DNA from: an uncultured Opitutaceae bacterium
GTDB taxonomy: Bacteria; Verrucomicrobiota; Verrucomicrobiia; Opitutales; Opitutaceae
Direction: 5' to 3'
Assembly (NCBI GenBank): GCA_937902925.1
Contig: CALFNN010000070.1
Span: forward strand, 62,001-126,000
Length of the DNA stretch: 64,000 bases
The notes beneath the pieces were generated by a model that saw nothing but the letters and a program-made list of their open reading frames with translations, made no database searches and was not told where the DNA came from. The translations under genes and the position numbers were made by a program. Below, piece after piece: positions 1 to 64,000 of the stretch (the stretch's first letter is position 1; the number at the start of each line of letters is the position of its first letter).

Positions 1-1528
1 CTCGATCGAGCAGGGCAACCCCCCGGCGCAGGCTGGCCGCTTCCGCCGGATAGGCGGGCGTCAGATCAGCCACGGCGAAGCCGCGCTCGGGCGCGGTTCC
101 GAACGCCACGATCGGCGCGACGATATGCCGGCTCTGCAACGCTTCGCCGGGCGTCACGGTGTTGTGGCTGTGGTTGTTGGTCCGAAAATAAGTCCAGCGC
201 TGCTGCTTGTTGTCGAAGTAGCCGGGAAGGTCGTAGTGGGCGCCGGGGGAGTCCGGCCCGAGGTCCATCGCCCAGCGCTGCCCATCGGCATCGAGCACGA
301 ACGAACCCAGGTCGAGATGGTTGTGATGGTCGCCATTTTCGCCGGCCTTGAAGCCGGCAAAAATCGCGCGGGGATCGTGCCAGGCGCTGCGGAAAACCGC
401 GAGGTCGGCGACGCCGTGGAAATGGAGATCGAGCGGCAGCTCGGGCGCCGCGTCGGTCCCCGCCGGTTCGCGCGGAAACCAGACCGCGTGCAGCGCAAAG
501 AACCGGTTGACGACTTGTCCCTGGATGGCGCGGTCGAACGGGGTGACCGTTCCGTGACTGAGCGTCTCCGCCAGCAGCGCCCGCGTGTCGCGCGTGGCCG
601 TGACCACATGGTATCGTTCGGCCAGCCAGGCGCGCGCCGGCGAATTCTGCAGGTCGTCCGTGGAGTCGGCGTAGTTGAACATGGCGCCGAACGGGCCTTG
701 CATCGCTTCGTAGTATTCGATCGTGCGGGCAAACCCGGGCGTTGCCGCCAGGCCCAGATCGGTGCCGAGCGCGCTTTCGAGCTCGGCAAACGTGATGACG
801 GAGTAAGTCGTGCCATACGTCCAGTAGCCCGGCCCTTCCGGAAACGCGCCATCGGGCGCATAGGCGGCCAGCGCATAGGGCATGGACCCGCGCGCCCCGG
901 CGATGACCCGGCGGGCCAGCGCCGGTTCTTCATCGGCCACGGCCAGGGCGCCGCTCACCAAGCCGCCGTTGTAAACCTGGTTGTGGTTGCCCGCGTTGGT
1001 CGTCGGCGAAGCGCGGCGGAGGGATTTTTCGATCAGCGCCTGCTTGATCTTCGCCCGCGCCTCGAGGCCGAGCCGCGCGTAGAGCCAGTCGTAGCCGATG
1101 GCCACGGCGAAACTCATTTCGCCGATCGCGAGATCGTGCGCTGGATCCCAGTCGGGGAAATCCGCGATCGTGAGCAGATCGCTTTTCACGCGCGCCGCAA
1201 AGCGTTCCTCGCCCGTGAGCCGCCAGGCCATCGCGCAGGTGAGGAGGTGATAGACCGCATTCCGCTCCTGCTCGGGTGCCGTCCGGTTGTCGTTGGGCCG
1301 GAGCGGCGGCGAAGGGAGGATGGCCTCGGCCGTGGCAATGATGCGCTGGTGCAGCGCCGCGCGCAGCGGGTCGGTCTTGGCCGCCGCCATCGCCGCCGCG
1401 AGCCCTTCGTCGGTCAACAGCAGCCGCGGATGTCCTGGACGAAGGTGAGACAGCGGATCATCCGAGGCGGCGCAAAGTTCCGTCGCTGTCAGGAGCAGCG
1501 ACAGCAAAAAGACGATTCCATGGCGCAT
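1..1528 (-). CDS. Heparinase II/III family polysaccharide lyase (3' end outside window)
   Basis: This is a secreted polysaccharide lyase-type protein that runs off the left edge, so its C-terminus is missing. The start at 1528 gives a signal peptide (MRHGIVFLLSLLLTATELCA). An alpha-toroid domain follows, with the motif NAGNHNQVYNGG near residue 185. The heparinase II/III beta-sandwich begins with HHNHLDLGSFVLDADG near residue 400, followed by a Tyr-Phe-Asp run and NNHSHNTV. The His and Tyr residues in these motifs are the ones the family uses for metal binding and catalysis. Substrates in the family include alginate, heparin-like and other uronic-acid glycans; the sequence here does not say which. 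The gene lies 152 nt downstream of another secreted protein on the same strand. Family assignment is good; substrate is unknown. Confidence 0.85.
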   Translation of the reverse strand, partial: MRHGIVFLLSLLLTATELCAASDDPLSHLRPGHPRLLLTDEGLAAAMAAAKTDPLRAALHQRIIATAEAILPSPPLRPNDNRTAPEQERNAVYHLLTCAMAWRLTGEERFAARVKSDLLTIADFPDWDPAHDLAIGEMSFAVAIGYDWLYARLGLEARAKIKQALIEKSLRRASPTTNAGNHNQVYNGGLVSGALAVADEEPALARRVIAGARGSMPYALAAYAPDGAFPEGPGYWTYGTTYSVITFAELESALGTDLGLAATPGFARTIEYYEAMQGPFGAMFNYADSTDDLQNSPARAWLAERYHVVTATRDTRALLAETLSHGTVTPFDRAIQGQVVNRFFALHAVWFPREPAGTDAAPELPLDLHFHGVADLAVFRSAWHDPRAIFAGFKAGENGDHHNHLDLGSFVLDADGQRWAMDLGPDSPGAHYDLPGYFDNKQQRWTYFRTNNHSHNTVTPGEALQSRHIVAPIVAFGTAPERGFAVADLTPAYPAEAASLRRGVALLDR

Positions 1529-1577
1529 ACCGACCAGTAGCACCCAGGCTCGGGCAAGCCACAACAAAGCCGCGGGA

Positions 1578-1618
1578 GTCCACCCACCCGGTGGACGCCA
1601 GCATTGGGCGTTGCCCAA
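1578..1618. other. Two adjacent hairpins between beta-helix gene and heparinase gene
   Basis: Two short perfect inverted repeats sit side by side. The first is GTCCACC / GGTGGAC with a 5-nt loop (1578-1596). The second is TTGGGC / GCCCAA with a 3-nt loop (1604-1618). They lie in the 152-nt gap between two minus-strand genes. No T-run follows on the minus strand, so they are not clear terminators; processing or regulatory roles are possible. Confidence 0.35.
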
Positions 1619-1680
1619 CCGAACGTCTGCGACACAGGCAAATTGCCCGAACGCCGGTCGGCGAGTCACGCGGCGATCGT

Positions 1681-4600
1681 CTACGGGCCGGGGTTGACTA
1701 CCACCTGCGAGGTCACGTCGACGCCGTCCTGCAACAGGACCGCCTGGTTGGTTTTCGCCGAGAGCAAGTTGCCGCCGGAATCGGACCCGATGGTGAATTT
1801 CAATTGCGTGAGACCGGCGACCTTCACGGGTTGCCCGTTGGTCTGCTGGAGGCTGCCGCCGGTGATGCGCGTGTCCGGCGACGAGCCGATGATGATCGCA
1901 GGCGTCGCGCTGGAGAAAGCGCTGAGATCGCCGAGGAATACCGGCCCCTGAAACTGAACCCCGGGCGCGTAGACCCCCGTCACGCCCTTGGTCGCAAAGA
2001 AGCTGCCGTCCGAGGCCCGCAGTCCGCCGAATTTTCCGTTCGCGGTGGAGATCGCAACGAACGAGAGGCCGGCAAAGCCATCGTAAACCGTCGCACTGTG
2101 ACCGACGAAGAGCGAGCTCCCGTTGTTGGCCGGAACGTTGGTCGGGCCGGGCGCCAGCAGAATGTTGAACGCGCCGGTGGGGTCGTTCGCGGTGGCCCGG
2201 CCGACGGTAAAGACCGACACGTTGGTCGTGTCGTCGGCCCCGGCGATCACGATCCCCACGTGGCCTTTCATGTAGGCCACGCTCGGCTGGTTGTAGTTGA
2301 GCGGCGCCGCCGGCCCGGAGGCGCCGTCCAGCACCATGGAAAGCGAACCCGCGCCGCTGAACTCCACCTGCACGATATCGTCGGAGAGGTCGATGAAGGA
2401 CGTGCGCGTGACCTTGCCAGGGTCGGCGGTGATCGTCGCCGCCGCGCCCGTGAGCAGCACCTGGTCGAAGATATGGCCGTTGGGATGGGGAATATCGAGG
2501 GCGATGGCGCTCCCCGCACCAATCACCTTGCTCGCGGTCAGCACGCCGACGATCGCCGGGTCGGTGGTGACATTGCCGCTGGCGGTGGTGATCGCGGCGG
2601 TGTAGATGCCGGCGTTTGCCGGCTGGGTGTCCGCGATCGCAAGCACTCCATTGCTCGCGCCCGTGACGGCCGTGCCGTTTTGAAACCACTGGTAGGACTG
2701 CGCGCCGGGCGCTGCCACGCTAAGCAGAGTCGTGCCGCCACTGGCGACATTCTGCGACGCCGGCTGGGTCAGGATCGCCGGGTCGTTGGCACCCTGCTGC
2801 GTGAGGGTGATGGACTGGCCTGCGATCTCAATGATCGCCGTCCTCGCCGCACCGGTGTTTTTTCCCACGGCCACCGTCACGACTCCGGTGCCGATGGCGC
2901 CAGCGCCAGGGGTCACGAAGGAATCCGTGGCTGTCACCGTAAACGCGTTTCCCGTCTGGGTGGTGACGAGGAACGAAAGCGTGCCGCCGGCGGACGGGAC
3001 CGCGGTCGCGCCCGGGCTGACGAGAAAGGTGGCTTGGTTGATCGCCGGGATGTTGTCCTGATTGTCGACAAACAGCGTGCCGAAGTAGGAGCCGTTGACC
3101 GCCTTGAGGGAAACGACCGCGCCGCCGAGGCCCACGTCGGCGGGCAGTTGAACATCCACGGTATGCGTGGCGGAAGCGGTGACGGTCAACCGCCAGGATT
3201 TCCCGTCGGCATCGGTCAGCGAGACGGATGGATTCGCGATCGAGCCGAGATTCAAGGCGCTCAAGCGGATCGTGGCGCCCGGGGCATATGCGGCCAGTTC
3301 CTTGAATGACGTGTCGGTCACGAACGCGCGACCGGAGGCCTGGTCGATCGGATTATTACCCAGGGTGATGCCCTGTGAGGTCTGCACCACCAGCGGCTGC
3401 TGGGCCTGAGCGGCCGTGGACGTCGGGGGATGACCCAGGACCAGCGAGTAAGGATTGTCGTTCGGGTTGAACAGGTAGTTGGCGTCCACCAGCGCGGTTG
3501 CGACATTGCCGATCCACAGCGCGGAGCGACCGGGGTTCGCGATGAAGTTGGAGGTCAGCGTAAGATTCTGGTCCGGACTCAAACTCATCACCGTCGACGT
3601 ATCGGTCGTGGCCAGGCTTTCGATGCCGGCCAGCGTCAGGTTGTCGTTCTCGCCGCCGGCCGTGTTGGTGCCGTCGATCACATTGTTGGTCACGGTGAGA
3701 TTCACGACGGGCGGCACGATCCAGTCGCCGACCCTGAGCTGATGCACGATGTGGATGCCGGTGGCCGATGAACGGTGAACGTAGTTGCCGCGGAGGGTCG
3801 CATTCATGAGCCCCCACACACTGATCCCGCGAAAACTCGCCTGCTGCTCCACGGCGTTGCGCTCCATGATCAGGTTGTCGCCGCGCCAGCTCGCATCGGT
3901 CGAATAGACCCACGTGCCGGTCAGGTTGGCGGGGAGGTCCCGGTCGAAGTTGAGCACGACCTGGGGCAGGCCGCCGATGGCCGTCGCCGTGGCCTGCGAC
4001 ACCAGCACGGCGGAACCGAGGATCACGCCGTCCGACGCGCGCTCGAAGGCGACGTTCGCGCCGTTGGGCAGCGGATAATTGCCGTTGAGGGCGGTGGAGG
4101 CGTCGCCCTGCACCTGCACGCTGCGGGCGCCGGAGACGCTCTGCACCGAACCAAAGACCCACGTGACCGGTGAAAATCCGTCGTCGCCCGTGCGGATGCT
4201 CCGGCACAACCGGATCGTGTTGTTCGCGCCCAGTTGCTGCGGCTGGAAGCCGTCGGCCACCGTGCTCATGAGGCGGTCAGTGCCCGGCCGCGGCATCACC
4301 TCCACGTGTTCCAGCAGCGACGACGAGGACTTGATAAAACGCATGCCGGCACCGCCGGAATAAATTTTGATGTTCCGCAACGTGCAACCCGTGAGCCCCG
4401 AAGCGAGAATCCCGTTGCTGCCGGCGCGCGCCTCGATCACCAGCACATCGCCGGGCCGGATCGTCGCGACCGTGGTCGTCGCCGTTGCGCTCGTGAGCGT
4501 CACTGCGCTGTCGGTGAACGGCGACACCGCCGGCATGCGGCTGTAGCCCGCCCACGGCTGGCCGTTGCGAAAGACATAGACATAGGCGATCGCCTGCCCC

Positions 4601-5124
4601 GCGGGGATCAGCGCGTTGAGCGCGCTCGGATTCTGCCAGCCGGACTGGACTGTGAACTGAATCTGGCGCTGGGCGGCGTTGACCCCGGTGACGAGCGCCT
4701 GCGTGAAGCCGATCTGCTGGTAGTCGATCGTGAAATTCTGCAGGGTGACGTTGGTGAGGTTGGACAGAAAAAGCCCGATCTTGTCCGGATGGGAAAAATA
4801 CAGATCCGACCCCTGGAGATCGATCGTCAGCGCCGTGGTGGCTCCGGACAGCAAAACGTGCGCTCCCGAGCTGGACGTGCTGCCACTGAGAAAATAATAG
4901 GCGCCGGTGCTGGCGACCACCGAGGCCAGCTTGTGGCTGGCCGCATATTTCACCCCGCTTTCCAGCAGCGGGCCGGAGTCCAGCGCCGGTTGATTGGGCA
5001 CCATGTTGGCCGAGGCGATGCCGAGCGTAACCAGATCCGTCGACAGGTTTAAAGTGGACGACTGGGCCGGCAAGGATCCGACCCCGAAGGAAAGGAGAAG
5101 GAGAATTCCCGGAAAAGCGCGCAT
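1681..5124 (-). CDS. Secreted right-handed beta-helix protein with BACON-like and Ig-like domains
   Basis: A 1,147-residue exported protein with a clear signal peptide (MRAFPGILLLLSFGVGSLPA). Residues ~60-600 are a right-handed parallel beta-helix, rich in Asn/Gly turns such as NATLRGNYVHRSSATGIHI. Residues ~700-790 look like a BACON module, with a TVAVGKNTGAARTAIIEI-like strand pattern. Residues ~790-870 look like an Ig-like module (ILTQPASQNVASGGTT, then YQWFQNG). A C-terminal beta-rich domain follows. Beta-helix domains of this kind are found in pectate lyases, polygalacturonases and adhesins; BACON and Ig modules usually bind glycans or act as spacers. No catalytic triad could be assigned, so it may be a lyase or a binding protein. 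It is followed by a heparinase-type gene on the same strand. Confidence 0.8.
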   Translation of the reverse strand: MRAFPGILLLLSFGVGSLPAQSSTLNLSTDLVTLGIASANMVPNQPALDSGPLLESGVKYAASHKLASVVASTGAYYFLSGSTSSSGAHVLLSGATTALTIDLQGSDLYFSHPDKIGLFLSNLTNVTLQNFTIDYQQIGFTQALVTGVNAAQRQIQFTVQSGWQNPSALNALIPAGQAIAYVYVFRNGQPWAGYSRMPAVSPFTDSAVTLTSATATTTVATIRPGDVLVIEARAGSNGILASGLTGCTLRNIKIYSGGAGMRFIKSSSSLLEHVEVMPRPGTDRLMSTVADGFQPQQLGANNTIRLCRSIRTGDDGFSPVTWVFGSVQSVSGARSVQVQGDASTALNGNYPLPNGANVAFERASDGVILGSAVLVSQATATAIGGLPQVVLNFDRDLPANLTGTWVYSTDASWRGDNLIMERNAVEQQASFRGISVWGLMNATLRGNYVHRSSATGIHIVHQLRVGDWIVPPVVNLTVTNNVIDGTNTAGGENDNLTLAGIESLATTDTSTVMSLSPDQNLTLTSNFIANPGRSALWIGNVATALVDANYLFNPNDNPYSLVLGHPPTSTAAQAQQPLVVQTSQGITLGNNPIDQASGRAFVTDTSFKELAAYAPGATIRLSALNLGSIANPSVSLTDADGKSWRLTVTASATHTVDVQLPADVGLGGAVVSLKAVNGSYFGTLFVDNQDNIPAINQATFLVSPGATAVPSAGGTLSFLVTTQTGNAFTVTATDSFVTPGAGAIGTGVVTVAVGKNTGAARTAIIEIAGQSITLTQQGANDPAILTQPASQNVASGGTTLLSVAAPGAQSYQWFQNGTAVTGASNGVLAIADTQPANAGIYTAAITTASGNVTTDPAIVGVLTASKVIGAGSAIALDIPHPNGHIFDQVLLTGAAATITADPGKVTRTSFIDLSDDIVQVEFSGAGSLSMVLDGASGPAAPLNYNQPSVAYMKGHVGIVIAGADDTTNVSVFTVGRATANDPTGAFNILLAPGPTNVPANNGSSLFVGHSATVYDGFAGLSFVAISTANGKFGGLRASDGSFFATKGVTGVYAPGVQFQGPVFLGDLSAFSSATPAIIIGSSPDTRITGGSLQQTNGQPVKVAGLTQLKFTIGSDSGGNLLSAKTNQAVLLQDGVDVTSQVVVNPGP

Positions 5125-5297
5125 AGGGGCGGGACCCTAATGGCTGGCGGTAAGCCATGGGAAACCAATTCGAGGATGCCCTGCGAAACCGGAGCGCCCA
5201 AACGACTCTGGAAAGAGAATTAAAGGAATCAGGTCTGGTTTTCGGATTGTCTGTCGATTTCCAGATTCGGCGGCCATTATGTTCGAACGTTAAGACG

Positions 5298-5539
5298 ATG
5301 ACCGACGATGCCACCTTGCTCCGTCACTATGTCGAAATGCGGTCGGAAGCCGCATTCTCCGAATTGGTCGGACGGCACTTGGGATTGGTTTACGGCGCGG
5401 CGCTCCGGGGCGTGGATGGTATGACCTTAACACGACCGATTGGCCGGCGGCGCTGCCCCAAGCGGAGAGCGTGCTGTCGGACAAGCAACTGGCCGTGTTC
5501 AAAGTCTTGGCGAGTGGATTTGGTGCGGACTTGAAATGA
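5298..5539 (+). pseudogene. Remnant: ECF-type sigma factor N-terminus joined to C-terminus of another gene
   Basis: From 5298 the reading frame gives MTDDATLLRHYVEMRSEAAF and then SELVGRHLGLVYGAALR. This is the region 1/2 start of the ECF-like sigma factors common in Verrucomicrobiota. Sigma homology stops near 5415 after about 40 codons. In another frame, 5420-5539 encodes a tail (YDLNTTDWPAALPQAES... FGADLK) ending in TGA. That tail resembles the C-terminus of the next gene (DW, then LS.KQ.A spacing). The simplest reading is a deletion that removed most of a sigma gene and most of a paralogue of the downstream gene, leaving an out-of-frame join. The TGA overlaps the next ATG as ATGA, the coupling expected of an original operon. 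No working sigma factor can be made from it. Confidence 0.65.
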
Positions 5540-6393
5540 AAACCCACCGCAACCTCACCCTTGTCATTGCGACTGTCGCCGTGGCCCTGTTCATCGACGC
5601 AACGGCGGAAAGATTCCAGACGAACCGAATCGACGCTTCGATCGCGAAAGCGAATCGCGAGACGACTTTGCTCCGACAAAGGATCGATCGAGCAAAGAGA
5701 CATATCGCCGCTTCCTCGACAAGCGTTTCACCGCAATCATTCATAGCCATCCGCGGTCCACAGGAAATTCATCCCACGGGTAACTCGCCAGTCGCCTTCG
5801 AGACTCCCGAAGCTCAAATCCTTCGCAGTCGCAGGATCCGTGCGGACATCGACCTGAAATACCGCGCGGTTTTTACCAAGCTCGGATGGTCACCGGATCA
5901 GAGAGACCGGTGGAAAGAGGCGATTGTAAGATATTGGGAAAACAAAGGCGATGTCGTTGCCGCAGCGGGAAACCACGGGCTGGCGACCGCAAATCCCGGG
6001 ATCAAACAAATGGTCGCGTCTGAACAACGCCAACTGCGCGACCAGTTGATCGCACAAGTCGGGGCCGACGAATATGCAAAACTCAACGAACTCGATCGCT
6101 CCCAGCCGACGAGGGATTTCGTCACCCAGGTGGCGGGACGGGTCTTCGCCTCCGACGCGCCACTCACCGCCGCGCAGGGCGAGGCGCTGGCGCAGATTCT
6201 CGTCGATGCCAGTCCGGAGTTTCAACGGGGCCAGCGCGCGAATCTGGCGACCGAGGACTGGGATGCCGTTGCGCTTCGCATGCAACCGCTGCTCTCCGCC
6301 GGGCAATTTGCCGCTGTGCAGGGAGAGAGAGCCGATCTCGAGGCCAAGGCCCAGCTACAGCAGCTGGTCTCAAGTCTGCCGCTGTCGCCGTGA
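5536..6393 (+). CDS. Membrane-anchored protein of unknown function, downstream of sigma remnant
   Basis: A 285-residue protein starting at the ATG that overlaps the upstream TGA (ATGA). Residues ~7-24 (LTLVIATVAVALFIDA) form one N-terminal membrane segment or uncleaved signal. A helical, charged region follows, with a coiled-coil-like stretch at ~30-55 (SIAKANRETTLLRQRIDRAK). The rest is mostly alpha-helical with repeated LTAAQGEAL and LLSAGQFAAV style segments. No catalytic motif is visible. In Verrucomicrobiota, proteins of this type often sit directly after an ECF sigma gene; here that sigma gene is broken, so the protein may have lost its regulator or may itself be decaying. An in-frame start further upstream at 5440 would run through the remnant and is less likely. 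Confidence 0.7.
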   Translation: MKTHRNLTLVIATVAVALFIDATAERFQTNRIDASIAKANRETTLLRQRIDRAKRHIAASSTSVSPQSFIAIRGPQEIHPTGNSPVAFETPEAQILRSRRIRADIDLKYRAVFTKLGWSPDQRDRWKEAIVRYWENKGDVVAAAGNHGLATANPGIKQMVASEQRQLRDQLIAQVGADEYAKLNELDRSQPTRDFVTQVAGRVFASDAPLTAAQGEALAQILVDASPEFQRGQRANLATEDWDAVALRMQPLLSAGQFAAVQGERADLEAKAQLQQLVSSLPLSP

Positions 6394-6504
6394 ATGAACG
6401 TCGCTCACGACTGGCACGGGCGCGAAGCAAAGCAGCGTTGCCCGTTTCTGCCGTGCCAATCCGAGGATTCCGGAGCGCCCGAAAGCGAATCACCCACCCT
6501 CGCT

Positions 6505-6590
6505 TTAAAACTGATAACAGACCATCGCCTCCTTGTCCTTGAAGCAGAAGATCCGGCCCGCCTGTTCGTCGGCCATGTAGTCGGGCTCCA
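6505..6590 (-). pseudogene. Orphan copy of the 3' end of the beta-propeller gene found at 16007
   Basis: On the minus strand this stretch encodes EPDYMADEQAGRIFCFKD, then KEAMVCYQF and a stop. It matches the last ~28 codons of the PQQ-like gene ending at 16007, with about six differences in 83 bp. Weaker similarity continues past the stop (a shared CGAAAGCG at the same spacing). No other part of that gene is present here. The copy and the intact 3' end are in the same orientation and enclose the kinase/activator/RND module at 6686-15957. It could be the trace of a lost tandem paralogue or one arm of a direct repeat made by an insertion. Confidence 0.75.
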
Positions 6591-6685
6591 TCGAGTCGCG
6601 CCCGGGGCTGGCGCGCGGGTCAAATCACGGTGGGCTCCGACCGGCGTGGCGGCGAGCCTTCGGAGCGGCGACTCCGGCCGGCGGT

Positions 6686-8122
6686 TCAAGGCGCGATCGA
6701 CTCGTGGTCGCGGCCGCGGTGCAGCCCCAGTTGCACGAGCTTCGCTTTCATCGTGATCCGCGACACGCCCAGCCAGCGCGCCGCCTTCGCCTGGTTGCCG
6801 CCCGCCTCCCGGATCGCGCGAGAGAAAAGTTCCCGCTCCGCCACGTCGATGACGCGCGCATGCACATCGGCCGCCTCGCCGCGGCGCGCGGCGGCAATGA
6901 GCTGCTCGATGTAATCGCCGAACGGCCCCGCCGGCGAAAAATTCGCGCCGCCGGCCTGCTGCAACGCCGCGCGCGCATGCTCGGCGCTGATGGTGTAGCC
7001 CTGGGTCGACAGCACGATTTTCCGGACGACATTCTCGAGTTGCCGGACATTGCCCGGCCACGCTTGCTCCTGCAAAAACTCGACCGCCTCGGGCCGGATC
7101 GACGGCTCCGCGCTGCCGAGCGCCGGCCCGTGTTTCTGGAGAAAATAGCGCACGAGCTCGGGGATGTCCTCGCGCCGGCTGCGGAGCGGGGGCAGCGTGA
7201 TCACCACGACGCTGAGCCGGTAGAACAAATCCTCGCGGAATTGTTTTTGCCCGATCGCCGCCTCGAGGTCGCGGTGCGTCGCGGCAATCACCCGCACATC
7301 CACGGGCACCGACTCGCGGCCCCCGACCCGCTGGAGGCACTGTTCCTGCAGGACGCGCACCAGCTTGACCTGCGTCGAGGGCGTCATGTCGCCGATCTCG
7401 TCGAGAAAAAGCGTGCCATGGTCGGCTTGCTCGAAACGCCCGATGCGCCGCGCCTCGGCGCCCGTGAACGCCCCGCGCTCGTGCCCGAACAATTCGCTCT
7501 CGAGCAACGGCTCGGGAATCGCCGCGCAATTGACCGCGATGAACGGCGCCGCCGCGCGATCGCTGTGGTGATAAAGCGCGCGCGCGATCAATTCCTTGCC
7601 CGTGCCGGTTTCGCCGCGGATCAGCACGTTCACCGGCTTCGAGGCGACGCGGCCGATTTCCTTGTAGATCGCCTGCATTACTTCGCTGCGACCGATCAGC
7701 GCATCCCGCGCGATCCCCCGGGCGCCCAGATCGACGGGCTCGGACATCAGCCGGTTGCTCTCCGCCGCCTTGCGCACGAGTTCGAGGAGCTGCGGGATCG
7801 CGAACGGCTTCAACAGGTAGTCGTAGGCGCCGAATTTCGTCGCCTCGATCGCGGTGTCGGTCGTGCCGAAGGCCGTGATGAGGATCACCGGCAGCCGCGG
7901 TTGCGCCGCACGGAGCCGGCGCGTCAGTTCGAGACCGTTCAGGCCGGGCAGCCGCAGATCCGTGACGACGACGTTCACCGCGCCGGTCGACGCGCAGGCC
8001 AGGCCCTCGTCGCCGTGCCGCTTCACCGTCACTTCGTGGCCCTCGTCGGCGAGGACCCGTTCCAACGTCTCCGCGATGCCGGCGTCGTCTTCGATCAACA
8101 GGACTTTGGCGCCGGGACTCAT
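6686..8122 (-). CDS. Sigma-54-dependent response regulator (NtrC family)
   Basis: A 478-residue transcription activator. Residues ~1-120 are a receiver (VLLIEDD acidic patch, VVVTDLRLPG phosphoacceptor Asp near 55, LLKPFA Lys). Residues ~140-375 are an AAA+ sigma-54 interaction domain with Walker A GETGTGKE, the sigma-54 contact loop GAFTGA, and Walker B GTLFLDEIGD. The C-terminus is a Fis-type helix-turn-helix (NQAKAARWLGVSRITMKAKL). The start at 8122 was chosen because it overlaps the kinase stop (ATGA) and begins right before the receiver; longer frames upstream read through the kinase gene. It is expected to act with RNA polymerase-sigma-54 after phosphorylation by the neighbouring kinase. 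The likely target is the divergent receiver/efflux operon, which has a -24/-12-like element in front of it. Confidence 0.92.
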   Translation of the reverse strand: MSPGAKVLLIEDDAGIAETLERVLADEGHEVTVKRHGDEGLACASTGAVNVVVTDLRLPGLNGLELTRRLRAAQPRLPVILITAFGTTDTAIEATKFGAYDYLLKPFAIPQLLELVRKAAESNRLMSEPVDLGARGIARDALIGRSEVMQAIYKEIGRVASKPVNVLIRGETGTGKELIARALYHHSDRAAAPFIAVNCAAIPEPLLESELFGHERGAFTGAEARRIGRFEQADHGTLFLDEIGDMTPSTQVKLVRVLQEQCLQRVGGRESVPVDVRVIAATHRDLEAAIGQKQFREDLFYRLSVVVITLPPLRSRREDIPELVRYFLQKHGPALGSAEPSIRPEAVEFLQEQAWPGNVRQLENVVRKIVLSTQGYTISAEHARAALQQAGGANFSPAGPFGDYIEQLIAAARRGEAADVHARVIDVAERELFSRAIREAGGNQAKAARWLGVSRITMKAKLVQLGLHRGRDHESIAP

Positions 8123-9471
8123 GGGAGGGCCAGCGGCAGGACGATGCCGAACGTGGTGCCGCGGTTCACCTGCGTCTGGTATTGCAGCGCGCCACAATGC
8201 TTCTCGACGATGCGCGCGGCGATCGAGAGGCCGAGGCCGGTGCCGTGATCCTTCGTCGTGAAAAACGGGTCGAAGAGCCGCTTGCCCACTTCCGGGGAAA
8301 TTCCCGCGCCCGTGTCGGCGACCTCGAGAATGACCACGTCCTGCTCCGACCCGGCGAGCGGTTTGCGGTCGGGCCGCGCGCGCAGCGTGATCGTGCCGTC
8401 GCGCCCGATGCTATCGACGGCGTTCTGGACGAGGTTGATCAGGACCTGCTTGATCTGGGCGGCATCGACGTGGATGCGCCAGGGCGCGGGGGCGTCGAGC
8501 ACGAGGCGGATGGCCGCCTTCTCCAATTCCGGCGCAAAAAAACGCTGCACCTCCGCCAGGATCTGGCTGGCGGGCAGGGTCGCGAGTTCCGGGTCGCCCG
8601 GCCGCGCGAAACGGAGAAAATCGTTCACGATGCGTTCGAGCCGCAGGATTTCGCGCTGCACGATCTCGTGGTCCGCCTGCGCGGGCGAGCCGGTCGCGAA
8701 GCGCTTTTGCTGGATGAACAGCGCCGCCTTGATCGCCGTCAGCGGATTCCGGATCTCGTGGGCCACGCCGGCGGCGAGCATCCCGAGCGAGGCGAGTTTC
8801 TCATGCCGCTCGACGAGCGACTGGCTCTCGATCAGTTTTCCCCGGAGCGGCGCGATCATGTCGCGGTAGGCGACCGCGGCGAGGGCCACGCCGAACACAA
8901 ACAGCAGTCCAAGCAGCCCGAGCACCGACAACCGCAGGTCCCGCAGCCGTTGCCCCGCCTCGGCGATCAACTGGCTGCGCGACCGGTAGTGCGCCTTCGC
9001 CAGATCCTGCCCCAGATCGAACAGGTGCTGCGACTCGGTCCGCACGCGCGTGAACGCCGCCATCGCATCGGCGGGCGAGGCCGCCGGTCCGCGCGGACTC
9101 TCCCCGATGGCGGCGAGATACTCGCCATAGGCGGCCTTGACCTGCCGCAGCAGTTCCTTCTCGGCCTCCGTCGTGAGCTTCAACGCCTGCTGGTCCAGCC
9201 AGACGTTGAGCGTGCGGCTCGCCTTGAGGAATTGCTCCCACTCCGCCGGGTCGCGGGTGATCGCATAGTGCAGCTGGGTGTTGTTCACCTCGCGGAGCGC
9301 ATCCTTGAATTCCGCCGCGATCTGGCCGCTCTCGGCGTCCACGTTTTCCAACCGGGTCTGCAGTTCACGGGCCTGCCGCTGAAAATTCAGGACGATGCCC
9401 GCGATCGCTGCACCCAGCAGGCCGACCGCCAATCCCAGGGCTAACAGGCGAAATCTGACACCGAATTTCAT
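8119..9471 (-). CDS. Membrane sensor histidine kinase
   Basis: A 450-residue sensor kinase. A membrane segment at residues ~8-28 and a second at ~182-203 (VLGLLGLLFVFGVALAAVAY) enclose a helical periplasmic sensor of ~150 residues. The dimerisation domain has the H-box GVAHEIRNPLTAIKAAL. The ATPase domain has the N-box NLVQNAVDSI, DTGAGIS, FDPFFTTK and GTGLGLSIA. All residues needed for autophosphorylation are present. It overlaps the activator gene by 4 nt, so the two are co-translated. NtrB/ZraS-type kinases are its best match by architecture. The signal is unknown; the adjacency to an RND pump suggests envelope stress or a toxic compound. Confidence 0.92.
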   Translation of the reverse strand: MKFGVRFRLLALGLAVGLLGAAIAGIVLNFQRQARELQTRLENVDAESGQIAAEFKDALREVNNTQLHYAITRDPAEWEQFLKASRTLNVWLDQQALKLTTEAEKELLRQVKAAYGEYLAAIGESPRGPAASPADAMAAFTRVRTESQHLFDLGQDLAKAHYRSRSQLIAEAGQRLRDLRLSVLGLLGLLFVFGVALAAVAYRDMIAPLRGKLIESQSLVERHEKLASLGMLAAGVAHEIRNPLTAIKAALFIQQKRFATGSPAQADHEIVQREILRLERIVNDFLRFARPGDPELATLPASQILAEVQRFFAPELEKAAIRLVLDAPAPWRIHVDAAQIKQVLINLVQNAVDSIGRDGTITLRARPDRKPLAGSEQDVVILEVADTGAGISPEVGKRLFDPFFTTKDHGTGLGLSIAARIVEKHCGALQYQTQVNRGTTFGIVLPLALP

Positions 9472-9614
9472 GAAGCGTGGAGTCAGCTAGACGGTTTCGT
9501 CGCGCAGATGTGCCAAGAAAGTTTGCCGCGGGTGCAAAACACCTGTGCAGCCTCGCGACCGCCCGGCGGCCGGGAATTTTTTTAACCCTTGAGCTCCAAG
9601 CTCCGGCCCATTCG

Positions 9615-9630
9615 TGGCATGCGCGTAGCA
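9615..9630 (+). promoter_or_regulatory. Candidate sigma-54 (-24/-12) promoter
   Basis: TGGCATGCGCGTAGCA has the GG and GC pairs at the exact 10-nt spacing of the sigma-54 consensus (TGGCAC-N5-TTGCA), with two mismatches. It lies in the 173-nt divergent region between the kinase and the receiver/efflux operon, which encode or neighbour a sigma-54 activator. Its start point would fall only a few bases before the ATG at 9645, which is short and argues for caution. The sequence TGCA-N9-TGCA around 9531 upstream could be part of an activator site. Confidence 0.35.
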
Positions 9631-9644
9631 AACACGACGGCGCC

Positions 9645-10106
9645 ATGGCCAACCCGGACACCGCCCGCGCGGGCGACACCAAAAGACTCCTCGTCGTCGA
9701 CGATGATCCCTCGGTGCGCGAGATGCTCGTGCGCGTGCTCCAGGGCGACGGTTATTTGGCGTGGCCGGCGGCGGACGGAAAACAGGCCCTCGCCTTCACG
9801 GCCTCCGTTCCGACCGACCTCGTGCTGCTCGATCTCGGGCTGCCGGGGAAAGACGGATGGGAGATGTTCGAGGCACTGCGGCGGCACAATCCCCGCCTGG
9901 CGGTGATCATTATCACGGCGCGAACCAACCAGCGCGCCATCGCCGAGGCCATGGGGGCCGACGCGCTCTTCGAAAAACCGCTCGATTTCCCGCAGTTGCT
10001 CCGGACGGTCGCCCGCATCCTTGCCGAACCGCCGAAGCCGCACCGCGCCGCCGGCCCGGCGGCGACGAGCGCCGCCAGGACCCTCTGGGCCCACGGGGCG
10101 CGGTAA
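9645..10106 (+). CDS. Single-domain response regulator (CheY-like receiver)
   Basis: A 153-residue protein that is almost entirely a receiver domain: VVDDDPSVRE acidic pocket, LVLLDLGLPGKDGW with the phosphoacceptor Asp, IITARTN switch Thr, and EKPLDF Lys. After residue ~125 there is only an Ala/Pro-rich tail and no DNA-binding domain. It is the first gene of the efflux operon, 23 nt before the adaptor gene. It could be a phosphate sink for the divergent kinase, an antagonist of the sigma-54 activator, or a regulator acting through protein contact. The ATG at 9645 was preferred because upstream in-frame sequence lacks coding character. Confidence 0.8.
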   Translation: MANPDTARAGDTKRLLVVDDDPSVREMLVRVLQGDGYLAWPAADGKQALAFTASVPTDLVLLDLGLPGKDGWEMFEALRRHNPRLAVIIITARTNQRAIAEAMGADALFEKPLDFPQLLRTVARILAEPPKPHRAAGPAATSAARTLWAHGAR

Positions 10107-10129
10107 GTGAACCAGGAAGAATCATTTTT

Positions 10130-11299
10130 ATGGACGTCTTGAATGCCCGGTTAAAATCGAAACCCCGGCTCTGGTGGATCGCCGGCGCCTTCGCGCTCGG
10201 CGCCGTCTGGCTGGCTCGCGGTTCCTTCGCGGCGGAAGCGGCCCCGCCAAACTCCCGCCCGGGGCACGGCGGCGGCATCCCGGTCTCGGCCACGACCGTG
10301 GAGGCCCGCGACGTCGATGTCGCGCTCGACGCGCTCGGCACCGTCACGCCCGTGTCGGCGGTCACGATCACGAGCCGCGTGGCGGGTGTGCTCCAGGAGG
10401 TTCATTATACCGAAGGCCAGATGGTGAAGGCCCACGATCTGCTCGCGGTGATCGATCCGCGGCCCTACCAGGCGGCGCTGGCGCAGGCCGAGGGGCAGCT
10501 CGTGCGCGATCAGGCCGTGCTGGCCAACGCGCGCATCGACCTCGACCGCTACCGCGCCGCGGCACGCGAGCATGCGATCCCCGAGCAGCAGGTCGCGACG
10601 CAGGAGGCCGTCATCAACGAGGACGAGGGCGTCGTGAAGCTCGACGAGGGCAGCGTCGAGGCCGCGCAGGTCAACGTCGACTACACGCGCATCGTGTCGC
10701 CGATCGACGGTCGCGTCGGCCTGCGCATGATCGACCCGGGCAACAACGTGGCGGCCAACGGCACGAGCGGCCTCGTGATGGTCACCCAACTCTCGCCGAT
10801 CACGGTGGTCTTCACCCTGGCGCAGGATCATCTGCCGCAGGTGCTGGAGGCGATGCGCCACGGCGAACCGCTGCGCGTCGAGGCCTTCGACCGCACCAGC
10901 CCGCAGGAAATCGCCACGGGCCGGCTGCTCACCATCGACAACCAGGTCGAGCAGGCCACGGGCACGTTCCGGCTCAAGGCGACCTTCGCCAACGCGGACA
11001 CCGCCCTCTGGCCGGGCGAGTTCGTGAAGCTGCGTTTCATCGTGGGCGTGCTCAAAAACGCCGTGACCGTTCCCGCCCGCGCGGTGCAACGCGGCCCGAA
11101 CGGCAGTTACGTCTTCGTCATCAAGCCCGATCTCACGGTCGCGATGCGCCACGTCGCGATCACGCAGACCGAGGACGAGATCTCGGTCGTCGGCCAGGGC
11201 CTGGCCGCGGGCGAACGCATCGTCGTCGACGGCCAATACCGCCTCGAGGACGGCACCACGGTCGCAGTGCAGGCGCCGGGCGCCAGCCCCGGCACCTGA
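10130..11299 (+). CDS. RND efflux periplasmic adaptor (MdtA-like membrane fusion protein)
   Basis: A 389-residue adaptor linking the inner-membrane pump to the outer-membrane channel. The N-terminus has a signal/anchor (WWIAGAFALGAVWLARGSFA). The barrel-sandwich (lipoyl) halves are seen in TITSRVAGVLQEVHYTEGQM and VNVDYTRIVSPIDGRVGLR, around a helical hairpin at ~110-170. The beta-barrel and membrane-proximal domains follow (GTFRLKATFAN, then VTVPARAVQRGPNGSYVFV). The protein has the usual length and domain order of MdtA/AcrA proteins. AGGAAG lies ~12 nt before the ATG. It sits between the receiver gene and the pump, so all four genes appear to form one operon. Confidence 0.93.
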   Translation: MDVLNARLKSKPRLWWIAGAFALGAVWLARGSFAAEAAPPNSRPGHGGGIPVSATTVEARDVDVALDALGTVTPVSAVTITSRVAGVLQEVHYTEGQMVKAHDLLAVIDPRPYQAALAQAEGQLVRDQAVLANARIDLDRYRAAAREHAIPEQQVATQEAVINEDEGVVKLDEGSVEAAQVNVDYTRIVSPIDGRVGLRMIDPGNNVAANGTSGLVMVTQLSPITVVFTLAQDHLPQVLEAMRHGEPLRVEAFDRTSPQEIATGRLLTIDNQVEQATGTFRLKATFANADTALWPGEFVKLRFIVGVLKNAVTVPARAVQRGPNGSYVFVIKPDLTVAMRHVAITQTEDEISVVGQGLAAGERIVVDGQYRLEDGTTVAVQAPGASPGT

Positions 11300-11335
11300 G
11301 CCCGCCGTGCCGTCCCCCGCCGCCTCGCCCTCCTC

Positions 11336-14300
11336 ATGAATATTTCCCAGCCCTTTATTGTCCGGCCGATCGCCACCTCGCTCCTGATGCTGGGCCTGCT
11401 CGGTTTCGGCATCACGGCCTACAACCTCCTCCCGGTCGCCGCCCTGCCGGCGGTCGATTTTCCGACCATCAGCGTCAGCGCCCAGCTGCCCGGCGCGAGC
11501 CCCGAGACCATGGCCTCGTCGGTCGCCACCCCGCTCGAGCAGCAGTTCGCCGCCCTGCCCGGCCTGAGCCAGATGACCTCGACCAGCGGCCTCGGCTCCA
11601 CATCGATCACGCTGCAATTCGTCCTCAACCGCAGCATCGACGCCGCCGCGCAGGACGTGCAGACCGCGATCAACGCCGCCGGCGGCCTGCTGCCGAAAAA
11701 TCTCCCGAACCCGCCCACCTATCGGAAAGTCAACCCGTCCGACCGCGCGATCATCATCTACGCCGTCTCGTCCGACACCCTGCCGCTCTACAAGGTCGAT
11801 GACTACGCGAACACCCTGCTCGCGCAAAAAATCTCGACGATCGCGGGCGTCTCGCAGGTGAGCATCGCCGGCCAGCAGAAGTTCGCCGTGCGCGTCCAGG
11901 TCGATCCCGATGCCCTCGCGGCCCGCGGGCTCGGGATGGAGGACGTGCGCCAGGCGCTCGCCGCCACCTCCACGAATCAGCCCAAGGGCAACCTCGAGAA
12001 CACCCGCCAGGCGCTCACGCTCGACACCAACGACCAGCTCTTCGACGCCGCCGCGTTCAACGACGTGATCGTGGCCTATCGCAACGGCGCGCCCGTGCGG
12101 GTGCGCGACATCGGCGACGCCGTGGATTCCGTCGAGCAGAACCGCGTGGCGGCCTGGTTCGGCAACAAGCAGGCGGAACTCCTGCTCATCCGCCGCGCCG
12201 TCGATGCCAACACCGTGGAGACGGTCGACCAGATCCGGGCGATGATGGAAACGCTGCGCCCGTCCCTGCCGCCGGGGGTCAAGGTCGAGCTCCTGTCGGA
12301 TCGCTCGGACACGATCCGGTCCTCGGTCGCCGACGTGCGGTTCACCCTCATCCTCACGATCGGCCTGGTCGTGATGGTGATTTTTCTCTTCCTGCGAAAA
12401 TTCTGGGCCACGGTCATCCCCGGCATCGCCGTGCCGTTGTCGATCATCGGCACGTTCGGCGTGATGTATCTGCTGGGCTACAGTCTCGACAACCTGTCGC
12501 TGATGGGCCTCACCATCGCCGTCGGGTTCGTCGTGGACGACGCGATCGTGATGATCGAGAACATCGTCCGCCATCTCGAGGCGGGCGATACCCCGATGGA
12601 GGCCGCGTTGAAGGGCTCCGGCCAGATCGGTTTCACCATCATCTCCATCAGCCTGTCGCTGGTCGCGGTGTTCATTCCCCTGCTGTTCATGAGCGGAATC
12701 ATCGGCCGGCTTTTCCGCGAGTTCGCGATGACCGTGACCGTGGCCGTGATGGTTTCGGCCGCGGTTTCGCTGACCCTCACCCCGGTGATGTGCGCGCTTT
12801 TCCTCAAGCACGACGATGCCACGCACGGCACCGGGCGTTTCAACCGCGCGGCCGACAAATTCTTCGATGGCCTGGTGCGCCTCTACGACCGCGGGTTGCA
12901 ATGGGTGCTGCGCCACCAGCTCCCGATGCTGCTCATGACCATCGGGCTGGCCGGGCTCACGGTGGTGCTCTACATCGTGATCCCGAAGGGATTCTTCCCG
13001 CAGCAGGACACCGGCTTCATCTCGGCGGAAGTGGACGCGCGGCAGGATACCTCGTTCACCGCGATGGCCGACCTCACTCATCAGGTCGTCGATCGCGTGC
13101 TCAAGGATCCCGCGGTGAGCGGGCTCATGGCCTTCACTGGCGCCACGGGCGGCAACGCGTCCGAAAACGCCTCCCGCATGTTCATCCAGCTCAAGCCGCT
13201 GGACCGGCGCGACGCCTCCTCGGACCAGGTCATCCAGCGGCTGCGCCCGGTCGTCGGACGGATCGTGGGCGTGAAATTCTTCATGCAGTCGGGGCAGGAC
13301 ATCAACGTCGGCGGCCGCACGAGCCGCACCCAATATCAATACACGCTCACCGATACCGACATCGACGAGCTGAACCACTGGTCGCCGATCTTCGAGCAGG
13401 CGATGCGCGAGCAGCCGGGCCTGCAGGATGTCGCCTCCGACCAGCAGGTCGCGGCGCCGCACATCGCGATCCAGATCGATCGCGACACCGCCTCGCACCT
13501 CGGCGTGACGCCGCAGCTCATCGACGACACGCTCTATGACGCGTTCGGCTCGCGCGACGTCTCGACGATTTATGCCGCGACCAACCAATACCGCGTGGTG
13601 CTCGAGGTGCAGCCGCAGTTCCAGATGGACGAGAACGCGCTGGCGAAACTCTACGTCGTCGGGGCCGGCGGCGCCCGCATCCCGCTGAGCACATTCGCGC
13701 ACTTCGTGCCGAAGGTGGAGTCGCTTTCCGTCAGCCACCAGGGACAGTTCCCCGCCGTGACGCTGTCGTTCAACCTCGCGCCGGGCGTGTCGCTCGGCGA
13801 AGCGGTCGACCGCATCAACCAGATGCGGACCACGCTGCATGCCCCCGGGACGCTGGAAGGCTCCTTTCAGGGCACGGCCCGCGCGTTCCAGGACTCGCTC
13901 AGCTCGACGCCGCTGCTCGTGGCCGCCGCGATCGCGGTCGTCTACATCGTGCTCGGCATGCTCTACGAGAGCTACATCCACCCGATCACGATTCTCTCGT
14001 CGCTGCCCTCGGCGGGCGTCGGCGCGCTGCTCATGCTGATGGCCTGCCGCTACGACCTCAGCGTGATCGCGATCATCGGGGTGATTCTGCTCATCGGCAT
14101 CGTGAAGAAAAACGCGATCATGATGATCGACTTCGCGCTCGAGGCGGAGCGCCACGAGGGCAAGAGCCCGGTGGCGGCGATTCACGAGGCGTGCCTGCTG
14201 CGGTTCCGGCCGATCATGATGACGACCATGTCCGCGCTGCTCGCCGGCCTGCCGCTCGCGCTCGGTCACGGCCCCGGTTCCGAGCTGCGGCGCCCGCTCG

Positions 14301-14473
14301 GCATCGCCATCGTCGGCGGCCTGCTCGTCTCCCAGGTTCTCACGCTCTACACGACGCCCGTGATTTACCTCTATCTCGACCGGGTCGCGGTCAAACTCGC
14401 GTCGCTCCGCCGGCGCAAGGCGCCCGCGCCGGCGCCGGAAGCGCCCGCGTTGCCCGAAGCCTTTTCCAAGTGA
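11336..14473 (+). CDS. RND multidrug efflux permease, HAE1 family (MdtB/MdtC-like)
   Basis: A 1,045-residue proton-driven inner-membrane pump. It starts with the family hallmark of an N-terminal helix (PIATSLLMLGLLGFGITAY) followed by PVAALPAVDFPTI. The motif SLPGASPETMASSVATPLEQ-like segment matches MdtB/C closely (here QLPGASPETMASSVATPLEQ). The proton-relay helix TM4 carries GFVVDDAIVMIEN with two Asp residues. Twelve membrane helices and two large periplasmic loops are present, so it looks complete. Substrates are probably hydrophobic or amphiphilic toxic compounds, bile-salt-like in MdtABC, but this cannot be read from sequence. Its stop overlaps the next start by one base (TGATG). Confidence 0.94.
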   Translation: MNISQPFIVRPIATSLLMLGLLGFGITAYNLLPVAALPAVDFPTISVSAQLPGASPETMASSVATPLEQQFAALPGLSQMTSTSGLGSTSITLQFVLNRSIDAAAQDVQTAINAAGGLLPKNLPNPPTYRKVNPSDRAIIIYAVSSDTLPLYKVDDYANTLLAQKISTIAGVSQVSIAGQQKFAVRVQVDPDALAARGLGMEDVRQALAATSTNQPKGNLENTRQALTLDTNDQLFDAAAFNDVIVAYRNGAPVRVRDIGDAVDSVEQNRVAAWFGNKQAELLLIRRAVDANTVETVDQIRAMMETLRPSLPPGVKVELLSDRSDTIRSSVADVRFTLILTIGLVVMVIFLFLRKFWATVIPGIAVPLSIIGTFGVMYLLGYSLDNLSLMGLTIAVGFVVDDAIVMIENIVRHLEAGDTPMEAALKGSGQIGFTIISISLSLVAVFIPLLFMSGIIGRLFREFAMTVTVAVMVSAAVSLTLTPVMCALFLKHDDATHGTGRFNRAADKFFDGLVRLYDRGLQWVLRHQLPMLLMTIGLAGLTVVLYIVIPKGFFPQQDTGFISAEVDARQDTSFTAMADLTHQVVDRVLKDPAVSGLMAFTGATGGNASENASRMFIQLKPLDRRDASSDQVIQRLRPVVGRIVGVKFFMQSGQDINVGGRTSRTQYQYTLTDTDIDELNHWSPIFEQAMREQPGLQDVASDQQVAAPHIAIQIDRDTASHLGVTPQLIDDTLYDAFGSRDVSTIYAATNQYRVVLEVQPQFQMDENALAKLYVVGAGGARIPLSTFAHFVPKVESLSVSHQGQFPAVTLSFNLAPGVSLGEAVDRINQMRTTLHAPGTLEGSFQGTARAFQDSLSSTPLLVAAAIAVVYIVLGMLYESYIHPITILSSLPSAGVGALLMLMACRYDLSVIAIIGVILLIGIVKKNAIMMIDFALEAERHEGKSPVAAIHEACLLRFRPIMMTTMSALLAGLPLALGHGPGSELRRPLGIAIVGGLLVSQVLTLYTTPVIYLYLDRVAVKLASLRRRKAPAPAPEAPALPEAFSK

Positions 14474-15957
14474 TGACCGCCCGGCCCAATTCTTTTTCGA
14501 CCGCCATTTCATTCACCGCCCTCGTCCTCGGCCTGGCGGGGTGCAACCTGGCGCCCCACTATTCCCGGCCCGCGGTGGAGACGCCGCCGCAATTCCGCGA
14601 GCGCGCCGCCGCCGTCTCTCCCGGGACCGGCGTGGCGTGGAACGCGGCCCAGCCCGGCGATGCGGCGGCCCGTGGCGCCTGGTGGGAAATCTACGGCGAC
14701 ACCCAGCTCAACGCGCTCGAGACCCAGGTCGACGCCTCCAACCAGACGATCGCGGCCGCCGCGGCCAGCTTCCACGCCGCGCGCGCCACGGTCGCGGCCG
14801 CACGCGCCGCATTTCTTCCCACCCTCACCGCCGCGCCGTCGTTCACGCGCGGCCGCGAGTCGCAAACGTTGAAGGCGGGCGCCGGCGGCCCGGCGGGCGC
14901 GCCCAGCGTCACCGACGAATACTCGCTGCCATTCGACGCCAGCTACGAGGTGGATTTCTGGGGCCGCGTCCGCGACGACGTGGCCGCCAGTCGCGCCACC
15001 GCCGAGGCCAGCGCGGCGGACCTGGCGACCGCCCGGCTGAGCACCGAGGCGGAGCTCGCGCAGGATTATTTTCAGCTCCGCGCCGTCGACGCCGAACGCG
15101 GGATTCTCGACGACACCGTCGCCTCCTATCGCGAGAGCCTGGATGAAACGAGCGCCCTCTATCGCGCCGGCATCGACTCCGAGGAGGATGTGGCCCGCGC
15201 CCAGACGCAGTTGAACACCGCCATCGCGCAGGCGACGGACTTCGGCGTGGCGCGCGCCGCCTACGAACATGCGATCGCCGTCCTGGCGGGAAAACCGCCG
15301 GCGGGCTTTTCCCTCTCCGCCGCGCCGTTCGACGCGCGGCCGCCCGTGGTGCCGGCGGGCGTGCCGTCGAACCTGCTGGAGCGCCGCCCCGACATCGCCG
15401 CCGCCGAGCGGCGCACCGCCGCCGCCAACGCCGGGATCGGCGTGGCGCGCTCGGCCTATTTTCCCCGTCTTTTGCTGGGCGCATCGGCCGGCTGGCAGTC
15501 GGCGGAGGCCGGCCATTGGTTCGACTGGCCGAGTCGCTACTGGTCGCTCGGGCCCGAGCTGGCTGCCACGCTGTTTGCCGGTGGTGCGCGCCGCGCCCAG
15601 ACCGAGGAGGCGCGCGCGGCGTTTGACGAGGCGGCGGCCCGCTACCGCCAGACCGTGCTCGGCGCGTTTCAGGCGGTCGAGGACAACCTCGCCGCCCTGC
15701 GCATCCTCGACCAGGAGGTGAAGGAGCAGCGCACCGCGGTGGACTCCTCGCGCCACCTCCTGGATTTGGCCAACACGCGTTTCAAAACCGGCATCGCCAG
15801 TTATCTCAACGTGATCACGGCCCAGACGGCGCTGCTGTCCAATCGCGAGACCGAGGTGCAGATCCAACTGCGCCAAATGCTCTCGAGCGTCTCGCTCGTG
15901 AAAGCACTCGGCGGCGGCTGGACGGCCGCGAAGCTGAGCCACCCGGAGTCGTCGTGA
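14473..15957 (+). CDS. Outer-membrane efflux lipoprotein, NodT/TolC family
   Basis: A 494-residue outer-membrane factor completing the tripartite pump. A lipoprotein signal ends at LVLGLAGC, so Cys ~24 would be acylated. Two repeated OEP halves are visible: the first with a helical segment DASNQTIAAAAASFHAARAT, the second with NAGIGVARSAYFPRL and ARYRQTVLGAFQAVEDNL. The beta-strand segment SYEVDFWGRVRDDV is typical of the NodT subgroup. The start shares a base with the pump stop. It ends 49 nt before a convergent gene. Confidence 0.92.
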   Translation: MTARPNSFSTAISFTALVLGLAGCNLAPHYSRPAVETPPQFRERAAAVSPGTGVAWNAAQPGDAAARGAWWEIYGDTQLNALETQVDASNQTIAAAAASFHAARATVAAARAAFLPTLTAAPSFTRGRESQTLKAGAGGPAGAPSVTDEYSLPFDASYEVDFWGRVRDDVAASRATAEASAADLATARLSTEAELAQDYFQLRAVDAERGILDDTVASYRESLDETSALYRAGIDSEEDVARAQTQLNTAIAQATDFGVARAAYEHAIAVLAGKPPAGFSLSAAPFDARPPVVPAGVPSNLLERRPDIAAAERRTAAANAGIGVARSAYFPRLLLGASAGWQSAEAGHWFDWPSRYWSLGPELAATLFAGGARRAQTEEARAAFDEAAARYRQTVLGAFQAVEDNLAALRILDQEVKEQRTAVDSSRHLLDLANTRFKTGIASYLNVITAQTALLSNRETEVQIQLRQMLSSVSLVKALGGGWTAAKLSHPESS

Positions 15958-16006
15958 GTGCGCGGCGGCGAAGATCCCGACCGAAAGCGGGTCGACGCCT
16001 GCCGTC

Positions 16007-16092
16007 TCAGAACTGATAGCAGACCATCGCCTCCTTGTCCTTGAAGTAGAAGATCCGGCCCGCCTGCTCGTCGGCCAGGTAGTCGGGCTCCT
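16007..16092 (-). repeat. Right copy of an ~85-bp direct repeat flanking the TCS-RND module
   Basis: This is the intact partner of the fragment at 6505-6590, in the same orientation and about 9.5 kb away, with about six mismatches over 83 bp. It forms the last codons of the beta-propeller gene. The pair encloses the kinase, activator, receiver and the three efflux genes. Confidence 0.75.
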
Positions 16093-17797
16093 TCGAGCCG
16101 AGCTCGAGCTCGCGGTCGGTCTCGCCCGTGGCGAGGTTCACCCCGTAGAGCCCGATGCCGCCCTTGCCGACTTTCGTGAGGATGTAAGTGTAGGCGTCGG
16201 TCGATTTGGACTGCGCGAGCCTGGCGGCGCGCTTTTCGGTGTAGCTGTTGTAGCGGTCGAGCGCGCTCTGGATGTTGTTCATCCCCTGGCTGCCTTGCGT
16301 CGTCAAAATACTCCCGCTCTGCGCCACCTGGGCGTTGCCGACGGCCGACGCCGCCGCGGTGACGGCGAACATCACGACCGTGCCCCACGCGTCCGACGGC
16401 GCGCCGTAGAACAGCGACCACTTCTCGGTTTTCGCCAGCGGGTCGAAGCCGAGCAGGTGCTGCTTGCCCTGCACGATCACGTGGCCGCCCTGGCGCAGCA
16501 CGGCCACCGGCACGTCGAGCCGCGACTTGCTCGACGACACGACGGCCTTGCCCAGGCCCATCAGGCCGCCGGTGAGGCCGAGGCCGATCTTGGCCATGTC
16601 GGCTCCGCCCATCTTGCGCTTGAACTCGATCGGCACGGCGAACGCCTCGGTCGGCTGCGGCGCCGCGGTGTCGATGCCGTAGAGCGTGGTCGCGTCGGCG
16701 AACATGATCGTGTTCGTCTCCGGCAGCACCATGAGGTTGGTCAGCCCCTCCTTCGCCTTGTCGAAGTGGTAGACCGCCTCGCCGTTCGCCGGGTTGAGGG
16801 CGACGATCCCGAGCGGTTCGCGCAACACCACGGCCGAGCCGGTGGAGAAGTAGCCGCCGAAGCGCGCCCAGATTTTTCCGCCGGCGATTTCGAGCTGCGA
16901 CACGAGCGCGTTGTCCCGCGCCTTGAGCAGCCCGGCGTAAGCGGAGATGCGATCGCTCTTCCAGACCACCGCGCCGGTGTTCTTGTCGAGCGCATAGACG
17001 CTGCCACCCGCCGAGCCGTAGATCCGGTCGCCCTCGATCCGCAGCGGGGCGTGGGCCTTTTTCAGTTCCGAGCCGCCGCTGATCATCTCCGCGCCCCACT
17101 TGATCGCACCGGTGGTCAGGTCGAGGCAATGGCAGCCGAGATACGGCAGGTAAATGCAGTCTCCTTCGACGACCGGGTCATGATAGCCCGACAGGTCGGT
17201 TGTCGGGATGAACTTCCCCGAGTTATCCGCAACGTGGAGCCGGATCTGGCCCGGCTTGGCGATCTTCCTCGCCCACTTCTGCGCGCCGCTGGCCATGTCG
17301 AACGCCTCGATCCACGTGCCGGCATCCTTGCCGTCCGGCCCGTTGCTGTTGAGCAGCAGCAGCACCAGGCCCTTCTCCGGCACGGGCACCGTGCCGAGAA
17401 ATTGCCCCTGCGTCGGCGGCGTCTGCCAGACATTCCTGCCCGAGAGATAGTCGAGCTCCACGAACGTCACCTTCGCCAGCCCGGCGAATCCCTCCGAAGA
17501 ATAGCAGAGCAGATAGGGCGTGCCGGGGATCTCGCGGGCGTTGAACGGCGAGGTTTTCTTGAACTCGGGGCGCTGCCAGAGCTGCTGGCCGGACTCCGGA
17601 TCGTAGCCGACGATGGCGTCCGGCGTGCCGACCACCAGCGTGCCGAGTCCGGTCAGCGCATGCCACCTGGCCTCCCCGGGGAGTTTTTCGACCCAGAGTT
17701 GCTTGGCGTCGGTCGCGGCGGAGAGCGAGGCCGCACCCGCCCACGTCAGGAGGAGCGCGGACACGAGCCAGCCGGGAAAAAACGATTGCGTTTTCAT
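16007..17797 (-). CDS. Secreted PQQ-like beta-propeller protein
   Basis: A 596-residue exported protein with a signal peptide (MKTQSFFPGWLVSALLLTWA, cleavage after ASLSA). Several propeller blades can be seen through the recurrent pattern of a YG/ALD-K-NTGA-VW type turn: YDPESGQQLW, FDMASGAQKWARK, LDLTTGAIKW, ALDKNTGAVVWKS, LNPANGEAVYHF. These are the tryptophan-docking repeats of PQQ-type propellers (pyrrolo-quinoline dehydrogenases, BamB). No haem site or lipobox is present, so an enzyme role is not supported; scaffolding or ligand binding in the periplasm is possible. The ~85 bp at its 3' end occur again at 6505. The start at 17797 gives a clean signal peptide. Confidence 0.82.
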   Translation of the reverse strand: MKTQSFFPGWLVSALLLTWAGAASLSAATDAKQLWVEKLPGEARWHALTGLGTLVVGTPDAIVGYDPESGQQLWQRPEFKKTSPFNAREIPGTPYLLCYSSEGFAGLAKVTFVELDYLSGRNVWQTPPTQGQFLGTVPVPEKGLVLLLLNSNGPDGKDAGTWIEAFDMASGAQKWARKIAKPGQIRLHVADNSGKFIPTTDLSGYHDPVVEGDCIYLPYLGCHCLDLTTGAIKWGAEMISGGSELKKAHAPLRIEGDRIYGSAGGSVYALDKNTGAVVWKSDRISAYAGLLKARDNALVSQLEIAGGKIWARFGGYFSTGSAVVLREPLGIVALNPANGEAVYHFDKAKEGLTNLMVLPETNTIMFADATTLYGIDTAAPQPTEAFAVPIEFKRKMGGADMAKIGLGLTGGLMGLGKAVVSSSKSRLDVPVAVLRQGGHVIVQGKQHLLGFDPLAKTEKWSLFYGAPSDAWGTVVMFAVTAAASAVGNAQVAQSGSILTTQGSQGMNNIQSALDRYNSYTEKRAARLAQSKSTDAYTYILTKVGKGGIGLYGVNLATGETDRELELGSKEPDYLADEQAGRIFYFKDKEAMVCYQF

Positions 17798-17863
17798 GGA
17801 GGGGAACGGTTGAAGCGATGACTGAAGCGCGCGCATCCTCGCGCAAAACCGCCGCGCGCTGAA

Positions 17864-17879
17864 TACGCATAGCTGCGTA
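17864..17879. promoter_or_regulatory. Inverted repeat upstream of the beta-propeller gene
   Basis: TACGCA-TAGC-TGCGTA is a perfect 6-bp inverted repeat 67 bp upstream of the ATG at 17797 (minus strand). Its position fits an operator, but no regulator can be linked to it. Confidence 0.3.
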
Positions 17880-18069
17880 GGCCCGCGCCCGCCGCGCCGC
17901 CCGGCACGCGCGCGGATTTTCGACCAGCACAGCGCGCCTCCGCCGGCCGTCCCCTCGACGCGCGTCCGTCCCCGCCCCGGCCGCGCATTGACATCGTGCG
18001 GCAAAATCATCTTTCTCCGCGCGCCGTCACTCGCACCCTCCTCCAACCGCAACCGCCAACCCCTCACCC

Positions 18070-18135
18070 ATGATGAACGAGCTTGTTCGAAATCATCCCT
18101 CGCTCCCACCGGTTGGCCCTGCGGCGTATCTCTGA
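18070..18135 (+). CDS. Possible small protein or leader peptide (21 codons)
   Basis: A 21-codon frame (MMNELVRNHP, then SLPPVGPAAYL, stop TGA) lies in the 494-nt gap between the beta-propeller gene and rsgA. It is preceded by a perfect -35-like TTGACA at 17988-17993 and an unstructured C-rich stretch. It is followed 24 nt later by a strong intrinsic terminator at 18160. That order (promoter-like box, short frame, terminator) suggests a separate short transcript. It may be a leader peptide, a small protein or only an sRNA. No Shine-Dalgarno is seen, and there is no second copy here for comparison. Confidence 0.35.
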   Translation: MMNELVRNHPSLPPVGPAAYL

Positions 18136-18159
18136 CGCGCGTTCGATTTCCGAATTAAA

Positions 18160-18191
18160 GGCCACCCGGATCCGGGTGGCCTTTTTGTTTT
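18160..18191 (+). terminator. Strong intrinsic terminator upstream of rsgA
   Basis: A perfect 11-bp hairpin (GGCCACCCGGA / TCCGGGTGGCC) is followed by TTTTTGTTTT on the plus strand. No annotated long gene ends before it on this strand, so it must terminate a short transcript from 18.0-18.16 kb or attenuate transcription into rsgA, whose ATG is about 100 nt further on. Confidence 0.85.
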
Positions 18192-18291
18192 GCCCGCCGC
18201 CCGGGGTCCCCTGCGGCTGCCGCTGCACCCCGCCGGGTTCACGCGTTTTTTCTCTTCCTGTTCCGTCATCGTTTTCCGTTTCCGCACTCCC

Positions 18292-19392
18292 ATGAATCTC
18301 TTCGATCTCGGCTGGGACGACTTTGCTTCCAAGTCCTTCCATCCTTTTTGCTCCGGCGATCTGGTGCCCGCCCGCGTCGCGCTCGGGCACAAGCACGCCT
18401 GCGAACTCCTTTCCGCGCACGGCGAACTCCTCGCCGAATGCACGGGGCGGCTCCTGCATGAAACCGCGTCGCACGCCGACCTGCCCGCCGTCGGCGACTG
18501 GGTCGCCGTGCGCCTGCGACCGGACGAGCCGCGCGCTGGTCCCGCGTCGCGCCGCCGCGCCGACATCCATGCCGTCCTCCCGCGCAAAACGAAGTTCTCC
18601 CGCCGCGCCGCGGGCGACGACGGCGGCGAGCAACTCCTCGCCGCGAACGTCGACACCGTGTTCCTCGTCACCGCGCTCGACGCCAACTATAATCTTCGTC
18701 GGATCGAGCGCTACCTCGCCGTGGCGTGGGAAAGCGGCGCCCAGCCGGTCGTTGTGCTCAACAAGTCCGACCTGCACCCCGACCCCGCGGCCATTCGCGC
18801 CGCGGTCGAGTCGGTTGCGATCGGCGCGCCCGTGGTCGCGCTCAGCGCCGCGCACGACGAAAGCGTTGCCGCGCTTGCGCCGTGGCTTCGGCCGGCCTCG
18901 ACCATCGCGCTGCTCGGCTCGTCCGGCGTCGGCAAGAGCACGCTCGTCAACCGCCTCCTCGGCGAGCCGCGCCAGCCCACGGGCGCGGTCAGCGACGCGG
19001 TCGGCAAGGGTCGCCACACCACGACCCGTCGCGAATTGCTCGTCACGCCGTCGGGCGCGCTCGTGATCGACACGCCCGGCCTGCGGGAACTGCAGTTCTG
19101 GGACGTCGCGAACGACTCCCTCGACAGCACCTTCGCCGATATCGCCGCCCTCGCCGCCCGCTGCCGCTTCGGCGACTGCGCCCATCGCTCTGAGCCCGGT
19201 TGCGCGGTGCAAGCCGCGCTCGAAGACGGCTCGCTCGACGCTGATCGCTGGCAGAGCTATCAAAAACTCCAGCGCGAGCAGGCCTACGCCGCGCGCAAGG
19301 CCGACCCGCGGCTCGCCCGCGAGCACGGCACCGCCTGGCGGAAAATTCATCGGGCCCAGCGCATGCAGCAGCGCCTCAAGTCGGGCGAATGA
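18292..19392 (+). CDS. rsgA: Ribosome small-subunit-dependent GTPase A
   Basis: RsgA (YjeQ) is a circularly permuted GTPase that checks late maturation of the 30S subunit. The 366-residue protein has the N-terminal OB fold (residues ~20-100). The permuted GTPase motifs come in the expected order: G4 LNKSD, G5 VVALSA, G1 GSSGVGKST, G2 TTTRRE, G3 DTPGLRE. The C-terminal zinc knuckle is CRFGDCAHRSEPGCAV, with Cys-Cys-His-Cys ligands. All motifs are intact. The start at 18292 (MNLFDLGWDD) matches the family's N-terminus. It lies after a terminator, so it probably has its own promoter. Confidence 0.95.
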   Translation: MNLFDLGWDDFASKSFHPFCSGDLVPARVALGHKHACELLSAHGELLAECTGRLLHETASHADLPAVGDWVAVRLRPDEPRAGPASRRRADIHAVLPRKTKFSRRAAGDDGGEQLLAANVDTVFLVTALDANYNLRRIERYLAVAWESGAQPVVVLNKSDLHPDPAAIRAAVESVAIGAPVVALSAAHDESVAALAPWLRPASTIALLGSSGVGKSTLVNRLLGEPRQPTGAVSDAVGKGRHTTTRRELLVTPSGALVIDTPGLRELQFWDVANDSLDSTFADIAALAARCRFGDCAHRSEPGCAVQAALEDGSLDADRWQSYQKLQREQAYAARKADPRLAREHGTAWRKIHRAQRMQQRLKSGE

Positions 19393-19479
19393 CCCGCCGG
19401 TGGCGGCCGGCTGGCCCATCCGCGGCTGCCCGGCAGCCCGATCCTTCCCTCCGTCGTTGACGCCCCTCGCCCCCGCTGC

Positions 19480-20193
19480 ATGGTTCGCCGCATGTTTTTC
19501 ATCATCGGCGGCGATGGCCGGGAATACGGCCCCGTGACGGCGGACCAGATCCGCGCGTGGATTGCCGCGGGCCGCGCCAACCTCGACTCCAAGGCCAAGG
19601 CCCTCGGCACCGACGAGTGGCGCCGCCTTGCCGACTTCGCGGAGTTTTCCTCGCCCGAGGGCGCGCCCCCCGTGATGGCGGCCGCCGTCCCGGTCGCCGA
19701 CGCGAATCTCGCCAGCCACGGCGCGCGGCTCGGCGCCGCGTGCATCAACGCGTTCCTCTACTTCCTCGCGGCGATGCCCGGCTCGATGATGATGGGGGCC
19801 CAGCTCCTCCGGCAGAACCCCCATCTCGCCGACGGCGGCGCGTTTCATGTCGAGAGCATCAACATGTCCGGCTTCGCCGGCGCCGCGGTCTGGGTCTGGG
19901 CGGGCGTCGGCGCCGTCATGCTCGTCCAGATCCTCCTGCTGGCGGCCCGTGGCCAGAACATCGGCAAGTTGATCGTCGGCGCCCGGGTCGTCCGCGTCGA
20001 CAACGGTCAACCGGCCGGTTTCGTGCGCGCCGCGTTGCTGCGCTTCCTCGTGCCGGTGGTGCTGATGATCGTGCTGAACATGATTTTTCTCTTCGGCTTT
20101 CTGTTTTTCATCGTCGACCTGGCCTGCATGGCGCGGAGCGACCGCCGCTGCCTCCACGATCTCATCGCCGGCACCAAGGTCGTGAAAGCGTGA
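19480..20193 (+). CDS. GYF_2 and RDD domain membrane protein
   Basis: A 237-residue inner-membrane protein. Residues ~5-55 form a GYF_2-type domain (FFIIGGDGREYGPVTADQIR and a WIAAGR turn), a module thought to bind proline-rich peptides. Residues ~80-235 are an RDD domain with three membrane helices (including VWVWAGVGAVMLVQILLLAA and FLVPVVLMIVLNMIFLFGFL) and the terminal CLHDLIAGTKVV signature. The RDD family's function is mostly unknown; some members are linked to sodium/proton exchange. The start could also be Met-5 (19492). It is convergent with the DoxX gene, 18 nt apart. Confidence 0.85.
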   Translation: MVRRMFFIIGGDGREYGPVTADQIRAWIAAGRANLDSKAKALGTDEWRRLADFAEFSSPEGAPPVMAAAVPVADANLASHGARLGAACINAFLYFLAAMPGSMMMGAQLLRQNPHLADGGAFHVESINMSGFAGAAVWVWAGVGAVMLVQILLLAARGQNIGKLIVGARVVRVDNGQPAGFVRAALLRFLVPVVLMIVLNMIFLFGFLFFIVDLACMARSDRRCLHDLIAGTKVVKA

Positions 20194-20211
20194 CGACCGC
20201 GGGCGCCGCTG

Positions 20212-20679
20212 CTACTTGGCGGACTTCTTGAAGAACAGTGCGTCGAGCGAGAGCTTGCCGGGCCCGAAGATCAGCACGATCACGCACGCGAGCAGGAAGA
20301 GAAACGGCGTCGCGCCGGTGAATTTGTCGGGGTCCGAAAAAACCGAGTGCAGTGCCTCGCTGTCGGCGGTCGCGTAGGCGACGAACAGCAAGAAGATCAA
20401 CGGCACGCTCACGACCCGCGAGAAAAGCCCCGCCAGCAGCAGCAGCCCGCCGGCGCACTCGGTCGATCCGGCCAGGATCGCATTGAGCTTCGGCAGCGGG
20501 ATGTTGAGCCCGGCGAAAAACTCGGTCGTTTTGTCGAGGTGGGCCAGCTTGCCCTTGCCCGTGAGGAAAAACGACCAGCCCCACCAACCGCGCACGACGA
20601 GTAGAAAAACGGGTTGCAGCCAGACGCAGAGTTTCGCGAGCAGACCGTCGAGTTTGTGGTAACCGGAGGCGATGTTCAT
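20212..20679 (-). CDS. DoxX family membrane protein (last gene of bufferin-type operon)
   Basis: A 155-residue protein with four membrane helices typical of DoxX: WLQPVFLLVVRGWWGWSFFL, AGGLLLLAGLFSRVVSVPLI and a C-terminal pair ending VIVLIFGPGKLSLDA. DoxX proteins are small redox-linked membrane proteins, often found beside MNIO-type RiPP genes. Here it follows the DUF2063 partner by 88 nt on the same strand. It may provide quinone-linked electron transfer or envelope defence for the modified peptide; that role is an inference from the neighbourhood. Confidence 0.85.
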   Translation of the reverse strand: MNIASGYHKLDGLLAKLCVWLQPVFLLVVRGWWGWSFFLTGKGKLAHLDKTTEFFAGLNIPLPKLNAILAGSTECAGGLLLLAGLFSRVVSVPLIFLLFVAYATADSEALHSVFSDPDKFTGATPFLFLLACVIVLIFGPGKLSLDALFFKKSAK

Positions 20680-20767
20680 GGGGAGTGGGAGTCGTGGGGT
20701 GGAAATTTATTTCCGGGCGGGATTTTGGCTGCTCATCGGCCGGGGCGGAACGATCGCACGTTGGAAT

Positions 20768-21712
20768 TCAGGACCGCCCGGAGAGCCGCCCCGCTCTTTT
20801 GCAAAACCAACCCAGCTCCATCCACGTGGCAAACCATTCGCGCACCTGCTCCGGCTGCACGCCGCGGCCCGCGGCCGCCACCGCGCGCGCGAGTGTGCGC
20901 CCGGCGGCGAGCGCCTCGAGGATCTGGAACGCCGCGGGATCGACCCGCTTGTAGAAAAGCCGGAGGTCGTAGCGGTGCACGACCACGAACACCCGCCGCC
21001 GCCGCGGCCGGCGCACTTTCTTCCGCGATGCCGCCCGCGGCCCGCGATCGATCGCGTTGCTGGCATCGTTGCGCAGGGCGTCCCGTTCCTTCACGGCAAT
21101 GACGTAATCGTCCACCGGCCAGTCGAGTGCGAGCAACGAAAGATAAGGCTGCAGCCCGAGCCGCAACCGCGCCGGCGGCACGTCGGCGACGTCGTCGGGC
21201 GTGAGCACCGGCCGTGCCTCGCCGTCGAACGCCACCGTTTGCGCCCACTCGAACCGCGCCACCGCCAGGGCCACGCCCGTGTGCGGCGCCGTCCACCGCG
21301 GTTCCTCGCGGATGAACTGGGGCAGCCGCGCGCAGAGGTTGCGCATCGTGAACGAGCGCGACGGATATTTCGCAAGGTAGGCCCGCACCAGCGCGGAGAA
21401 TTTCTTCTCGCCCAGCAAGCCGCGCAGGCCCGGCGCGTCCTCGTAGACCGCGTCGATCAACCGATACCAGTAGCTGATGCTGTAGATTTTGAGCCGCTCG
21501 CCGGCCGTGAGCCGGTCGTTCGGCTTGATGAACTCGGCGACGACCTCCGCCATCGGCCGGCCGTCATGCCAGCGCGGCGCGAGTTCGTCGTCCGCCGTGA
21601 GCGGTTGCACGAGCGCATGCGTCATCATCCGCTGGAGCGCACGCAGGTCCGCCTCGGTGCGCAGCTTTTTCGGCGCATGCTTCGGCGGCGGCCTGAGTCC
21701 GGGGGCTTTCAT
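20768..21712 (-). CDS. bufC: DUF2063 (BufC/HvfC-like) partner protein of an MNIO enzyme
   Basis: A 314-residue protein. Residues ~25-120 form the DUF2063 domain (LRALQRMMTHALVQP, then GERLKIYSISYWYRLIDA and FSALVRAYLAKYPSRSFTMR). The C-terminal half has a winged-helix-like fold of the sort that recognises precursor peptides. In known bufferin and HvfABC systems this protein brings the precursor to the MNIO enzyme. It overlaps the MNIO gene by 4 nt (ATGA), so the two are translationally coupled. The C-terminal ~45 residues are Arg- and Cys-containing and less conserved in type. The symbol is by family and context, not experiment. Confidence 0.85.
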   Translation of the reverse strand: MKAPGLRPPPKHAPKKLRTEADLRALQRMMTHALVQPLTADDELAPRWHDGRPMAEVVAEFIKPNDRLTAGERLKIYSISYWYRLIDAVYEDAPGLRGLLGEKKFSALVRAYLAKYPSRSFTMRNLCARLPQFIREEPRWTAPHTGVALAVARFEWAQTVAFDGEARPVLTPDDVADVPPARLRLGLQPYLSLLALDWPVDDYVIAVKERDALRNDASNAIDRGPRAASRKKVRRPRRRRVFVVVHRYDLRLFYKRVDPAAFQILEALAAGRTLARAVAAAGRGVQPEQVREWFATWMELGWFCKRAGRLSGRS

Positions 21713-22584
21713 CGCTTCTTTGGCAGGGCCCGGCGCGCGAAATTCGCCGCCCGCGCCCCGCCGATGAACTCGTTCGCCTTGAGCGCTTCGTGGTGGACCT
21801 CGTTGAACGACGGGATCCGGTCGTCCCATTCCAGCAGCGTCGCCGTGACGCCGCTCCGTGCGATCGCGTGCGCATAGAGTTTCCAGACCGGGTCGAGCAC
21901 CGGGTGGTCGTGCGTATCGAGGATGTATTTCTCGAACTTCGTGTGGCCCGCCACGTGGATCTGCCCGACGCGGTCGGGCGGCACGCCGTTCACATAGGCG
22001 TAGGGATCGAAATTGTGGTTCTTCGACGACACGTAGATGTTGTTCACGTCGAGGAGAATTCCGCAGTCCGCCCGCTCGACGACCTCGCTGAGGAATTCCC
22101 ACTCGGTCATCTCGCTGACGTGGAACTCCGCGTAGCTGCTGACGTTCTCGACACAGATCGGCACCTCGAGGTAGTCGCGCACGTAACGGATTTTTTCCGC
22201 CGTGCGCTTCGCCGCGGAAAACGTGTAGGGCATCGGCAGCAGGTCGTGCGTGAACGTGCCGTCGACACTGCCCCAGCACAGGTGATCGGACAGCCACGGC
22301 GTCTTCGTGCGCCGCACGAGCGCCTTGAGTTTCCTCAGGTGCGCGCGGTCCGGCTTGTCGGCCGAGCCAAAATACATCGAGACGCCGTGCTGCACGACCC
22401 GGTATTGCTCGAGGATCTGGTCGAGCACGTGCAACGGCCGGCCGCCATCGACCATGAAATTCTCCGAGATGATCTCGAACCAGTCGACGACCGGTTTCTT
22501 CTCGAGGATGTGCGCGTAGTGCGGCACGCGCAGGCCGATGCCGATGCCGTAGTCGGTGAAGGCGTTGAAACGATTCGCAGGCAT
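21709..22584 (-). CDS. bufB: MNIO family peptide-modifying oxidase (DUF692, BufB-like)
   Basis: A 291-residue TIM-barrel enzyme of the multinuclear non-haem iron oxidase family. The family modifies cysteines of precursor peptides, for example to thiooxazoles or oxazolone/thioamide groups. Metal-binding segments typical of the family are visible: GLRVPHYAHIL, WFEIISENFM, VQHGVSMYFGS, LSDHLCWG, ICVENVSSY, GILLDVNNIYVSS, IHVAGH and DTHDHPV. It is 119 nt downstream of the Cys-rich precursor gene and overlaps its DUF2063 partner. Length and motifs look complete. Iron content and product are inferred from the family. Confidence 0.92.
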   Translation of the reverse strand: MPANRFNAFTDYGIGIGLRVPHYAHILEKKPVVDWFEIISENFMVDGGRPLHVLDQILEQYRVVQHGVSMYFGSADKPDRAHLRKLKALVRRTKTPWLSDHLCWGSVDGTFTHDLLPMPYTFSAAKRTAEKIRYVRDYLEVPICVENVSSYAEFHVSEMTEWEFLSEVVERADCGILLDVNNIYVSSKNHNFDPYAYVNGVPPDRVGQIHVAGHTKFEKYILDTHDHPVLDPVWKLYAHAIARSGVTATLLEWDDRIPSFNEVHHEALKANEFIGGARAANFARRALPKKR

Positions 22585-22650
22585 TTGGTTCAGCGGGGGC
22601 GGCAGTGTTCCTGACGCCGCGACGCACGCAAGTCACGCCTCCTGTATTCC

Positions 22651-22688
22651 GAAAAAAAAGCGCGGCCGACATCGACGCCGGCCGCGCT
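22651..22688 (-). terminator. Intrinsic terminator/attenuator between precursor and MNIO genes
   Basis: On the minus strand a perfect 10-bp GC-rich hairpin (AGCGCGGCCG / CGGCCGCGCT, 10-nt loop) is followed directly by eight T residues. It begins ~16 nt after the stop of the precursor gene and ends 67 nt before the MNIO start. It should stop most transcripts after the precursor and let a minority continue. Confidence 0.8.
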
Positions 22689-22703
22689 GCGTAAAAACGA
22701 AAA

Positions 22704-22997
22704 TCAGCCGGACTTCTTCGCGTCCTTCTTGGCGTCGGCCTTCGTGTCCATGGTGGAGCAGCCGCCCTTGCCCGCGCAGGTGTTCTTGCCCTTGCAGCCG
22801 GCGTCGCTGGTCTTGCAGCCACCTTCGCCCTTGCAGGTGTTTTTGCCTTTGCAGTCGTGTTTGCCCTTCTTGGCATCGTCCTTCATGGGCGTGCCGGCCT
22901 TGCTGTCGTCGGCGGCAAACGCGCGCGCGGCGAGCGAGCCGGCATAGAGACCCGCGAGCGCCGCGGTGGTGATGAGGAGACGGGTGGATTTATTCAT
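22704..22997 (-). CDS. bufA: Bufferin-like Cys-rich RiPP precursor peptide
   Basis: A 97-residue exported peptide. The signal peptide ends at ARAFA (cleavage before ADDS). The core has six Cys in two copies of the pattern C-KGKNTC-xGxGGC (HDCKGKNTCKGEGGC, then AGCKGKNTCAGKGGC), between Lys/Asp-rich ends. Known bufferins are periplasmic copper-binding peptides whose Cys are modified by an MNIO enzyme with a DUF2063 partner; both genes lie directly downstream. The repeat type differs from the DUF2282 precursors of the best-studied bufferins and from the EGKCG repeats of HvfA, so its subfamily is uncertain. Metal binding, probably copper, is an inference. Confidence 0.85.
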   Translation of the reverse strand: MNKSTRLLITTAALAGLYAGSLAARAFAADDSKAGTPMKDDAKKGKHDCKGKNTCKGEGGCKTSDAGCKGKNTCAGKGGCSTMDTKADAKKDAKKSG

Positions 22998-23142
22998 ACT
23001 GAACGTGGATTATTGGGTTGGAGAACCGCCGGCGTCGGCAACCTGCCTCGGCTTTGGCGTGTTCATGGGAGGAGCTACGCGCGAACTTATTCCCGGGACG
23101 CGATTATTTCGCAACCGGGATTGCACCCTAAATTTCCCCGGG

Positions 23143-23162
23143 CCGGAATTGTAACATTCCGG
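23143..23162. promoter_or_regulatory. Inverted repeat upstream of the precursor gene
   Basis: CCGGAAT-TGTAAC-ATTCCGG has perfect 7-bp arms. It lies in the 228-nt gap between the dehydrogenase stop and the precursor start, ~146 bp upstream of bufA. It could be an operator for the buf operon or a stem closing the dehydrogenase transcript; no T-run follows. Confidence 0.35.
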
Positions 23163-23225
23163 CGGTGCCGGTGCCGGCCCGCTCCCGCCGTCTCGAATTT
23201 GCCCTCGTCGACCGCTCCAGTGCCG

Positions 23226-24212
23226 TCACACGACGCGGTCCACCATCGCCTCGCCGCGCTGGAAGGCATCCAAGTTTTTCAGGAAATGCCCGACGATCCG
23301 CTCGTCCTGGTCGTGGTGCCCGCCCGCCGTGTGCGGCGTGATATAACAATTCGGCGCCGTCCACAGCGGGTCGTCCGGCGGCAGCGGCTCCACGTCGAAC
23401 ACGTCGAGATACGCCGCGCCGAGCCGGCCCGATTGCAGCGCCTCGCACAACGCGCGCTGGTCGACCGTGGTGCCACGACCGACGTTGTAGAAGCGCGCGC
23501 CCGGCTTGCAGCACGCGAGCCGGCGGGCGTTGACGTAGTTCCGCGTGCTCGCGTTCTCGGGGAGGATGTTGACCACATGATCGGCCGCACCGAGCGCTGC
23601 GCTCACGTTTTCCTCGGGGATGATCCGCACGCCGCGTTCGCTCCGCGTCTGCCGGCGCACCGCGATCAGCGCCATCCCGAACGGCGCCAGCAGCTCTGCG
23701 AGCCGCCGGCCGATCGCGCCGAAGCCGAGCATGAGCACCGTCTGCCCCGTCAGCAGCCGCGAGTCGTAGCGGCGCTTCAGGTAGTGCCACGCGTGGTCCG
23801 TCAACTGGTCGCGATGCGACGGCAGCAACTGGCGGCCGAACGCGAGCATCATCGCCAGCACGTGCTCCGCGCACGGCTCGGCAAACACCTGCGAGACATT
23901 GCTGAACGCCGCGCCACGCGCCCGGAAATTTTCCCGAAACTCCGGCGTGTCGAATCGCGTGTAGCCCGCCGTCGTGACCTCCACCCAGCGCAGCCGCCCC
24001 GACGCCATGCACTGCGCGACGTCCGGCTGGCCGAAGGCCACGTCGGCTTCCGCCAGCGCCGGGTCCGCCCCGCCCGCCGCCAGCACCGAGACGGACGCCT
24101 TGGCGGAAAACGTCAGCGTGTGCGCGCGCGTGCCCTCGACGAGCTGTCGCATGACGGCGTCGGAAAACTTCGCATTGCACCAGATGTTAAGTTTCGCGGG
24201 AACGTCGCTCAT
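23226..24212 (-). CDS. D-isomer 2-hydroxyacid dehydrogenase (NAD-binding)
   Basis: A 328-residue cytosolic oxidoreductase that should interconvert 2-keto and D-2-hydroxy acids. The Rossmann glycine motif is VLMLGFGAIGRRLAE near residue 155. The catalytic Arg lies in NVGRGTTVD, the Glu in FDVEPLPPDDPLW and the His in ITPHTAGGHH, all in the expected order. The substrate domain is shorter than in glycerate or phosphoglycerate dehydrogenases, so the exact acid is open. The start at 24212 gives MSDVPAKLNIWCN; the frame stays open further upstream but would overlap the divergent gene. Confidence 0.9.
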   Translation of the reverse strand: MSDVPAKLNIWCNAKFSDAVMRQLVEGTRAHTLTFSAKASVSVLAAGGADPALAEADVAFGQPDVAQCMASGRLRWVEVTTAGYTRFDTPEFRENFRARGAAFSNVSQVFAEPCAEHVLAMMLAFGRQLLPSHRDQLTDHAWHYLKRRYDSRLLTGQTVLMLGFGAIGRRLAELLAPFGMALIAVRRQTRSERGVRIIPEENVSAALGAADHVVNILPENASTRNYVNARRLACCKPGARFYNVGRGTTVDQRALCEALQSGRLGAAYLDVFDVEPLPPDDPLWTAPNCYITPHTAGGHHDQDERIVGHFLKNLDAFQRGEAMVDRVV

Positions 24213-24329
24213 CGCCGCCCAACCTCCGTGAACGCTCCCCGCGCGGCAAGGAAAACGTGCCGGGAGGGCTTGCGTTTGCCCGGCCCCGCGCGCAGACCAC
24301 GAGCGCTCGTCGCCCTCCGGCTCAACGGC

Positions 24330-27300
24330 ATGGAAACCTCCATCATCCTGGTTATCCTGTTTCTGGTGCTCGTGCTGATCGTGCTGCCGGTCTGGATGAT
24401 TGTGAAAACCCTGTCGCTCGGGTCGCAGAATGAGACGAATGCAGACCGGCTCCACGCCCTCGAATCCGACTTCCGCGCGCTGCAGGAAACACTGAACCGG
24501 CTCGCCCGCCAGCCGGCAGCCGACGCGACTCCGCCGACCACCCCTCCCGCCTCGCGAGCGGTGGCGTCGGAAACTGAAATGGCCCCGGCATCCGTTCCTG
24601 TTATCCCGCTCGCCGCCGCGCCGGAGCCAACCCAATCCGCGCCAATTCTGCCGCCAGCCCCGGTGGCCGCGCCCGAGTCGACCCTCTTGCCGCCACCGCC
24701 CGAACCGCCGGCAGTCGAAGCTTCCGCTCCGGCGCCAGAGCCGGTGCCCCCGGCCCCGCTTCCGCCATCGGTCGAGCCCCAGCCCGAGCCGCCGCCCCTC
24801 CCTCCCCTCCCGACGTTCTTCTCCGACGCACCCGCGCCAGCTCCCGTCACCCCCGCGAACCTCCACCGCGAATTCCAGCTCCCGCCCGAGCCGCCCGCCG
24901 AGTCATTCGCGTCGAGGTTCAACTGGGAGCAGTTCATGGGCGCGAAGCTCTTTGCCTGGCTGGGCGGCTTCGCCGCCCTCCTCGGCATCGCGTTCTTCGT
25001 CAAATATTCGTTCGAGCACAACTTGATCCCGCCCGAGGTTCGCGCCGCCATCGGGTTCCTCGTGGCCGTCGGCCTCGTGATCGGCGGGCTCAAGCTCGAC
25101 CGCGTCCGTTATGCCATCACCGCGCACACGCTCATCGCGACCGGCATCGTCAGCCTTTACACCGTGACGTTCGCCTGCCGGTCGCTCTACAAGTTTCCGT
25201 TCTTCGACACCCTCCCGACGTTTCTCGTGATGGTCCTGATCACGGCCGCGGCGTTCCTGCTCGCGGTGCGGCTCAGCGCGCAGGCGGTGGCCATCCTCGG
25301 CATTCTCGGCGGATTTCTCACCCCGCTCCTGGTCCACAGCGGACAGGACAACCCGCTCGGCCTCTTCGGCTACGTCGCGCTGCTCGACGTCGGGCTGATC
25401 GCGGTGGCCCTGCATCGCCGGTGGCTGTATCTCGTGCCGCTCGGCACCGCCGGCACCATCGGAATGCAAATCGGCTGGGCCGCGAATTTTTTTGCCGCCG
25501 ATCCCGGTGCGCAGGCCTCCGTGGCGATCGTCGTGTGCGTGGCGTTCGCGATCCTGTTTCTCGCGGCCACGATCTTTGCCCGCCGGCGCGGCGCCAGTTC
25601 CCATCAACTCACCTGGTCCGCGGTGGTCATCGCGGCCGTCTGCTACGGATTCGGGATCTACTTCCTCGGGTTCCCGCGGCTCGGTGTCCGTGTCGGGCTG
25701 CTGTTCTCGTTCGTGCTGCTCGCGAACCTCTGCCTGCTGACGCTCGCGTGGTTCGAGGGGCTGGCCGCGCTCGTCGGGCTCGCCGCCGCCGGCACGGTGC
25801 TGCTCCTCGCGAATTGGGCTGCGATCGTGCTCTCGCCCGCGCTGGCGCCGACCGCGATGGGCGTTTGTGTTGGCTTCAGCGCGTTCTTCCTCGCGACGTA
25901 TTTTGCCGCGCGCCGTTTCGGTCGCGCGACCCGCGAGGTTACCTGGTCGGCGATCGCCCTGCCACTCGTGGCCTTCGCGTTTGCATTGGTCTTTCTAAAA
26001 TATCCGGAGATCGGCCACCGCGTCGGGTTGCTCTACTCGTTCGTCCTCGCAGCCAGCCTCTGCCTCTTCGTGCTGGCGTGGTTCGAACGGATGCCGGCGC
26101 TCGTTGCCGCCGCCGCCATCGGCGTCGGGCTGGTGCTGGTTGCGTGGCTGGGCATGACGGTCTCCACGGCGCTCGCCCCGCTCGCGATGCTCGTGTGCCT
26201 CGGGTTCTGCGTGCTGTTCCTCCTCGTGTATCTCGTCGCCCGCCGGTGGCATCGCGGGGCGCGCGAGATCACGTGGTCGGCGATCGCCCTGCCGCTCATC
26301 GCGTTCGGCTTCGCGTTTTTCTTCCTCGGCAACGCCCCGGTTTCCGCCCGGCCCGGCCTGCTGTTCACCTTCGTCCTGCTCGCCGACATCTGCCTTCTCC
26401 TCCTCGCGTGGTGCGATGAGGAATATCCCCAACTTCCGCTCGTCGCCGGCCTGCTGGTGTTCCTCCTGCTCGCCGCGTGGACGGGCGGCCGGCTCACCGC
26501 GCCGCTGCTGCCCTGGGCGCTCGCGTTCTATTTGCTGCACGCCGTCCTGCACACCGCCTTCCCGCTCCTGCTCGCGCGTCAGCGACCCGCCACGGTTCCG
26601 TCGTGGTGGAGCCAGCTCTTCCCGCCCATGGCGCTGCTGCTCATGCTGCTGCCCCTCTTCAAGCTCGACGCGCTCTCCGTGGTTTTCTGGCCGTGCATGC
26701 TGCTGGTCGATCTGCTCGCGATCGCGCTGGCCGCCGTCACGGCGTCGCTCGCCGCCGTCGGCGCCGTCCTCGTCCTCACGCTCGTCGCGACCGGCGTCTG
26801 GGTGTTTCACGTCCCCGCGACGATCGCCGCCGCTCCGTCGCTGCTGTTCGTGATCGGCGGCTTCTCGTTCGTGTTCTTCGGGGCGGGCATCTTCCTCGCG
26901 CGCCGGCTCGGCGAGCGCCTCGGCGGCGCGGCGACATCGGCCAGCGCCGTGTTCGGCGATGTCCGCGCGCAACTGCCCGCAATGTCCGCGCTGCTGCCAT
27001 TCCTGCTGCTCATCATGATGACGCAACGGCTGGCGCTGGCGAACCCCTCGGCGGTCTTCGGTCTTGCGCTCGTGCTCGCCCTCCTCGTGCTCGGGCTCGC
27101 CGCGGTGATGGAAATCGAATGGCTGCCGGCCTGCGCCCTCGCCGGCGTGGCGGGCCTCGAATACTCCTGGCGCTCGCAGCATCCGTCCGTCGAGCTGCCC
27201 GGCGTCACGCTCGCCTGGTATCTCGGTTTCTACGCGCTGTTCGTGGTCTATCCGTTCGTGTTCCGCCGGCGGTTCGCCGCGGTCACCGGCCCGTGGGTGG

Positions 27301-28220
27301 TCGCCGCCATCGGCGGCGCCGCGCAGTTTCCCCTCGTCTACCGGCTCGTGATCGCCGCGTGGCCGAACCACGTCCCCGGGGTCCTGCCCGCGCTGTTTGC
27401 CGTCGCGCCACTGCTCAGCCTCGTCGCCATCCTGCGGTGCCCGCCCGCCGCATCGGAACCGGCCGGCGACCCCGCCCGGCTCAACCAGCTCGCGATCCAC
27501 GGCGCCGTGGCGCTGCTCTTCATCACGCTCGTGTTTCCGATCCAGTTCGAGCGCCAGTGGCTGACGCTCGGCTGGGCGCTCGAGGGCGCGGCGCTGCTGT
27601 GGCTGTTTCACCGCGTGCCCCACGCCGGGTTGCGCGTGGTGGGCGCGGCCCTGCTGGTCACGGCGTTCGTGCGGCTCGCGCTCAACCCGGCCGTCTTCGA
27701 ATACCACGCCCGCAGCAGCGCGGCGGTCTGGAACTGGTATTTTTACAGCTACGGCCTCGTGACCGCGTGCCTGTTCGCCGGCGCCCATCTGACCGCGCCG
27801 CCGCGCGAACGCGTGCTCGGCGTCAACACCCCGCCGCTCCTCAACACCCTCGGCACCATCCTCGCATTCTGCCTCGTGAACATCGAGATCGCCGACTTCT
27901 TCAGCGTGCCGGGTCAGCGCGTGCTCACGTTCCAGTTCTCCGGCAACTTCGCGCGCGACATGAGCTACACCATCGCCTGGGCGCTCTTCGCGCTCGGCCT
28001 GCTGCTCGTCAGCATCTGGCAAAAGACCCGCGCCGGCCGCTACGCCGCGCTCGCGCTGCTGAGCGTCGCGCTCCTCAAGCTCTTCTTCCACGACCTCGCG
28101 CGGCTCGACGCGCTCTATCGCATCGGCGCGCTCTTCGCCGTCGCTATCATCGCCATCGTCGCCTCGTTTGCCTATCAACGCTTCCTCCCGGCCAATGAGA
28201 AACCTCCCCCGCCCTCCTGA
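24330..28220 (+). CDS. Large DUF2339 polytopic membrane protein
   Basis: A 1,296-residue inner-membrane protein. It has an N-terminal helix (ILVILFLVLVLIVLPVWMIV), a short coiled-coil (DRLHALESDFRALQETLNRL), then a ~120-residue Pro/Ala/Glu-rich linker. The DUF2339 core follows (FMGAKLFAWLGGFAALLGIAFF, then LGILGGFLTPLL). There are more than 25 predicted membrane helices. Three tandem units of exactly 110 residues start near residues 427, 537 and 647, each opening with TWSA(V/I) and closing near a F-LLA-CLL-LAW segment. The family's function is unknown. It overlaps the DUF3999 gene, a pairing also known in other bacteria, which suggests a joint envelope or export role. Confidence 0.85.
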   Translation: METSIILVILFLVLVLIVLPVWMIVKTLSLGSQNETNADRLHALESDFRALQETLNRLARQPAADATPPTTPPASRAVASETEMAPASVPVIPLAAAPEPTQSAPILPPAPVAAPESTLLPPPPEPPAVEASAPAPEPVPPAPLPPSVEPQPEPPPLPPLPTFFSDAPAPAPVTPANLHREFQLPPEPPAESFASRFNWEQFMGAKLFAWLGGFAALLGIAFFVKYSFEHNLIPPEVRAAIGFLVAVGLVIGGLKLDRVRYAITAHTLIATGIVSLYTVTFACRSLYKFPFFDTLPTFLVMVLITAAAFLLAVRLSAQAVAILGILGGFLTPLLVHSGQDNPLGLFGYVALLDVGLIAVALHRRWLYLVPLGTAGTIGMQIGWAANFFAADPGAQASVAIVVCVAFAILFLAATIFARRRGASSHQLTWSAVVIAAVCYGFGIYFLGFPRLGVRVGLLFSFVLLANLCLLTLAWFEGLAALVGLAAAGTVLLLANWAAIVLSPALAPTAMGVCVGFSAFFLATYFAARRFGRATREVTWSAIALPLVAFAFALVFLKYPEIGHRVGLLYSFVLAASLCLFVLAWFERMPALVAAAAIGVGLVLVAWLGMTVSTALAPLAMLVCLGFCVLFLLVYLVARRWHRGAREITWSAIALPLIAFGFAFFFLGNAPVSARPGLLFTFVLLADICLLLLAWCDEEYPQLPLVAGLLVFLLLAAWTGGRLTAPLLPWALAFYLLHAVLHTAFPLLLARQRPATVPSWWSQLFPPMALLLMLLPLFKLDALSVVFWPCMLLVDLLAIALAAVTASLAAVGAVLVLTLVATGVWVFHVPATIAAAPSLLFVIGGFSFVFFGAGIFLARRLGERLGGAATSASAVFGDVRAQLPAMSALLPFLLLIMMTQRLALANPSAVFGLALVLALLVLGLAAVMEIEWLPACALAGVAGLEYSWRSQHPSVELPGVTLAWYLGFYALFVVYPFVFRRRFAAVTGPWVVAAIGGAAQFPLVYRLVIAAWPNHVPGVLPALFAVAPLLSLVAILRCPPAASEPAGDPARLNQLAIHGAVALLFITLVFPIQFERQWLTLGWALEGAALLWLFHRVPHAGLRVVGAALLVTAFVRLALNPAVFEYHARSSAAVWNWYFYSYGLVTACLFAGAHLTAPPRERVLGVNTPPLLNTLGTILAFCLVNIEIADFFSVPGQRVLTFQFSGNFARDMSYTIAWALFALGLLLVSIWQKTRAGRYAALALLSVALLKLFFHDLARLDALYRIGALFAVAIIAIVASFAYQRFLPANEKPPPPS
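25611..26600 (+). repeat. Three in-frame tandem repeats of 330 bp inside the DUF2339 gene
   Basis: The openings of the units lie at 25611, 25941 and 26271, exactly 330 bp apart. Each encodes T-W-S-A, a hydrophobic run, a (F/L)-x-F-L turn, and then R-x-GLL-x-(F/Y)-(S/T)-FVL. The second and third units share long near-identical DNA (for example TGGTCGGCGATCGCCCTGCC). The end of the third unit is degenerate. Confidence 0.75.
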
Positions 28221-30321
28221 TCTGCCCCGCCCCCGTCCCGGTTCCGGCCGGCCTCTGGAGCAACGTCAACTAATAGTTGACATCATCCCCGGCCTCGCCC
28301 GCCGCTGTTCGGCGAGCCCTGCCGGCTGGCTCGCCGTCGCCGCGTCGTTGCTGCTCGCCCTGCCCATCCCGGCGCGCGCGCTCGACGCGGCCGATTGGAA
28401 AAACGTGCAATCGCTCGTCGTCGAGCGCGCCGGCGTGCTCCGGTTCGCCCTGCCGCCCGAAACGCTCGGGCTGGCCCGCCCCGGCCTGACGGACCTCCGG
28501 CTGCTCGATCCCGAGGGCCGCGAGGTGTCGTTCGCGTTCACGCCGCCCGCTCCGACGATCCCACCCACGGTTCGCAACCCGATCGCCTTTCGCACGCTTC
28601 TCGCCGGCACCGCGACCCAACTCCTCATCGAGACCGGCACCCGCACCCCCATCGACGCCATCACGCTGGCGACCCCGGCTCCCGCCTTCCTGAAGGCCGG
28701 GCAGCTCGAAATCTCCTCCGACGGCAACAACTGGGAAACGCTCGTCGATCGCGCCGTCCTCTTCCGTCAATTCGGCGCAACCCATCTTCGCCTCGTCCTC
28801 CCGCGGCGCACCGCTTCGCATCTCCGCGTCACGATCGACGACTCCCGCTCGCGCCCGATTCCGTTCGTCGGCGCAACCCTCGAGCTCGCGGGCTCCACGC
28901 CGCCCGACGTGGCCGAGCCGATCCCAGTCCACATTGCGCGGCGTGACGAATTCGCGGGCGAATCGGTGCTCGTGCTCGACCTCGGCGGCGCCAACGTCCC
29001 GCTGGCGTCGCTCGAGTTTGCCACCGCGGAGCCGCTCTTCGCGCGACGGGTCGCTCTCGCCGTGCGCGAATTGCAGAACGAAACCACCGTCGAGCGCGTC
29101 CTGGGCACCGGCTCCATCTGGCGCGTCGCCGCCGAGGGCGTGCCCGCCGACGAGAATCTTGCCGTGACCGCGTCCGTGCCGGTCCCGTCCCGCGAGTTGC
29201 TCGTCCACCTCGACAACGGCGACAGCCCGCCGGTCGCGATCGCGAGCGTCAAGGCCCGCCAGCATCCGGTCTGGCTCGTGTTTCACGCGGCGCTGCCGGG
29301 AACTTACCAACTCCTCACCGGCAATCCCCAGGCCGCCGCGCCGCGCTACGACCTCGCCACGCTCGCCGGCGCGCTGCGCGAAGTCGCGCCGACCGCCCTC
29401 ATGCCCGGTCCCGCCGCGACCAACCCCTCCTACCGGCGACCCGATGCACTCGCCGACACGCCGCTGCTGGGCGCCGCCCTCGATCCCGCGCCGTGGACCT
29501 GGCGGAAGCCCGTGCGGCTCGCGGCCGCCGGCGTGCAGGAACTCGAGTTCGATCTCGCCGTGCTCGCGCACGCCCAGGCCGGATTCGCCGATCCCCGCCT
29601 CGTGCGCGACGGCACGCAGGTGCCGTATTTGCTCGAACGCCCCGCGCTCTCGCGCTCCACCCCGCTCGAGTTCGCGCCGGCCAACGATCCGAAACGTCCG
29701 CGCATCAGCCGCTGGCAGATCAAGCTGCCGGGCGCGACCGTGCCGTTCACGCGACTCACCCTCGCGTCCGCCACGCCGCTGTTTCAACGCGAACTCCGCC
29801 TCTACAAAAACGTCCCCACCGATCGCGGCGAGGTGGTCGCGCGCACGCTCGCCGGCGCCAGTTGGAGCAAGACTCCCGGCCGCGACCGCCCGCTCACGAT
29901 CGACCTCCCCGCCGCGCCCGACGCCGACACGCTGTTTCTCGAAACCGACAACGGCGACAATCCGCCGCTCGCGCTCTCCTCGGTTCAGGCGACCTATCCG
30001 GTGGTGCGCATTCTGTTCAAGGCCCCGCCCGGCTTGCCGGCCGGCGAATCGTCGGGCGGCCTCGAACTCTACTACGGCAACGCCGCCGTCGGCGCCCCGC
30101 GCTACGATCTCGCGCTCGTCGCGGCCCAGATTCTCGCTGCGGAAAAATCCGTCGCGACCCTCGGCCCCGAGGAAAAAGGCTCCGCCGCGGGTTGGAGTGC
30201 CGGCGGCCTCGCCGGTCTCGGCGGCGGCCCGCTGTTCTGGGGCGCCCTCGCGGTGGTGGTCGTCGTGCTGCTGGTGGTGGTCGCCCGGCTCCTCCCGAAG
30301 CCGCCCGCCCCGACACCATAG
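28195..30321 (+). CDS. DUF3999 domain exported/membrane protein
   Basis: A 708-residue protein. A hydrophobic signal (WLAVAASLLLALPIPARA) comes unusually late, at residue ~45. One C-terminal membrane helix (LFWGALAVVVVVLLVVVARL) precedes a short Pro-rich tail. Between them lie two related beta-rich halves, each with a DNGD-PP motif (near residues 337 and 582) and an APRYDLA motif, which points to internal duplication. The start is placed at the ATG inside the end of the DUF2339 gene (26-nt overlap) because no ATG, GTG or TTG lies between a 17-bp palindrome at 28265 and the signal helix. The palindrome itself is translated as part of the N-region. Function unknown; DUF3999 commonly travels with DUF2339. 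Confidence 0.8.
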   Translation: MRNLPRPPDLPRPRPGSGRPLEQRQLIVDIIPGLARRCSASPAGWLAVAASLLLALPIPARALDAADWKNVQSLVVERAGVLRFALPPETLGLARPGLTDLRLLDPEGREVSFAFTPPAPTIPPTVRNPIAFRTLLAGTATQLLIETGTRTPIDAITLATPAPAFLKAGQLEISSDGNNWETLVDRAVLFRQFGATHLRLVLPRRTASHLRVTIDDSRSRPIPFVGATLELAGSTPPDVAEPIPVHIARRDEFAGESVLVLDLGGANVPLASLEFATAEPLFARRVALAVRELQNETTVERVLGTGSIWRVAAEGVPADENLAVTASVPVPSRELLVHLDNGDSPPVAIASVKARQHPVWLVFHAALPGTYQLLTGNPQAAAPRYDLATLAGALREVAPTALMPGPAATNPSYRRPDALADTPLLGAALDPAPWTWRKPVRLAAAGVQELEFDLAVLAHAQAGFADPRLVRDGTQVPYLLERPALSRSTPLEFAPANDPKRPRISRWQIKLPGATVPFTRLTLASATPLFQRELRLYKNVPTDRGEVVARTLAGASWSKTPGRDRPLTIDLPAAPDADTLFLETDNGDNPPLALSSVQATYPVVRILFKAPPGLPAGESSGGLELYYGNAAVGAPRYDLALVAAQILAAEKSVATLGPEEKGSAAGWSAGGLAGLGGGPLFWGALAVVVVVLLVVVARLLPKPPAPTP
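28265..28281. repeat. 17-bp palindrome, left copy
   Basis: GTCAACTAATAGTTGAC is a perfect palindrome around a central A. Its reverse complement occurs at 30363, and similarity extends a few bases beyond on both sides (GCAAY before, ATYAT after). It lies inside the 5' coding part of the DUF3999 gene. Confidence 0.85.
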
Positions 30322-30362
30322 GTCGCCCCTCGCGGCCCGCCCCCGGGCCTGGCCGAATCAAT

Positions 30363-30379
30363 GTCAACTATTAGTTGAC
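30363..30379. repeat. 17-bp palindrome, right copy (inverted)
   Basis: GTCAACTATTAGTTGAC, the exact reverse complement of the copy at 28265. It sits 41 bp after the DUF3999 stop in a convergent intergenic gap, a place where a promoter operator would not be expected. Confidence 0.85.
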
Positions 30380-30434
30380 ATTGCCAGCGCGACCGGAAAC
30401 CCCGGCCGGCGGGAAATCCTCCGCGCCGTCCCCG

Positions 30435-30917
30435 CTACCGCGCCACCGCCTCCACCCACACCTCGTGGTTGTAGTTGGCGGAGGAAAGCGTGAGCAGGTG
30501 CGCACTGACCGTGCGAAATTGCACCCGGCCGTCGAACGACACCCGCACGTCGATATTCAATCCGTGCCGCAGCAGGCTGTCGTCGGCGTGATACGCGACA
30601 CTGAACGGGATCGGCGCGCCCGCCGGGGCCGCGATGGTCTTCTCGCCCAGGAGGTGTTCGACCGGGGGGGGCTTCGAAGCGTTCATGACCGGCAGGTCGC
30701 TGCTTGCGGCGGCGTGCGTCTGCTCGACGTCGGCCGGATCGATCACCCGCACGATCACGACCGTGTCCGGCGGCAGCGTGACATCGGCGCGAAGATTGAC
30801 CGTGCCATTCACCACGCGCTCCGGATCGCCCTCCGGCGTCAGGTCGAGATGCGAGCAGGCGGCGGAGGCAAGGATCGCGCCGAGCGTCGCGAGAAGAAAC
30901 AGCGGGGATGGCTTCAT
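30435..30917 (-). CDS. YbaY-like lipoprotein
   Basis: A 160-residue predicted lipoprotein. The signal ends in a lipobox (ILASAAC, Cys ~20). The rest is one small beta-sandwich of the YbaY type, with VNGTVNLRADVTLPPDTVVI at its start, a PPVEHLLGEKTIAAP middle and PIPFSVAYHADD near the end. Members of this family are often described as putative lipoproteins of unknown function. The start overlaps the stop of the upstream glycosidase-like gene by 4 nt (ATGA), so both are on one transcript. Confidence 0.8.
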   Translation of the reverse strand: MKPSPLFLLATLGAILASAACSHLDLTPEGDPERVVNGTVNLRADVTLPPDTVVIVRVIDPADVEQTHAAASSDLPVMNASKPPPVEHLLGEKTIAAPAGAPIPFSVAYHADDSLLRHGLNIDVRVSFDGRVQFRTVSAHLLTLSSANYNHEVWVEAVAR

Positions 30918-32167
30918 AGGAAAATGGGGTCGAGCGCGGCACACCGCAGGGCGTCCGCGCGGGCGTTGAAGTCGGCGAGCAGTTCCGCGTGCTCGCGAGC
31001 CTCGACACCGTTGCGATGCACGAGCCCGCGGGCGAACGGCGGTTGCTCGCCAGGCTCGTCCAGCCACTGCCGCCAGACATAACCGGCCACGGCCGGGTGT
31101 CGAGCCATGCGCTCGAGTGCGGTCCGCCCGCGTCGCAGCATCCGCTCAACCGTCGTCAGCCGGCGCACCCCGCCCATCGCCGCCGGCCCCGGGCCGGCCG
31201 AATGCGGCACCGCGCGGATCGCCTCGTCCGCCCAGCAAACATTGCCCGCCAAGACCGGCCCCGCCGCCGGCCCGGCGCCGCCCCGCGGCGCGCCCGTCGC
31301 ATGGACCGGCAGCTCGGTCCAGTCGCACAGCGTCACGTCGACGGCGGGATAGACGCACTCGGCGAGCACGCCGGCCCCCACCGGCCCGGCGAAGCGGCAG
31401 CCAAACACCAGATGATTCGGGTCGACGGCGCGGATCGCCGCCGCCGTCGAGGTGAAATACCGCCGCGCGAATTCCCGCGACCAGCGCGCATCGTCGCGCA
31501 GGTAGCCGCGGGTGCCGAGGCCCTGCTCGGCGCGCGTCCGCTCGCGGACCACCTCCTTGTTCGCCAGCGGCACGCCCCAGGCCCGCGCCAGCGTTTCGAG
31601 CCGCCCGCCGTGCAGCGCCAGTGCAAACTCCCAGGCCGCATGATAGGCCGCGAACGCCGGCTCGAGGCTCAGGCAGACCTGCAGCAGCGATGGACGGCCC
31701 GCGAGCGTGAATTGCGCCCAGCCGGGACTGTCATCCGTCACCCAGCCGAGCAAATCCCGCGCCGCCGCGAGCGACGGGCAAGCTTCCGCCGCCCGCGCCG
31801 CCGCCAATCTCGGCCAGTCGGGATCGAACACGTCCGGCAGCCGCGCCCCCGGCGCCACGATCACCGCGCCCGCCCGGCGGAAATCCACCACCGCCATGAA
31901 CGCGAGTCCGTCATCCCGCCCCGCGCCATCGCCGCCCGCGCCCACCGCGTTGAAACCCCAGCGCCGCAGTCGCGCCGCCGGATCCATCGCGGGATCCGTG
32001 CTTCCGCCCGTGTCCGGTGTCGATTGCACGCCATGCGCCGCCTTGCAGAAAAACGGCCGGCCGGCCGGGTCGAGCAGCCACCAGCGACCCGCGGCATCCT
32101 GCCCGGCGCGGAAAAAACCCTCCGCCCCGCGGAGCGTTTCCCGTCGAAATTCGCCAGCGTGCGCCAT
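30914..32167 (-). CDS. Agarase-like TIM-barrel protein, catalytic Glu apparently lost
   Basis: A 417-residue protein without a signal peptide. The N-terminus GRWWLLDPAGRPFFCKAAHGV and the C-terminal AVAGYVWRQWLDEPGEQ match the agarase/GH-A-like glycosidase family, where the equivalents are a 'DP-G-FF-GV' strand and a 'GYHWFQW-D-P' strand. In that family the acid/base Glu lies in a 'GYF-DNE' strand and the nucleophile in a 'GE-SFRA' strand. Here the equivalents read LLGWVTDDSPGW and VLAGNVCWADE, with no Glu at either expected position. It may be a non-hydrolytic binding or regulatory protein. The start at 32167 was picked for the family-like N-terminus. This alignment is by eye. Confidence 0.6.
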   Translation of the reverse strand: MAHAGEFRRETLRGAEGFFRAGQDAAGRWWLLDPAGRPFFCKAAHGVQSTPDTGGSTDPAMDPAARLRRWGFNAVGAGGDGAGRDDGLAFMAVVDFRRAGAVIVAPGARLPDVFDPDWPRLAAARAAEACPSLAAARDLLGWVTDDSPGWAQFTLAGRPSLLQVCLSLEPAFAAYHAAWEFALALHGGRLETLARAWGVPLANKEVVRERTRAEQGLGTRGYLRDDARWSREFARRYFTSTAAAIRAVDPNHLVFGCRFAGPVGAGVLAECVYPAVDVTLCDWTELPVHATGAPRGGAGPAAGPVLAGNVCWADEAIRAVPHSAGPGPAAMGGVRRLTTVERMLRRGRTALERMARHPAVAGYVWRQWLDEPGEQPPFARGLVHRNGVEAREHAELLADFNARADALRCAALDPIFL

Positions 32168-32297
32168 TGGGCGCCGAGCTTGCCGGGCACGGCGGGAAAA
32201 GAAAAGCGCACAGTGCGGAGTGTCGCCCGCCGGCTTCACTTCGTGCGGCCGCGCCGGCCTTCTCCGGTGACGCCCGACCGCGCGGACACTTCCCGGT

Positions 32298-34856
32298 CTA
32301 TCGGGCCGCCGGCGGGGCGGAGGCCGGCCCGAGTTCCTGCACCAGTTCATCGAGGTCGGCGTCGCTCCATGGCTCCGCGCGGCCGGTCGTGGCCGCGCGC
32401 GCCTCCGCCACGACCGCCGGTGTGACCGGATCGGCCTCGTGCCCCCACGAGCGGCGGATGAACGTCAACGCCCCCGCCACCGCCTCGTCGTTGAGCGCCG
32501 CGCGCCACGGCGGCATCGTCAGGTTGTCCTGCACTTTTCCGCAGAGCACGATGCGCGCGAGGATGCGCGGGTCGCCCAGCACCCAGCGCGAGTAAATCAA
32601 CGGCGGCGCCAGTCCGGCGAGCCCCTGGCCGCCCGGCTGGTGGCAGGCCGCGCACAGGGTGGCGAACTGCGCCTTGCCCTGGTCGAACAACTTCTGTTCC
32701 GCCGCCGTGAGCGGCCGCGCCGCCGTCTCGACGACGCCCGGCTTGCCCGGCCATTTGAGCTGGCGCAGGAGCTGGTTCGCGATGGCCGCGCCGGGCGCAT
32801 CTTTGGCCGCCGCGAGGGTGACGAGCGGCTTCGGCTCCGCCGGCAGGCTGCCGGTGAACGCGGTTCCTTCCGCCGATTTCGGGAGAAAATAGCGCACGCC
32901 CGCAAGCACCGCGGTGCGCACCCACTCGGGCGCCGTGTCGGCGGCGGCCACCGCCAGCACGCGATCGATCTGCGCCGCGTCGCCGGACTTCAGCACCGCG
33001 GCGGTCGCGAACCGCGCGACCTCGCCGCCCCGCGCCGCCGCCGACGGATCGGCGGCGAGCGCGGCGACGAACTCCGCCTCGCGGCCCGCGAGCCCGCTCA
33101 CGACCGCGTCGGCGAGATAGGGCTGGCGGCCGGCCGCCCTGACGAGCGTCCGCAGCGCGGCCCCGGCCGCGGGCACCTTCGCGTCGCCGAGCGACAGCGC
33201 GAGTTGCAACCGCACCGCGGGCTCCGGGCTCGCCGTGAGCGCGACGAGCCGAGCGAGAACCTCCGGGTCGGGCTGCGGGGCCAGGAACTTTTCCGCGAGG
33301 CGCACGGCCGCCGCGCAAACCCGCGGGTCCGGGTCGCCGAGCGCATGCAGGATCTCCGGCCGGGCGAGCGCACCGAGGCCGTCGAGCGTCCAGAGCGCGT
33401 GGACGCGGCCAAGCGGATTGGCCGCCGTGGCGGCAAACTCGCGCAAGGCCGCGGCCGGTGCCGGGTCGCGTTTTTCGACGAGCAGGCGCTGCGCCGTGTC
33501 GCGCGTCCAGCCGTTCGCCGCGCCGAGGGCTTGCACCAGCTTCGCATCCGACGCGCCCGCAAGCCCCGGTTTGAAATCCGCCTTCGGCGCGCCGTCGGGC
33601 ACGATCCGCCAGATCCGGCCCTTCCCAATGCCGTCGGCGAGCCCGCGTTCCTCGATCTGCTTCCGCAGGTAGGATGTGACGTAAATCTTGTGCTGGATGA
33701 CGCCGCGATACATGTCGACGACGTAGAGGGCGCCGTCGGGGCCGTTGCCAAGATTGACGGGCCGGAATCGTTCGTCGGTCGAGGTAAGGAATTCCTGTCC
33801 GTCGTAGGCGTTCGTCCCGCGGAGCGCGCCGTCCTTTTCCGTGAGCTTGATCCGCTTGATGAGATTGCCCGCGGGCTCGCAGATGAACGCGTCGCCGCGA
33901 AACTCCGCCGGGAACAACGCACCGCGATAAATCACCGGGCCGCACGCCGCGGTGACGGCATACATCTTGCCCGCGGAATCCAGGGTCTTGTAACCGCGAT
34001 TGATGCCGGGCGTGACGCGGCCGGGCCACACGCGCAGCGTGGCCGGCGCGAGCTGCACGTTGGTGCCGGCGCCGGTGAAGTTTGGGTTCCGGCGCAAATA
34101 AGCCGACGGCACCGCGTCGAAGCGGAGCGGGTCGCTGTTGCTGTTGTAGTAGATCCGGCCGGTGTCGTCCTGCGTGATGCCCCATTGCCCGCGCGTGATC
34201 GTCGTATCGCGCGTGAACTTGCCGCCGCCCTCGTAGTGGAAGCGCGTGGTGTGGTTGGCCGAGTAGATCCAGTTGTCCATCGCCCACATCAGCCCGTTGG
34301 CGTTGTGCTCGGGATTCGTGGTGTTGCCGTAATCGGTGGCGATTTCGGTCTTCTCGTCGGCCACGCCGTCGCCGTCGGTGTCGCGGAAGAACCAGAGATG
34401 AGTCGGTTCGGCCACGAGCAGGCCGTCGCCGACGAGCGAGATCGCGCGCGGCATCACGAAGCCGGTGCAAAACACCGTGCGCTTGTCCATCCGGCCGTCG
34501 CCGTCGGTGTCCTCGAGCACCGCGACGCAGCCGAGCGGCCGGTCCTCGCCCCTGCCGTCGGCGTTGTTCATGAACCCATGCATCTCGAGCACCCACAACC
34601 GGCCATCGGGTCCGAACTGCATCGCGATCGGGTCGCCGACCAGCGGGTCCGCGGCGACAAGCTCGGCGTGAAAACCGGGCACGAGCGTGAAGGTCCTGAG
34701 CGCTTCCGCGGCTGCAAGCGCCGGCGCCGGCGGGATCTGGATGTGCTCGGGTGGCGGTGGCTGGGCCTCGCCGCGGCGGTCCCCGTTTTGGGCGCACAAC
34801 GGCGCAGCGAGACCAAGGATCAGCAGTGGGATGGCGCGAAGGCAGCGGGGCGGCAT
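32298..34856 (-). CDS. PVC-type membrane-bound cytochrome c dehydrogenase
   Basis: An 852-residue exported protein of a type largely limited to the PVC superphylum. A signal peptide (PLLILGLAAPLCA) is followed by a six-bladed propeller dehydrogenase domain at residues ~50-420 (VGDPIAMQFGPDGRLWVLEM; NGPDGALYVVDMYRG). HEAT-like helical repeats fill ~430-690. The C-terminal cytochrome c carries the haem-binding CAACH and a distal LTMPPW Met. It should oxidise an unknown, probably sugar-like, substrate in the periplasm and pass electrons through haem c. The start gives a clean signal peptide. A TTGACA box lies ~45 bp upstream of the ATG. Confidence 0.9.
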   Translation of the reverse strand: MPPRCLRAIPLLILGLAAPLCAQNGDRRGEAQPPPPEHIQIPPAPALAAAEALRTFTLVPGFHAELVAADPLVGDPIAMQFGPDGRLWVLEMHGFMNNADGRGEDRPLGCVAVLEDTDGDGRMDKRTVFCTGFVMPRAISLVGDGLLVAEPTHLWFFRDTDGDGVADEKTEIATDYGNTTNPEHNANGLMWAMDNWIYSANHTTRFHYEGGGKFTRDTTITRGQWGITQDDTGRIYYNSNSDPLRFDAVPSAYLRRNPNFTGAGTNVQLAPATLRVWPGRVTPGINRGYKTLDSAGKMYAVTAACGPVIYRGALFPAEFRGDAFICEPAGNLIKRIKLTEKDGALRGTNAYDGQEFLTSTDERFRPVNLGNGPDGALYVVDMYRGVIQHKIYVTSYLRKQIEERGLADGIGKGRIWRIVPDGAPKADFKPGLAGASDAKLVQALGAANGWTRDTAQRLLVEKRDPAPAAALREFAATAANPLGRVHALWTLDGLGALARPEILHALGDPDPRVCAAAVRLAEKFLAPQPDPEVLARLVALTASPEPAVRLQLALSLGDAKVPAAGAALRTLVRAAGRQPYLADAVVSGLAGREAEFVAALAADPSAAARGGEVARFATAAVLKSGDAAQIDRVLAVAAADTAPEWVRTAVLAGVRYFLPKSAEGTAFTGSLPAEPKPLVTLAAAKDAPGAAIANQLLRQLKWPGKPGVVETAARPLTAAEQKLFDQGKAQFATLCAACHQPGGQGLAGLAPPLIYSRWVLGDPRILARIVLCGKVQDNLTMPPWRAALNDEAVAGALTFIRRSWGHEADPVTPAVVAEARAATTGRAEPWSDADLDELVQELGPASAPPAAR

Positions 34857-34927
34857 GAGGCGAACCCGCCTAGACGCTCACGGGCCCCAGGGCGTGTCAA
34901 CGCCGGTTTATGGTTATTACCCCGCCC

Positions 34928-35911
34928 TCAATAGCGGCCGCGAATGTGCGCCGCGACCTCGCGCGCATAAAAATCCGCGAGCTTCGTGTGCAGCGCTGCG
35001 CCGAGCGGCGCGAGCGCCGAGGCGCGGGCGTTCGACCGCGCTTGGTCGGGATTCTTCGCTCCGGGGATGAGCACGCTCACCGTCTCGAAATCGAGGCACC
35101 AGCGCAGCGCCATGTCAGGCAGCGTGAGTCCTGCGGGCACGAGCGGCTTGAGCGCATCGGCCAGTTCCACGCCCTTGGCGAAAGGCAACCCGGCGAAAGT
35201 TTCGCCGACGTTGAACTGCTGGCCATCGCGGTTGAAATTGCGATGATCGTCGGCGGGAAACGTGGTTGCCTTCGTCATCTTGCCGCCGAGCAGCCCGCTC
35301 GCGAGCGGCAGCCGGATCAGCAGCGCGACGTTTTTCCGCTTCGCCTCGGCGAAGAGCGTCGCGATCGGTTTTTGGCGGAAAATATTGAAGATGATCTGGA
35401 GCGACACGAGGCCCTCCTGTTGCAGGCAGAGCAGCGCCTCGTCCATCGACTCCACGCTCGCCCCGAAATCGCGGATCTTCCCGTCGCGTTTCAGCTCGCG
35501 CAGATGCTCGAAGATCTCGCCGCGCGCCATTACGTCCGGCGGCAGGCAATGGAGCTGGGTAAGGTCGAGTGCGTCGACGCCAAGCCGTTTGAGCGACGCC
35601 TCGGTGTGCTGGCGCACGCCGGCACGCGTGAAATTTTCCGGCCAGCCCGGCGGCGAAAAGCGGCCGAACTTCGTCGCGACATAAACCGGCGCCCGCGTCT
35701 CCTTCAGGAATTTTCCAATGAGCGTCTCGCTGCGCCCCATCCCGTAGACGTCCGCCGTGTCGAACAGCGTCGTGCCCGCCTCGTAGGCGGCCCGCAGCGT
35801 GGCCAGTGCGACGTCGTCGGTCACGTTGCCCCAGTTGGCGCCGAGCTGCCAGGTGCCGAGCCCGACCTCGCCGACCGTGCGGCCGGTCCGTCCAAAAATC
35901 CGTGTCTTCAT
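34928..35911 (-). CDS. Aldo/keto reductase
   Basis: A 327-residue NADPH-dependent reductase with a TIM-barrel fold. The catalytic tetrad is complete: Asp in FDTADVYG, Tyr in the same motif, Lys in VATKFGR and His in TQLHCLP. The cofactor-binding end has VLIPGAKNPDQARSN. The substrate is not predictable. The start at 35911 (MKTRIFGRTGRTV) matches the family. It is divergent from the cysteine-synthase-type gene with a 92-nt gap. Confidence 0.92.
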   Translation of the reverse strand: MKTRIFGRTGRTVGEVGLGTWQLGANWGNVTDDVALATLRAAYEAGTTLFDTADVYGMGRSETLIGKFLKETRAPVYVATKFGRFSPPGWPENFTRAGVRQHTEASLKRLGVDALDLTQLHCLPPDVMARGEIFEHLRELKRDGKIRDFGASVESMDEALLCLQQEGLVSLQIIFNIFRQKPIATLFAEAKRKNVALLIRLPLASGLLGGKMTKATTFPADDHRNFNRDGQQFNVGETFAGLPFAKGVELADALKPLVPAGLTLPDMALRWCLDFETVSVLIPGAKNPDQARSNARASALAPLGAALHTKLADFYAREVAAHIRGRY

Positions 35912-36003
35912 CGCCGCGCAGCGTGCCGGGCTTCCCACCCGAGGCAAGCGCGGCCCTTTCCGCCGGTTGCCATCGCACGCCGATTCGCCAAACCTTGATC
36001 GCG

Positions 36004-36972
36004 ATGTCCTCCGTCGCGCTCCGCCCGTCCCCGCCCGTCCTGTCGCTCATCGGCCGGACACCGCTGGTGCCCCTGCATTTTCCCGCCGACGGCCTGACCC
36101 TGTTCGCCAAGGCCGAGTTTCTCAATCCCTCCGGCTCGATCAAGGACCGGCTCGCGCTCACGATCGTCGACGACGCCGAGGCCCGCGGTCTTCTGCGCGC
36201 GGACTCGATCATCGTCGAGTGCACGAGCGGCAACACGGGGATCGCCCTCGCGATGGTCGGCGCCGCCAAGGGCCACCGCGTGAAGATCCTCATGAGCGAG
36301 TCGGCCAGCGTCGAGCGCCGGCACCTGCTGCGCCAGCTCGGCGCGGAAGTGGAACTTTTCGCCGCCACCGGCGGCTATGCGACCGGCATCGAACTCGCCC
36401 GCGAGATGGCCGCGCGCGACCCGCGCATTTTTCTCCCGTGCCAGTTCGAAAATCCGCTCAACGCCCTCGACCACGAGCAACACACCGGCCGGGAAATCCT
36501 CGAGCGGATGCACGGACGCGTCGACGCGTTCGTCGCCGGCTACGGCACCGGCGGCACGCTCGCCGGCTGCGGCCGGGCGCTGGTCGCCGCCAATCCAGAC
36601 GTGAAGATTATCGCGATGGAACCCGCCGAGGCCGCCATGCTCTCCGGCGAGTGCCCCTGCTGTCATTTCATCGAGGGCATCGCCGGCGGCTACGTGCCGC
36701 CCCTGCTGCGCGAAGCGCAGATCGACTCCATCGTGAAGGTCAGCAGTGCCGATGCGCTGGCGATGACCCGTCGCCTCGCTCGCGAGCACGGGCTGCTCGT
36801 CGGCACTTCCAGCGGCGCCAATGTCGTCGCCGCTCTGCAGGTCGCGCGCGAACTCGGTCCCGAATCGCGCGTGGCCACCGTGCTCTGCGACCGCGCGGAG
36901 CGCTACTATTCAACGCGGCTGTTCGCCGAGTGCGATGGGGACGGGTGCGAGGTAACCGCGCCGTTACGCTAA
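36004..36972 (+). CDS. Cysteine synthase family PLP enzyme
   Basis: A 322-residue fold-type II PLP enzyme. The PLP Lys lies in NPSGSIKDR. The substrate loop TSGNTGIAL and the phosphate-binding loop GYGTGGTLAG are both intact, as is the Ser of GTSSGAN that contacts the pyridine ring. These are the hallmarks of O-acetylserine sulfhydrylase (CysK/CysM) and close relatives such as cystathionine beta-synthase. An unusual GECPCCHFIEGIAGG replaces the common 'HKIQGIG' type segment; the Cys pair there could be redox active or bind metal. It may make cysteine from O-acetylserine or act on another beta-substituted alanine. Confidence 0.85.
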   Translation: MSSVALRPSPPVLSLIGRTPLVPLHFPADGLTLFAKAEFLNPSGSIKDRLALTIVDDAEARGLLRADSIIVECTSGNTGIALAMVGAAKGHRVKILMSESASVERRHLLRQLGAEVELFAATGGYATGIELAREMAARDPRIFLPCQFENPLNALDHEQHTGREILERMHGRVDAFVAGYGTGGTLAGCGRALVAANPDVKIIAMEPAEAAMLSGECPCCHFIEGIAGGYVPPLLREAQIDSIVKVSSADALAMTRRLAREHGLLVGTSSGANVVAALQVARELGPESRVATVLCDRAERYYSTRLFAECDGDGCEVTAPLR

Positions 36973-37046
36973 TTGGTTCGTCCCGCGCCGCCCGGGAACA
37001 AACCTCCGCGTTTGCGCCTCGCACCCAAAACCTCCACACTCTTCCC

Positions 37047-39212
37047 ATGCTGTCGTCCCGCCGGATTCTCTCCCCGACGCTTTGTGCCGTGGCGCTCTTG
37101 CTCGCACCGCTCCTCCGTGCCGCCGCGCCGTCGCACGCGCAGGCCTCGCTCGTCGCGGCGGACACGGCGGTCCAACCCGGCCATCCGCTCACCGTCGCGC
37201 TGCGCATGGTCCACGACGCGCACTGGCATACCTACTGGCTCAACCCCGGCACGGGCCTCCCGACCTCGCTCGATTGGAAACTTCCGCCCGGCTGGAAGGC
37301 CGGCGACATCCAGTGGCCCGCGCCGCACACGCTGACGGATCACACGGGCGCCGTCGTCGGCAACGGCTACGACGGGGAGCTTTTCCTGCCGGTCACGCTC
37401 ACGCCGCCCGCCGATCTCGCGCCGGGCACGACCGTCACCCTGGCCGCCAACGCGCAGTGGCTGGTCTGCTCGGACGTCTGCATCCCCGGCGACGCCGATG
37501 TTTCGCTGACACTGCCGGTTTCCGCCGCCGCGCCCGCGCCGGACGCGACGTGGGGCGGGAAAATCCACGCCACGATCGCCGGTCTGCCGCGCGCCGAGGC
37601 GGCGTGGACAGCGACCGCTTCGCGCGCCGCCAAATCCGTCACGCTCACCGTCACGCCAGCGGGCGCCATGCCAGCCGGTGCCGCCCCGACCGGGCTGCAT
37701 TTCTTTTCCGACGACAACACCGTCGCCTTCGACCAGCCGCAAATCGTGAAACCCGATGGCCGCGGCGGTTTCGCGCTCACGATGCCGGTGTCGATCGACG
37801 CACCGAAGGATGCGACCAAACTGCTCGGCGTGCTCACCTCTGAGAGCGGCTGGCTGGCCGGCGGCGCCCTCCGCGGCCTGCGGATCGAGACGCCGTTCGC
37901 ACCGGCATCCGCGGCGGCGGCCGGACCCGCCGCCAGCGTCTTCCAATCTTCAACTCCCGGCGCTCAACCGCAACCCGCCGCCGGCGGCCTGCTCGGCACG
38001 CTCCTTCTCGCCTTCGTCGGCGGGCTGATCCTGAACCTCATGCCGTGCGTATTCCCGGTGCTCGGGATAAAGATCCTCGGCTTCGTCAACCAGGCCGGGC
38101 ACGAGCGCGGCAAGGTCGTCGCGCACGGCCTCGTGTTTGCGCTCGGCGTGTTGCTGTCGTTCTGGTCGCTGGCCGGCACGCTGGCCGGCCTCCGCGCCGG
38201 CGGCAGCCAGCTTGGCTGGGGCTTCCAGTTGCAGTCGCCCGCCTTCGTCTTCGGCCTCGCCGCGGTCATGCTCGTGTTTGGGCTGAACATGAGCGGCGTG
38301 TTCGAGTTCGGACTGCGCGCCACCGCCGTGGGCTCGAAGCTCCAGACGAAATCCGGCTTCGCCGGCTCGTTCTTCACCGGTGTCCTCGCCACCGTCGTCG
38401 CCACGCCGTGCAGCGCGCCTTTTCTCGCGCCCGCGCTCGGGGCCGCGCTCGCGCTCTCGACCGCCGCGTCGTTCGCCATCTTCACCGCGATCGCGCTCGG
38501 CCTCTCGGCGCCGTATCTGCTGCTCTCGATTTTTCCCGGCGCCGTGAAAATCCTCCCCCGCCCCGGCGCGTGGATGGAAACGTTCAAGCAGTTCATGGCG
38601 TTCCCGCTCTATGCGACGGTCGGCTATCTCGTCTGGGTGCTCGCGGGCCAGACGACCGACGAGGGCCTGCAAAACGTGCTCTTCGGCCTCGTGCTCGTCG
38701 CCATGGCGGTCTGGGTCTACGGCCGCTGGACGGCCCCCGGCGCCTCCGCCGGCTGCGTGCGTTTCGGCGTGGCCGGCCTGCTCGCGCTCGCCGCCACCGG
38801 CCTCTGGCTCGGTTATCCACACAGCGCGGAGGCCCGCAGCGCGGCCGCACTGGCGGCGGGTGCGCCCGAGGTGGTCTGGGAACCGTGGAGTCCCGAGGCC
38901 GTCGCAAAACTTCGCGCCGACGGGCGCATCGTCTACGTCGACTTCACCGCGCGCTGGTGCGCCACGTGCCAGGCGAACAAGAAACTCGTGTTTCACTCCG
39001 ACGACGTCCTGAAATATTTCGCCGACCACAAGATCGCGACGCTCCGCGGCGATTGGACGAACAAGGACCCGCGCATCACCGCCGAACTTGCGGCCTACAA
39101 CCGCAGCGCCGTCCCGTTCAACCTCATCTGGATGCCCGGCAGGACCGAGCCCGTGATCCTCTCCGAACTCCTCACCCCCGGCACGGTGCTCGACGCGTTG
39201 AAACAGGGCTGA
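37047..39212 (+). CDS. DsbD/ScsB-like protein-disulfide reductase
   Basis: A 721-residue membrane protein that moves electrons from cytosolic thioredoxin to periplasmic thiols. It has a signal peptide. The periplasmic N-domain carries the redox pair CSDVC (near residue 140). The eight-helix transmembrane domain has its two key Cys in LNLMPCVFPVLG and VATPCSAPFLAP. The C-terminal thioredoxin domain carries WCATC and the cis-Pro AVPFN. All three redox centres are therefore present. The N-domain resembles the ScsB type more than classical DsbD. It lies 74 nt after the cysteine-synthase gene on the same strand. Confidence 0.88.
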   Translation: MLSSRRILSPTLCAVALLLAPLLRAAAPSHAQASLVAADTAVQPGHPLTVALRMVHDAHWHTYWLNPGTGLPTSLDWKLPPGWKAGDIQWPAPHTLTDHTGAVVGNGYDGELFLPVTLTPPADLAPGTTVTLAANAQWLVCSDVCIPGDADVSLTLPVSAAAPAPDATWGGKIHATIAGLPRAEAAWTATASRAAKSVTLTVTPAGAMPAGAAPTGLHFFSDDNTVAFDQPQIVKPDGRGGFALTMPVSIDAPKDATKLLGVLTSESGWLAGGALRGLRIETPFAPASAAAAGPAASVFQSSTPGAQPQPAAGGLLGTLLLAFVGGLILNLMPCVFPVLGIKILGFVNQAGHERGKVVAHGLVFALGVLLSFWSLAGTLAGLRAGGSQLGWGFQLQSPAFVFGLAAVMLVFGLNMSGVFEFGLRATAVGSKLQTKSGFAGSFFTGVLATVVATPCSAPFLAPALGAALALSTAASFAIFTAIALGLSAPYLLLSIFPGAVKILPRPGAWMETFKQFMAFPLYATVGYLVWVLAGQTTDEGLQNVLFGLVLVAMAVWVYGRWTAPGASAGCVRFGVAGLLALAATGLWLGYPHSAEARSAAALAAGAPEVVWEPWSPEAVAKLRADGRIVYVDFTARWCATCQANKKLVFHSDDVLKYFADHKIATLRGDWTNKDPRITAELAAYNRSAVPFNLIWMPGRTEPVILSELLTPGTVLDALKQG

Positions 39213-39411
39213 GCCGCCGGCGCTCTGGTGAATCAGGTCCAGGATTTTAACTTTTCCAAAAAAAATTTAAGCGGTTCCCCCACAGGGGTGGCCCCGCTAC
39301 CGCAGCCTCGCGATGCTTATCGCGTCGATGCCATTCTTAACGCGTCCGGCAACACGATTTTCGTCCCCGGCGTAAAACTGCCCGCTCAAGGTGGCTGTTT
39401 TTGTCCCGCCC

Positions 39412-40161
39412 CTACGGACTGGTTTTTACCCGACCGGGGACAGGATTGGCGGCGAGACGGGAACGAACCGCTTGAAACTCCGCTTTGGCCTTCTCCAGAT
39501 TCCCGCGAAATTCCGGGTTGGCGTTCAGGCGCGTGAGGATGGCCCGCCCCAGGGTTCGCGCCGCCTCCACGTCGCTCGGGAAATGAACGCCTCCCTCCAC
39601 GCGGTCATCGCCGATCTGTTCCCCGCGCCGGCGGAGCGGCTCCTTCAGATCGGGTGCCAGCTCGCCGAGCACGGTTGCGAGCACGAGGCCGTAGGCTCCG
39701 TGTCCACTGGGATACGATGAACTCGTGGGCAATCCCACCGACGGATGGACCCGTTGGTCCTCGGCGGGGGGGCGCGGACGGTTCCACTTCTTCTTGGCGG
39801 CTTCGCAGACGTCCATCGTGTCGCGGCCCACGGCGTCGAGAAACGAAATCGTTACCGGCAGGTTTTGCCCGGTGAACCAGGCGCCCAGGACATCGTCGAA
39901 AAGCAGAGGGGACCATTTCCCCTCCCGATCGATGCGCGCCTCGTCGGCCGGGGTGCGGGTCGCTTGCCGTTCGAGGACGAGACCGATCTCGTCGCGGGTT
40001 TTCTCCGAGCCGGGTGCCGGCGGGCTGCCGAGGATTTGCCCGAGGTTGAAGTCGCCTGGTCGGATGAAATGAAGGCGCGGCTCGGCGGCCAAGGCCGTGC
40101 CGGCGGCGAGGGCGAGGGCGAGGGCGCACCAGGCGCTCAGGCGAAGGAGGCGAGATTTCAT
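39412..40161 (-). CDS. Class A nonspecific acid phosphatase (PAP2 superfamily)
   Basis: A 249-residue periplasmic phosphatase. The signal peptide ends at AGTALA. The three PAP2 motifs are in order: KKKWNRPRP, the YPSGHGAYG motif with catalytic His, and DRVEGGVHFPSD with the second His and the Asp. The Ser usually found at the start of the third motif is Asp here. It should release phosphate from a broad range of monoesters outside the cytoplasm. The start overlaps the stop of the GH38 alpha-mannosidase by 4 nt, so both are made from the LacI-controlled transcript. That pairing suggests phosphorylated mannose residues as substrates. Confidence 0.88.
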   Translation of the reverse strand: MKSRLLRLSAWCALALALAAGTALAAEPRLHFIRPGDFNLGQILGSPPAPGSEKTRDEIGLVLERQATRTPADEARIDREGKWSPLLFDDVLGAWFTGQNLPVTISFLDAVGRDTMDVCEAAKKKWNRPRPPAEDQRVHPSVGLPTSSSYPSGHGAYGLVLATVLGELAPDLKEPLRRRGEQIGDDRVEGGVHFPSDVEAARTLGRAILTRLNANPEFRGNLEKAKAEFQAVRSRLAANPVPGRVKTSP

Positions 40162-42668
40162 GGGAGTTGTTCCGGGACTGCCCGCTGGGATCGCGGCCCG
40201 CTCCCGGACGAAGGCGGGGTTTCCTCGGCGAGGTTCACCGGCGAAGCGGTCCAGTGGTCGCCGGCTGGAATGAGCCGCCAGGATGTGATTTGCCCCGGCA
40301 GACCGCGGCCCAGGTCAAGGGAATGCCCGAGCCAGACCAGGCGCAGGGGAACCGGTTTCGCAGCGACCAGCTGCACCCGAAGGATCCAGCCGGAGCCGCT
40401 GGTCGCCGGTTTGATCGCCAGCAGCCGGACCCCGGCCGGCAGACGCAGCAAGGAACCCGTGCCGCCCCCTTGACCATCGTGCGGATGCGTCGGGAGCGCA
40501 TGAACGGGCTGTTCGAGGAAGGCCGCGAGGCGCCACGGATCGAGATCGCCCGCTCCGATGGAGAACTGGAACCGATGCTCGCCCAGATCGAGATACGGGT
40601 GCCACGGCTCGCGATCGGGCCGCGAGGAGGCGTTCCACGCGTAACGCGTCGAGCGCACCACGGTCGCCCGCAGTGCGCCCGCCTTCGTGTCGAAATTGTA
40701 GAGCGCATCGCTGGCGAAGAGCCACGAGCGGGCGCGGTCCGTGACCCGCACCCATCGGCCGCCCGGCACCTCGCCGCACGGCCCGCGGTGGACCGTGCCG
40801 CCCGGCACCTCGTATTCGGCGCGGTCCCCGCCGGCCATGAGCAGTTTCAGGCGGGCGCCGCGTTCGTTCCAGAGCAGGCGTGCGGTTACCCGGACGCTCC
40901 GCGCCTCGCGCTCGAGATGGAATGTGAGATCCAGCCGCGATCGTCCCGCCTCTAATTGGACCCATAACGCGGCGCGGAGCGGGCCGCGCTCGAGCAGCCG
41001 GGTGCGCCGCACCGTCCACCGCGCCCGCTGGGTGGAAATATCGTCGCCTCCACCCTCCTGGTCGTGATCGCCCCACGAACCGAAGGGATCGGCAAACGTG
41101 CCCGCCTGCAGGCCGCTTCGTCCGAAGAGCGGGCGGCCGTCGAGCGTGACGCGGACGCCGTGTCGTCCGGGGCGGGCTGTGACCGTGAATGCGCCATTGC
41201 GAATAGTGTGGTCCCCCACGGCCGTGACTGGATTGCCCACGCGCGGGGCTGCGGGCGCGCCCTCCTCCCAGGCGAGCCGGACCACTTTCCAGCCCAGTGG
41301 CGGAATTTCGACGGGCACGACGACGCGTTTGCGCCACGGCACCTCGGGCGAGAAATGATTTTCCACTGCGACCGGCTGGAACGGCAGCGCGCGCCCGCGA
41401 TGGTCGCGCACGGTGACGGGCACGTCGTCGGGGCGGTCGCGGTAAGCGGCGATCGGGCGGTAGTCCAGGGCGGCCTCGACCTCGACGCAGCCGGTGAAGG
41501 GCTCCGGTTGCGGATTCCACAACAAGACCGGCACCGCACCCGGTTGGTCGCCGGCCGGGGCCGGCACCCGGGTGTCGAGGGTCGCGGCCAGGGCATTGAG
41601 CGCGGTCAGCCGCGCACCCTGGGCGTGGTGGCTTGCGACCCCCAGCCACGCCTGCTGGTCGTCGTAGGCGCGCTCGATCGAACTGCCCGGGAGAATATCG
41701 TGAAACGTATTGAAGAGCAGCGAGGCCCACGCCTCGCCGAGGTCCGGCGCCGCGGTGCCGGTCGCGGCGGAGACGGCACTCGCGGTTCGCTCCGCTTCGA
41801 GCAGCAGGTTTTCCGTCCGGCGGTAGGCGAACTTGAAGCGCGCGGCGCTCGCGTAGCAGCCCCGTAGCGTAAAATTCAACTCGCGGTCGACCTCGGGGAG
41901 GTGGGCGGCTTCCTCGTGCAACGCGGCAAAAAAACGGTGGAGCGTGGAAAACTCGGTCCGCACGTCGCCGTGGCGTTCGCGCCATTGGAGAATTTCGTTG
42001 ATTTGGCGCCGGGTGGGCCCGCCTCCGTGATTGCCGAGCCCGAAGAAGACCGCGACGTTGCGGACGCCCCACGCCGAGGCCTGCGCGAGGTAGGCATCGA
42101 GTCGTGCCGCCACTTCGCCCCGGTTCGCCCCATACCAGCCGAGCGGAATGCGCCAGCAGAGGATGCGCCGGCCGCCCGGGCTGCGCCACCAGAAGGCCGG
42201 CCCCGGCAGCGGACACTCCCGCTCGAACGGCCGGGAAAAGGCGAACGACGTCATGCCGGCCGCGGCATAGATTTCCGGCCAGCCCCGGCTGTGACCGAAC
42301 GAGTCGGCCGCCCAAGCCGCCGTGGGCCGCACCCCGAGCGCGCGCGCGCAGTAGTCGAGCCCGACCGAAAAATGCCGGCACAGCACCTCGGTCGCGGGCA
42401 GATTGGTGTCCGGCTGGCACACCGTGCCGCCCACGACATCCCAGCGCCCGCGGGCAATCTGCTCGCGGATCCTCGCGAAGGTCGCCGGATCGTGCCGGGC
42501 GATGTGCGCATAGAGCGAGGTCTCGCCGCGCAGGTAGGTGAGCTCGGGAAACTCCTCCATGAGCGCGAGCACGGTGCGGCAGGTCGTGATGCCTTCATTG
42601 AGGCCTTCGCGCCAGTCCCACAGCCAGACCGGATCGAGATGAGAGTTGGCGAGCAGGTGCAGGTGCAT
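40158..42668 (-). CDS. GH38 alpha-mannosidase
   Basis: An 836-residue glycoside hydrolase. The N-terminal catalytic domain opens with the zinc-binding ANSHLDPVWLWDW. The nucleophile Asp is in WAADSFGHSRG, and LLFNTFHDILPGSSI carries further active-site His/Asp. Residues ~270-400 are the helical domain, and beta-sandwich domains complete the C-terminus. It should remove terminal alpha-mannose residues in retaining mode. No signal peptide is seen, so it is probably cytoplasmic, like other bacterial GH38 enzymes that finish imported oligosaccharides. The start at 42668 puts the first motif at residue 7; longer frames run through the lacI gene. A LacI-type operator lies ~100 bp upstream. Confidence 0.93.
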   Translation of the reverse strand: MHLHLLANSHLDPVWLWDWREGLNEGITTCRTVLALMEEFPELTYLRGETSLYAHIARHDPATFARIREQIARGRWDVVGGTVCQPDTNLPATEVLCRHFSVGLDYCARALGVRPTAAWAADSFGHSRGWPEIYAAAGMTSFAFSRPFERECPLPGPAFWWRSPGGRRILCWRIPLGWYGANRGEVAARLDAYLAQASAWGVRNVAVFFGLGNHGGGPTRRQINEILQWRERHGDVRTEFSTLHRFFAALHEEAAHLPEVDRELNFTLRGCYASAARFKFAYRRTENLLLEAERTASAVSAATGTAAPDLGEAWASLLFNTFHDILPGSSIERAYDDQQAWLGVASHHAQGARLTALNALAATLDTRVPAPAGDQPGAVPVLLWNPQPEPFTGCVEVEAALDYRPIAAYRDRPDDVPVTVRDHRGRALPFQPVAVENHFSPEVPWRKRVVVPVEIPPLGWKVVRLAWEEGAPAAPRVGNPVTAVGDHTIRNGAFTVTARPGRHGVRVTLDGRPLFGRSGLQAGTFADPFGSWGDHDQEGGGDDISTQRARWTVRRTRLLERGPLRAALWVQLEAGRSRLDLTFHLEREARSVRVTARLLWNERGARLKLLMAGGDRAEYEVPGGTVHRGPCGEVPGGRWVRVTDRARSWLFASDALYNFDTKAGALRATVVRSTRYAWNASSRPDREPWHPYLDLGEHRFQFSIGAGDLDPWRLAAFLEQPVHALPTHPHDGQGGGTGSLLRLPAGVRLLAIKPATSGSGWILRVQLVAAKPVPLRLVWLGHSLDLGRGLPGQITSWRLIPAGDHWTASPVNLAEETPPSSGSGPRSQRAVPEQLP

Positions 42669-42764
42669 CGGGGAGTGGGCGATGGCCCGTCGTCCGCGAC
42701 GACGACCGGCCGAATCAGTCGGGCCAAGGTCTCGCCGCACTCCCGGCGGATGTAAATGAAAAAG

Positions 42765-42776
42765 TGAAACGTTTAA
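42765..42776 (-). promoter_or_regulatory. LacI-type operator in front of GH38 gene
   Basis: On the minus strand TTAAACGTTTCA, one of four matching near-palindromes in this locus. It lies 97 bp upstream of the GH38 start, in the 137-nt gap after the lacI-type gene. Confidence 0.7.
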
Positions 42777-42805
42777 CTTAAAACGAGCCTGGCCACGCCC
42801 GGCCT

Positions 42806-43828
42806 CTAACCCGGGCGGGTGGAGACGGAACTGCGCTCGATCAACTGGACCGCCACGCGCGCCTTGCTCACGGGCAAATCCGGGTGCTCGATCCGGCGGC
42901 GGATGATTTCGGCGCCGTTGCGGCCGAGTTCCGCCTTGTCGACGCCGACGGTCGTCAGGGCCGGGACGCAGTCCCGCGCATAGGTGTCGTCGTCGTAGCC
43001 GACAAAGCTCACCTCGCCGGGCACCGCGAACCCCGCGGCGCGCACGCCTTGCACCATGAAGACGGCCATCGTGTCGTTCACGCAGACCACGGCCGTCGGG
43101 GGCGCCGCCGCCTGCAGGCGTTTCAGCAGGATCGGCAGCCCGTCCCGGTCGCGGGTGAAGTTGCGCATGACGCTGCCCTTGGTCGGCAGACCGTGGTCCT
43201 TCAGGGCGGCGAGAAAGCCCCGCGTCCGCATGTCGATGTTGTAGTCCTCGAGGTCGTAGGCGAGCATCACGATCCGCCGGTGCCCGCGTTGATGGAGGTG
43301 CTCGACGACGCGCCGGCCGGCGCTGAACCCGTCCGTCGTGATGCTGTCGATCGGCAGGTCCTCGAGATTGCTGTCGAGGAGCAGGAGCGGCGTCCCCAGG
43401 CGGCTGAGGCGTTCGATCAGCTTGAAGGGAAACGCCCCCAGCAGGATGGCCGCATCCACCCGCCGCTGGGCGAGGAGCGACATCGGACGGGCCTCGTCGC
43501 GGGAAAAATCGCTGCCGCACAACAGGAGATCGTAGCCGGCCTGGCCCAGGTGGCGCTCCAGGCTCTCCATGATTTCCGCATAGAAGACATTGCGGAACAG
43601 TTGCGCGCAGGACGGATAGAAATACAGGCCGATCGTGTTGGTGCGCCGGGTCCGGAGGTTGCGGCCGGCGAGATTGGGGACGTAGCCGAGGCGCGCCGCC
43701 GTCTTGACCACCCGTTTTTTCGTCGCCTCCGACACCTTGCCGCGGCCGTTGAGCACCAGCGAAATCGTGGCGATGGAGCAGCCGCAGGCGCGGGCGACAT
43801 CGGTGATGGTGATGCGTTTCGTTTCCAA
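42806..43828 (-). CDS. LacI family transcriptional regulator
   Basis: A 340-residue repressor/activator. The N-terminal helix-turn-helix with hinge reads TITDVARACGCSIATISLVL, then NGRGKVSEATKKRV and GYVPNLAGRNLR. Residues ~60-340 are the periplasmic-binding-protein-like sensor (TNTIGLYFYPS, VVCVNDTMAVFMVQGV, VSFVGYDDDTYA). It likely senses a sugar released by the locus. Four copies of a TTAAACGTTT(T/C)A palindrome with the central CG typical of LacI operators lie nearby, one between this gene and the divergent TonB receptor. That position also permits autoregulation. Confidence 0.93.
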   Translation of the reverse strand: METKRITITDVARACGCSIATISLVLNGRGKVSEATKKRVVKTAARLGYVPNLAGRNLRTRRTNTIGLYFYPSCAQLFRNVFYAEIMESLERHLGQAGYDLLLCGSDFSRDEARPMSLLAQRRVDAAILLGAFPFKLIERLSRLGTPLLLLDSNLEDLPIDSITTDGFSAGRRVVEHLHQRGHRRIVMLAYDLEDYNIDMRTRGFLAALKDHGLPTKGSVMRNFTRDRDGLPILLKRLQAAAPPTAVVCVNDTMAVFMVQGVRAAGFAVPGEVSFVGYDDDTYARDCVPALTTVGVDKAELGRNGAEIIRRRIEHPDLPVSKARVAVQLIERSSVSTRPG

Positions 43829-43926
43829 GGTCCGTCGCTTGTAGCGAAACGCGGCGGCGCCGCAAGCGAGACGCGCGGGGCGCGGAATGTGTTGACATCC
43901 CGGCGCAGGTTACAATTGGGTTTCAG

Positions 43927-43938
43927 TTAAACGTTTTA
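43927..43938. promoter_or_regulatory. LacI-type operator between regulator and TonB receptor genes
   Basis: TTAAACGTTTTA within AGTTAAACGTTTTAGTTGA, 67 bp before the receptor ATG and 98 bp before the divergent lacI start. A -35-like TTGACA lies upstream at 43892, so a bound repressor would block polymerase leaving that promoter. Confidence 0.75.
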
Positions 43939-44004
43939 GTTGACCCCGCGCGCCGCCACCCCAATGCCTCGCGCCTCTCCGAGCAATCCAACCCTCCCAG
44001 TCCC

Positions 44005-46812
44005 ATGAATCCGACGTTCCCCCGCCTCTGCGCGATCGCCCTCGCCGTGATCGCTCGCCCGCTGGCCGCCCAAACCGCCGTCCCGGCGCCGCCCACGCCG
44101 CCGGAGACCATCGAGCTTTCGCCGTTTGTGATCCAGGGCGAGTCGGACACCGGCTACGCGCCGACCGAGACGCTCTCGGGCACCCGCCTGCGGACGCAGA
44201 CGCGCGATGTCGCCTCGGCCCTGACGATCGTCACGCCGGAATTCCTGCACGACGTGGGGGCGTTCAATTTCAACGATGTCCTCGACTATCTCCCGAGCAC
44301 GTCGACGTTCCAGAACAACGAGGGCGACCAGTTCAACAACGGTGCCCGCACGGGCACGCCGTTCACGGTGCGCGGGTATCGTTCCGATTCGCTGTCCACG
44401 GATTTTTTCTCCGCCCTGACGCCGGTCGATTCCTACAACACGTCGCGTTTCACGTTCAGTCGCGGGCCGAACTCGATCCTCTTCGGGGTCGGCAATCCCG
44501 GCGGCATGCTCGACGTGACCACAAACAAGCCGAACTTGGGCAGGGACGCCGCGAAAATCGAATTGCGCGCCGACAGTTTCGACAGCTTCCGCTCCGCGCT
44601 GGATGCCGATGTCACCCTGATCCCGCAGAAACTGGGCCTCCGCTTCGACGCGGTGCATGACGACCGGGGCAGCAACCTGAAACCGTCGGAAAACCGCCGC
44701 GATTCGGCCTACCTCGCCGCGCGCTGGCGGCCGGATCGCTTCACGACGATCGACGTCAACGGTGAAGCCTCGCAGTTTCGCCAGCAGATTCCCCGCTCGG
44801 TCGTGGCGTTCGACTGGTATAATACATGGGTTGCGGCGGGTTCGCCGCTTGTCGCCAAGGCCGCCACGACCACGCCCATCAACGGCGTCGAATTCCAAGT
44901 GACAAACGGCTATCCGGTTTACATCCCGGGCGTCGGCGCGTTCGATTGGTCGCGTTCGGGTCTCGGGGCGCGCCCGCTAGTTAATGGCGCGCGTGATGCG
45001 CAGGTGAGCTTCGGCGTGAGTTCGCCCGTCAGGCCGATCAGCTTCGATACCTACGCTGCCGGTGACGGCGATCACGTTCATCTCAACAACCAGAACGTTT
45101 CTGTCGTCGTGCAACGGCGGCTCGCCGAAGGCCTCAACCTGGAAATCGGCGGTAAGTTCGAGAACTCACTCCGCGAAAACTGGGAGAGTCAGGGCACGGG
45201 CGCCGACAACGCCGTCAAAGTTGATGTCAACAGCCAACTCCCGAACGGGCAGCCCAACCCAAACGTCGGCCTGCCCTACGTCGAGCAGACCGCCAATTAC
45301 ACGAAACTCGCCAACACCGAGGAGCAGGTGCGCGCGACGCTGTCCTACGAAAAAGATTTTTCCTCGATGAAGGTGTTTAACCGTGGCCTCGGCAAGTTCA
45401 CGCTCGCCGGCCTCTACAACAACGACGCCCTCCACAACTATAACGACAACTTCCGGCAGGTGAACGAAACGCCGCTCACGATCGCCGGCACCGATCTCAG
45501 CAATGCGCGCAACCTGATCCGCCGCCGTTCGTATCTCACGGGCAGCAACCACTACTTCACGTCGGACTTCGCCCTCTTCGACCAGAATGGCATCCGCGCC
45601 GGCTGGGAGCCGGTCAACACGCCGCGCAATAATTTTACCCGCACCAAGTCGTATGCGCTCGCGGGCCAGGCCATTCTGCTCGATCACCTCCTGGCGATCA
45701 CCGGCGGCCTGCGGCGCGACGAGGCGCTCGTCGGCCAGTATAACTTCACGAAGGACGCGCGCGGGCTCTTCACTGCCGGCGGTTCGCACGGCGGCACGCC
45801 CGCCCCCGATATCAATTCGGTGGGCCGGCCCTATCTCATTGGCGCCGTCCTCAACGCCATGCCGAACGTCAGCCTCTTCGCCAACCGTTCGACCGATTTC
45901 CAGCCCGTCAACCAGTCGTTCCGCCTGATCACGGGTGAACCGCTGCCGGCGGTGCGCGGCCGCGGCTTCGACGGCGGCGCGAAGTTCTTCTTATTTGGCG
46001 ACAAGATTTCTGGTTCGCTCGATTACTTCGAGACCCAGCAGACGAACGTCCGCGATTCCACCGTCAACAGCGCCCACATGGTCAGCTGGATCACCGCCAT
46101 CTGGGACGCCGTCGACGCGACCCAAGTGCCCGACACCGGGTGGACCGACACGAAACAATCGAAGACGCACGGCATCGAATTCCAGCTTGTCGCCAACCCG
46201 ACCAAGAACCTCCGCCTGCTGGCCAATGTCAGCCGGGACGTCAATGTCCTCCAGGCGCACGGCGCGACGACCTACGCCTATCTCGCCGCCAACATTCCGA
46301 CGTGGCTGACCCACGCCTCGACTCCGGTTTCAAGCCCGGACGGCGCGACCGTCGGCGCGCTCGTCGCGAAACTGCAGCAAGAGCAAAGCGATCAACAGCA
46401 GGTCGTCGGCATCGAGCAGACCCGCGTCTTCGAGTGGCAGGCGAATGTCGTCGGGCGCTACCAACTCGACGACGTCTTGCCCGTGAAAGGTTTCGCGGCG
46501 GGCGCCGCGTTCCGCTGGCGCAACGCCCCCACGATCGGTTTCGCCCGCACCGGCACGCTCCTCGATCCAACGCGGCCGTTCGCCGGCCGGGCGTTTACCA
46601 ATCTCGACGCCTGGGTCGAATATGGCCGCACTTTTACGGTGCGGGAAAGAAAAGTGCGCTGGTCGGTGGAAGTGCGGGTGCAAAACCTCCTCGACGACCG
46701 CGGCCTCCAGCCGTGGACGGCGAGCGACGACGGCAGTGGGCACCCGTTTATCGAGACGCGGCGGACGCCGGGCGAGCGCCAGTTTAGTCTGAGTTCGACC
46801 TTTGCGCTCTAA
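44005..46812 (+). CDS. TonB-dependent receptor
   Basis: A 935-residue outer-membrane transporter. A signal peptide is followed by IELSPFVIQGESDTGYAPTE, an N-terminal run typical of Opitutaceae receptors. The plug domain spans ~60-180 (DVASALTIVTPEFLHD, then FTVRGYRSD, then RGPNSILFGVGNPGG). The rest is a 22-strand barrel ending in FSLSSTFAL with a terminal aromatic/aliphatic strand. No SusD partner is found nearby, as is usual in this phylum. With an alpha-mannosidase and a LacI operator beside it, import of a mannose-containing oligosaccharide is the likely role. Confidence 0.92.
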   Translation: MNPTFPRLCAIALAVIARPLAAQTAVPAPPTPPETIELSPFVIQGESDTGYAPTETLSGTRLRTQTRDVASALTIVTPEFLHDVGAFNFNDVLDYLPSTSTFQNNEGDQFNNGARTGTPFTVRGYRSDSLSTDFFSALTPVDSYNTSRFTFSRGPNSILFGVGNPGGMLDVTTNKPNLGRDAAKIELRADSFDSFRSALDADVTLIPQKLGLRFDAVHDDRGSNLKPSENRRDSAYLAARWRPDRFTTIDVNGEASQFRQQIPRSVVAFDWYNTWVAAGSPLVAKAATTTPINGVEFQVTNGYPVYIPGVGAFDWSRSGLGARPLVNGARDAQVSFGVSSPVRPISFDTYAAGDGDHVHLNNQNVSVVVQRRLAEGLNLEIGGKFENSLRENWESQGTGADNAVKVDVNSQLPNGQPNPNVGLPYVEQTANYTKLANTEEQVRATLSYEKDFSSMKVFNRGLGKFTLAGLYNNDALHNYNDNFRQVNETPLTIAGTDLSNARNLIRRRSYLTGSNHYFTSDFALFDQNGIRAGWEPVNTPRNNFTRTKSYALAGQAILLDHLLAITGGLRRDEALVGQYNFTKDARGLFTAGGSHGGTPAPDINSVGRPYLIGAVLNAMPNVSLFANRSTDFQPVNQSFRLITGEPLPAVRGRGFDGGAKFFLFGDKISGSLDYFETQQTNVRDSTVNSAHMVSWITAIWDAVDATQVPDTGWTDTKQSKTHGIEFQLVANPTKNLRLLANVSRDVNVLQAHGATTYAYLAANIPTWLTHASTPVSSPDGATVGALVAKLQQEQSDQQQVVGIEQTRVFEWQANVVGRYQLDDVLPVKGFAAGAAFRWRNAPTIGFARTGTLLDPTRPFAGRAFTNLDAWVEYGRTFTVRERKVRWSVEVRVQNLLDDRGLQPWTASDDGSGHPFIETRRTPGERQFSLSSTFAL

Positions 46813-46893
46813 CCCACGACGCCGCGGCAGGCCGCGCTCCGGGCCCGCCGGCGAGTCTGGCGCTCGGGGCCGGTTTTTGCCTCTTTTCACCCT

Positions 46894-48870
46894 ATGAACA
46901 GCCTCGGTGTCACGGACACCGCCATCATCGTTGGTTACTTCGTCATCACTCTCGTGGTCGGCGTCGTGATGACGCGGCGGGCGAGCCGGGGACTGCAGGA
47001 ATATTTTTTGGCCGGCCGGTCGCTGCCGTGGTATCTGCTCGGAATCGCCGGGATGGCGAACTGGTTCGACCTGGCCGGCACGATGATCATCACCTCGTTC
47101 CTCTACCTGCTCGGACCGCGCGGGCTCTTCATCGAGTTTCGCGGCGGAGCGGTGCTCGTGCTGGCGTTCCTCATTGCCTACACCGGCAAATGGCACCGCC
47201 GGTCCGGCTGCATGACGAGCGCCGAGTGGGTGACCTACCGTTTCGGCAGCGATCGCGCGGCGGCGTGGATGCGCCTGCTCACCGCGCTCATGTCGGTCAT
47301 CACCACGGTTGCCCTGCTCGCCTACCTCGTCCGCGGCACGAGTCTTTTCGTCGGCCTCTTTGTCCCTTATCCGCCGGTCCTGGTGACCGCCGTCCTCCTC
47401 GGCATCTCCGCGATCTACACGATGCTCTCGGGGTTCTACGGCGTGGTGCTGACGGACCTGGTGCAGGGTTTGATCATTCTCGTCGCGTGCGGGGTCGTGT
47501 CGTTCATGGCGTTTCAGGCCGCGCCGGACGCGGCCGCGCTCACGACGCTCGCGGCGAACGTGACCGGCAACACGCAGTGGGGCGACAGCCTGCCGCAATG
47601 GCACACGACGATGCCCCGCGGCTACGAGATGTATGAGTCGCTCGTCATGGTCGCCGGCTTCTACCTTCTGCGCAACGTCCTGTGGGGCCTGGGCACCGGC
47701 GGCGAGAACCGCTATTTCGGCGCCCGCAGCGACCGCGATTGCGGTCTCCAGTCGCTGCTGCAGGGCGTGACGATCACCTTCCGCTGGCCGATGATGATCG
47801 GGTTCGCGGTGCTCGGGCTCCTCCTCGTCCATCGGTTCTTCCCGGAGGCGGGCGCGGTCGAGCGCTCGGCGGCGATCATCCACCAGCACTTTCCCGACCT
47901 GCAGGCCGCCAACTGGCACGACCGCACGAGCGACCTCGTCAATCACCCGCAGGCCTATCCGGTCGCGGTCGTCAGCGAACTCGAGCAGACGCTCGGCCCG
48001 GCATGGCGGCAGAAGCTCCCGCTCGTCGGCATCAATGGCACCGTGAACCCGGAGCAGATCCTGCCCGCGGTGATGCTTAATAGTCTGCCGGTCGGCGTCC
48101 GCGGTTTCCTCCTTGTGGCCATGCTGGCCGCCATGATGTCGACCCTCACTGGGACTGTGAACCAGACGACGTCGCTCATGGTGTGCGACGTCTATCAAAA
48201 CCGCCTGCGCCCTGCGGCCGGCAACCGCGAGCTCATCGCGTCGTCCTACGTCTCGACGCTGTTGCTCGTCGGCGCGGGTTTTTGGATGGGCATCTCCGCC
48301 GGCACCATCAACGAACTCTGGGGCTGGATCATCATGGGCTTGGGCGGCGGCTCGCTGGCCCCCTACATCCTGCGGCTTTACTGGTGGCGGTGCAACGCCT
48401 GGGGGGTCGTCGGCGGCACGATCGTCGGCGGAGTCGGTGCGGTGGTCCAGCGCGTCGCCGCCCCGGAAATGATCGAGTGGAAGCAATTCGTCCTGATGAG
48501 CGCCCTGTCGTTCGCCGGCACCATCGGCTGTTCGCTGATGACGGCGCCGACGGACCCGGGCACGCTGAAGAAATTCTACCGCTCCACGCGGCCCTTCGGC
48601 TGGTGGCGTCCGCTTTCGAGCGAACTGACCACGGCCGAGCGCGCCGCGTGGTCGGCGGAGCACCGCAACGACATCCTGGCCCTGCCGTTCCTGCTCGTCG
48701 CGCAAGTCACGGCCTTTCTCCTCCCGATGCAGCTCGTCATCCACGCCTACCATTCGGCCGCGGCGACCCTGCCGGTGTTTCTGGCCGCGGCGGCGGGCGT
48801 CTACTGGTTTTGGTGGCGCGCCCTCCCGCCGGCGAGCGATCCCGGCACGGCGACGGCCCGCGACTCGTGA
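46894..48870 (+). CDS. Sodium/solute symporter (SSS family)
   Basis: A 658-residue inner-membrane transporter with about 13-14 helices. The SSS fold is seen in the early helices (TAIIVGYFVITLVVGVVMTR, then GRSLPWYLLGIAGMANWFDL) and in GVVLTDLVQGLIIL. The sodium-site region is LLVAMLAAMMSTLTGTVNQ, where family members have the conserved Ser/Thr ligands. It lies 81 nt after the TonB receptor on the same strand and so probably carries the periplasmic product of that receptor into the cytoplasm, where the GH38 enzyme acts. The sugar is unproven. Confidence 0.9.
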   Translation: MNSLGVTDTAIIVGYFVITLVVGVVMTRRASRGLQEYFLAGRSLPWYLLGIAGMANWFDLAGTMIITSFLYLLGPRGLFIEFRGGAVLVLAFLIAYTGKWHRRSGCMTSAEWVTYRFGSDRAAAWMRLLTALMSVITTVALLAYLVRGTSLFVGLFVPYPPVLVTAVLLGISAIYTMLSGFYGVVLTDLVQGLIILVACGVVSFMAFQAAPDAAALTTLAANVTGNTQWGDSLPQWHTTMPRGYEMYESLVMVAGFYLLRNVLWGLGTGGENRYFGARSDRDCGLQSLLQGVTITFRWPMMIGFAVLGLLLVHRFFPEAGAVERSAAIIHQHFPDLQAANWHDRTSDLVNHPQAYPVAVVSELEQTLGPAWRQKLPLVGINGTVNPEQILPAVMLNSLPVGVRGFLLVAMLAAMMSTLTGTVNQTTSLMVCDVYQNRLRPAAGNRELIASSYVSTLLLVGAGFWMGISAGTINELWGWIIMGLGGGSLAPYILRLYWWRCNAWGVVGGTIVGGVGAVVQRVAAPEMIEWKQFVLMSALSFAGTIGCSLMTAPTDPGTLKKFYRSTRPFGWWRPLSSELTTAERAAWSAEHRNDILALPFLLVAQVTAFLLPMQLVIHAYHSAAATLPVFLAAAAGVYWFWWRALPPASDPGTATARDS

Positions 48871-48877
48871 CGGGCGT

Positions 48878-49717
48878 TTAGTCCCGCTCGGACTTGAACT
48901 CGAATGTCGGTTCGCCGCCCGGCGGAATCGTGACAAGCGTCCAGCCCTGGGGGGCGATTCCGAGCGGCAGACCGAACGACACCGGCGGAGTCGTGACCAA
49001 GGGGATGCCGGCGTAGTGGTTCACCAGTTGATAGTGCAGGTGTCCGGTCAGGACCGCGGCCACGCCGCCGCGCTTCAGCAGCGCCAGCAACCGCGCGCGC
49101 GGCGCTGGCTCGATATTCCAATAATCGCCTCCCGGCTCGTCGGCGGATTTCACGAACGGCGGCATGTGCATGAAGACGAGCGCCGGGGTTCCTCCGGGTG
49201 CCGCGAGCTGCTGCTCGAGCAGGGTCCACATTTTCTCCTCTTCCGGCAAACCGCTTCCGAACAACTGGGAGTCGATCGCGAGGAGCCGCACGCCGCGCAC
49301 CGGCTGCACGTAGAAATCCCGGCCCATGGTCTGGACGTAGCGGGCGAGCCGCGCCGGGGCCGGTCCGGCCTGCTTGTCCGGAATGCGTTTCGGACCGATG
49401 TCGTGGTTCCCCGGCACCCAGTAGACGGGGGCGTGAAACCCGCGCACCTGGGCCTTGAAGTCGTCGAATTCCTCGGGCTTGCCGTTCTGCGTGAGATCGC
49501 CCGCCACCACGACGACGTCGACCCCCGCGGCATTCACGGCCGCGATGACGCGGTCGAATCGACCGCGATACATCGGCTGATCGTCCTTGGTCCCGCGGGT
49601 CGTGTGCGTGTCGGACACGAGGGCCAGACGGAGCGGGGGCGCCGGTTCGGCCGCGGTCCCGGCGGCCGGCACGGTCAGGCCGCAGACGGAAATCAGGAGC
49701 AGGGAAAGGCGGGTCAT
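48878..49717 (-). CDS. Exported calcineurin-like metallophosphoesterase
   Basis: A 279-residue exported phosphoesterase with a signal peptide (LLLISVCGLTVPAAGTAA). All five metal-binding motifs are intact: LVSDTHTT (D-x-H), VVAGDLTQNG, PGNHDIG, FMHMPP and TGHLHYQ. It should hydrolyse phosphomono- or diesters with a two-metal centre. It is convergent with the symporter gene (7-nt gap). A LacI-type operator lies ~120 bp upstream, so it belongs to the same regulon as the acid phosphatase. It could split mannosyl-phosphate diester links before the acid phosphatase removes the phosphate. Confidence 0.9.
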   Translation of the reverse strand: MTRLSLLLISVCGLTVPAAGTAAEPAPPLRLALVSDTHTTRGTKDDQPMYRGRFDRVIAAVNAAGVDVVVVAGDLTQNGKPEEFDDFKAQVRGFHAPVYWVPGNHDIGPKRIPDKQAGPAPARLARYVQTMGRDFYVQPVRGVRLLAIDSQLFGSGLPEEEKMWTLLEQQLAAPGGTPALVFMHMPPFVKSADEPGGDYWNIEPAPRARLLALLKRGGVAAVLTGHLHYQLVNHYAGIPLVTTPPVSFGLPLGIAPQGWTLVTIPPGGEPTFEFKSERD

Positions 49718-49837
49718 GGCGTGAGAGGGGTGGCGGATCGGCGGTGGAAACGGGCGTGGTCGGTTTGGCCCCGCGGGAAGGCAGCGACGAGGGTCGGTCG
49801 GGGATCAGACGCCGGCGCCTTTCCGGGCGCAAGAAAA

Positions 49838-49849
49838 TTAAACGTTTTA
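49838..49849. promoter_or_regulatory. LacI-type operator upstream of metallophosphoesterase gene
   Basis: TTAAACGTTTTA within AATTAAACGTTTTAGTTAC, 121 bp upstream of the phosphoesterase start in the 392-nt divergent region. Confidence 0.75.
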
Positions 49850-49898
49850 GTTACAAGTGCGTGACAAATGGCCGCGGCGGACTCTGCCCGGGACGATG

Positions 49899-49985
49899 GC
49901 CGGTTGTAACCGGCGCCCGGCGCGTATTTTTCACTCTCAAGCGGAGCGCATGCCACGAACCGGCTAGGGATTTTCCTCGCCGGTT
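49899..49985. other. Repeated AACCGGC/GCCGGTT heptamers in divergent control region
   Basis: Between the two LacI-type operators of this gap lie two inverted repeats made of the same heptamer: GCCGGTT-GT-AACCGGC (49899-49914) and AACCGGC-N14-GCCGGTT (49958-49985). The rest of the 392-nt gap shows no coding potential. They may bind a second regulator or form hairpins in the leader. Confidence 0.45.
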
Positions 49986-50001
49986 TATTAGGGTGATAAA
50001 G

Positions 50002-50013
50002 TTAAACGTTTTA
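50002..50013. promoter_or_regulatory. LacI-type operator upstream of beta-helix operon
   Basis: TTAAACGTTTTA within GTTAAACGTTTTAATTGA, 97 bp upstream of the first beta-helix gene start and 164 bp from the operator serving the divergent phosphoesterase gene. Confidence 0.75.
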
Positions 50014-50109
50014 ATTGAAAACCCGAAAACTTTTTCTTCAATGCCGGCGTTTCGTTTTCCCGCCGGCGTTCGCGCCGGCCAACCCAGAACCCTCCAGAAG
50101 GAGTCCGCC

Positions 50110-51531
50110 ATGTCCCACGCTCTATCGCAGACTGGTCCGCTCGGCGCCTGTGCGCGCCTGTTCGCCATCGTTGTGGTCGCCGCCGCTTTCACCGGCCGCG
50201 CCATCGCCGTCGAGGAAACCCTCGTCGTCGCCTCGTCCACCACGAGCCGCTCCGCCAGCGCCGACTACGTGTGCGACGGCTCGGCCGACGACGTGGAAAT
50301 CCAGAGTGCCGTGAACGCCTTGCCGGCCGCCGGCGGCACGGTCTACCTCACGGACGGCATCTTCAACCTGAGTGCGAACATCGACCTCGGGAACAAGACC
50401 GGCGTGAAGCTTTTGGGCGCGGGTCCGGGCACGATTCTGAAAATGGCCAGTGGTGCCAATGCGAGCGCCATTCGCGGCGGCACCGTGCTGAATATCACGC
50501 TCGCCGACTTCTCCATCGACGGCAACAACGCCAACAACACGTCGGGCAAGGGCCTGCAGTTCCTGACGAGCACCGGCAAGGGGGTCAAAGCCGAGCGACT
50601 TTACATTTACGACTGCGTCGACGCCGCGATCGGGCTCACGTGCGACGAGGTCAGCATCCTCAACTGCGAGTTGCACGACTGCGGGGCGGGGGTGCAGATC
50701 AACTCCGGCGCCGAGAAGTGCTACGTGATCGGTTCCCGCATCTACAATGTCGCCCTCCTCGCCGGGCAGTTGTCGGACGGCATCTCGTGCCAGGGCGCCC
50801 GGTGCCGCTTCGAGGCGAACGTCATCTGGAACAACTCGGACACCGGCATCAACATCGCCAGCGCCACCAACGAGGGCCGCAATGTCGCGATCGGCAACGA
50901 AATCTACCTCAACGGCAACAGCGGCATCAACACCGGCGGCGCCGACCACGATGTCATCATGGGCAACATCTGCTACGCCAACGGGCGCAAGACCGCGACC
51001 CCGCGCTCGAACGCCGGCATCTACGTCCGCGACCGCACCGACGGCACCCAAACCTCGGAGGACTGCGTGATCGTCGGCAACCGTTGCTACGAGGACACGA
51101 CGGATTTCCCGCTGCCGACCGGCGCCGTCGGCCAGCTCTACGGGCTCGCCCTGCACAAGAACACCGGCTCCGCGCCGCTGAACAATATCGCGATGGGCAA
51201 CGATTTTCGCGGCAACCTCACGAGCGGCATCTTCCGCGAGAATGTCGGCACGGGTAATGTGCTGCAGGAGAACCTCGGCGACACGACCTACGCCAACGGC
51301 ACCGCCACGATCACCAGCGCGGCGACCAGCGTCGTCGTGACGCACGGCCTCACCAGCACGCCGACGGTGGCGGGCATCTCGGTGACGCCCACGAGCAATC
51401 TCACCAGCGCGACCAAGTTCTGGGTCAGCAATGTCACGGCCACCCAGTTCACGATCAACGTCAACGTCGCGCCCGGCGCGAGCGTTTCGTTCTCGTGGCA
51501 GGCCCAGGTCTACACGGAACCCACCATTTGA
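50110..51531 (+). CDS. Secreted right-handed beta-helix protein, copy 1
   Basis: A 473-residue exported protein with a signal peptide (LFAIVVVAAAFTGRAIA). An opening module has SASADYVCDGSADDVEIQSA, the 'DG-xDDx-xIQxA' start seen in phage tailspike and pectate-lyase-type helices. The helix runs over ~60-400 with many Asn/Gly/Cys turns (ISCQGARCRFEANVIW; MGNICYANGRK). A small C-terminal domain (VVVTHGLTSTPTVAGISVTP, then SATKFWVSNVTATQFTI) closes it. Several paired Cys could form disulfides. AGAAGGAG precedes the ATG. No catalytic residues can be assigned. It is first in a three-gene set under a LacI-type operator and has a tandem duplicate 21 nt downstream. Confidence 0.85.
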   Translation: MSHALSQTGPLGACARLFAIVVVAAAFTGRAIAVEETLVVASSTTSRSASADYVCDGSADDVEIQSAVNALPAAGGTVYLTDGIFNLSANIDLGNKTGVKLLGAGPGTILKMASGANASAIRGGTVLNITLADFSIDGNNANNTSGKGLQFLTSTGKGVKAERLYIYDCVDAAIGLTCDEVSILNCELHDCGAGVQINSGAEKCYVIGSRIYNVALLAGQLSDGISCQGARCRFEANVIWNNSDTGINIASATNEGRNVAIGNEIYLNGNSGINTGGADHDVIMGNICYANGRKTATPRSNAGIYVRDRTDGTQTSEDCVIVGNRCYEDTTDFPLPTGAVGQLYGLALHKNTGSAPLNNIAMGNDFRGNLTSGIFRENVGTGNVLQENLGDTTYANGTATITSAATSVVVTHGLTSTPTVAGISVTPTSNLTSATKFWVSNVTATQFTINVNVAPGASVSFSWQAQVYTEPTI

Positions 51532-51552
51532 ACCATCGGCCCCTTTTCTTCC

Positions 51553-52968
51553 ATGAGCATACTCTCTCTGGCACCGGGCCGGCTCCGGCCTCGCCCGCTG
51601 CCCTTCGCCCTCGCTTTGCTCGGCCTCGCGCTCGCAACCTCCGCCGCCGCGGTCGAGTCCGTGATCGTCGTCGCCTCGTCCACCACCTCACGGTCCGCCA
51701 GCGCCGACTACGTCTGCGATGGCACGGCCGATGACGTGCAAATCCAGCAGGCGATCGACGCGCTGCCTGCGACAGGCGGCACCGTCTTCCTCACCGACGG
51801 CACGTTCAACCTGAGCGCGGTGATCGACCTCGGTAACAAGATCCATACGAAGCTGGTCGGCGCCGGCCCCGGCACGATTCTCAAGATCGCGAACGGCGCG
51901 AATGTGAGCGCCCTGCGCGGCCTCGAGGCCTTCGACGTCACGTTCGCCGATTTCGCGGTCGACGGGAACAACGCCAACAACACCACCGGCAACGGCGTCC
52001 AGTTTCTCGACTCGGGCGGTGCCGGGCTGAAGCTGGAACGGCTCTACCTCTACAACCTGGCCGAGGCCGCGGTCACGGTTTCCGCCGACGAGGTCAGCAT
52101 CCTCAACTGCGAGATCCACGACTGCGGCAAGGGCATCCTGATCAACGACGACGCCGAGAAGTGCTACGTGATCGGCTCGCGCATCCACCAGATCGGGAAG
52201 GGCACGGGCCAGAGCGCCAGCGGCCTTTCCTGCCAGGGCGCGCGGTGCCACTTCGAAGACAACGTCGTCTGGGATGTCTCCGACGCGGGCATCACGCTCA
52301 GCAGCGGCGACAACTTCGGGCACAACGTCGCGATCGGAAACGAAGTCTACCTCGCGGGCAACAGCGGCATCAACAGCGGCGGCGCCGACCATGTCGTGAT
52401 CATGGGCAACACGTGCTACGCGAACGGCCGCAATACCTCGACGCCGCGCTCCAACGCGGGCATTTACCTCCGCGACAATCTCGCGGGCACGCACACGTCG
52501 TCCGATGCGATCGTCATCGGCAACCGGTGCTTCGAGGACACGGCGAACTTCCCGCTGCCGGGGGGCGCCGACGGGCAGCTCTACGGCGTGCACGTTTCCC
52601 ACGACACCGGCAACTCGCCGCTGAACTCGATCGTGATGACCAACGACCTCCGCGGCAACACCACGGCGGGGATCTTCCGCGAGCACGTCGGCGCGGGAAA
52701 TATCTTCCAGAAGAATCTCGGCGACACGACCCTCGCGCTCGGCACGGCGACCCTCACCAGCGCCGCGACGGTCGTGACGGTCACCCACGGCCTCGACTCG
52801 CCCCCGACCTCGAAATGCATCTCGGTCACGCCCGCGAGCGATCTCGGCAGCGCGACGAAATTCTGGGTGAGCAACGTCACGGCGACGACCTTCGACATCA
52901 AGGTGAACACCGCGCCGGGCGCCAACCTGACGTTTGCCTGGAAAGCGCGTGTTTATACCGAACCCTGA
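51553..52968 (+). CDS. Secreted right-handed beta-helix protein, copy 2
   Basis: A 471-residue paralogue of the preceding gene, colinear along its whole length. It shares VVASSTTSRSASADYVCDG, DEVSILNCE-HDCG, EKCYVIGSRI, and the C-terminal SATKFWVSNVTAT domain. The signal peptide differs (FALALLGLALATSAAA). Conserved Cys positions are kept. Differences cluster in the middle coils, as expected if the two bind different sites of one glycan or work as a heteromer. It should be co-transcribed with copy 1. A hairpin follows 26 nt after its stop. Confidence 0.85.
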   Translation: MSILSLAPGRLRPRPLPFALALLGLALATSAAAVESVIVVASSTTSRSASADYVCDGTADDVQIQQAIDALPATGGTVFLTDGTFNLSAVIDLGNKIHTKLVGAGPGTILKIANGANVSALRGLEAFDVTFADFAVDGNNANNTTGNGVQFLDSGGAGLKLERLYLYNLAEAAVTVSADEVSILNCEIHDCGKGILINDDAEKCYVIGSRIHQIGKGTGQSASGLSCQGARCHFEDNVVWDVSDAGITLSSGDNFGHNVAIGNEVYLAGNSGINSGGADHVVIMGNTCYANGRNTSTPRSNAGIYLRDNLAGTHTSSDAIVIGNRCFEDTANFPLPGGADGQLYGVHVSHDTGNSPLNSIVMTNDLRGNTTAGIFREHVGAGNIFQKNLGDTTLALGTATLTSAATVVTVTHGLDSPPTSKCISVTPASDLGSATKFWVSNVTATTFDIKVNTAPGANLTFAWKARVYTEP

Positions 52969-52994
52969 TTCCCGCGGAGTTCGGTTGCGCAAAC

Positions 52995-53026
52995 CCTCGC
53001 CCGCCGCCCCGGGGCGGTGGGCGAGG
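52995..53026. other. Long GC-rich hairpin after second beta-helix gene
   Basis: A 16-bp stem with one mismatch and no loop (CCTCGCCCGCCGCCCC / GGGGCGGTGGGCGAGG). It is not followed by a T-run, so it may pause polymerase, protect mRNA ends or weaken read-through into the GH71/99-like gene. Confidence 0.55.
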
Positions 53027-53065
53027 CACTCGCTTTCTCCGGCTTCGCCCGGCACATTCTCCGCT

Positions 53066-54841
53066 GTGCGCCGCTCCCCTCTCGCGACTCTCTGCCTGAT
53101 CGCCAGCCTGGTGCCGGGAGCCCACGCCGTGGAATCCGGCGCGCGACCGGAGGTGCTCCATCCGACGCTCGAGCACACGGTGATGGTCGGATATCAGGGT
53201 TGGTTTCGCACGCCGTCCGACGGCGCCCACATGGGCTGGGCGCACTACGAGCAGGCCGGGACGAAAGATTTTTCTCCCGGCCACGCGGGCATCGATTTCT
53301 GGCCCGATGTCACCGACCTTCCCGCATCCGCGCGCGTTGCGACCTCTTTCGCCAACGCCGACGGCACGCCCGCGACCGTCTTCAGTTCGCATGATGCCGG
53401 CGTCGTCGACGTGCATTTCCGCTGGATGCAGGACTATGGGATCGACGGGGCCTTCGTGCAGCGTTTCGCCGAACCGATCGTCTTCGACAATGAAGCGTCG
53501 CGCACCCGGCTTCGTGCAACCGACGATGTCCTGCGGTTTGCGACGGCCGCGGCGGCGCGCCACGGTCGCTCGGTCGCCGTGATGTATGACCTGTCCGGGC
53601 TGCCGGCGAACGCGATCGGTCGCGTGCTGCAGGATTGGCGGCATGTCGTCGACGATCTCAAGGTGCGCCAAAGCCCGGCGTATCAGTATCACCGCGGCCG
53701 GCCGGTGGTGGCGGTCTGGGGCGTCGGGTTCGACGACGGCCGGGCTTACACGCTCGACGAGGTTTCGGCGCTGATCGCGTTCCTCAAGGACGATCCAGTC
53801 TACGGCGGCAACACCGTCATGCTGGGCATCCCCACGTGGTGGCGCGAGCAGACGGCCGATGCGATCGCCGATTCCAGGCTGCACGCCGTCCTGCAAAAAG
53901 CGGACATCCTGTCGCCGTGGGCGCCGGGTCGTTACGACGACATGGGCGGCGTCGAGGCCCACGCCGAGCGATTCTGGGCGCCGGACCGCGCATGGTGCAC
54001 GGCGCACGGCCTCGACTATCTGCCCGTGGTGTTCCCGGGCTTCAGCTGGCGAAACCTCAAGGGCGCACACGGAGGGATCAGCCGCGACGACGGGCGTTTC
54101 CTGTGGGCCCAATACCGCGCGTTGGCGAACCGTGGCTTCACCATGGTCTACCAGGCGATGTTCGACGAGATGGACGAGGGCACCCAGATTTTCAAAACCT
54201 CCGCCAAGCCACCCCCGGGAACGTTTTTCGCCAGCTACGATCCGTTGCCGCCCGATCACTATCTGTGGCTGGTCGGGGCGGCGGCCGGCTACCTGCGAAC
54301 CGGGCGCCGGATGCCGGAATCGATCGATGATCGGCCCAATTTCGGCGCCGCAAATCGATATCTTCGCCGCGGCGATCGCGTCGCCTACGACGCCGTCCCG
54401 GAACTGGCGGAAGCTCATCGCCGCTTCTTCCAGATCGGCGATGCCCTGACGGCTGGCGCTACCGGCCGGGTCCCGCTCGCAGGAAGTGACGCGCATGTTT
54501 CTGTGACAGGAGATTGGTTTCCGCGCCATCTTTGGTCGACCGACGCCAGCGCCTCGGTCACGTGGGAACTTGACGTCCCCGCAGCGGGCAGCGTCTCGCT
54601 TAAAGTCCGCTATCCTGGCGATCCAAATCTGGATCATGCAACCGCGGCCCGGTTGCGGATCATCCAACGTGGCCTGGTCCTCGACGAACGCCGGATAAAC
54701 CTGCGGGAAAATTCATTGCGGTGGAACGAAATCGCGAAGCTGCAGTTGCAAGCCGGGAGCCCGTGCCAAGTCATCCTGGACCAAGGCGGAGCGTCCGGTT
54801 CGTTGGTGCTTTTTGAGCCGCAATTGCTGCCGGCGAAGTAA
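53066..54841 (+). CDS. GH71/99-like exported glycosidase
   Basis: A 591-residue exported enzyme-like protein. The GTG start at 53066 was chosen because it gives a compact signal peptide (RRSPLATLCLIASLVPGAHA); an ATG at 52934 would lie within the previous gene and read through a hairpin. Residues ~30-410 match the GH71/99-like group: MVGYQGWFRTPSDG, HFRWMQDYGIDGAFVQRF, VMYDLSGLPA, KPVVAVWG-type PVVAVWGVGF, VVFPGFSWRN and MFDEMDEGTQ with acidic residues at the strand end. The C-terminal ~110 residues form a beta-sandwich. GH99 enzymes are endo-alpha-mannosidases, which would suit the neighbouring GH38, but exact family membership is not settled. Confidence 0.75.
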   Translation: MRRSPLATLCLIASLVPGAHAVESGARPEVLHPTLEHTVMVGYQGWFRTPSDGAHMGWAHYEQAGTKDFSPGHAGIDFWPDVTDLPASARVATSFANADGTPATVFSSHDAGVVDVHFRWMQDYGIDGAFVQRFAEPIVFDNEASRTRLRATDDVLRFATAAAARHGRSVAVMYDLSGLPANAIGRVLQDWRHVVDDLKVRQSPAYQYHRGRPVVAVWGVGFDDGRAYTLDEVSALIAFLKDDPVYGGNTVMLGIPTWWREQTADAIADSRLHAVLQKADILSPWAPGRYDDMGGVEAHAERFWAPDRAWCTAHGLDYLPVVFPGFSWRNLKGAHGGISRDDGRFLWAQYRALANRGFTMVYQAMFDEMDEGTQIFKTSAKPPPGTFFASYDPLPPDHYLWLVGAAAGYLRTGRRMPESIDDRPNFGAANRYLRRGDRVAYDAVPELAEAHRRFFQIGDALTAGATGRVPLAGSDAHVSVTGDWFPRHLWSTDASASVTWELDVPAAGSVSLKVRYPGDPNLDHATAARLRIIQRGLVLDERRINLRENSLRWNEIAKLQLQAGSPCQVILDQGGASGSLVLFEPQLLPAK

Positions 54842-55116
54842 CTCAAACACCTTCTGCTGCTTGATCCGTCCGGCGCGGCTCACCGCGTCGGGGCTTGTCC
54901 CGAACAGGCCCGCTTTGAAAAACGGAATCCCAACGCAGGCCGATTCATTCCGAGCGAGCCCAATCAGCAGTTGCGTTCCCGCTTACCAAGGTTTCGTTAA
55001 AAACCAAGGTGGCTTTCTGCAGCGCCCCCGCGGTTCCGTCCCGCAACGGTGAAGCGGGTGCGCGCGGTTGCCGATGAGTTTGACTACGGCCGGGAGAAGC
55101 GCTGGATGTCCGGGCC

Positions 55117-55638
55117 ATGAGATTGCCCTTGTTCGCCTGGCTGACTCTGCCCCTCGGTCTCCTGGCGGCGACCTGCCGCGCGGACCAGAACCCCGAAATC
55201 GTGTCGCTCGGCCACGACACGTATGCCCTGACCCGCTGGGCGACCACGGGATTCGCCCGCAACACCGAGAAATTGAAATCGCAGGCGCTGGAGGACGCGA
55301 CCGCGTATTGCGCCAAGCTGCACCGGGAGCTGAAGATTCTCAGCGCGACGGCGGAACGGCCGGCGATTCCACTCACCGGGTTCGCCAGCGCCAAGATCGT
55401 GTTCAAGGCGCTCGAGGCGAACGATGCGGAACTTCACGCGCCGGTGCCGGCGGTCGTGCCCGACGCGGCGATTCCGGCCGTCGCCGAAAGCACCATGCCC
55501 CGGACCGCCGCGCCCCCAACCGCGACCGACGTGCTCTACGGGGACCTGCTGATGCTGGATGACCTGCGCAAACGCGGACTTTTGACCGACGAGGAATTCC
55601 AGGCGCAAAAGAAAAAGCTGTTGGAGAAATCCAACTAG
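55117..55638 (+). CDS. Exported protein with C-terminal SHOCT domain
   Basis: A 173-residue protein with a signal peptide (LFAWLTLPLGLLAATCRA). Residues ~25-110 form a small domain containing LTRWATTGFARN, one later Cys and a helix KLKSQALEDATAYC. This resembles a family of periplasmic proteins with a Tyr-Cys-Ala segment. After a Pro/Ala linker the end (LLMLDDLRKRGLLTDEEFQA) is a SHOCT helix pair, a short module thought to mediate oligomerisation. Function unknown. The 275-nt gap before it (54842-55116) shows nothing recognisable beyond two ACCAAGGT direct repeats near 54990 and 55002. Confidence 0.75.
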   Translation: MRLPLFAWLTLPLGLLAATCRADQNPEIVSLGHDTYALTRWATTGFARNTEKLKSQALEDATAYCAKLHRELKILSATAERPAIPLTGFASAKIVFKALEANDAELHAPVPAVVPDAAIPAVAESTMPRTAAPPTATDVLYGDLLMLDDLRKRGLLTDEEFQAQKKKLLEKSN

Positions 55639-55774
55639 GCTTGTGCGGTGGGCGTCCCGGGGTGGATTCACCGTCCGCCGCCCGGTGGCAACCGGCCGGC
55701 TTTTGTTCCCGCCCGAAATCATTCCAAGCCCTGGAGGCCATTCCCCCGGGTGGCCGCGCACGGGCGGCGGCTCG

Positions 55775-56698
55775 CTACCGCTCGCGCCGGTAGTCGCGGG
55801 GCGCGAGGCCGGTCTCCTTCCGGAAGAGCTGCGCGAAGTGGCTCGGGTTCGAATAGCCGACCTCGTTCGCGATCGCGATCACGCTCCGCTTCGTCTCGCG
55901 CAGGAGCCGCCGCGCGGCGTCGAGCCGCAGCTTGATTTGATATTGCGACGGCGGCACGCCCGTGGCGCGCTTGAACAGCCGGTTGAAGTGAAACTCGCTC
56001 ATGCCCGCCTGTTCCGCCAGCCGCGCGAGGCTGAACTCCTCGGCCCGGTGCTCCGCCATCCACTCCGTGATCCGGCGCAGTTTGAAACCCGGCAGCGCGG
56101 GACTTTCCCCGCGGACCTCGTCGCCGAGCGCCGCGTAGTTGCGCGCGAGATGGACGGCGATGGCCTGGGCGATCCCCCGGACGAAGAGCCGGCTCGCCCT
56201 CGGCCGCATCGCCTCATCCTTCAGTTGCTGGAGCAACACCACCAGGTGCGCATCCTCGAAACCCGACACATCGCGCAGCCGCGCGTGCGTCGCGTTGGCT
56301 CCAAACACATCCTTCAGCGCCTCGTTGAACAATGGCAGGCTGAGGAACACGAGCACCACCTCATAAGGCTCGGGCGTGAGCGTGCGGTAGCGAAAATCAT
56401 AGGGCGCACCCGCCACCGTCAGAAACATCGCGCCTTTTTTCAGGCGGCTCGTCACCCAGGGCCCGTGGTTCTCGCGTTCCTGGGTCTCCGCCTCGCCCGA
56501 GGTCGTCCAGACAATGAAAGGCTCGGTCACGGCCGGCATGGTGAACGTCTCGGCCACGGGCGGCAGTGACAGCACGGAGAGCTGCACATCCCGCCACGCC
56601 GGGCCCTTGCTGCCAGCGATTTTTTTTCCCACGGCGTAACGGTGGAGCGCTTCAGCGGAGGTTGTGTTCGGGACCGGCATGCGTGTGAACAGCCCCAA
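55775..56698 (-). CDS. AraC family transcriptional regulator
   Basis: A 307-residue regulator. Residues ~40-150 form a cupin-like sensor (GPWVTSRLKKGAMFLTVAG, then YDFRYRTLTPEP). The C-terminal ~100 residues hold two helix-turn-helix units (FSLARLAEQAGMSEFHFNRL and SVIAIANEVGYSNPSHFAQL) with the family end FRKETGLAPRDYR. The start could also be Met-7 (56680). It lies beside a DUF5069 gene and the pectin-type group on the same strand and could control them, but no binding site is evident. Confidence 0.9.
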   Translation of the reverse strand: MGLFTRMPVPNTTSAEALHRYAVGKKIAGSKGPAWRDVQLSVLSLPPVAETFTMPAVTEPFIVWTTSGEAETQERENHGPWVTSRLKKGAMFLTVAGAPYDFRYRTLTPEPYEVVLVFLSLPLFNEALKDVFGANATHARLRDVSGFEDAHLVVLLQQLKDEAMRPRASRLFVRGIAQAIAVHLARNYAALGDEVRGESPALPGFKLRRITEWMAEHRAEEFSLARLAEQAGMSEFHFNRLFKRATGVPPSQYQIKLRLDAARRLLRETKRSVIAIANEVGYSNPSHFAQLFRKETGLAPRDYRRER

Positions 56699-56795
56699 CC
56701 CAAGCGCACCGGCAGACGTGTGACAACTGTTGTCCCCTCGCCATCCACCGGCAGCGAAAAAACCCGTCGGCCGTTTGTCTTGCCGATGCGTGACG

Positions 56796-56811
56796 CAGAC
56801 GGAACCGTCTG
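56796..56811. other. Small hairpin after DUF5069 gene
   Basis: CAGACGG-AA-CCGTCTG, perfect 7-bp arms, 11 nt beyond the DUF5069 stop on the minus strand. It lacks a T-run immediately after, so termination is uncertain. Confidence 0.35.
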
Positions 56812-56821
56812 ACCCCCGCGC

Positions 56822-57283
56822 TCAGACCGAATCCCACGCCTTCGCGGCGACGGGGTCCCGGCCTTCGTCGAATTCGATGTGGTCGACCAGCGTTTCGATC
56901 GGTTTGCCGGTCAGCCCGGCATCGCGAACGCGCTGGGGTAAAACCGCGGAGCGTTCATCGCGCCAGCCGAGTTTTACGATGAAGCGGTTCCAGACGTGGC
57001 ATTCCTCGTCCGTCCGCGGCGTGCCGTTCGCGTGGGCCCACGCGAGAATTTTCTCGTCCGCGCCGCTGGCCAGGGTGTGGTCGCGCAAATCGGCATAGCG
57101 GATGCCAAGAAAGCGGCAGCAGCGCCCGTCGAGGACGTAAAACTGGCCGTCACCGAGGTTGGCCTGATAAGCGGCGGGAAGTTCTCCTGCGGCATGCAGC
57201 CGGATCTTGTCGAGCATCCGCCCGAAATAAACGAGCCGGCCGACCTTCGCGTAACAACTGCGCAAACCGGGGACGTGAGGCAT
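56822..57283 (-). CDS. DUF5069 family protein
   Basis: A 153-residue cytosolic protein. VPGLRSCYAKVGRLVYFGRM, then LDKIRLHAAGELP, is the family N-terminus, followed by DGRCCRFLGIRYADL and the FIVKLGWRDER end region. The start at 57283 (MPHVPGLRS) fits the normal family start; a longer frame begins at 57364. The family is widespread in Verrucomicrobiota and has no known role. It sits between an AraC regulator and GH28 on the same strand, separated from GH28 by a 154-nt gap that holds nothing obvious. Confidence 0.85.
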   Translation of the reverse strand: MPHVPGLRSCYAKVGRLVYFGRMLDKIRLHAAGELPAAYQANLGDGQFYVLDGRCCRFLGIRYADLRDHTLASGADEKILAWAHANGTPRTDEECHVWNRFIVKLGWRDERSAVLPQRVRDAGLTGKPIETLVDHIEFDEGRDPVAAKAWDSV

Positions 57284-57437
57284 GGTCCATGGAATTCCGT
57301 CGCAACCCCGCGAAGCCAGACGAAAACCCATGTGCCGGTCGCGGGGATGCGGCGCTGATATCAATCTCCCCGGCCCGCTTCCGTTCGGCCCGCATCCCGG
57401 GAGAAACTCGCGGCGGCACCAGATCAGGCGACGCCGC

Positions 57438-58991
57438 CTAGTGCGACACCCGTCCGGAATTCGTGATCGCGTAGGTCGGTCCGGCCCCGTCGGCGGTCGT
57501 GACGTCGGCGAAGGTCACGTCCTCCGCCTCGTCCACCTTGACGACCGCGTCCGCCGGCAGCTTCACGTGATCGAACGTAACCTCGCGGGTGCGATGGCCC
57601 GCCGCGGAAAAGCCGTTGAGGTTGATCACGGTGCTCCCCGGCTTGCCGCCGCTCAGGTCGAGATTCACGAAGCGGAAATTGCGGAAGATCGGCGGCTCCG
57701 GGGCGGGCTCGCCGTCGTTGTTGTAGGCGAGCGCCGTCAGGACGCTGATCATCTGGAGGTCGCAATCGCGCACGGTCACGTTCTCGACGACGCTGCCGCG
57801 ATCCTTGGTCGCCTTGATCTGGAAACCGTTGAGCAGGGCGCCGGCGACGCAGTCCTGCACGAGGACGTTGCGCACTCCGCCCGACATCTCGCTGCCGATC
57901 GAGATGCCGTGCCCCCGCTGGAACCGGCAGTCGACGATCCACACGTTTTCCGTCGGCCGGTTGACGACGTTGCCCTCGGGATTCTTGCCCGACTTGATGG
58001 CGATGCAGTCGTCGCCGGTGTCGAAGGCGCAGTTGACGATGTAGCAATTGCGGGAGGAGTCCGGGTCGATGCCGTCGCCGTTGCGGATCGCGGTGGTGAT
58101 CGTGAGGTCCTGGCACGTGACGTTTTCGCAGTAGACGAAGTGCAGCGTCCAACTCGGCGGCTCCTCGAGCGTGAGGCCCTGGATCTCGAGGTTCGTGCAG
58201 TTCATCAGACAAAGGAGGCGCCCGCGGCTCCGCAGCCCCTGCGCCGCGATCATCGCCTGCGCCAGCGGCGCGCCGCCGCCCGCGATCCGGCCCTCGCCGC
58301 GGATGCTGAGGTTGTGGACATTCGGCGGGCCGCCGTGGTCCAGCCGGCCCGCGTTCAACAAGCTGGCATAGGTCTTCAGCTCCCAGCCTTCGAATCGATT
58401 CAGGAATTGCGGCTCGTAGTCCGCCAGCGCGGTCGAGCCCTTCAGCGTGCCGCCCGCCGCCACCTGCAGCGTCATGTCACTCTTGAGATAGAGCGCGCCG
58501 CTGACAAAAACCCCGCGCGGGATGAGCACGGTGCCGCCAACTGGACACGCGTCGATCGCAGCCTGGATCGCCTTCGTGTTGTTGGTGGTGCCGTCGCCCC
58601 GCGCGCCATACGCCTCGACCGAGAGCACCGGTTCCTTCGGCGCCGTGTGGACGGCGATCCGATCGGTCTGGCGGGAAACGCGACCGGACGCGTCGTGCGC
58701 CCTCACCGTGAAAATATAATCGCGATCGGGCGCGAGCCCCTTCGCGGTGAAGTGGGTCTTGGCCGTGCTCATAAGCGGCTGGTCGCCGGACAAAACCTCA
58801 TAGGTGACGGCCGGCGCGGGTGCCTCGATCTTATCCCACAGCAGCGTGACCTCGTCGGATCGGATCGTCTGCGGAGCGACGAAAAGATGAAACGCCGCGA
58901 CGCCGGCCGCGGATCCATCCACCCCGGGCACCGCCGCCCAGCCCGACGCCAGACCGATCAATGAGAAAGCGAAGCCAAGCCAGGTGCGCAT
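57438..58991 (-). CDS. GH28 polygalacturonase-type glycosidase with N-terminal FN3 domain
   Basis: A 517-residue exported pectin-type hydrolase. A signal peptide (LGFAFSLIGLASGWA) and an FN3-like module (~30-115: VTYEVLSGDQPL, YIFTVRAHDASG) precede the beta-helix. The GH28 catalytic set is complete: NGDGIDPDSSRN and DTGDDCIAIKSG supply the three Asp residues, GHGISIGSE the His, and GFQIKA the basic substrate residue. It should cleave alpha-linked galacturonate or a rhamnogalacturonan side in inverting mode. It follows the GT-C-like gene by 28 nt and is probably in one operon with it and the esterase. Confidence 0.92.
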   Translation of the reverse strand: MRTWLGFAFSLIGLASGWAAVPGVDGSAAGVAAFHLFVAPQTIRSDEVTLLWDKIEAPAPAVTYEVLSGDQPLMSTAKTHFTAKGLAPDRDYIFTVRAHDASGRVSRQTDRIAVHTAPKEPVLSVEAYGARGDGTTNNTKAIQAAIDACPVGGTVLIPRGVFVSGALYLKSDMTLQVAAGGTLKGSTALADYEPQFLNRFEGWELKTYASLLNAGRLDHGGPPNVHNLSIRGEGRIAGGGAPLAQAMIAAQGLRSRGRLLCLMNCTNLEIQGLTLEEPPSWTLHFVYCENVTCQDLTITTAIRNGDGIDPDSSRNCYIVNCAFDTGDDCIAIKSGKNPEGNVVNRPTENVWIVDCRFQRGHGISIGSEMSGGVRNVLVQDCVAGALLNGFQIKATKDRGSVVENVTVRDCDLQMISVLTALAYNNDGEPAPEPPIFRNFRFVNLDLSGGKPGSTVINLNGFSAAGHRTREVTFDHVKLPADAVVKVDEAEDVTFADVTTADGAGPTYAITNSGRVSH

Positions 58992-59019
58992 AGAGGAAAG
59001 CAGGAGGTGGTCGGACTGT

Positions 59020-60750
59020 TCAAAATCCGCTGGCGGACTTGGTCGTTGCCGGCAACACGGCGATCATGTCGCCCAGCGAGTTTTCGATGTGTCGCGTCCA
59101 GCCCACGCGCGCGAGGCTGGCGACAATCGCGGCGCCGTCATCGGGCAGGCCCTTGCGATTGATCGCGACGGCGCCCCAGCCTCCCCTGACGATGGCGTTG
59201 GCCAGATCGCCTGGCGGAAGCTGGCCGAGCGCCACCGTGGCATCGGCTTCCGGGCGGCCTTTGACCGCACCATAGGATAGGCGCAGGTGGCGCGAAGACA
59301 GGAAGAGCCGCAGGTGCTCGTAGTCGATGAACCCGCGTTGAAAATCCGATCCCGCCTCGGGAAACGGCACGGCCGGAAGCATGAAGACATCGTTCTGCGA
59401 CCCGACCGCCTGCTCCAACTCCCGGGCAAACGCCTCGTCCGCCTCGACGGTCCGGCGGATCGCCGGCCATTGCTGCGCCGGCGGATGACGCGCCTGATCC
59501 CACGCCCCGATCAAAAACAAGGCCGCCGCCGCCACCCAGCGCCAGCCCGCCGGCCAGCGGCGCGTCACGGCGGTCAGTGCCCCTGCCAGATAAAGCATCG
59601 CCAGCGTGAGCAGCACGATGCTGACACGGTTGTTGCTCCGCAGCACTCCCCAACCAAAGAGCAGCAGCAGCGACGCGATGCCGCCCGGCACCGCCCACGC
59701 CAGCGTCCACAGCGCGAGCGGCGTGTGCCACGAAATCGGACGCCGCCGGCCGATCCGTCGCGCCGCGACGACCATCATCGCCGCCAAACCGGCGAGCCCG
59801 ACGATACCGAGATAGGTCCCGCGCTCCGTGTTCTGCCCGGCGGGGTTGGTGTCCCAATAAGCCCGGCGCGTCCACGTCTGCAGCGCCGTCCACCCATGCT
59901 GATAAGGCAGCAACAACTGCTCGGGCCGGAGCGCGAGCACGTCGGCGTCGCCCACGTTGCGCGCGAGCGCAGCGGGGTTGGGCCCCCGCTCGCGGTGCAG
60001 CAAAAACGTGTCGAGTTGGGTCAGTAAAAAGCCCGCGACCAGCGCAGCGCCCAGGGCGACCGGGATGAGCACCCGGCGTGTTCCGCCGCGGCATGCGAGT
60101 TGGAAAAGGGCGGCGAGCGCAAAGAACTGCCCCACGACGACCGCATAGTAAAACTCCAGCATCCCCGTCAGCGCCGCCACGGCCAGCGCCCCGATCAACG
60201 CCCGTCCCGCGATCGGAAGACGACGCGCCGAGAAGCAGCGCAACACAACGGCCAGGACCAGCGGCAGGTGCCAGTAGTGCAGCATCGAGATGTGCCAGAG
60301 CGTCCGATAAAACGCGTAATACGAAAGCGCATAGACTCCGGCCAGCGCTGCGCTCCAAGCCCGCGCGGCGCCGAGCGACCGGCACACCAGAAAACACGAA
60401 GCCGCCGCCAGCAGGTGCGCGGCGAGGACGGCCAGGTTCGCCGCGGGATACAGGCCGACCCAGCGAGCACCTTGGGCCGTCGTCCACAGCACGAGATCCC
60501 AATACATCGGAAAATCGCTCCAGTTCGCGCCCGCCGGCGCTCCCAGCCGCGGCTGATGCTGCTCGGCGAAAGGTGCCGCGCCGGACTCCGCCATGCCCTC
60601 GATGGCCGCGAGCTGAAACCAGGCGTCGCCACCATACGCCACCGGCACGCGCCAAGATTCCGCGGACCAGCGGTGATACGTGTTCGTCCACACCACCGCC
60701 ACGACGGCGAGCAGCAATCCCAGGACAAGGTAGTCGCGGCGGCGGAACAC
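59020..60750 (-). CDS. Polytopic GT-C-like membrane protein of unknown function
   Basis: A 576-residue protein with about 11 membrane helices, starting with YLVLGLLLAVVAVVW. An acidic residue pair in the first outer loop (AYGGDAWFQL) and a long C-terminal soluble part resemble lipid-linked-sugar glycosyltransferases of GT-C fold, but no family could be fixed. The GTG at 60750 was preferred: third-position GC drops sharply upstream of it; a TTG at 60813 is the alternative. Its place between an esterase and a GH28 gene is odd for a pectin operon. It may attach sugars to the cell surface or be a polymer-handling protein. Confidence 0.65.
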   Translation of the reverse strand: MFRRRDYLVLGLLLAVVAVVWTNTYHRWSAESWRVPVAYGGDAWFQLAAIEGMAESGAAPFAEQHQPRLGAPAGANWSDFPMYWDLVLWTTAQGARWVGLYPAANLAVLAAHLLAAASCFLVCRSLGAARAWSAALAGVYALSYYAFYRTLWHISMLHYWHLPLVLAVVLRCFSARRLPIAGRALIGALAVAALTGMLEFYYAVVVGQFFALAALFQLACRGGTRRVLIPVALGAALVAGFLLTQLDTFLLHRERGPNPAALARNVGDADVLALRPEQLLLPYQHGWTALQTWTRRAYWDTNPAGQNTERGTYLGIVGLAGLAAMMVVAARRIGRRRPISWHTPLALWTLAWAVPGGIASLLLLFGWGVLRSNNRVSIVLLTLAMLYLAGALTAVTRRWPAGWRWVAAAALFLIGAWDQARHPPAQQWPAIRRTVEADEAFARELEQAVGSQNDVFMLPAVPFPEAGSDFQRGFIDYEHLRLFLSSRHLRLSYGAVKGRPEADATVALGQLPPGDLANAIVRGGWGAVAINRKGLPDDGAAIVASLARVGWTRHIENSLGDMIAVLPATTKSASGF

Positions 60751-60850
60751 AGGATGAGGCAAAAGGGGACGATGCGGTCCCTTCGGGAATGACCGCCGTT
60801 CGTCCGCAGGCAAGGGAGGAGTGTCGCCGCCTTTCTCGACTTCGATTCGC

Positions 60851-61978
60851 TCAATTCCCCGCGATCGGATATCCCTGCCAGACCCACTGCAGCGCGGTCG
60901 GGTAGAGCTGTGAAATCGTCGGCCGGTCGGTGTGGCCGGCGCCGCGGGCAAAGACGAATTTGTAACGATAGCCTTTCGCGGCCAGCACCCGGGCCATGGC
61001 CTCGTTGGCCTCCACCCAATCGTGCATCCCGTCCCGCGGGCCGAGGTTGTCGCGGTCGCCGCATTCCAGATAAATGCGGAGCGGTTGGGCGGGGTGGTTG
61101 GGGATCAAAGTCTCGTGGTAGGCCCAGGCGCCGTGCGGATTTTCCGGATCGGTCGGCCACTGCTGATTGACGAAGGTGCCGGAGAACGTGAAGACGCGAT
61201 GGTAGCGCTCCGGATGAAACCACGCCATGGTCATCCCCGCCGCCGCGCCGGAGCTCGTGCCCATGACGGCGCGGCCGTCCGGGTCCTTCGTCAGCTTCAC
61301 GTTGGCGACCTTTTCGGCCACCGGCAGGACTTCGGTCTCGACGAAGTCGCTGTATTTGCCGGACACCGTGTCGTATTCCAGTCCGCGCTCGCTGCCCGGC
61401 GCGTCGCCGCCGCCGCTGGGAATGGCGACCACGACCATCACCGGCAGCTTTTTCAACGGGATCAGGTGGTCGAGCACGTTGAACGCCCGGTTGTCGCCGT
61501 CGGTGGTGATCATCACCGGCGCGACCGTCCCGGGCACATACTGCTCCGGCACGTAAACCGAGACCGTGCGCGTCCAGGGCGCGGGATGGCTGGCGATGGT
61601 GTTGCCGCCGGCACCGGCCAGATCCGCCCCTCCCGGCGCCGGTTGATCGCGTGCGATGCCCGGATAAAATTTACTCCCGGTCGAACGCAGCGTGAATTTG
61701 TAGACGGTGCCCTTGGGCTGGCCATCCGCGACGGGTTTCATTTCCGGTGCCGGCGCGTGCGTCGGACCGATGATGAAATTGCCGTCCGCCTCGAGCGGCG
61801 GCACCTGGCCGTCGGGCAATTCGGCGGCCTTGACGTATCCCACCGCAAGCGGATCGCGCACGGGCACCGGCGGACGTCCCCCGGTGCGTCCCGCCACCGG
61901 AGCGCCCGCAGGCTGCGCCGAGGCGATGCTCACACCGATCAAGAGGATCGCCGTGATAAAGGATAATGGGGGTTTCAT
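60851..61978 (-). CDS. Exported esterase (esterase D/ferulate esterase type alpha/beta hydrolase)
   Basis: A 375-residue exported alpha/beta hydrolase. A signal peptide (PLSFITAILLIGVSIASA) is followed by a Gly/Pro linker (VAGRTGGRPPVPVRDP) and a non-catalytic beta module to ~120. The PF00756-type domain has VSVYVPEQYVPG, MITTDGDNRAFNVLDHL, the nucleophile elbow MGTSSGAAAG, an acid in YLECGDRDN and the His of GAGHTDRP. It should remove acetyl, feruloyl or methyl groups from plant polysaccharides, which fits the downstream GH28. The start at 61978 gives the clean signal peptide; the frame stays open further upstream in the divergent gap. Confidence 0.88.
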   Translation of the reverse strand: MKPPLSFITAILLIGVSIASAQPAGAPVAGRTGGRPPVPVRDPLAVGYVKAAELPDGQVPPLEADGNFIIGPTHAPAPEMKPVADGQPKGTVYKFTLRSTGSKFYPGIARDQPAPGGADLAGAGGNTIASHPAPWTRTVSVYVPEQYVPGTVAPVMITTDGDNRAFNVLDHLIPLKKLPVMVVVAIPSGGGDAPGSERGLEYDTVSGKYSDFVETEVLPVAEKVANVKLTKDPDGRAVMGTSSGAAAGMTMAWFHPERYHRVFTFSGTFVNQQWPTDPENPHGAWAYHETLIPNHPAQPLRIYLECGDRDNLGPRDGMHDWVEANEAMARVLAAKGYRYKFVFARGAGHTDRPTISQLYPTALQWVWQGYPIAGN

Positions 61979-62202
61979 GGGATTCCGAGATTGCGGGGCT
62001 GCGAACGCGGACCGCCTGACCGAGCGACAAATGCAACACCGGCGACGACGGAGCTGACGAGCCCAAAGCCAAACCTTACGTGTGCCCGCATCACTCACCG
62101 TCGGCATTCGCACGACCGTTGGCGCCGTGTTCCGCGCGGAAGCATGCCGGCAAAAGCGACTCGCACCCAATGGACCCGCTCGAACGTCTGCCTGTCACCC
62201 CC

Positions 62203-64000
62203 ATGAAGAAATCATACCCCAGGATTCTTGGTGTCGTGCTGGCTGCGTGCGTGCTGGTCGCAATGATCCCGCGCGCCCGGGCCGCCGACTATTCGGGCTA
62301 CACCGCCCTCGACCCGAGCCAGCCGGTTTCATTTGACGGCACGACGGTCAAATGGAACGGCAAGACTTTCGTCCTCGACGAGAACACCCTCTTTCTCGAT
62401 TACCGGCTCGATCGCGCGAAGCTCGCGGGCAATCCCTACGCGTTCAACAACCTCAAGGACGCGGTCGCAAAGTTGAAGAACGGCACGGCGGAAAAGCCGA
62501 TGCTGCTGCTGACCGCGCCCGGCGTTTACTGGGTCGACGATCCCGACGATCCCGTGATCCGCGGCACCAACGGCACCACGACGACGGGCATGACCATCGC
62601 CTGCAGTCATCTTTATTTCTACGGATTGAACACGAAGCGCGAGAACGTCGTCTACGCCGTCAACCGCGGCCAGACCCAGGGCTCGGAAGGCAACTTCACG
62701 ATGTTCAACATTCAGGGCACCGGCCTGAAATCCGAGAACGTGACGTTCGGCAACTACTGCAGCGTGGACCTGAAGTTTCCGCTGGTGCCGTCGTTAAGCC
62801 GCAAGCGGCGCGTGGAATCCATCGTGCAGGCGCAGCTGTTTTCCTACAACGGCGGCGACGGCGTGGCCATCAACTCCGGCTTCGTCAGCCGGCTGAACCT
62901 GCTGCCCTTCGCGACGACCTATCTCAACTGTCATCTCGAGAGCAACGCGCACGCCGGCGGTCGCAACAACGTCTACATCGGCTGCGAGCTGGAGTTCTAC
63001 GGCACCAACTTTTCGGGCGGGCGGTTCTTCCTCGACTGCGACATCTACCTCAAGCCCTACCCCTCCGTCTATCAGGGCCGGAGTCTCCACCGGTTCGGCT
63101 TTCTCGACGGCTCCGGGGTCGGCGGCGTTTGCGTCGACACCCGTTTTCACCGCAGTCAGGAGATGATCGATAACAACGTCGCCGCGGAAATTTCCTGGGA
63201 CCGCGTGCCGCAACTCGCCACGACCCGTGGCTATCAGTCCAACGTCACGCTCGACGGCAAACCCTACGTCATTCAGGAAGCGGCCACGCCGGGCGCAACC
63301 GTCGTGATGGCCGAGGGCTCGGACCTGCTGAAGGCCTACAAGGTGACCCTGGGTGGCAAGACGTATTACAACGTGCCCAACATCCTCGGCGGCGCCGATC
63401 CCTTCGGCTATGCTCCAGCGATCAGGGCCGCGGCCATGGCCGCCGGGAAAAACGAAAACTATTACTTGAACATTCCCACGACGGCCGCGCTGCGAGTTGC
63501 TTCCGCCGCGGAACCCGCGCCCCAGGGCGGCGCCGCTCCGGGCGCGGCGGCGCGAGGGCGCGCCGGTGCGGGCGCCGCCGGCCGGGGTGGCCCCGGTGGC
63601 GAAGGCGCGGGTGGCGGTGCGCCAACCACGATTCGCTCCGGCCAGTCGACCGCGACCTTGGTTTGGAGCGTGGCGCCCGAGACCAACGCTTCCAGCCCCG
63701 CGCTGGGCAGGTGGCGGTTCACGGCGAGCAATCCGAACATGGTGCAGATCACGCCCGGCGCCAACAATTCCATCACGGTGGCCGGCACGAACCAGACCGC
63801 CGCACCGGTGGACGTGCTCGTCGTCGCGAAAAACGAACTGGGGATCGAGGCGTGCGCGAAGCTGACGGTGGAGCCGGGCTTCGTCGCGCCGCCGAAATTT
63901 GCCCGGAAGCCGGCGATCACCCCGCCGGCCAGTGGCCGCGTCACGCTGGACTATCGACTGGACCTCGGTTCCCGGCAGCCGACCGATGAATCGTTGATCA
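62203..64000 (+). CDS. Pectinesterase-like exported beta-helix protein (3' end outside window)
   Basis: At least 599 residues; the frame is open to the window edge. A signal peptide (ILGVVLAACVLVAMIPRARA) precedes YSGYTALDPSQPVSFDGTTV and a right-handed helix with GNFTMFNIQGTGLKSENVTF, then NYCSVDLKFPL, then VYIGCELEFYGTNFSGGRFF. This layout resembles a family of pectin-associated helix proteins (CE8-like) in Bacteroidota and Verrucomicrobiota. A Gly/Ala-rich linker at ~446-470 leads to a further beta-rich domain. The typical CE8 catalytic Asp pair could not be located, so activity is open. It is divergent from the esterase gene, 224 nt apart, so the two may share control. The 224-nt gap shows no clear operator. 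Confidence 0.7.
   Translation, partial: MKKSYPRILGVVLAACVLVAMIPRARAADYSGYTALDPSQPVSFDGTTVKWNGKTFVLDENTLFLDYRLDRAKLAGNPYAFNNLKDAVAKLKNGTAEKPMLLLTAPGVYWVDDPDDPVIRGTNGTTTTGMTIACSHLYFYGLNTKRENVVYAVNRGQTQGSEGNFTMFNIQGTGLKSENVTFGNYCSVDLKFPLVPSLSRKRRVESIVQAQLFSYNGGDGVAINSGFVSRLNLLPFATTYLNCHLESNAHAGGRNNVYIGCELEFYGTNFSGGRFFLDCDIYLKPYPSVYQGRSLHRFGFLDGSGVGGVCVDTRFHRSQEMIDNNVAAEISWDRVPQLATTRGYQSNVTLDGKPYVIQEAATPGATVVMAEGSDLLKAYKVTLGGKTYYNVPNILGGADPFGYAPAIRAAAMAAGKNENYYLNIPTTAALRVASAAEPAPQGGAAPGAAARGRAGAGAAGRGGPGGEGAGGGAPTTIRSGQSTATLVWSVAPETNASSPALGRWRFTASNPNMVQITPGANNSITVAGTNQTAAPVDVLVVAKNELGIEACAKLTVEPGFVAPPKFARKPAITPPASGRVTLDYRLDLGSRQPTDESLI

Follow-up and report, generated by a model that had tools for sequence, protein, structure and literature searches.

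A putative LacI regulon combining α-mannoside-degrading enzymes with two phosphatases in an uncultured Opitutaceae bacterium

Why should a gene block for the breakdown of a mannose-containing glycan encode two different phosphatases? The question is posed by positions 39412–54841 of a 64-kb stretch of DNA (hereafter the window; contig CALFNN010000070.1, 62001–126000) from the 6.0 Mb draft genome of an uncultured Opitutaceae bacterium. An initial annotation of the window had proposed a phosphomannan-utilization locus in which a phosphodiesterase and a phosphomonoesterase strip mannosyl-phosphate groups before a GH38 α-mannosidase acts. We placed the genes using a purpose-written gene-calling script together with Pfam profile matches, and all of the genes listed in that annotation were recovered within the block (Table 1).

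Table 1. Features of the gene block, numbered from the first nucleotide of the window
Feature	Position	Strand	Evidence
PAP2, predicted class A non-specific acid phosphatase; signal peptide by eye	39412–40161	−	PF01569, 5.7e-9
GH38 α-mannosidase	40158–42668	−	PF01074, 3.3e-53; PF09261, 3.8e-15; PF07748, 5e-6
Putative LacI-type operator TTAAACGTTTCA, between lacI and GH38, 97 bp before GH38	42765–42776	−	Palindrome search
lacI, LacI-family regulator; TTG start	42806–43828	−	PF00356, 4.5e-15; PF13377, 1.7e-34
Putative operator TTAAACGTTTTA, divergent lacI/TonB-receptor promoter region	43927–43938	+	Palindrome search
TonB-dependent receptor	44005–46812	+	PF07715, 2.3e-8
Sodium:solute symporter, SSS family	46894–48870	+	PF00474, 1.1e-30
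MPE, secreted calcineurin-like metallophosphoesterase; signal peptide by eye	48878–49717	−	PF00149, 5.9e-19
Putative operator TTAAACGTTTTA, 121 bp before MPE start	49838–49849	+	Palindrome search
Putative operator TTAAACGTTTTA, 97 bp before β-helix 1	50002–50013	+	Palindrome search
β-Helix 1, secreted, right-handed, tailspike-like; start near 50110	50110–51531	+	PF13229, 4.7e-9
β-Helix 2, secreted; start near 51553	51553–52968	+	PF13229, 3.4e-9
Secreted GH99-like endo-α-mannosidase candidate; start probably GTG 53066	53066–54841	+	PF16317, 1.3e-10

Reading of the promoter regions of the block revealed a recurring palindrome, TTAAACGTTTNA. With at most one mismatch it gives eight strand matches in the window, corresponding to four places that all lie inside the block, whereas shuffled sequences average 0.10 matches. 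The four putative operators are distributed one per promoter region, so that a LacI-family gene is accompanied by common palindromic sites at the promoter regions, the arrangement expected of a LacI-controlled sugar regulon. The GH38–PAP2 pair, lacI, the receptor–symporter pair, MPE and the β-helix/GH99 row thus look like one LacI regulon, and its dedication to an α-mannoside is well supported by the genes that it contains. Since operators are present at all four promoter regions, both phosphatases would belong to this regulon. The earlier description of the genes as LacI-linked is therefore upheld by the putative operators, as is the claim that two different exported phosphatases are predicted within one mannosidase regulon, to which the overlap of the PAP2 and GH38 genes described below also contributes. 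The site at 49838 may serve β-helix 1 in addition to MPE, and MPE could use either 49838 or 50002. When the 6.0 Mb genome was searched throughout for exact matches to two forms of the pattern, the operator was located at six places, namely the four in the block and two on contig C103. The two C103 copies were not counted as regulon members, as both belong to the same repeat, the two copies of which share at least 95% identity across the ∼120 bases to the right of the palindrome; the region has 55–61% GC and is close to the contig end, and its neighbors, compared only with the genes of the window, gave a single match, a GH28-like gene at 9171. Scans for promoters and terminators gave counts that were not above those from shuffles.

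GH38 consists of 836 residues and begins with MHLHLLANSHLD; a longer reading as a 1246-residue ORF (40158–43898) was rejected, as roughly the first 400 codons overlie lacI in a different reading frame. The N-terminal, middle and C-terminal domains are all present, with the motifs HLD, DSFGH and FHDILPG, which we take to contain the catalytic and zinc-binding residues, and the PDB matches are the α-mannosidases 7ufs (4.5e-40) and Ams1. No signal peptide was visible on inspection by eye, and GH38 therefore probably acts in the cytoplasm following uptake. The GH38 stop codon (40158–40160) and the PAP2 start (40161) share an ATGA overlap, in agreement with the coupling of the two genes noted initially. 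PAP2 matches the acid phosphatases 7f17 (1.3e-27), 1d2t (2.8e-21) and PhoN (2ipb; 3.6e-16) in the PDB and retains the motifs KX6RP, PSGH and RX5HX3D, with Asp replacing Ser before the Arg of the last. We take the class A acid phosphatase signature to be KX6RP–PSGH–(S)RX5HX3D; with this signature and a signal peptide, PAP2 is predicted to be a class A non-specific acid phosphatase.

The pairing of these two genes is rare. In a set of 200 genomes of the family, PAP2 homologues (E ≤ 1e-10) occur in 66 and GH38 relatives (E ≤ 1e-60) in 42, the genome of the window being included in both counts. Among the listed places in these genomes, only here does a PAP2 gene lie within 20 kb of a GH38 gene at these thresholds; the next nearest pairs are ∼40 kb apart. 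Three other PAP2 neighborhoods (L063–L065), taken at 20 kb from three of the 65 other genomes with matches, contained no glycoside hydrolase among the nine neighbors scanned.

The second phosphatase, MPE, is closest in the PDB to 2zo9/2dxl (2zo9, 1e-12), which we take to be the glycerophosphodiesterase GpdQ, followed by Rv0805 (2hy1; 1.1e-11). GpdQ and Rv0805 cleave diesters. The metal ligands of MPE (DTH, GD, GNHD, MH and GHLH) are intact and make up a full two-metal set, and on family membership and these ligands MPE is predicted to be a GpdQ-like phosphoesterase. The diesterase-plus-monoesterase pair of the initial annotation is accordingly matched by the predicted classes of MPE and PAP2. 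Both the metallophosphoesterase and the PAP2 family are broad.

Relatives of MPE (E ≤ 1e-20) are present in seven of the 200 family genomes, its own included. Of the six non-self matches, those in G024 and G158 stand next to a TonB receptor and those in G217, G180 and G146 sit amid GH99-like and sulfatase genes, joined in G217 by GH92; the sixth is in G110 (locus L167). Phosphoesterases thus appear beside α-mannoside genes elsewhere in the family, mostly together with sulfatases. A further type, MPE3, was encountered next to receptor relatives (see below) and is 60–63% identical among the three sequences compared; a single-sequence search of the PDB returned no match for it, and a profile search returned only a 27-residue match to ThreeFoil, which we do not credit.

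The GH99-like enzyme keeps the EXXE catalytic pair in the alignment (FDEMDEGT) and matches 4acz in the PDB (5.3e-8). In a Foldseek search of the PDB with a structure model of modest quality (pLDDT 57.6), ranks 1–24 were all GH99 endo-α-mannosidases, and the enzyme is thus a candidate endo-α-mannosidase with a predicted GH99 fold. A C-terminal golvesin-like stretch (PF25275) scores 26.9 bits, below the Pfam cutoff of 31.6. Relatives (E ≤ 1e-20) are found in 30 of the 200 genomes, including that of the window.

The receptor has fewer relatives, nine of the 200 genomes containing one at E ≤ 1e-150 (its own included). In the five closest of the 11 non-self matches a metallophosphoesterase gene is the direct neighbor: MPE in G024 and MPE3 in G201 (C295), G030, G025 and G179 (C288), the MPE3 genes of C295 and C288 being cut by contig ends. 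Neighborhoods were taken for all of the non-self matches except that in G165, which is itself cut (590 residues). The G073 receptor has a sulfatase gene on both sides, and a tandem receptor pair on G201 (C159) is followed by a sulfatase gene after the second receptor. On G179 (C78) neither a metallophosphoesterase nor a sulfatase is a direct neighbor, and the one scanned neighbor in G110 is a cytochrome peroxidase. In the receptor tree the window and G024 form a clade (100/100) and the MPE3-associated receptors a separate group (100/100), with the backbone between groups unresolved. As a yardstick, a metallophosphoesterase motif was found once in 1.36 Mb of GH38 loci; this is a motif density only, it covers 79 of 80 loci (L068 was omitted deliberately) and the motif misses the MPE2 type. 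Measured against this rough yardstick, adjacency in five of five cases looks far above chance. The five receptor–phosphoesterase genomes are all outside the 42 with GH38. In G024 the receptor is 80% and MPE 59–62% identical to those of the window; the pair is adjoined by arginyl-tRNA synthetase and BrkB genes, and the nearest operator core is ∼6 kb away. In the four genomes with a receptor–MPE3 pair, no GH38 gene lies within the fetched 5–18 kb.

Relatives of the symporter (E ≤ 1e-150) occur in 18 of the 200 genomes, its own included, and the fetched stretches of eight other symporter-bearing contigs (L158–L166) contain no phosphoesterase by profile or motif. At L077 a symporter of this kind stands directly between GH38 and GH92, and in G028 a symporter that is 68% identical adjoins another GH38, of 29% identity.

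The best orthologous locus is on WYBX01000045.1 (L048, also L068), with GH38, LacI and the symporter 64, 65 and 67% identical, respectively, to those of the window. It has no PAP2 and two metallophosphoesterases: one is 30% identical to MPE and adjoins another TonB receptor and the other is of the MPE3 type and shares an ATGA overlap with the symporter. The operator core AAACGTTT precedes GH38 by 91 bp at this locus and by 59 bp at L079, and the LacI of each locus is close to that of the window. LacI relatives at E ≤ 1e-60 are confined to three of the 200 family genomes, including that of the window. The region of the LacI recognition helix is nearly identical in the window, L048 and strain IMCC26134 (CP011265.1) and is less so at L079. 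In IMCC26134, LacI is 60% and GH38 62–63% identical to their counterparts; the lacI relative is ∼20 kb from a GH38–GH99-like pair in a cluster spanning about 25 kb, and between them are a second GH99-like gene, GH85, GH95 and three sulfatase-family genes. Two AAACGTTT cores lie within 1.2 kb of lacI, one 145 bp before the first gene of the sulfatase/GH99-like row and the other 342 bp before lacI within a doubtful small ORF. The cluster therefore resembles the block in its LacI, GH38, GH99-like enzymes and operator core and differs in its sulfatase-family and GH85/GH95 genes; profiles detected no PAP2 or metallophosphoesterase in the two fetched stretches.

A wider survey covered 80 named GH38 loci, 41 of which are at least 20 kb in length. 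Among all of the loci fetched in this work, the gene calls for L060 and L062 were taken from a second round, as the caller trained on the window had given few genes, and L035 yielded no genes. By profile or motif, and with these two phosphatase kinds the only ones sought, no PAP2 or metallophosphoesterase was found in 78 of the 80 loci; the exceptions are L068, with profile matches to phosphoesterases, and L078, with a motif match ∼4.6 kb beyond GH38. PAP2 is present in none of the 80. Homologous loci place the same LacI or GH99-like enzymes alongside GH38, GH92, GH85 and sulfatases. Taken together, the small number of GH38 loci with phosphatases and the receptor–phosphoesterase genomes without GH38 suggest that phosphatases are not a constant part of the GH38 module, although two related loci show their recruitment. 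As to conservation of the phosphatases in orthologous loci, the two metallophosphoesterases of L048 speak for it and the 78 loci against it; the latter in part match an outcome that the initial annotation had named as refuting its proposal.

A phosphatase within a mannan locus is not new, as yeast-mannan locus maps in PMC7562712 color one (Fig. 7 legend). According to PMC10154615, Bacteroides thetaiotaomicron degrades yeast mannan with GH76, GH99, GH92 and GH38 enzymes, and the phosphate of fungal mannans links two mannoses. The block shares GH38, GH99-type enzymes, a phosphatase and TonB-dependent (SusC-type) uptake with the B. thetaiotaomicron and B. ovatus MAN-PULs (PMC10154615, PMC7562712). 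It differs from them in its LacI regulator and sodium symporter, in a GH38 on which no signal peptide is visible and in the placing of two phosphatase families under a single regulon. SusD, GH76 and GH92 are absent from the scanned genes of the block, which therefore show no adjacent susC/susD pair of the kind that marks Bacteroidetes-type PULs. This much of the contrast with Bacteroides drawn initially holds, but the contrast was overstated, as the Bacteroides loci also use GH38, GH99 and a phosphatase. A second parallel is offered by loci for diatom sulfated α-1,3-mannan in Polaribacter and O. pacifica, which combine GH195 (a distant GH99 relative), GH92 and two sulfatases (PMC13063451). Both arrangements would contain a GH99-related endo enzyme, an exo-mannosidase and two ester-removing enzymes, with phosphatases here in place of sulfatases and GH38 in place of GH92. 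By analogy, the block resembles a phosphate counterpart of the diatom sulfated-mannan pathway that uses GH38.

The contexts of GH38 and the GH99-like enzyme, together with those in IMCC26134, L077 and G028, make α-mannosides the most likely substrate class. Our best explanation, which we hold with about even confidence, is a LacI regulon for the uptake and breakdown of an α-mannoside bearing phosphate esters, such as phosphorylated N-glycans or fungal mannan; here the sequence itself shows the genes and their motifs, the operators, the ATGA overlap, the cross-genome associations and, by eye, the signal peptides, and we infer the substrate, the order of steps, the localization and the LacI effector. 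Cleavage of the glycan, either extracellular or periplasmic, would fall to the secreted GH99-like enzyme and perhaps also to the β-helix proteins, and the TonB receptor would carry fragments across the outer membrane. Exported MPE would open phosphodiesters (or cut monoesters), PAP2 would take off the remaining phosphate and the symporter would carry the neutral mannoside inward, where cytoplasmic GH38 would release mannose; the mannoside or mannose would then free the four operators of LacI. Whether the substrate carries phosphate esters that MPE and PAP2 remove is itself an evenly balanced matter, and a yeast-type phosphomannan in particular is rather doubtful. The initial proposal of a phosphomannan locus thus keeps its LacI regulon, its α-mannoside enzymes and its two exported phosphatases and is set back by the 78 GH38 loci. 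It is weakened too by the receptor–phosphoesterase genomes outside the 42 with GH38 and by the lack of a visible signal peptide on GH38, with its probable cytoplasmic location.

Those same 78 loci would be expected if the block were an ordinary α-mannan or N-glycan locus with an unphosphorylated substrate, its phosphatases either salvaging phosphate from co-occurring organic matter or being chance recruits. The frequency of PAP2 homologues in the family and the lack of glycoside hydrolases among the neighbors scanned in L063–L065 are also consistent with this reading, but the putative operator before MPE and the PAP2–GH38 overlap argue against it, as does the recurrence of phosphoesterases of other types in L048 and amid the mannosidase and sulfatase genes of G217; we regard it as possible, if unlikely. 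The receptor data bear on another arrangement, in which one regulator governs two pathways: a receptor–phosphoesterase unit for the import of a different phosphodiester and a separate GH38/symporter unit for a mannoside. The G024 pair, with its unrelated neighbors and distant operator core, and the four receptor–MPE3 genomes would suit such a composite. The coupling of MPE3 to the symporter within the GH38/LacI locus L048 ties the two units together, however, and the receptor promoter here bears the same putative operator as the rest of the block, and so we consider the composite improbable. A lipid headgroup or anchor that contains both mannose and a phosphodiester (GPI, glycosyl inositol phosphoceramide or phosphatidylinositol mannoside) would suit GH38 combined with a diesterase whose nearest structures are presumably those of GpdQ. 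Yet the scanned genes of the block include no inositol, lipid or sphingoid enzyme, and IMCC26134 has a GH85, a family whose characterized members act on N-glycans (PMC10154615); a substrate of this kind is very improbable.

Returning to a phosphate-bearing α-mannoside, the block may be one case of a modular type of Opitutaceae locus. Such loci would join an α-mannoside core (LacI, TonB receptor and GH38/GH92/GH99-like enzymes) to an ester-removing enzyme matched to the glycan, either sulfatases (IMCC26134, G217 and beside some receptor relatives) or phosphoesterases (here and on WYBX01000045.1). In that case the block would be to phosphate what the sulfated-mannan pathway is to sulfate: a phosphomannan system that lacks SusD and occurs outside Bacteroidota, with a diesterase followed by a monoesterase in one regulon. 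We offer this scheme tentatively. If the exchange of sulfatases and phosphoesterases around a common core is real, the ester on a glycan could be predicted from the locus. The regulon joins phosphoester removal to mannoside cleavage and supplies two named enzymes, MPE and PAP2, as candidates for assay. To our knowledge, the removal of fungal mannan phosphate by environmental bacteria has been little described; a literature search on the point found no paper, the matches being chiefly Candida and glycosylation reviews, and the print record may still hold some.

Of the two β-helix proteins, β-helix 2 is a paralogue of β-helix 1 (65% identical). A search of the 199 other genomes of the family found no relative of β-helix 1 at E ≤ 1e-20. 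β-Helix 1 matches phrog_11699 (3.2e-10), and the best Foldseek match of its model (mean pLDDT 62.5) is the Sf6 tailspike (2vbm; 1.7e-5). The pair has one weak relative on a viral contig and matches to seven Streptomyces phages that span 22% of the query.

Among the genomes of the same family, G217 carries a candidate sulfated-mannan locus: a stretch with four GH99-like genes and a GH92 gene, in which at least four genes of the sulfatase family also lie, together with genes for a TonB receptor, a metallophosphoesterase and a member of the endonuclease/phosphatase family. In IMCC26134, the LacI-linked cluster has the appearance of a locus for N-glycans or a sulfated mannoside; it encodes GH38, two GH99-like enzymes, GH85, GH95 and a BNR protein, along with three members of the sulfatase family. 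The coordinates of these and other features are listed in the table.

Feature coordinates (L, fetched stretches; G000, the window's own genome; C, contig)
Feature	Position	Remark
GH99-like/GH92/sulfatase stretch	G217:C60:30001-70000 (L057 + L058)	single contig
LacI-linked glycosidase/sulfatase cluster of IMCC26134 (CP011265.1)	L148:1-14126 + L069:10001-15766	
MPE3 genes	L149; L151:10173-11351; L152:10515-11693; L153; L048:12728-13900	
Two paralogous tailspike-like beta-helix proteins	window 50110-52968	
AraC-family regulator	window 55775-56698	close to GH28/pectate-lyase-like gene
GH28/pectate-lyase-like gene	window 57438-58991	outside LacI regulon
Perfect palindrome TTAAACGTTTAA	L028:424-435 and 5758-5769 (G000:C103)	two copies of one repeated segment

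The metallophosphoesterases of the MPE3 type, which differs from that of the window, are ∼390 residues in length with a twin-arginine-like leader as judged by eye. No match was obtained in NCBIfam and no credible match in the PDB. In four genomes the partner gene encodes a TonB receptor, and in one further genome a symporter.

The N-termini of the window's beta-helix proteins resemble Streptomyces phage tail proteins, and a LacI-type site lies upstream of the two genes. No relatives of beta-helix 1 were found in the rest of the 200 family genomes. The repeated segments bearing the palindrome are located in a contig-end region of lower GC.
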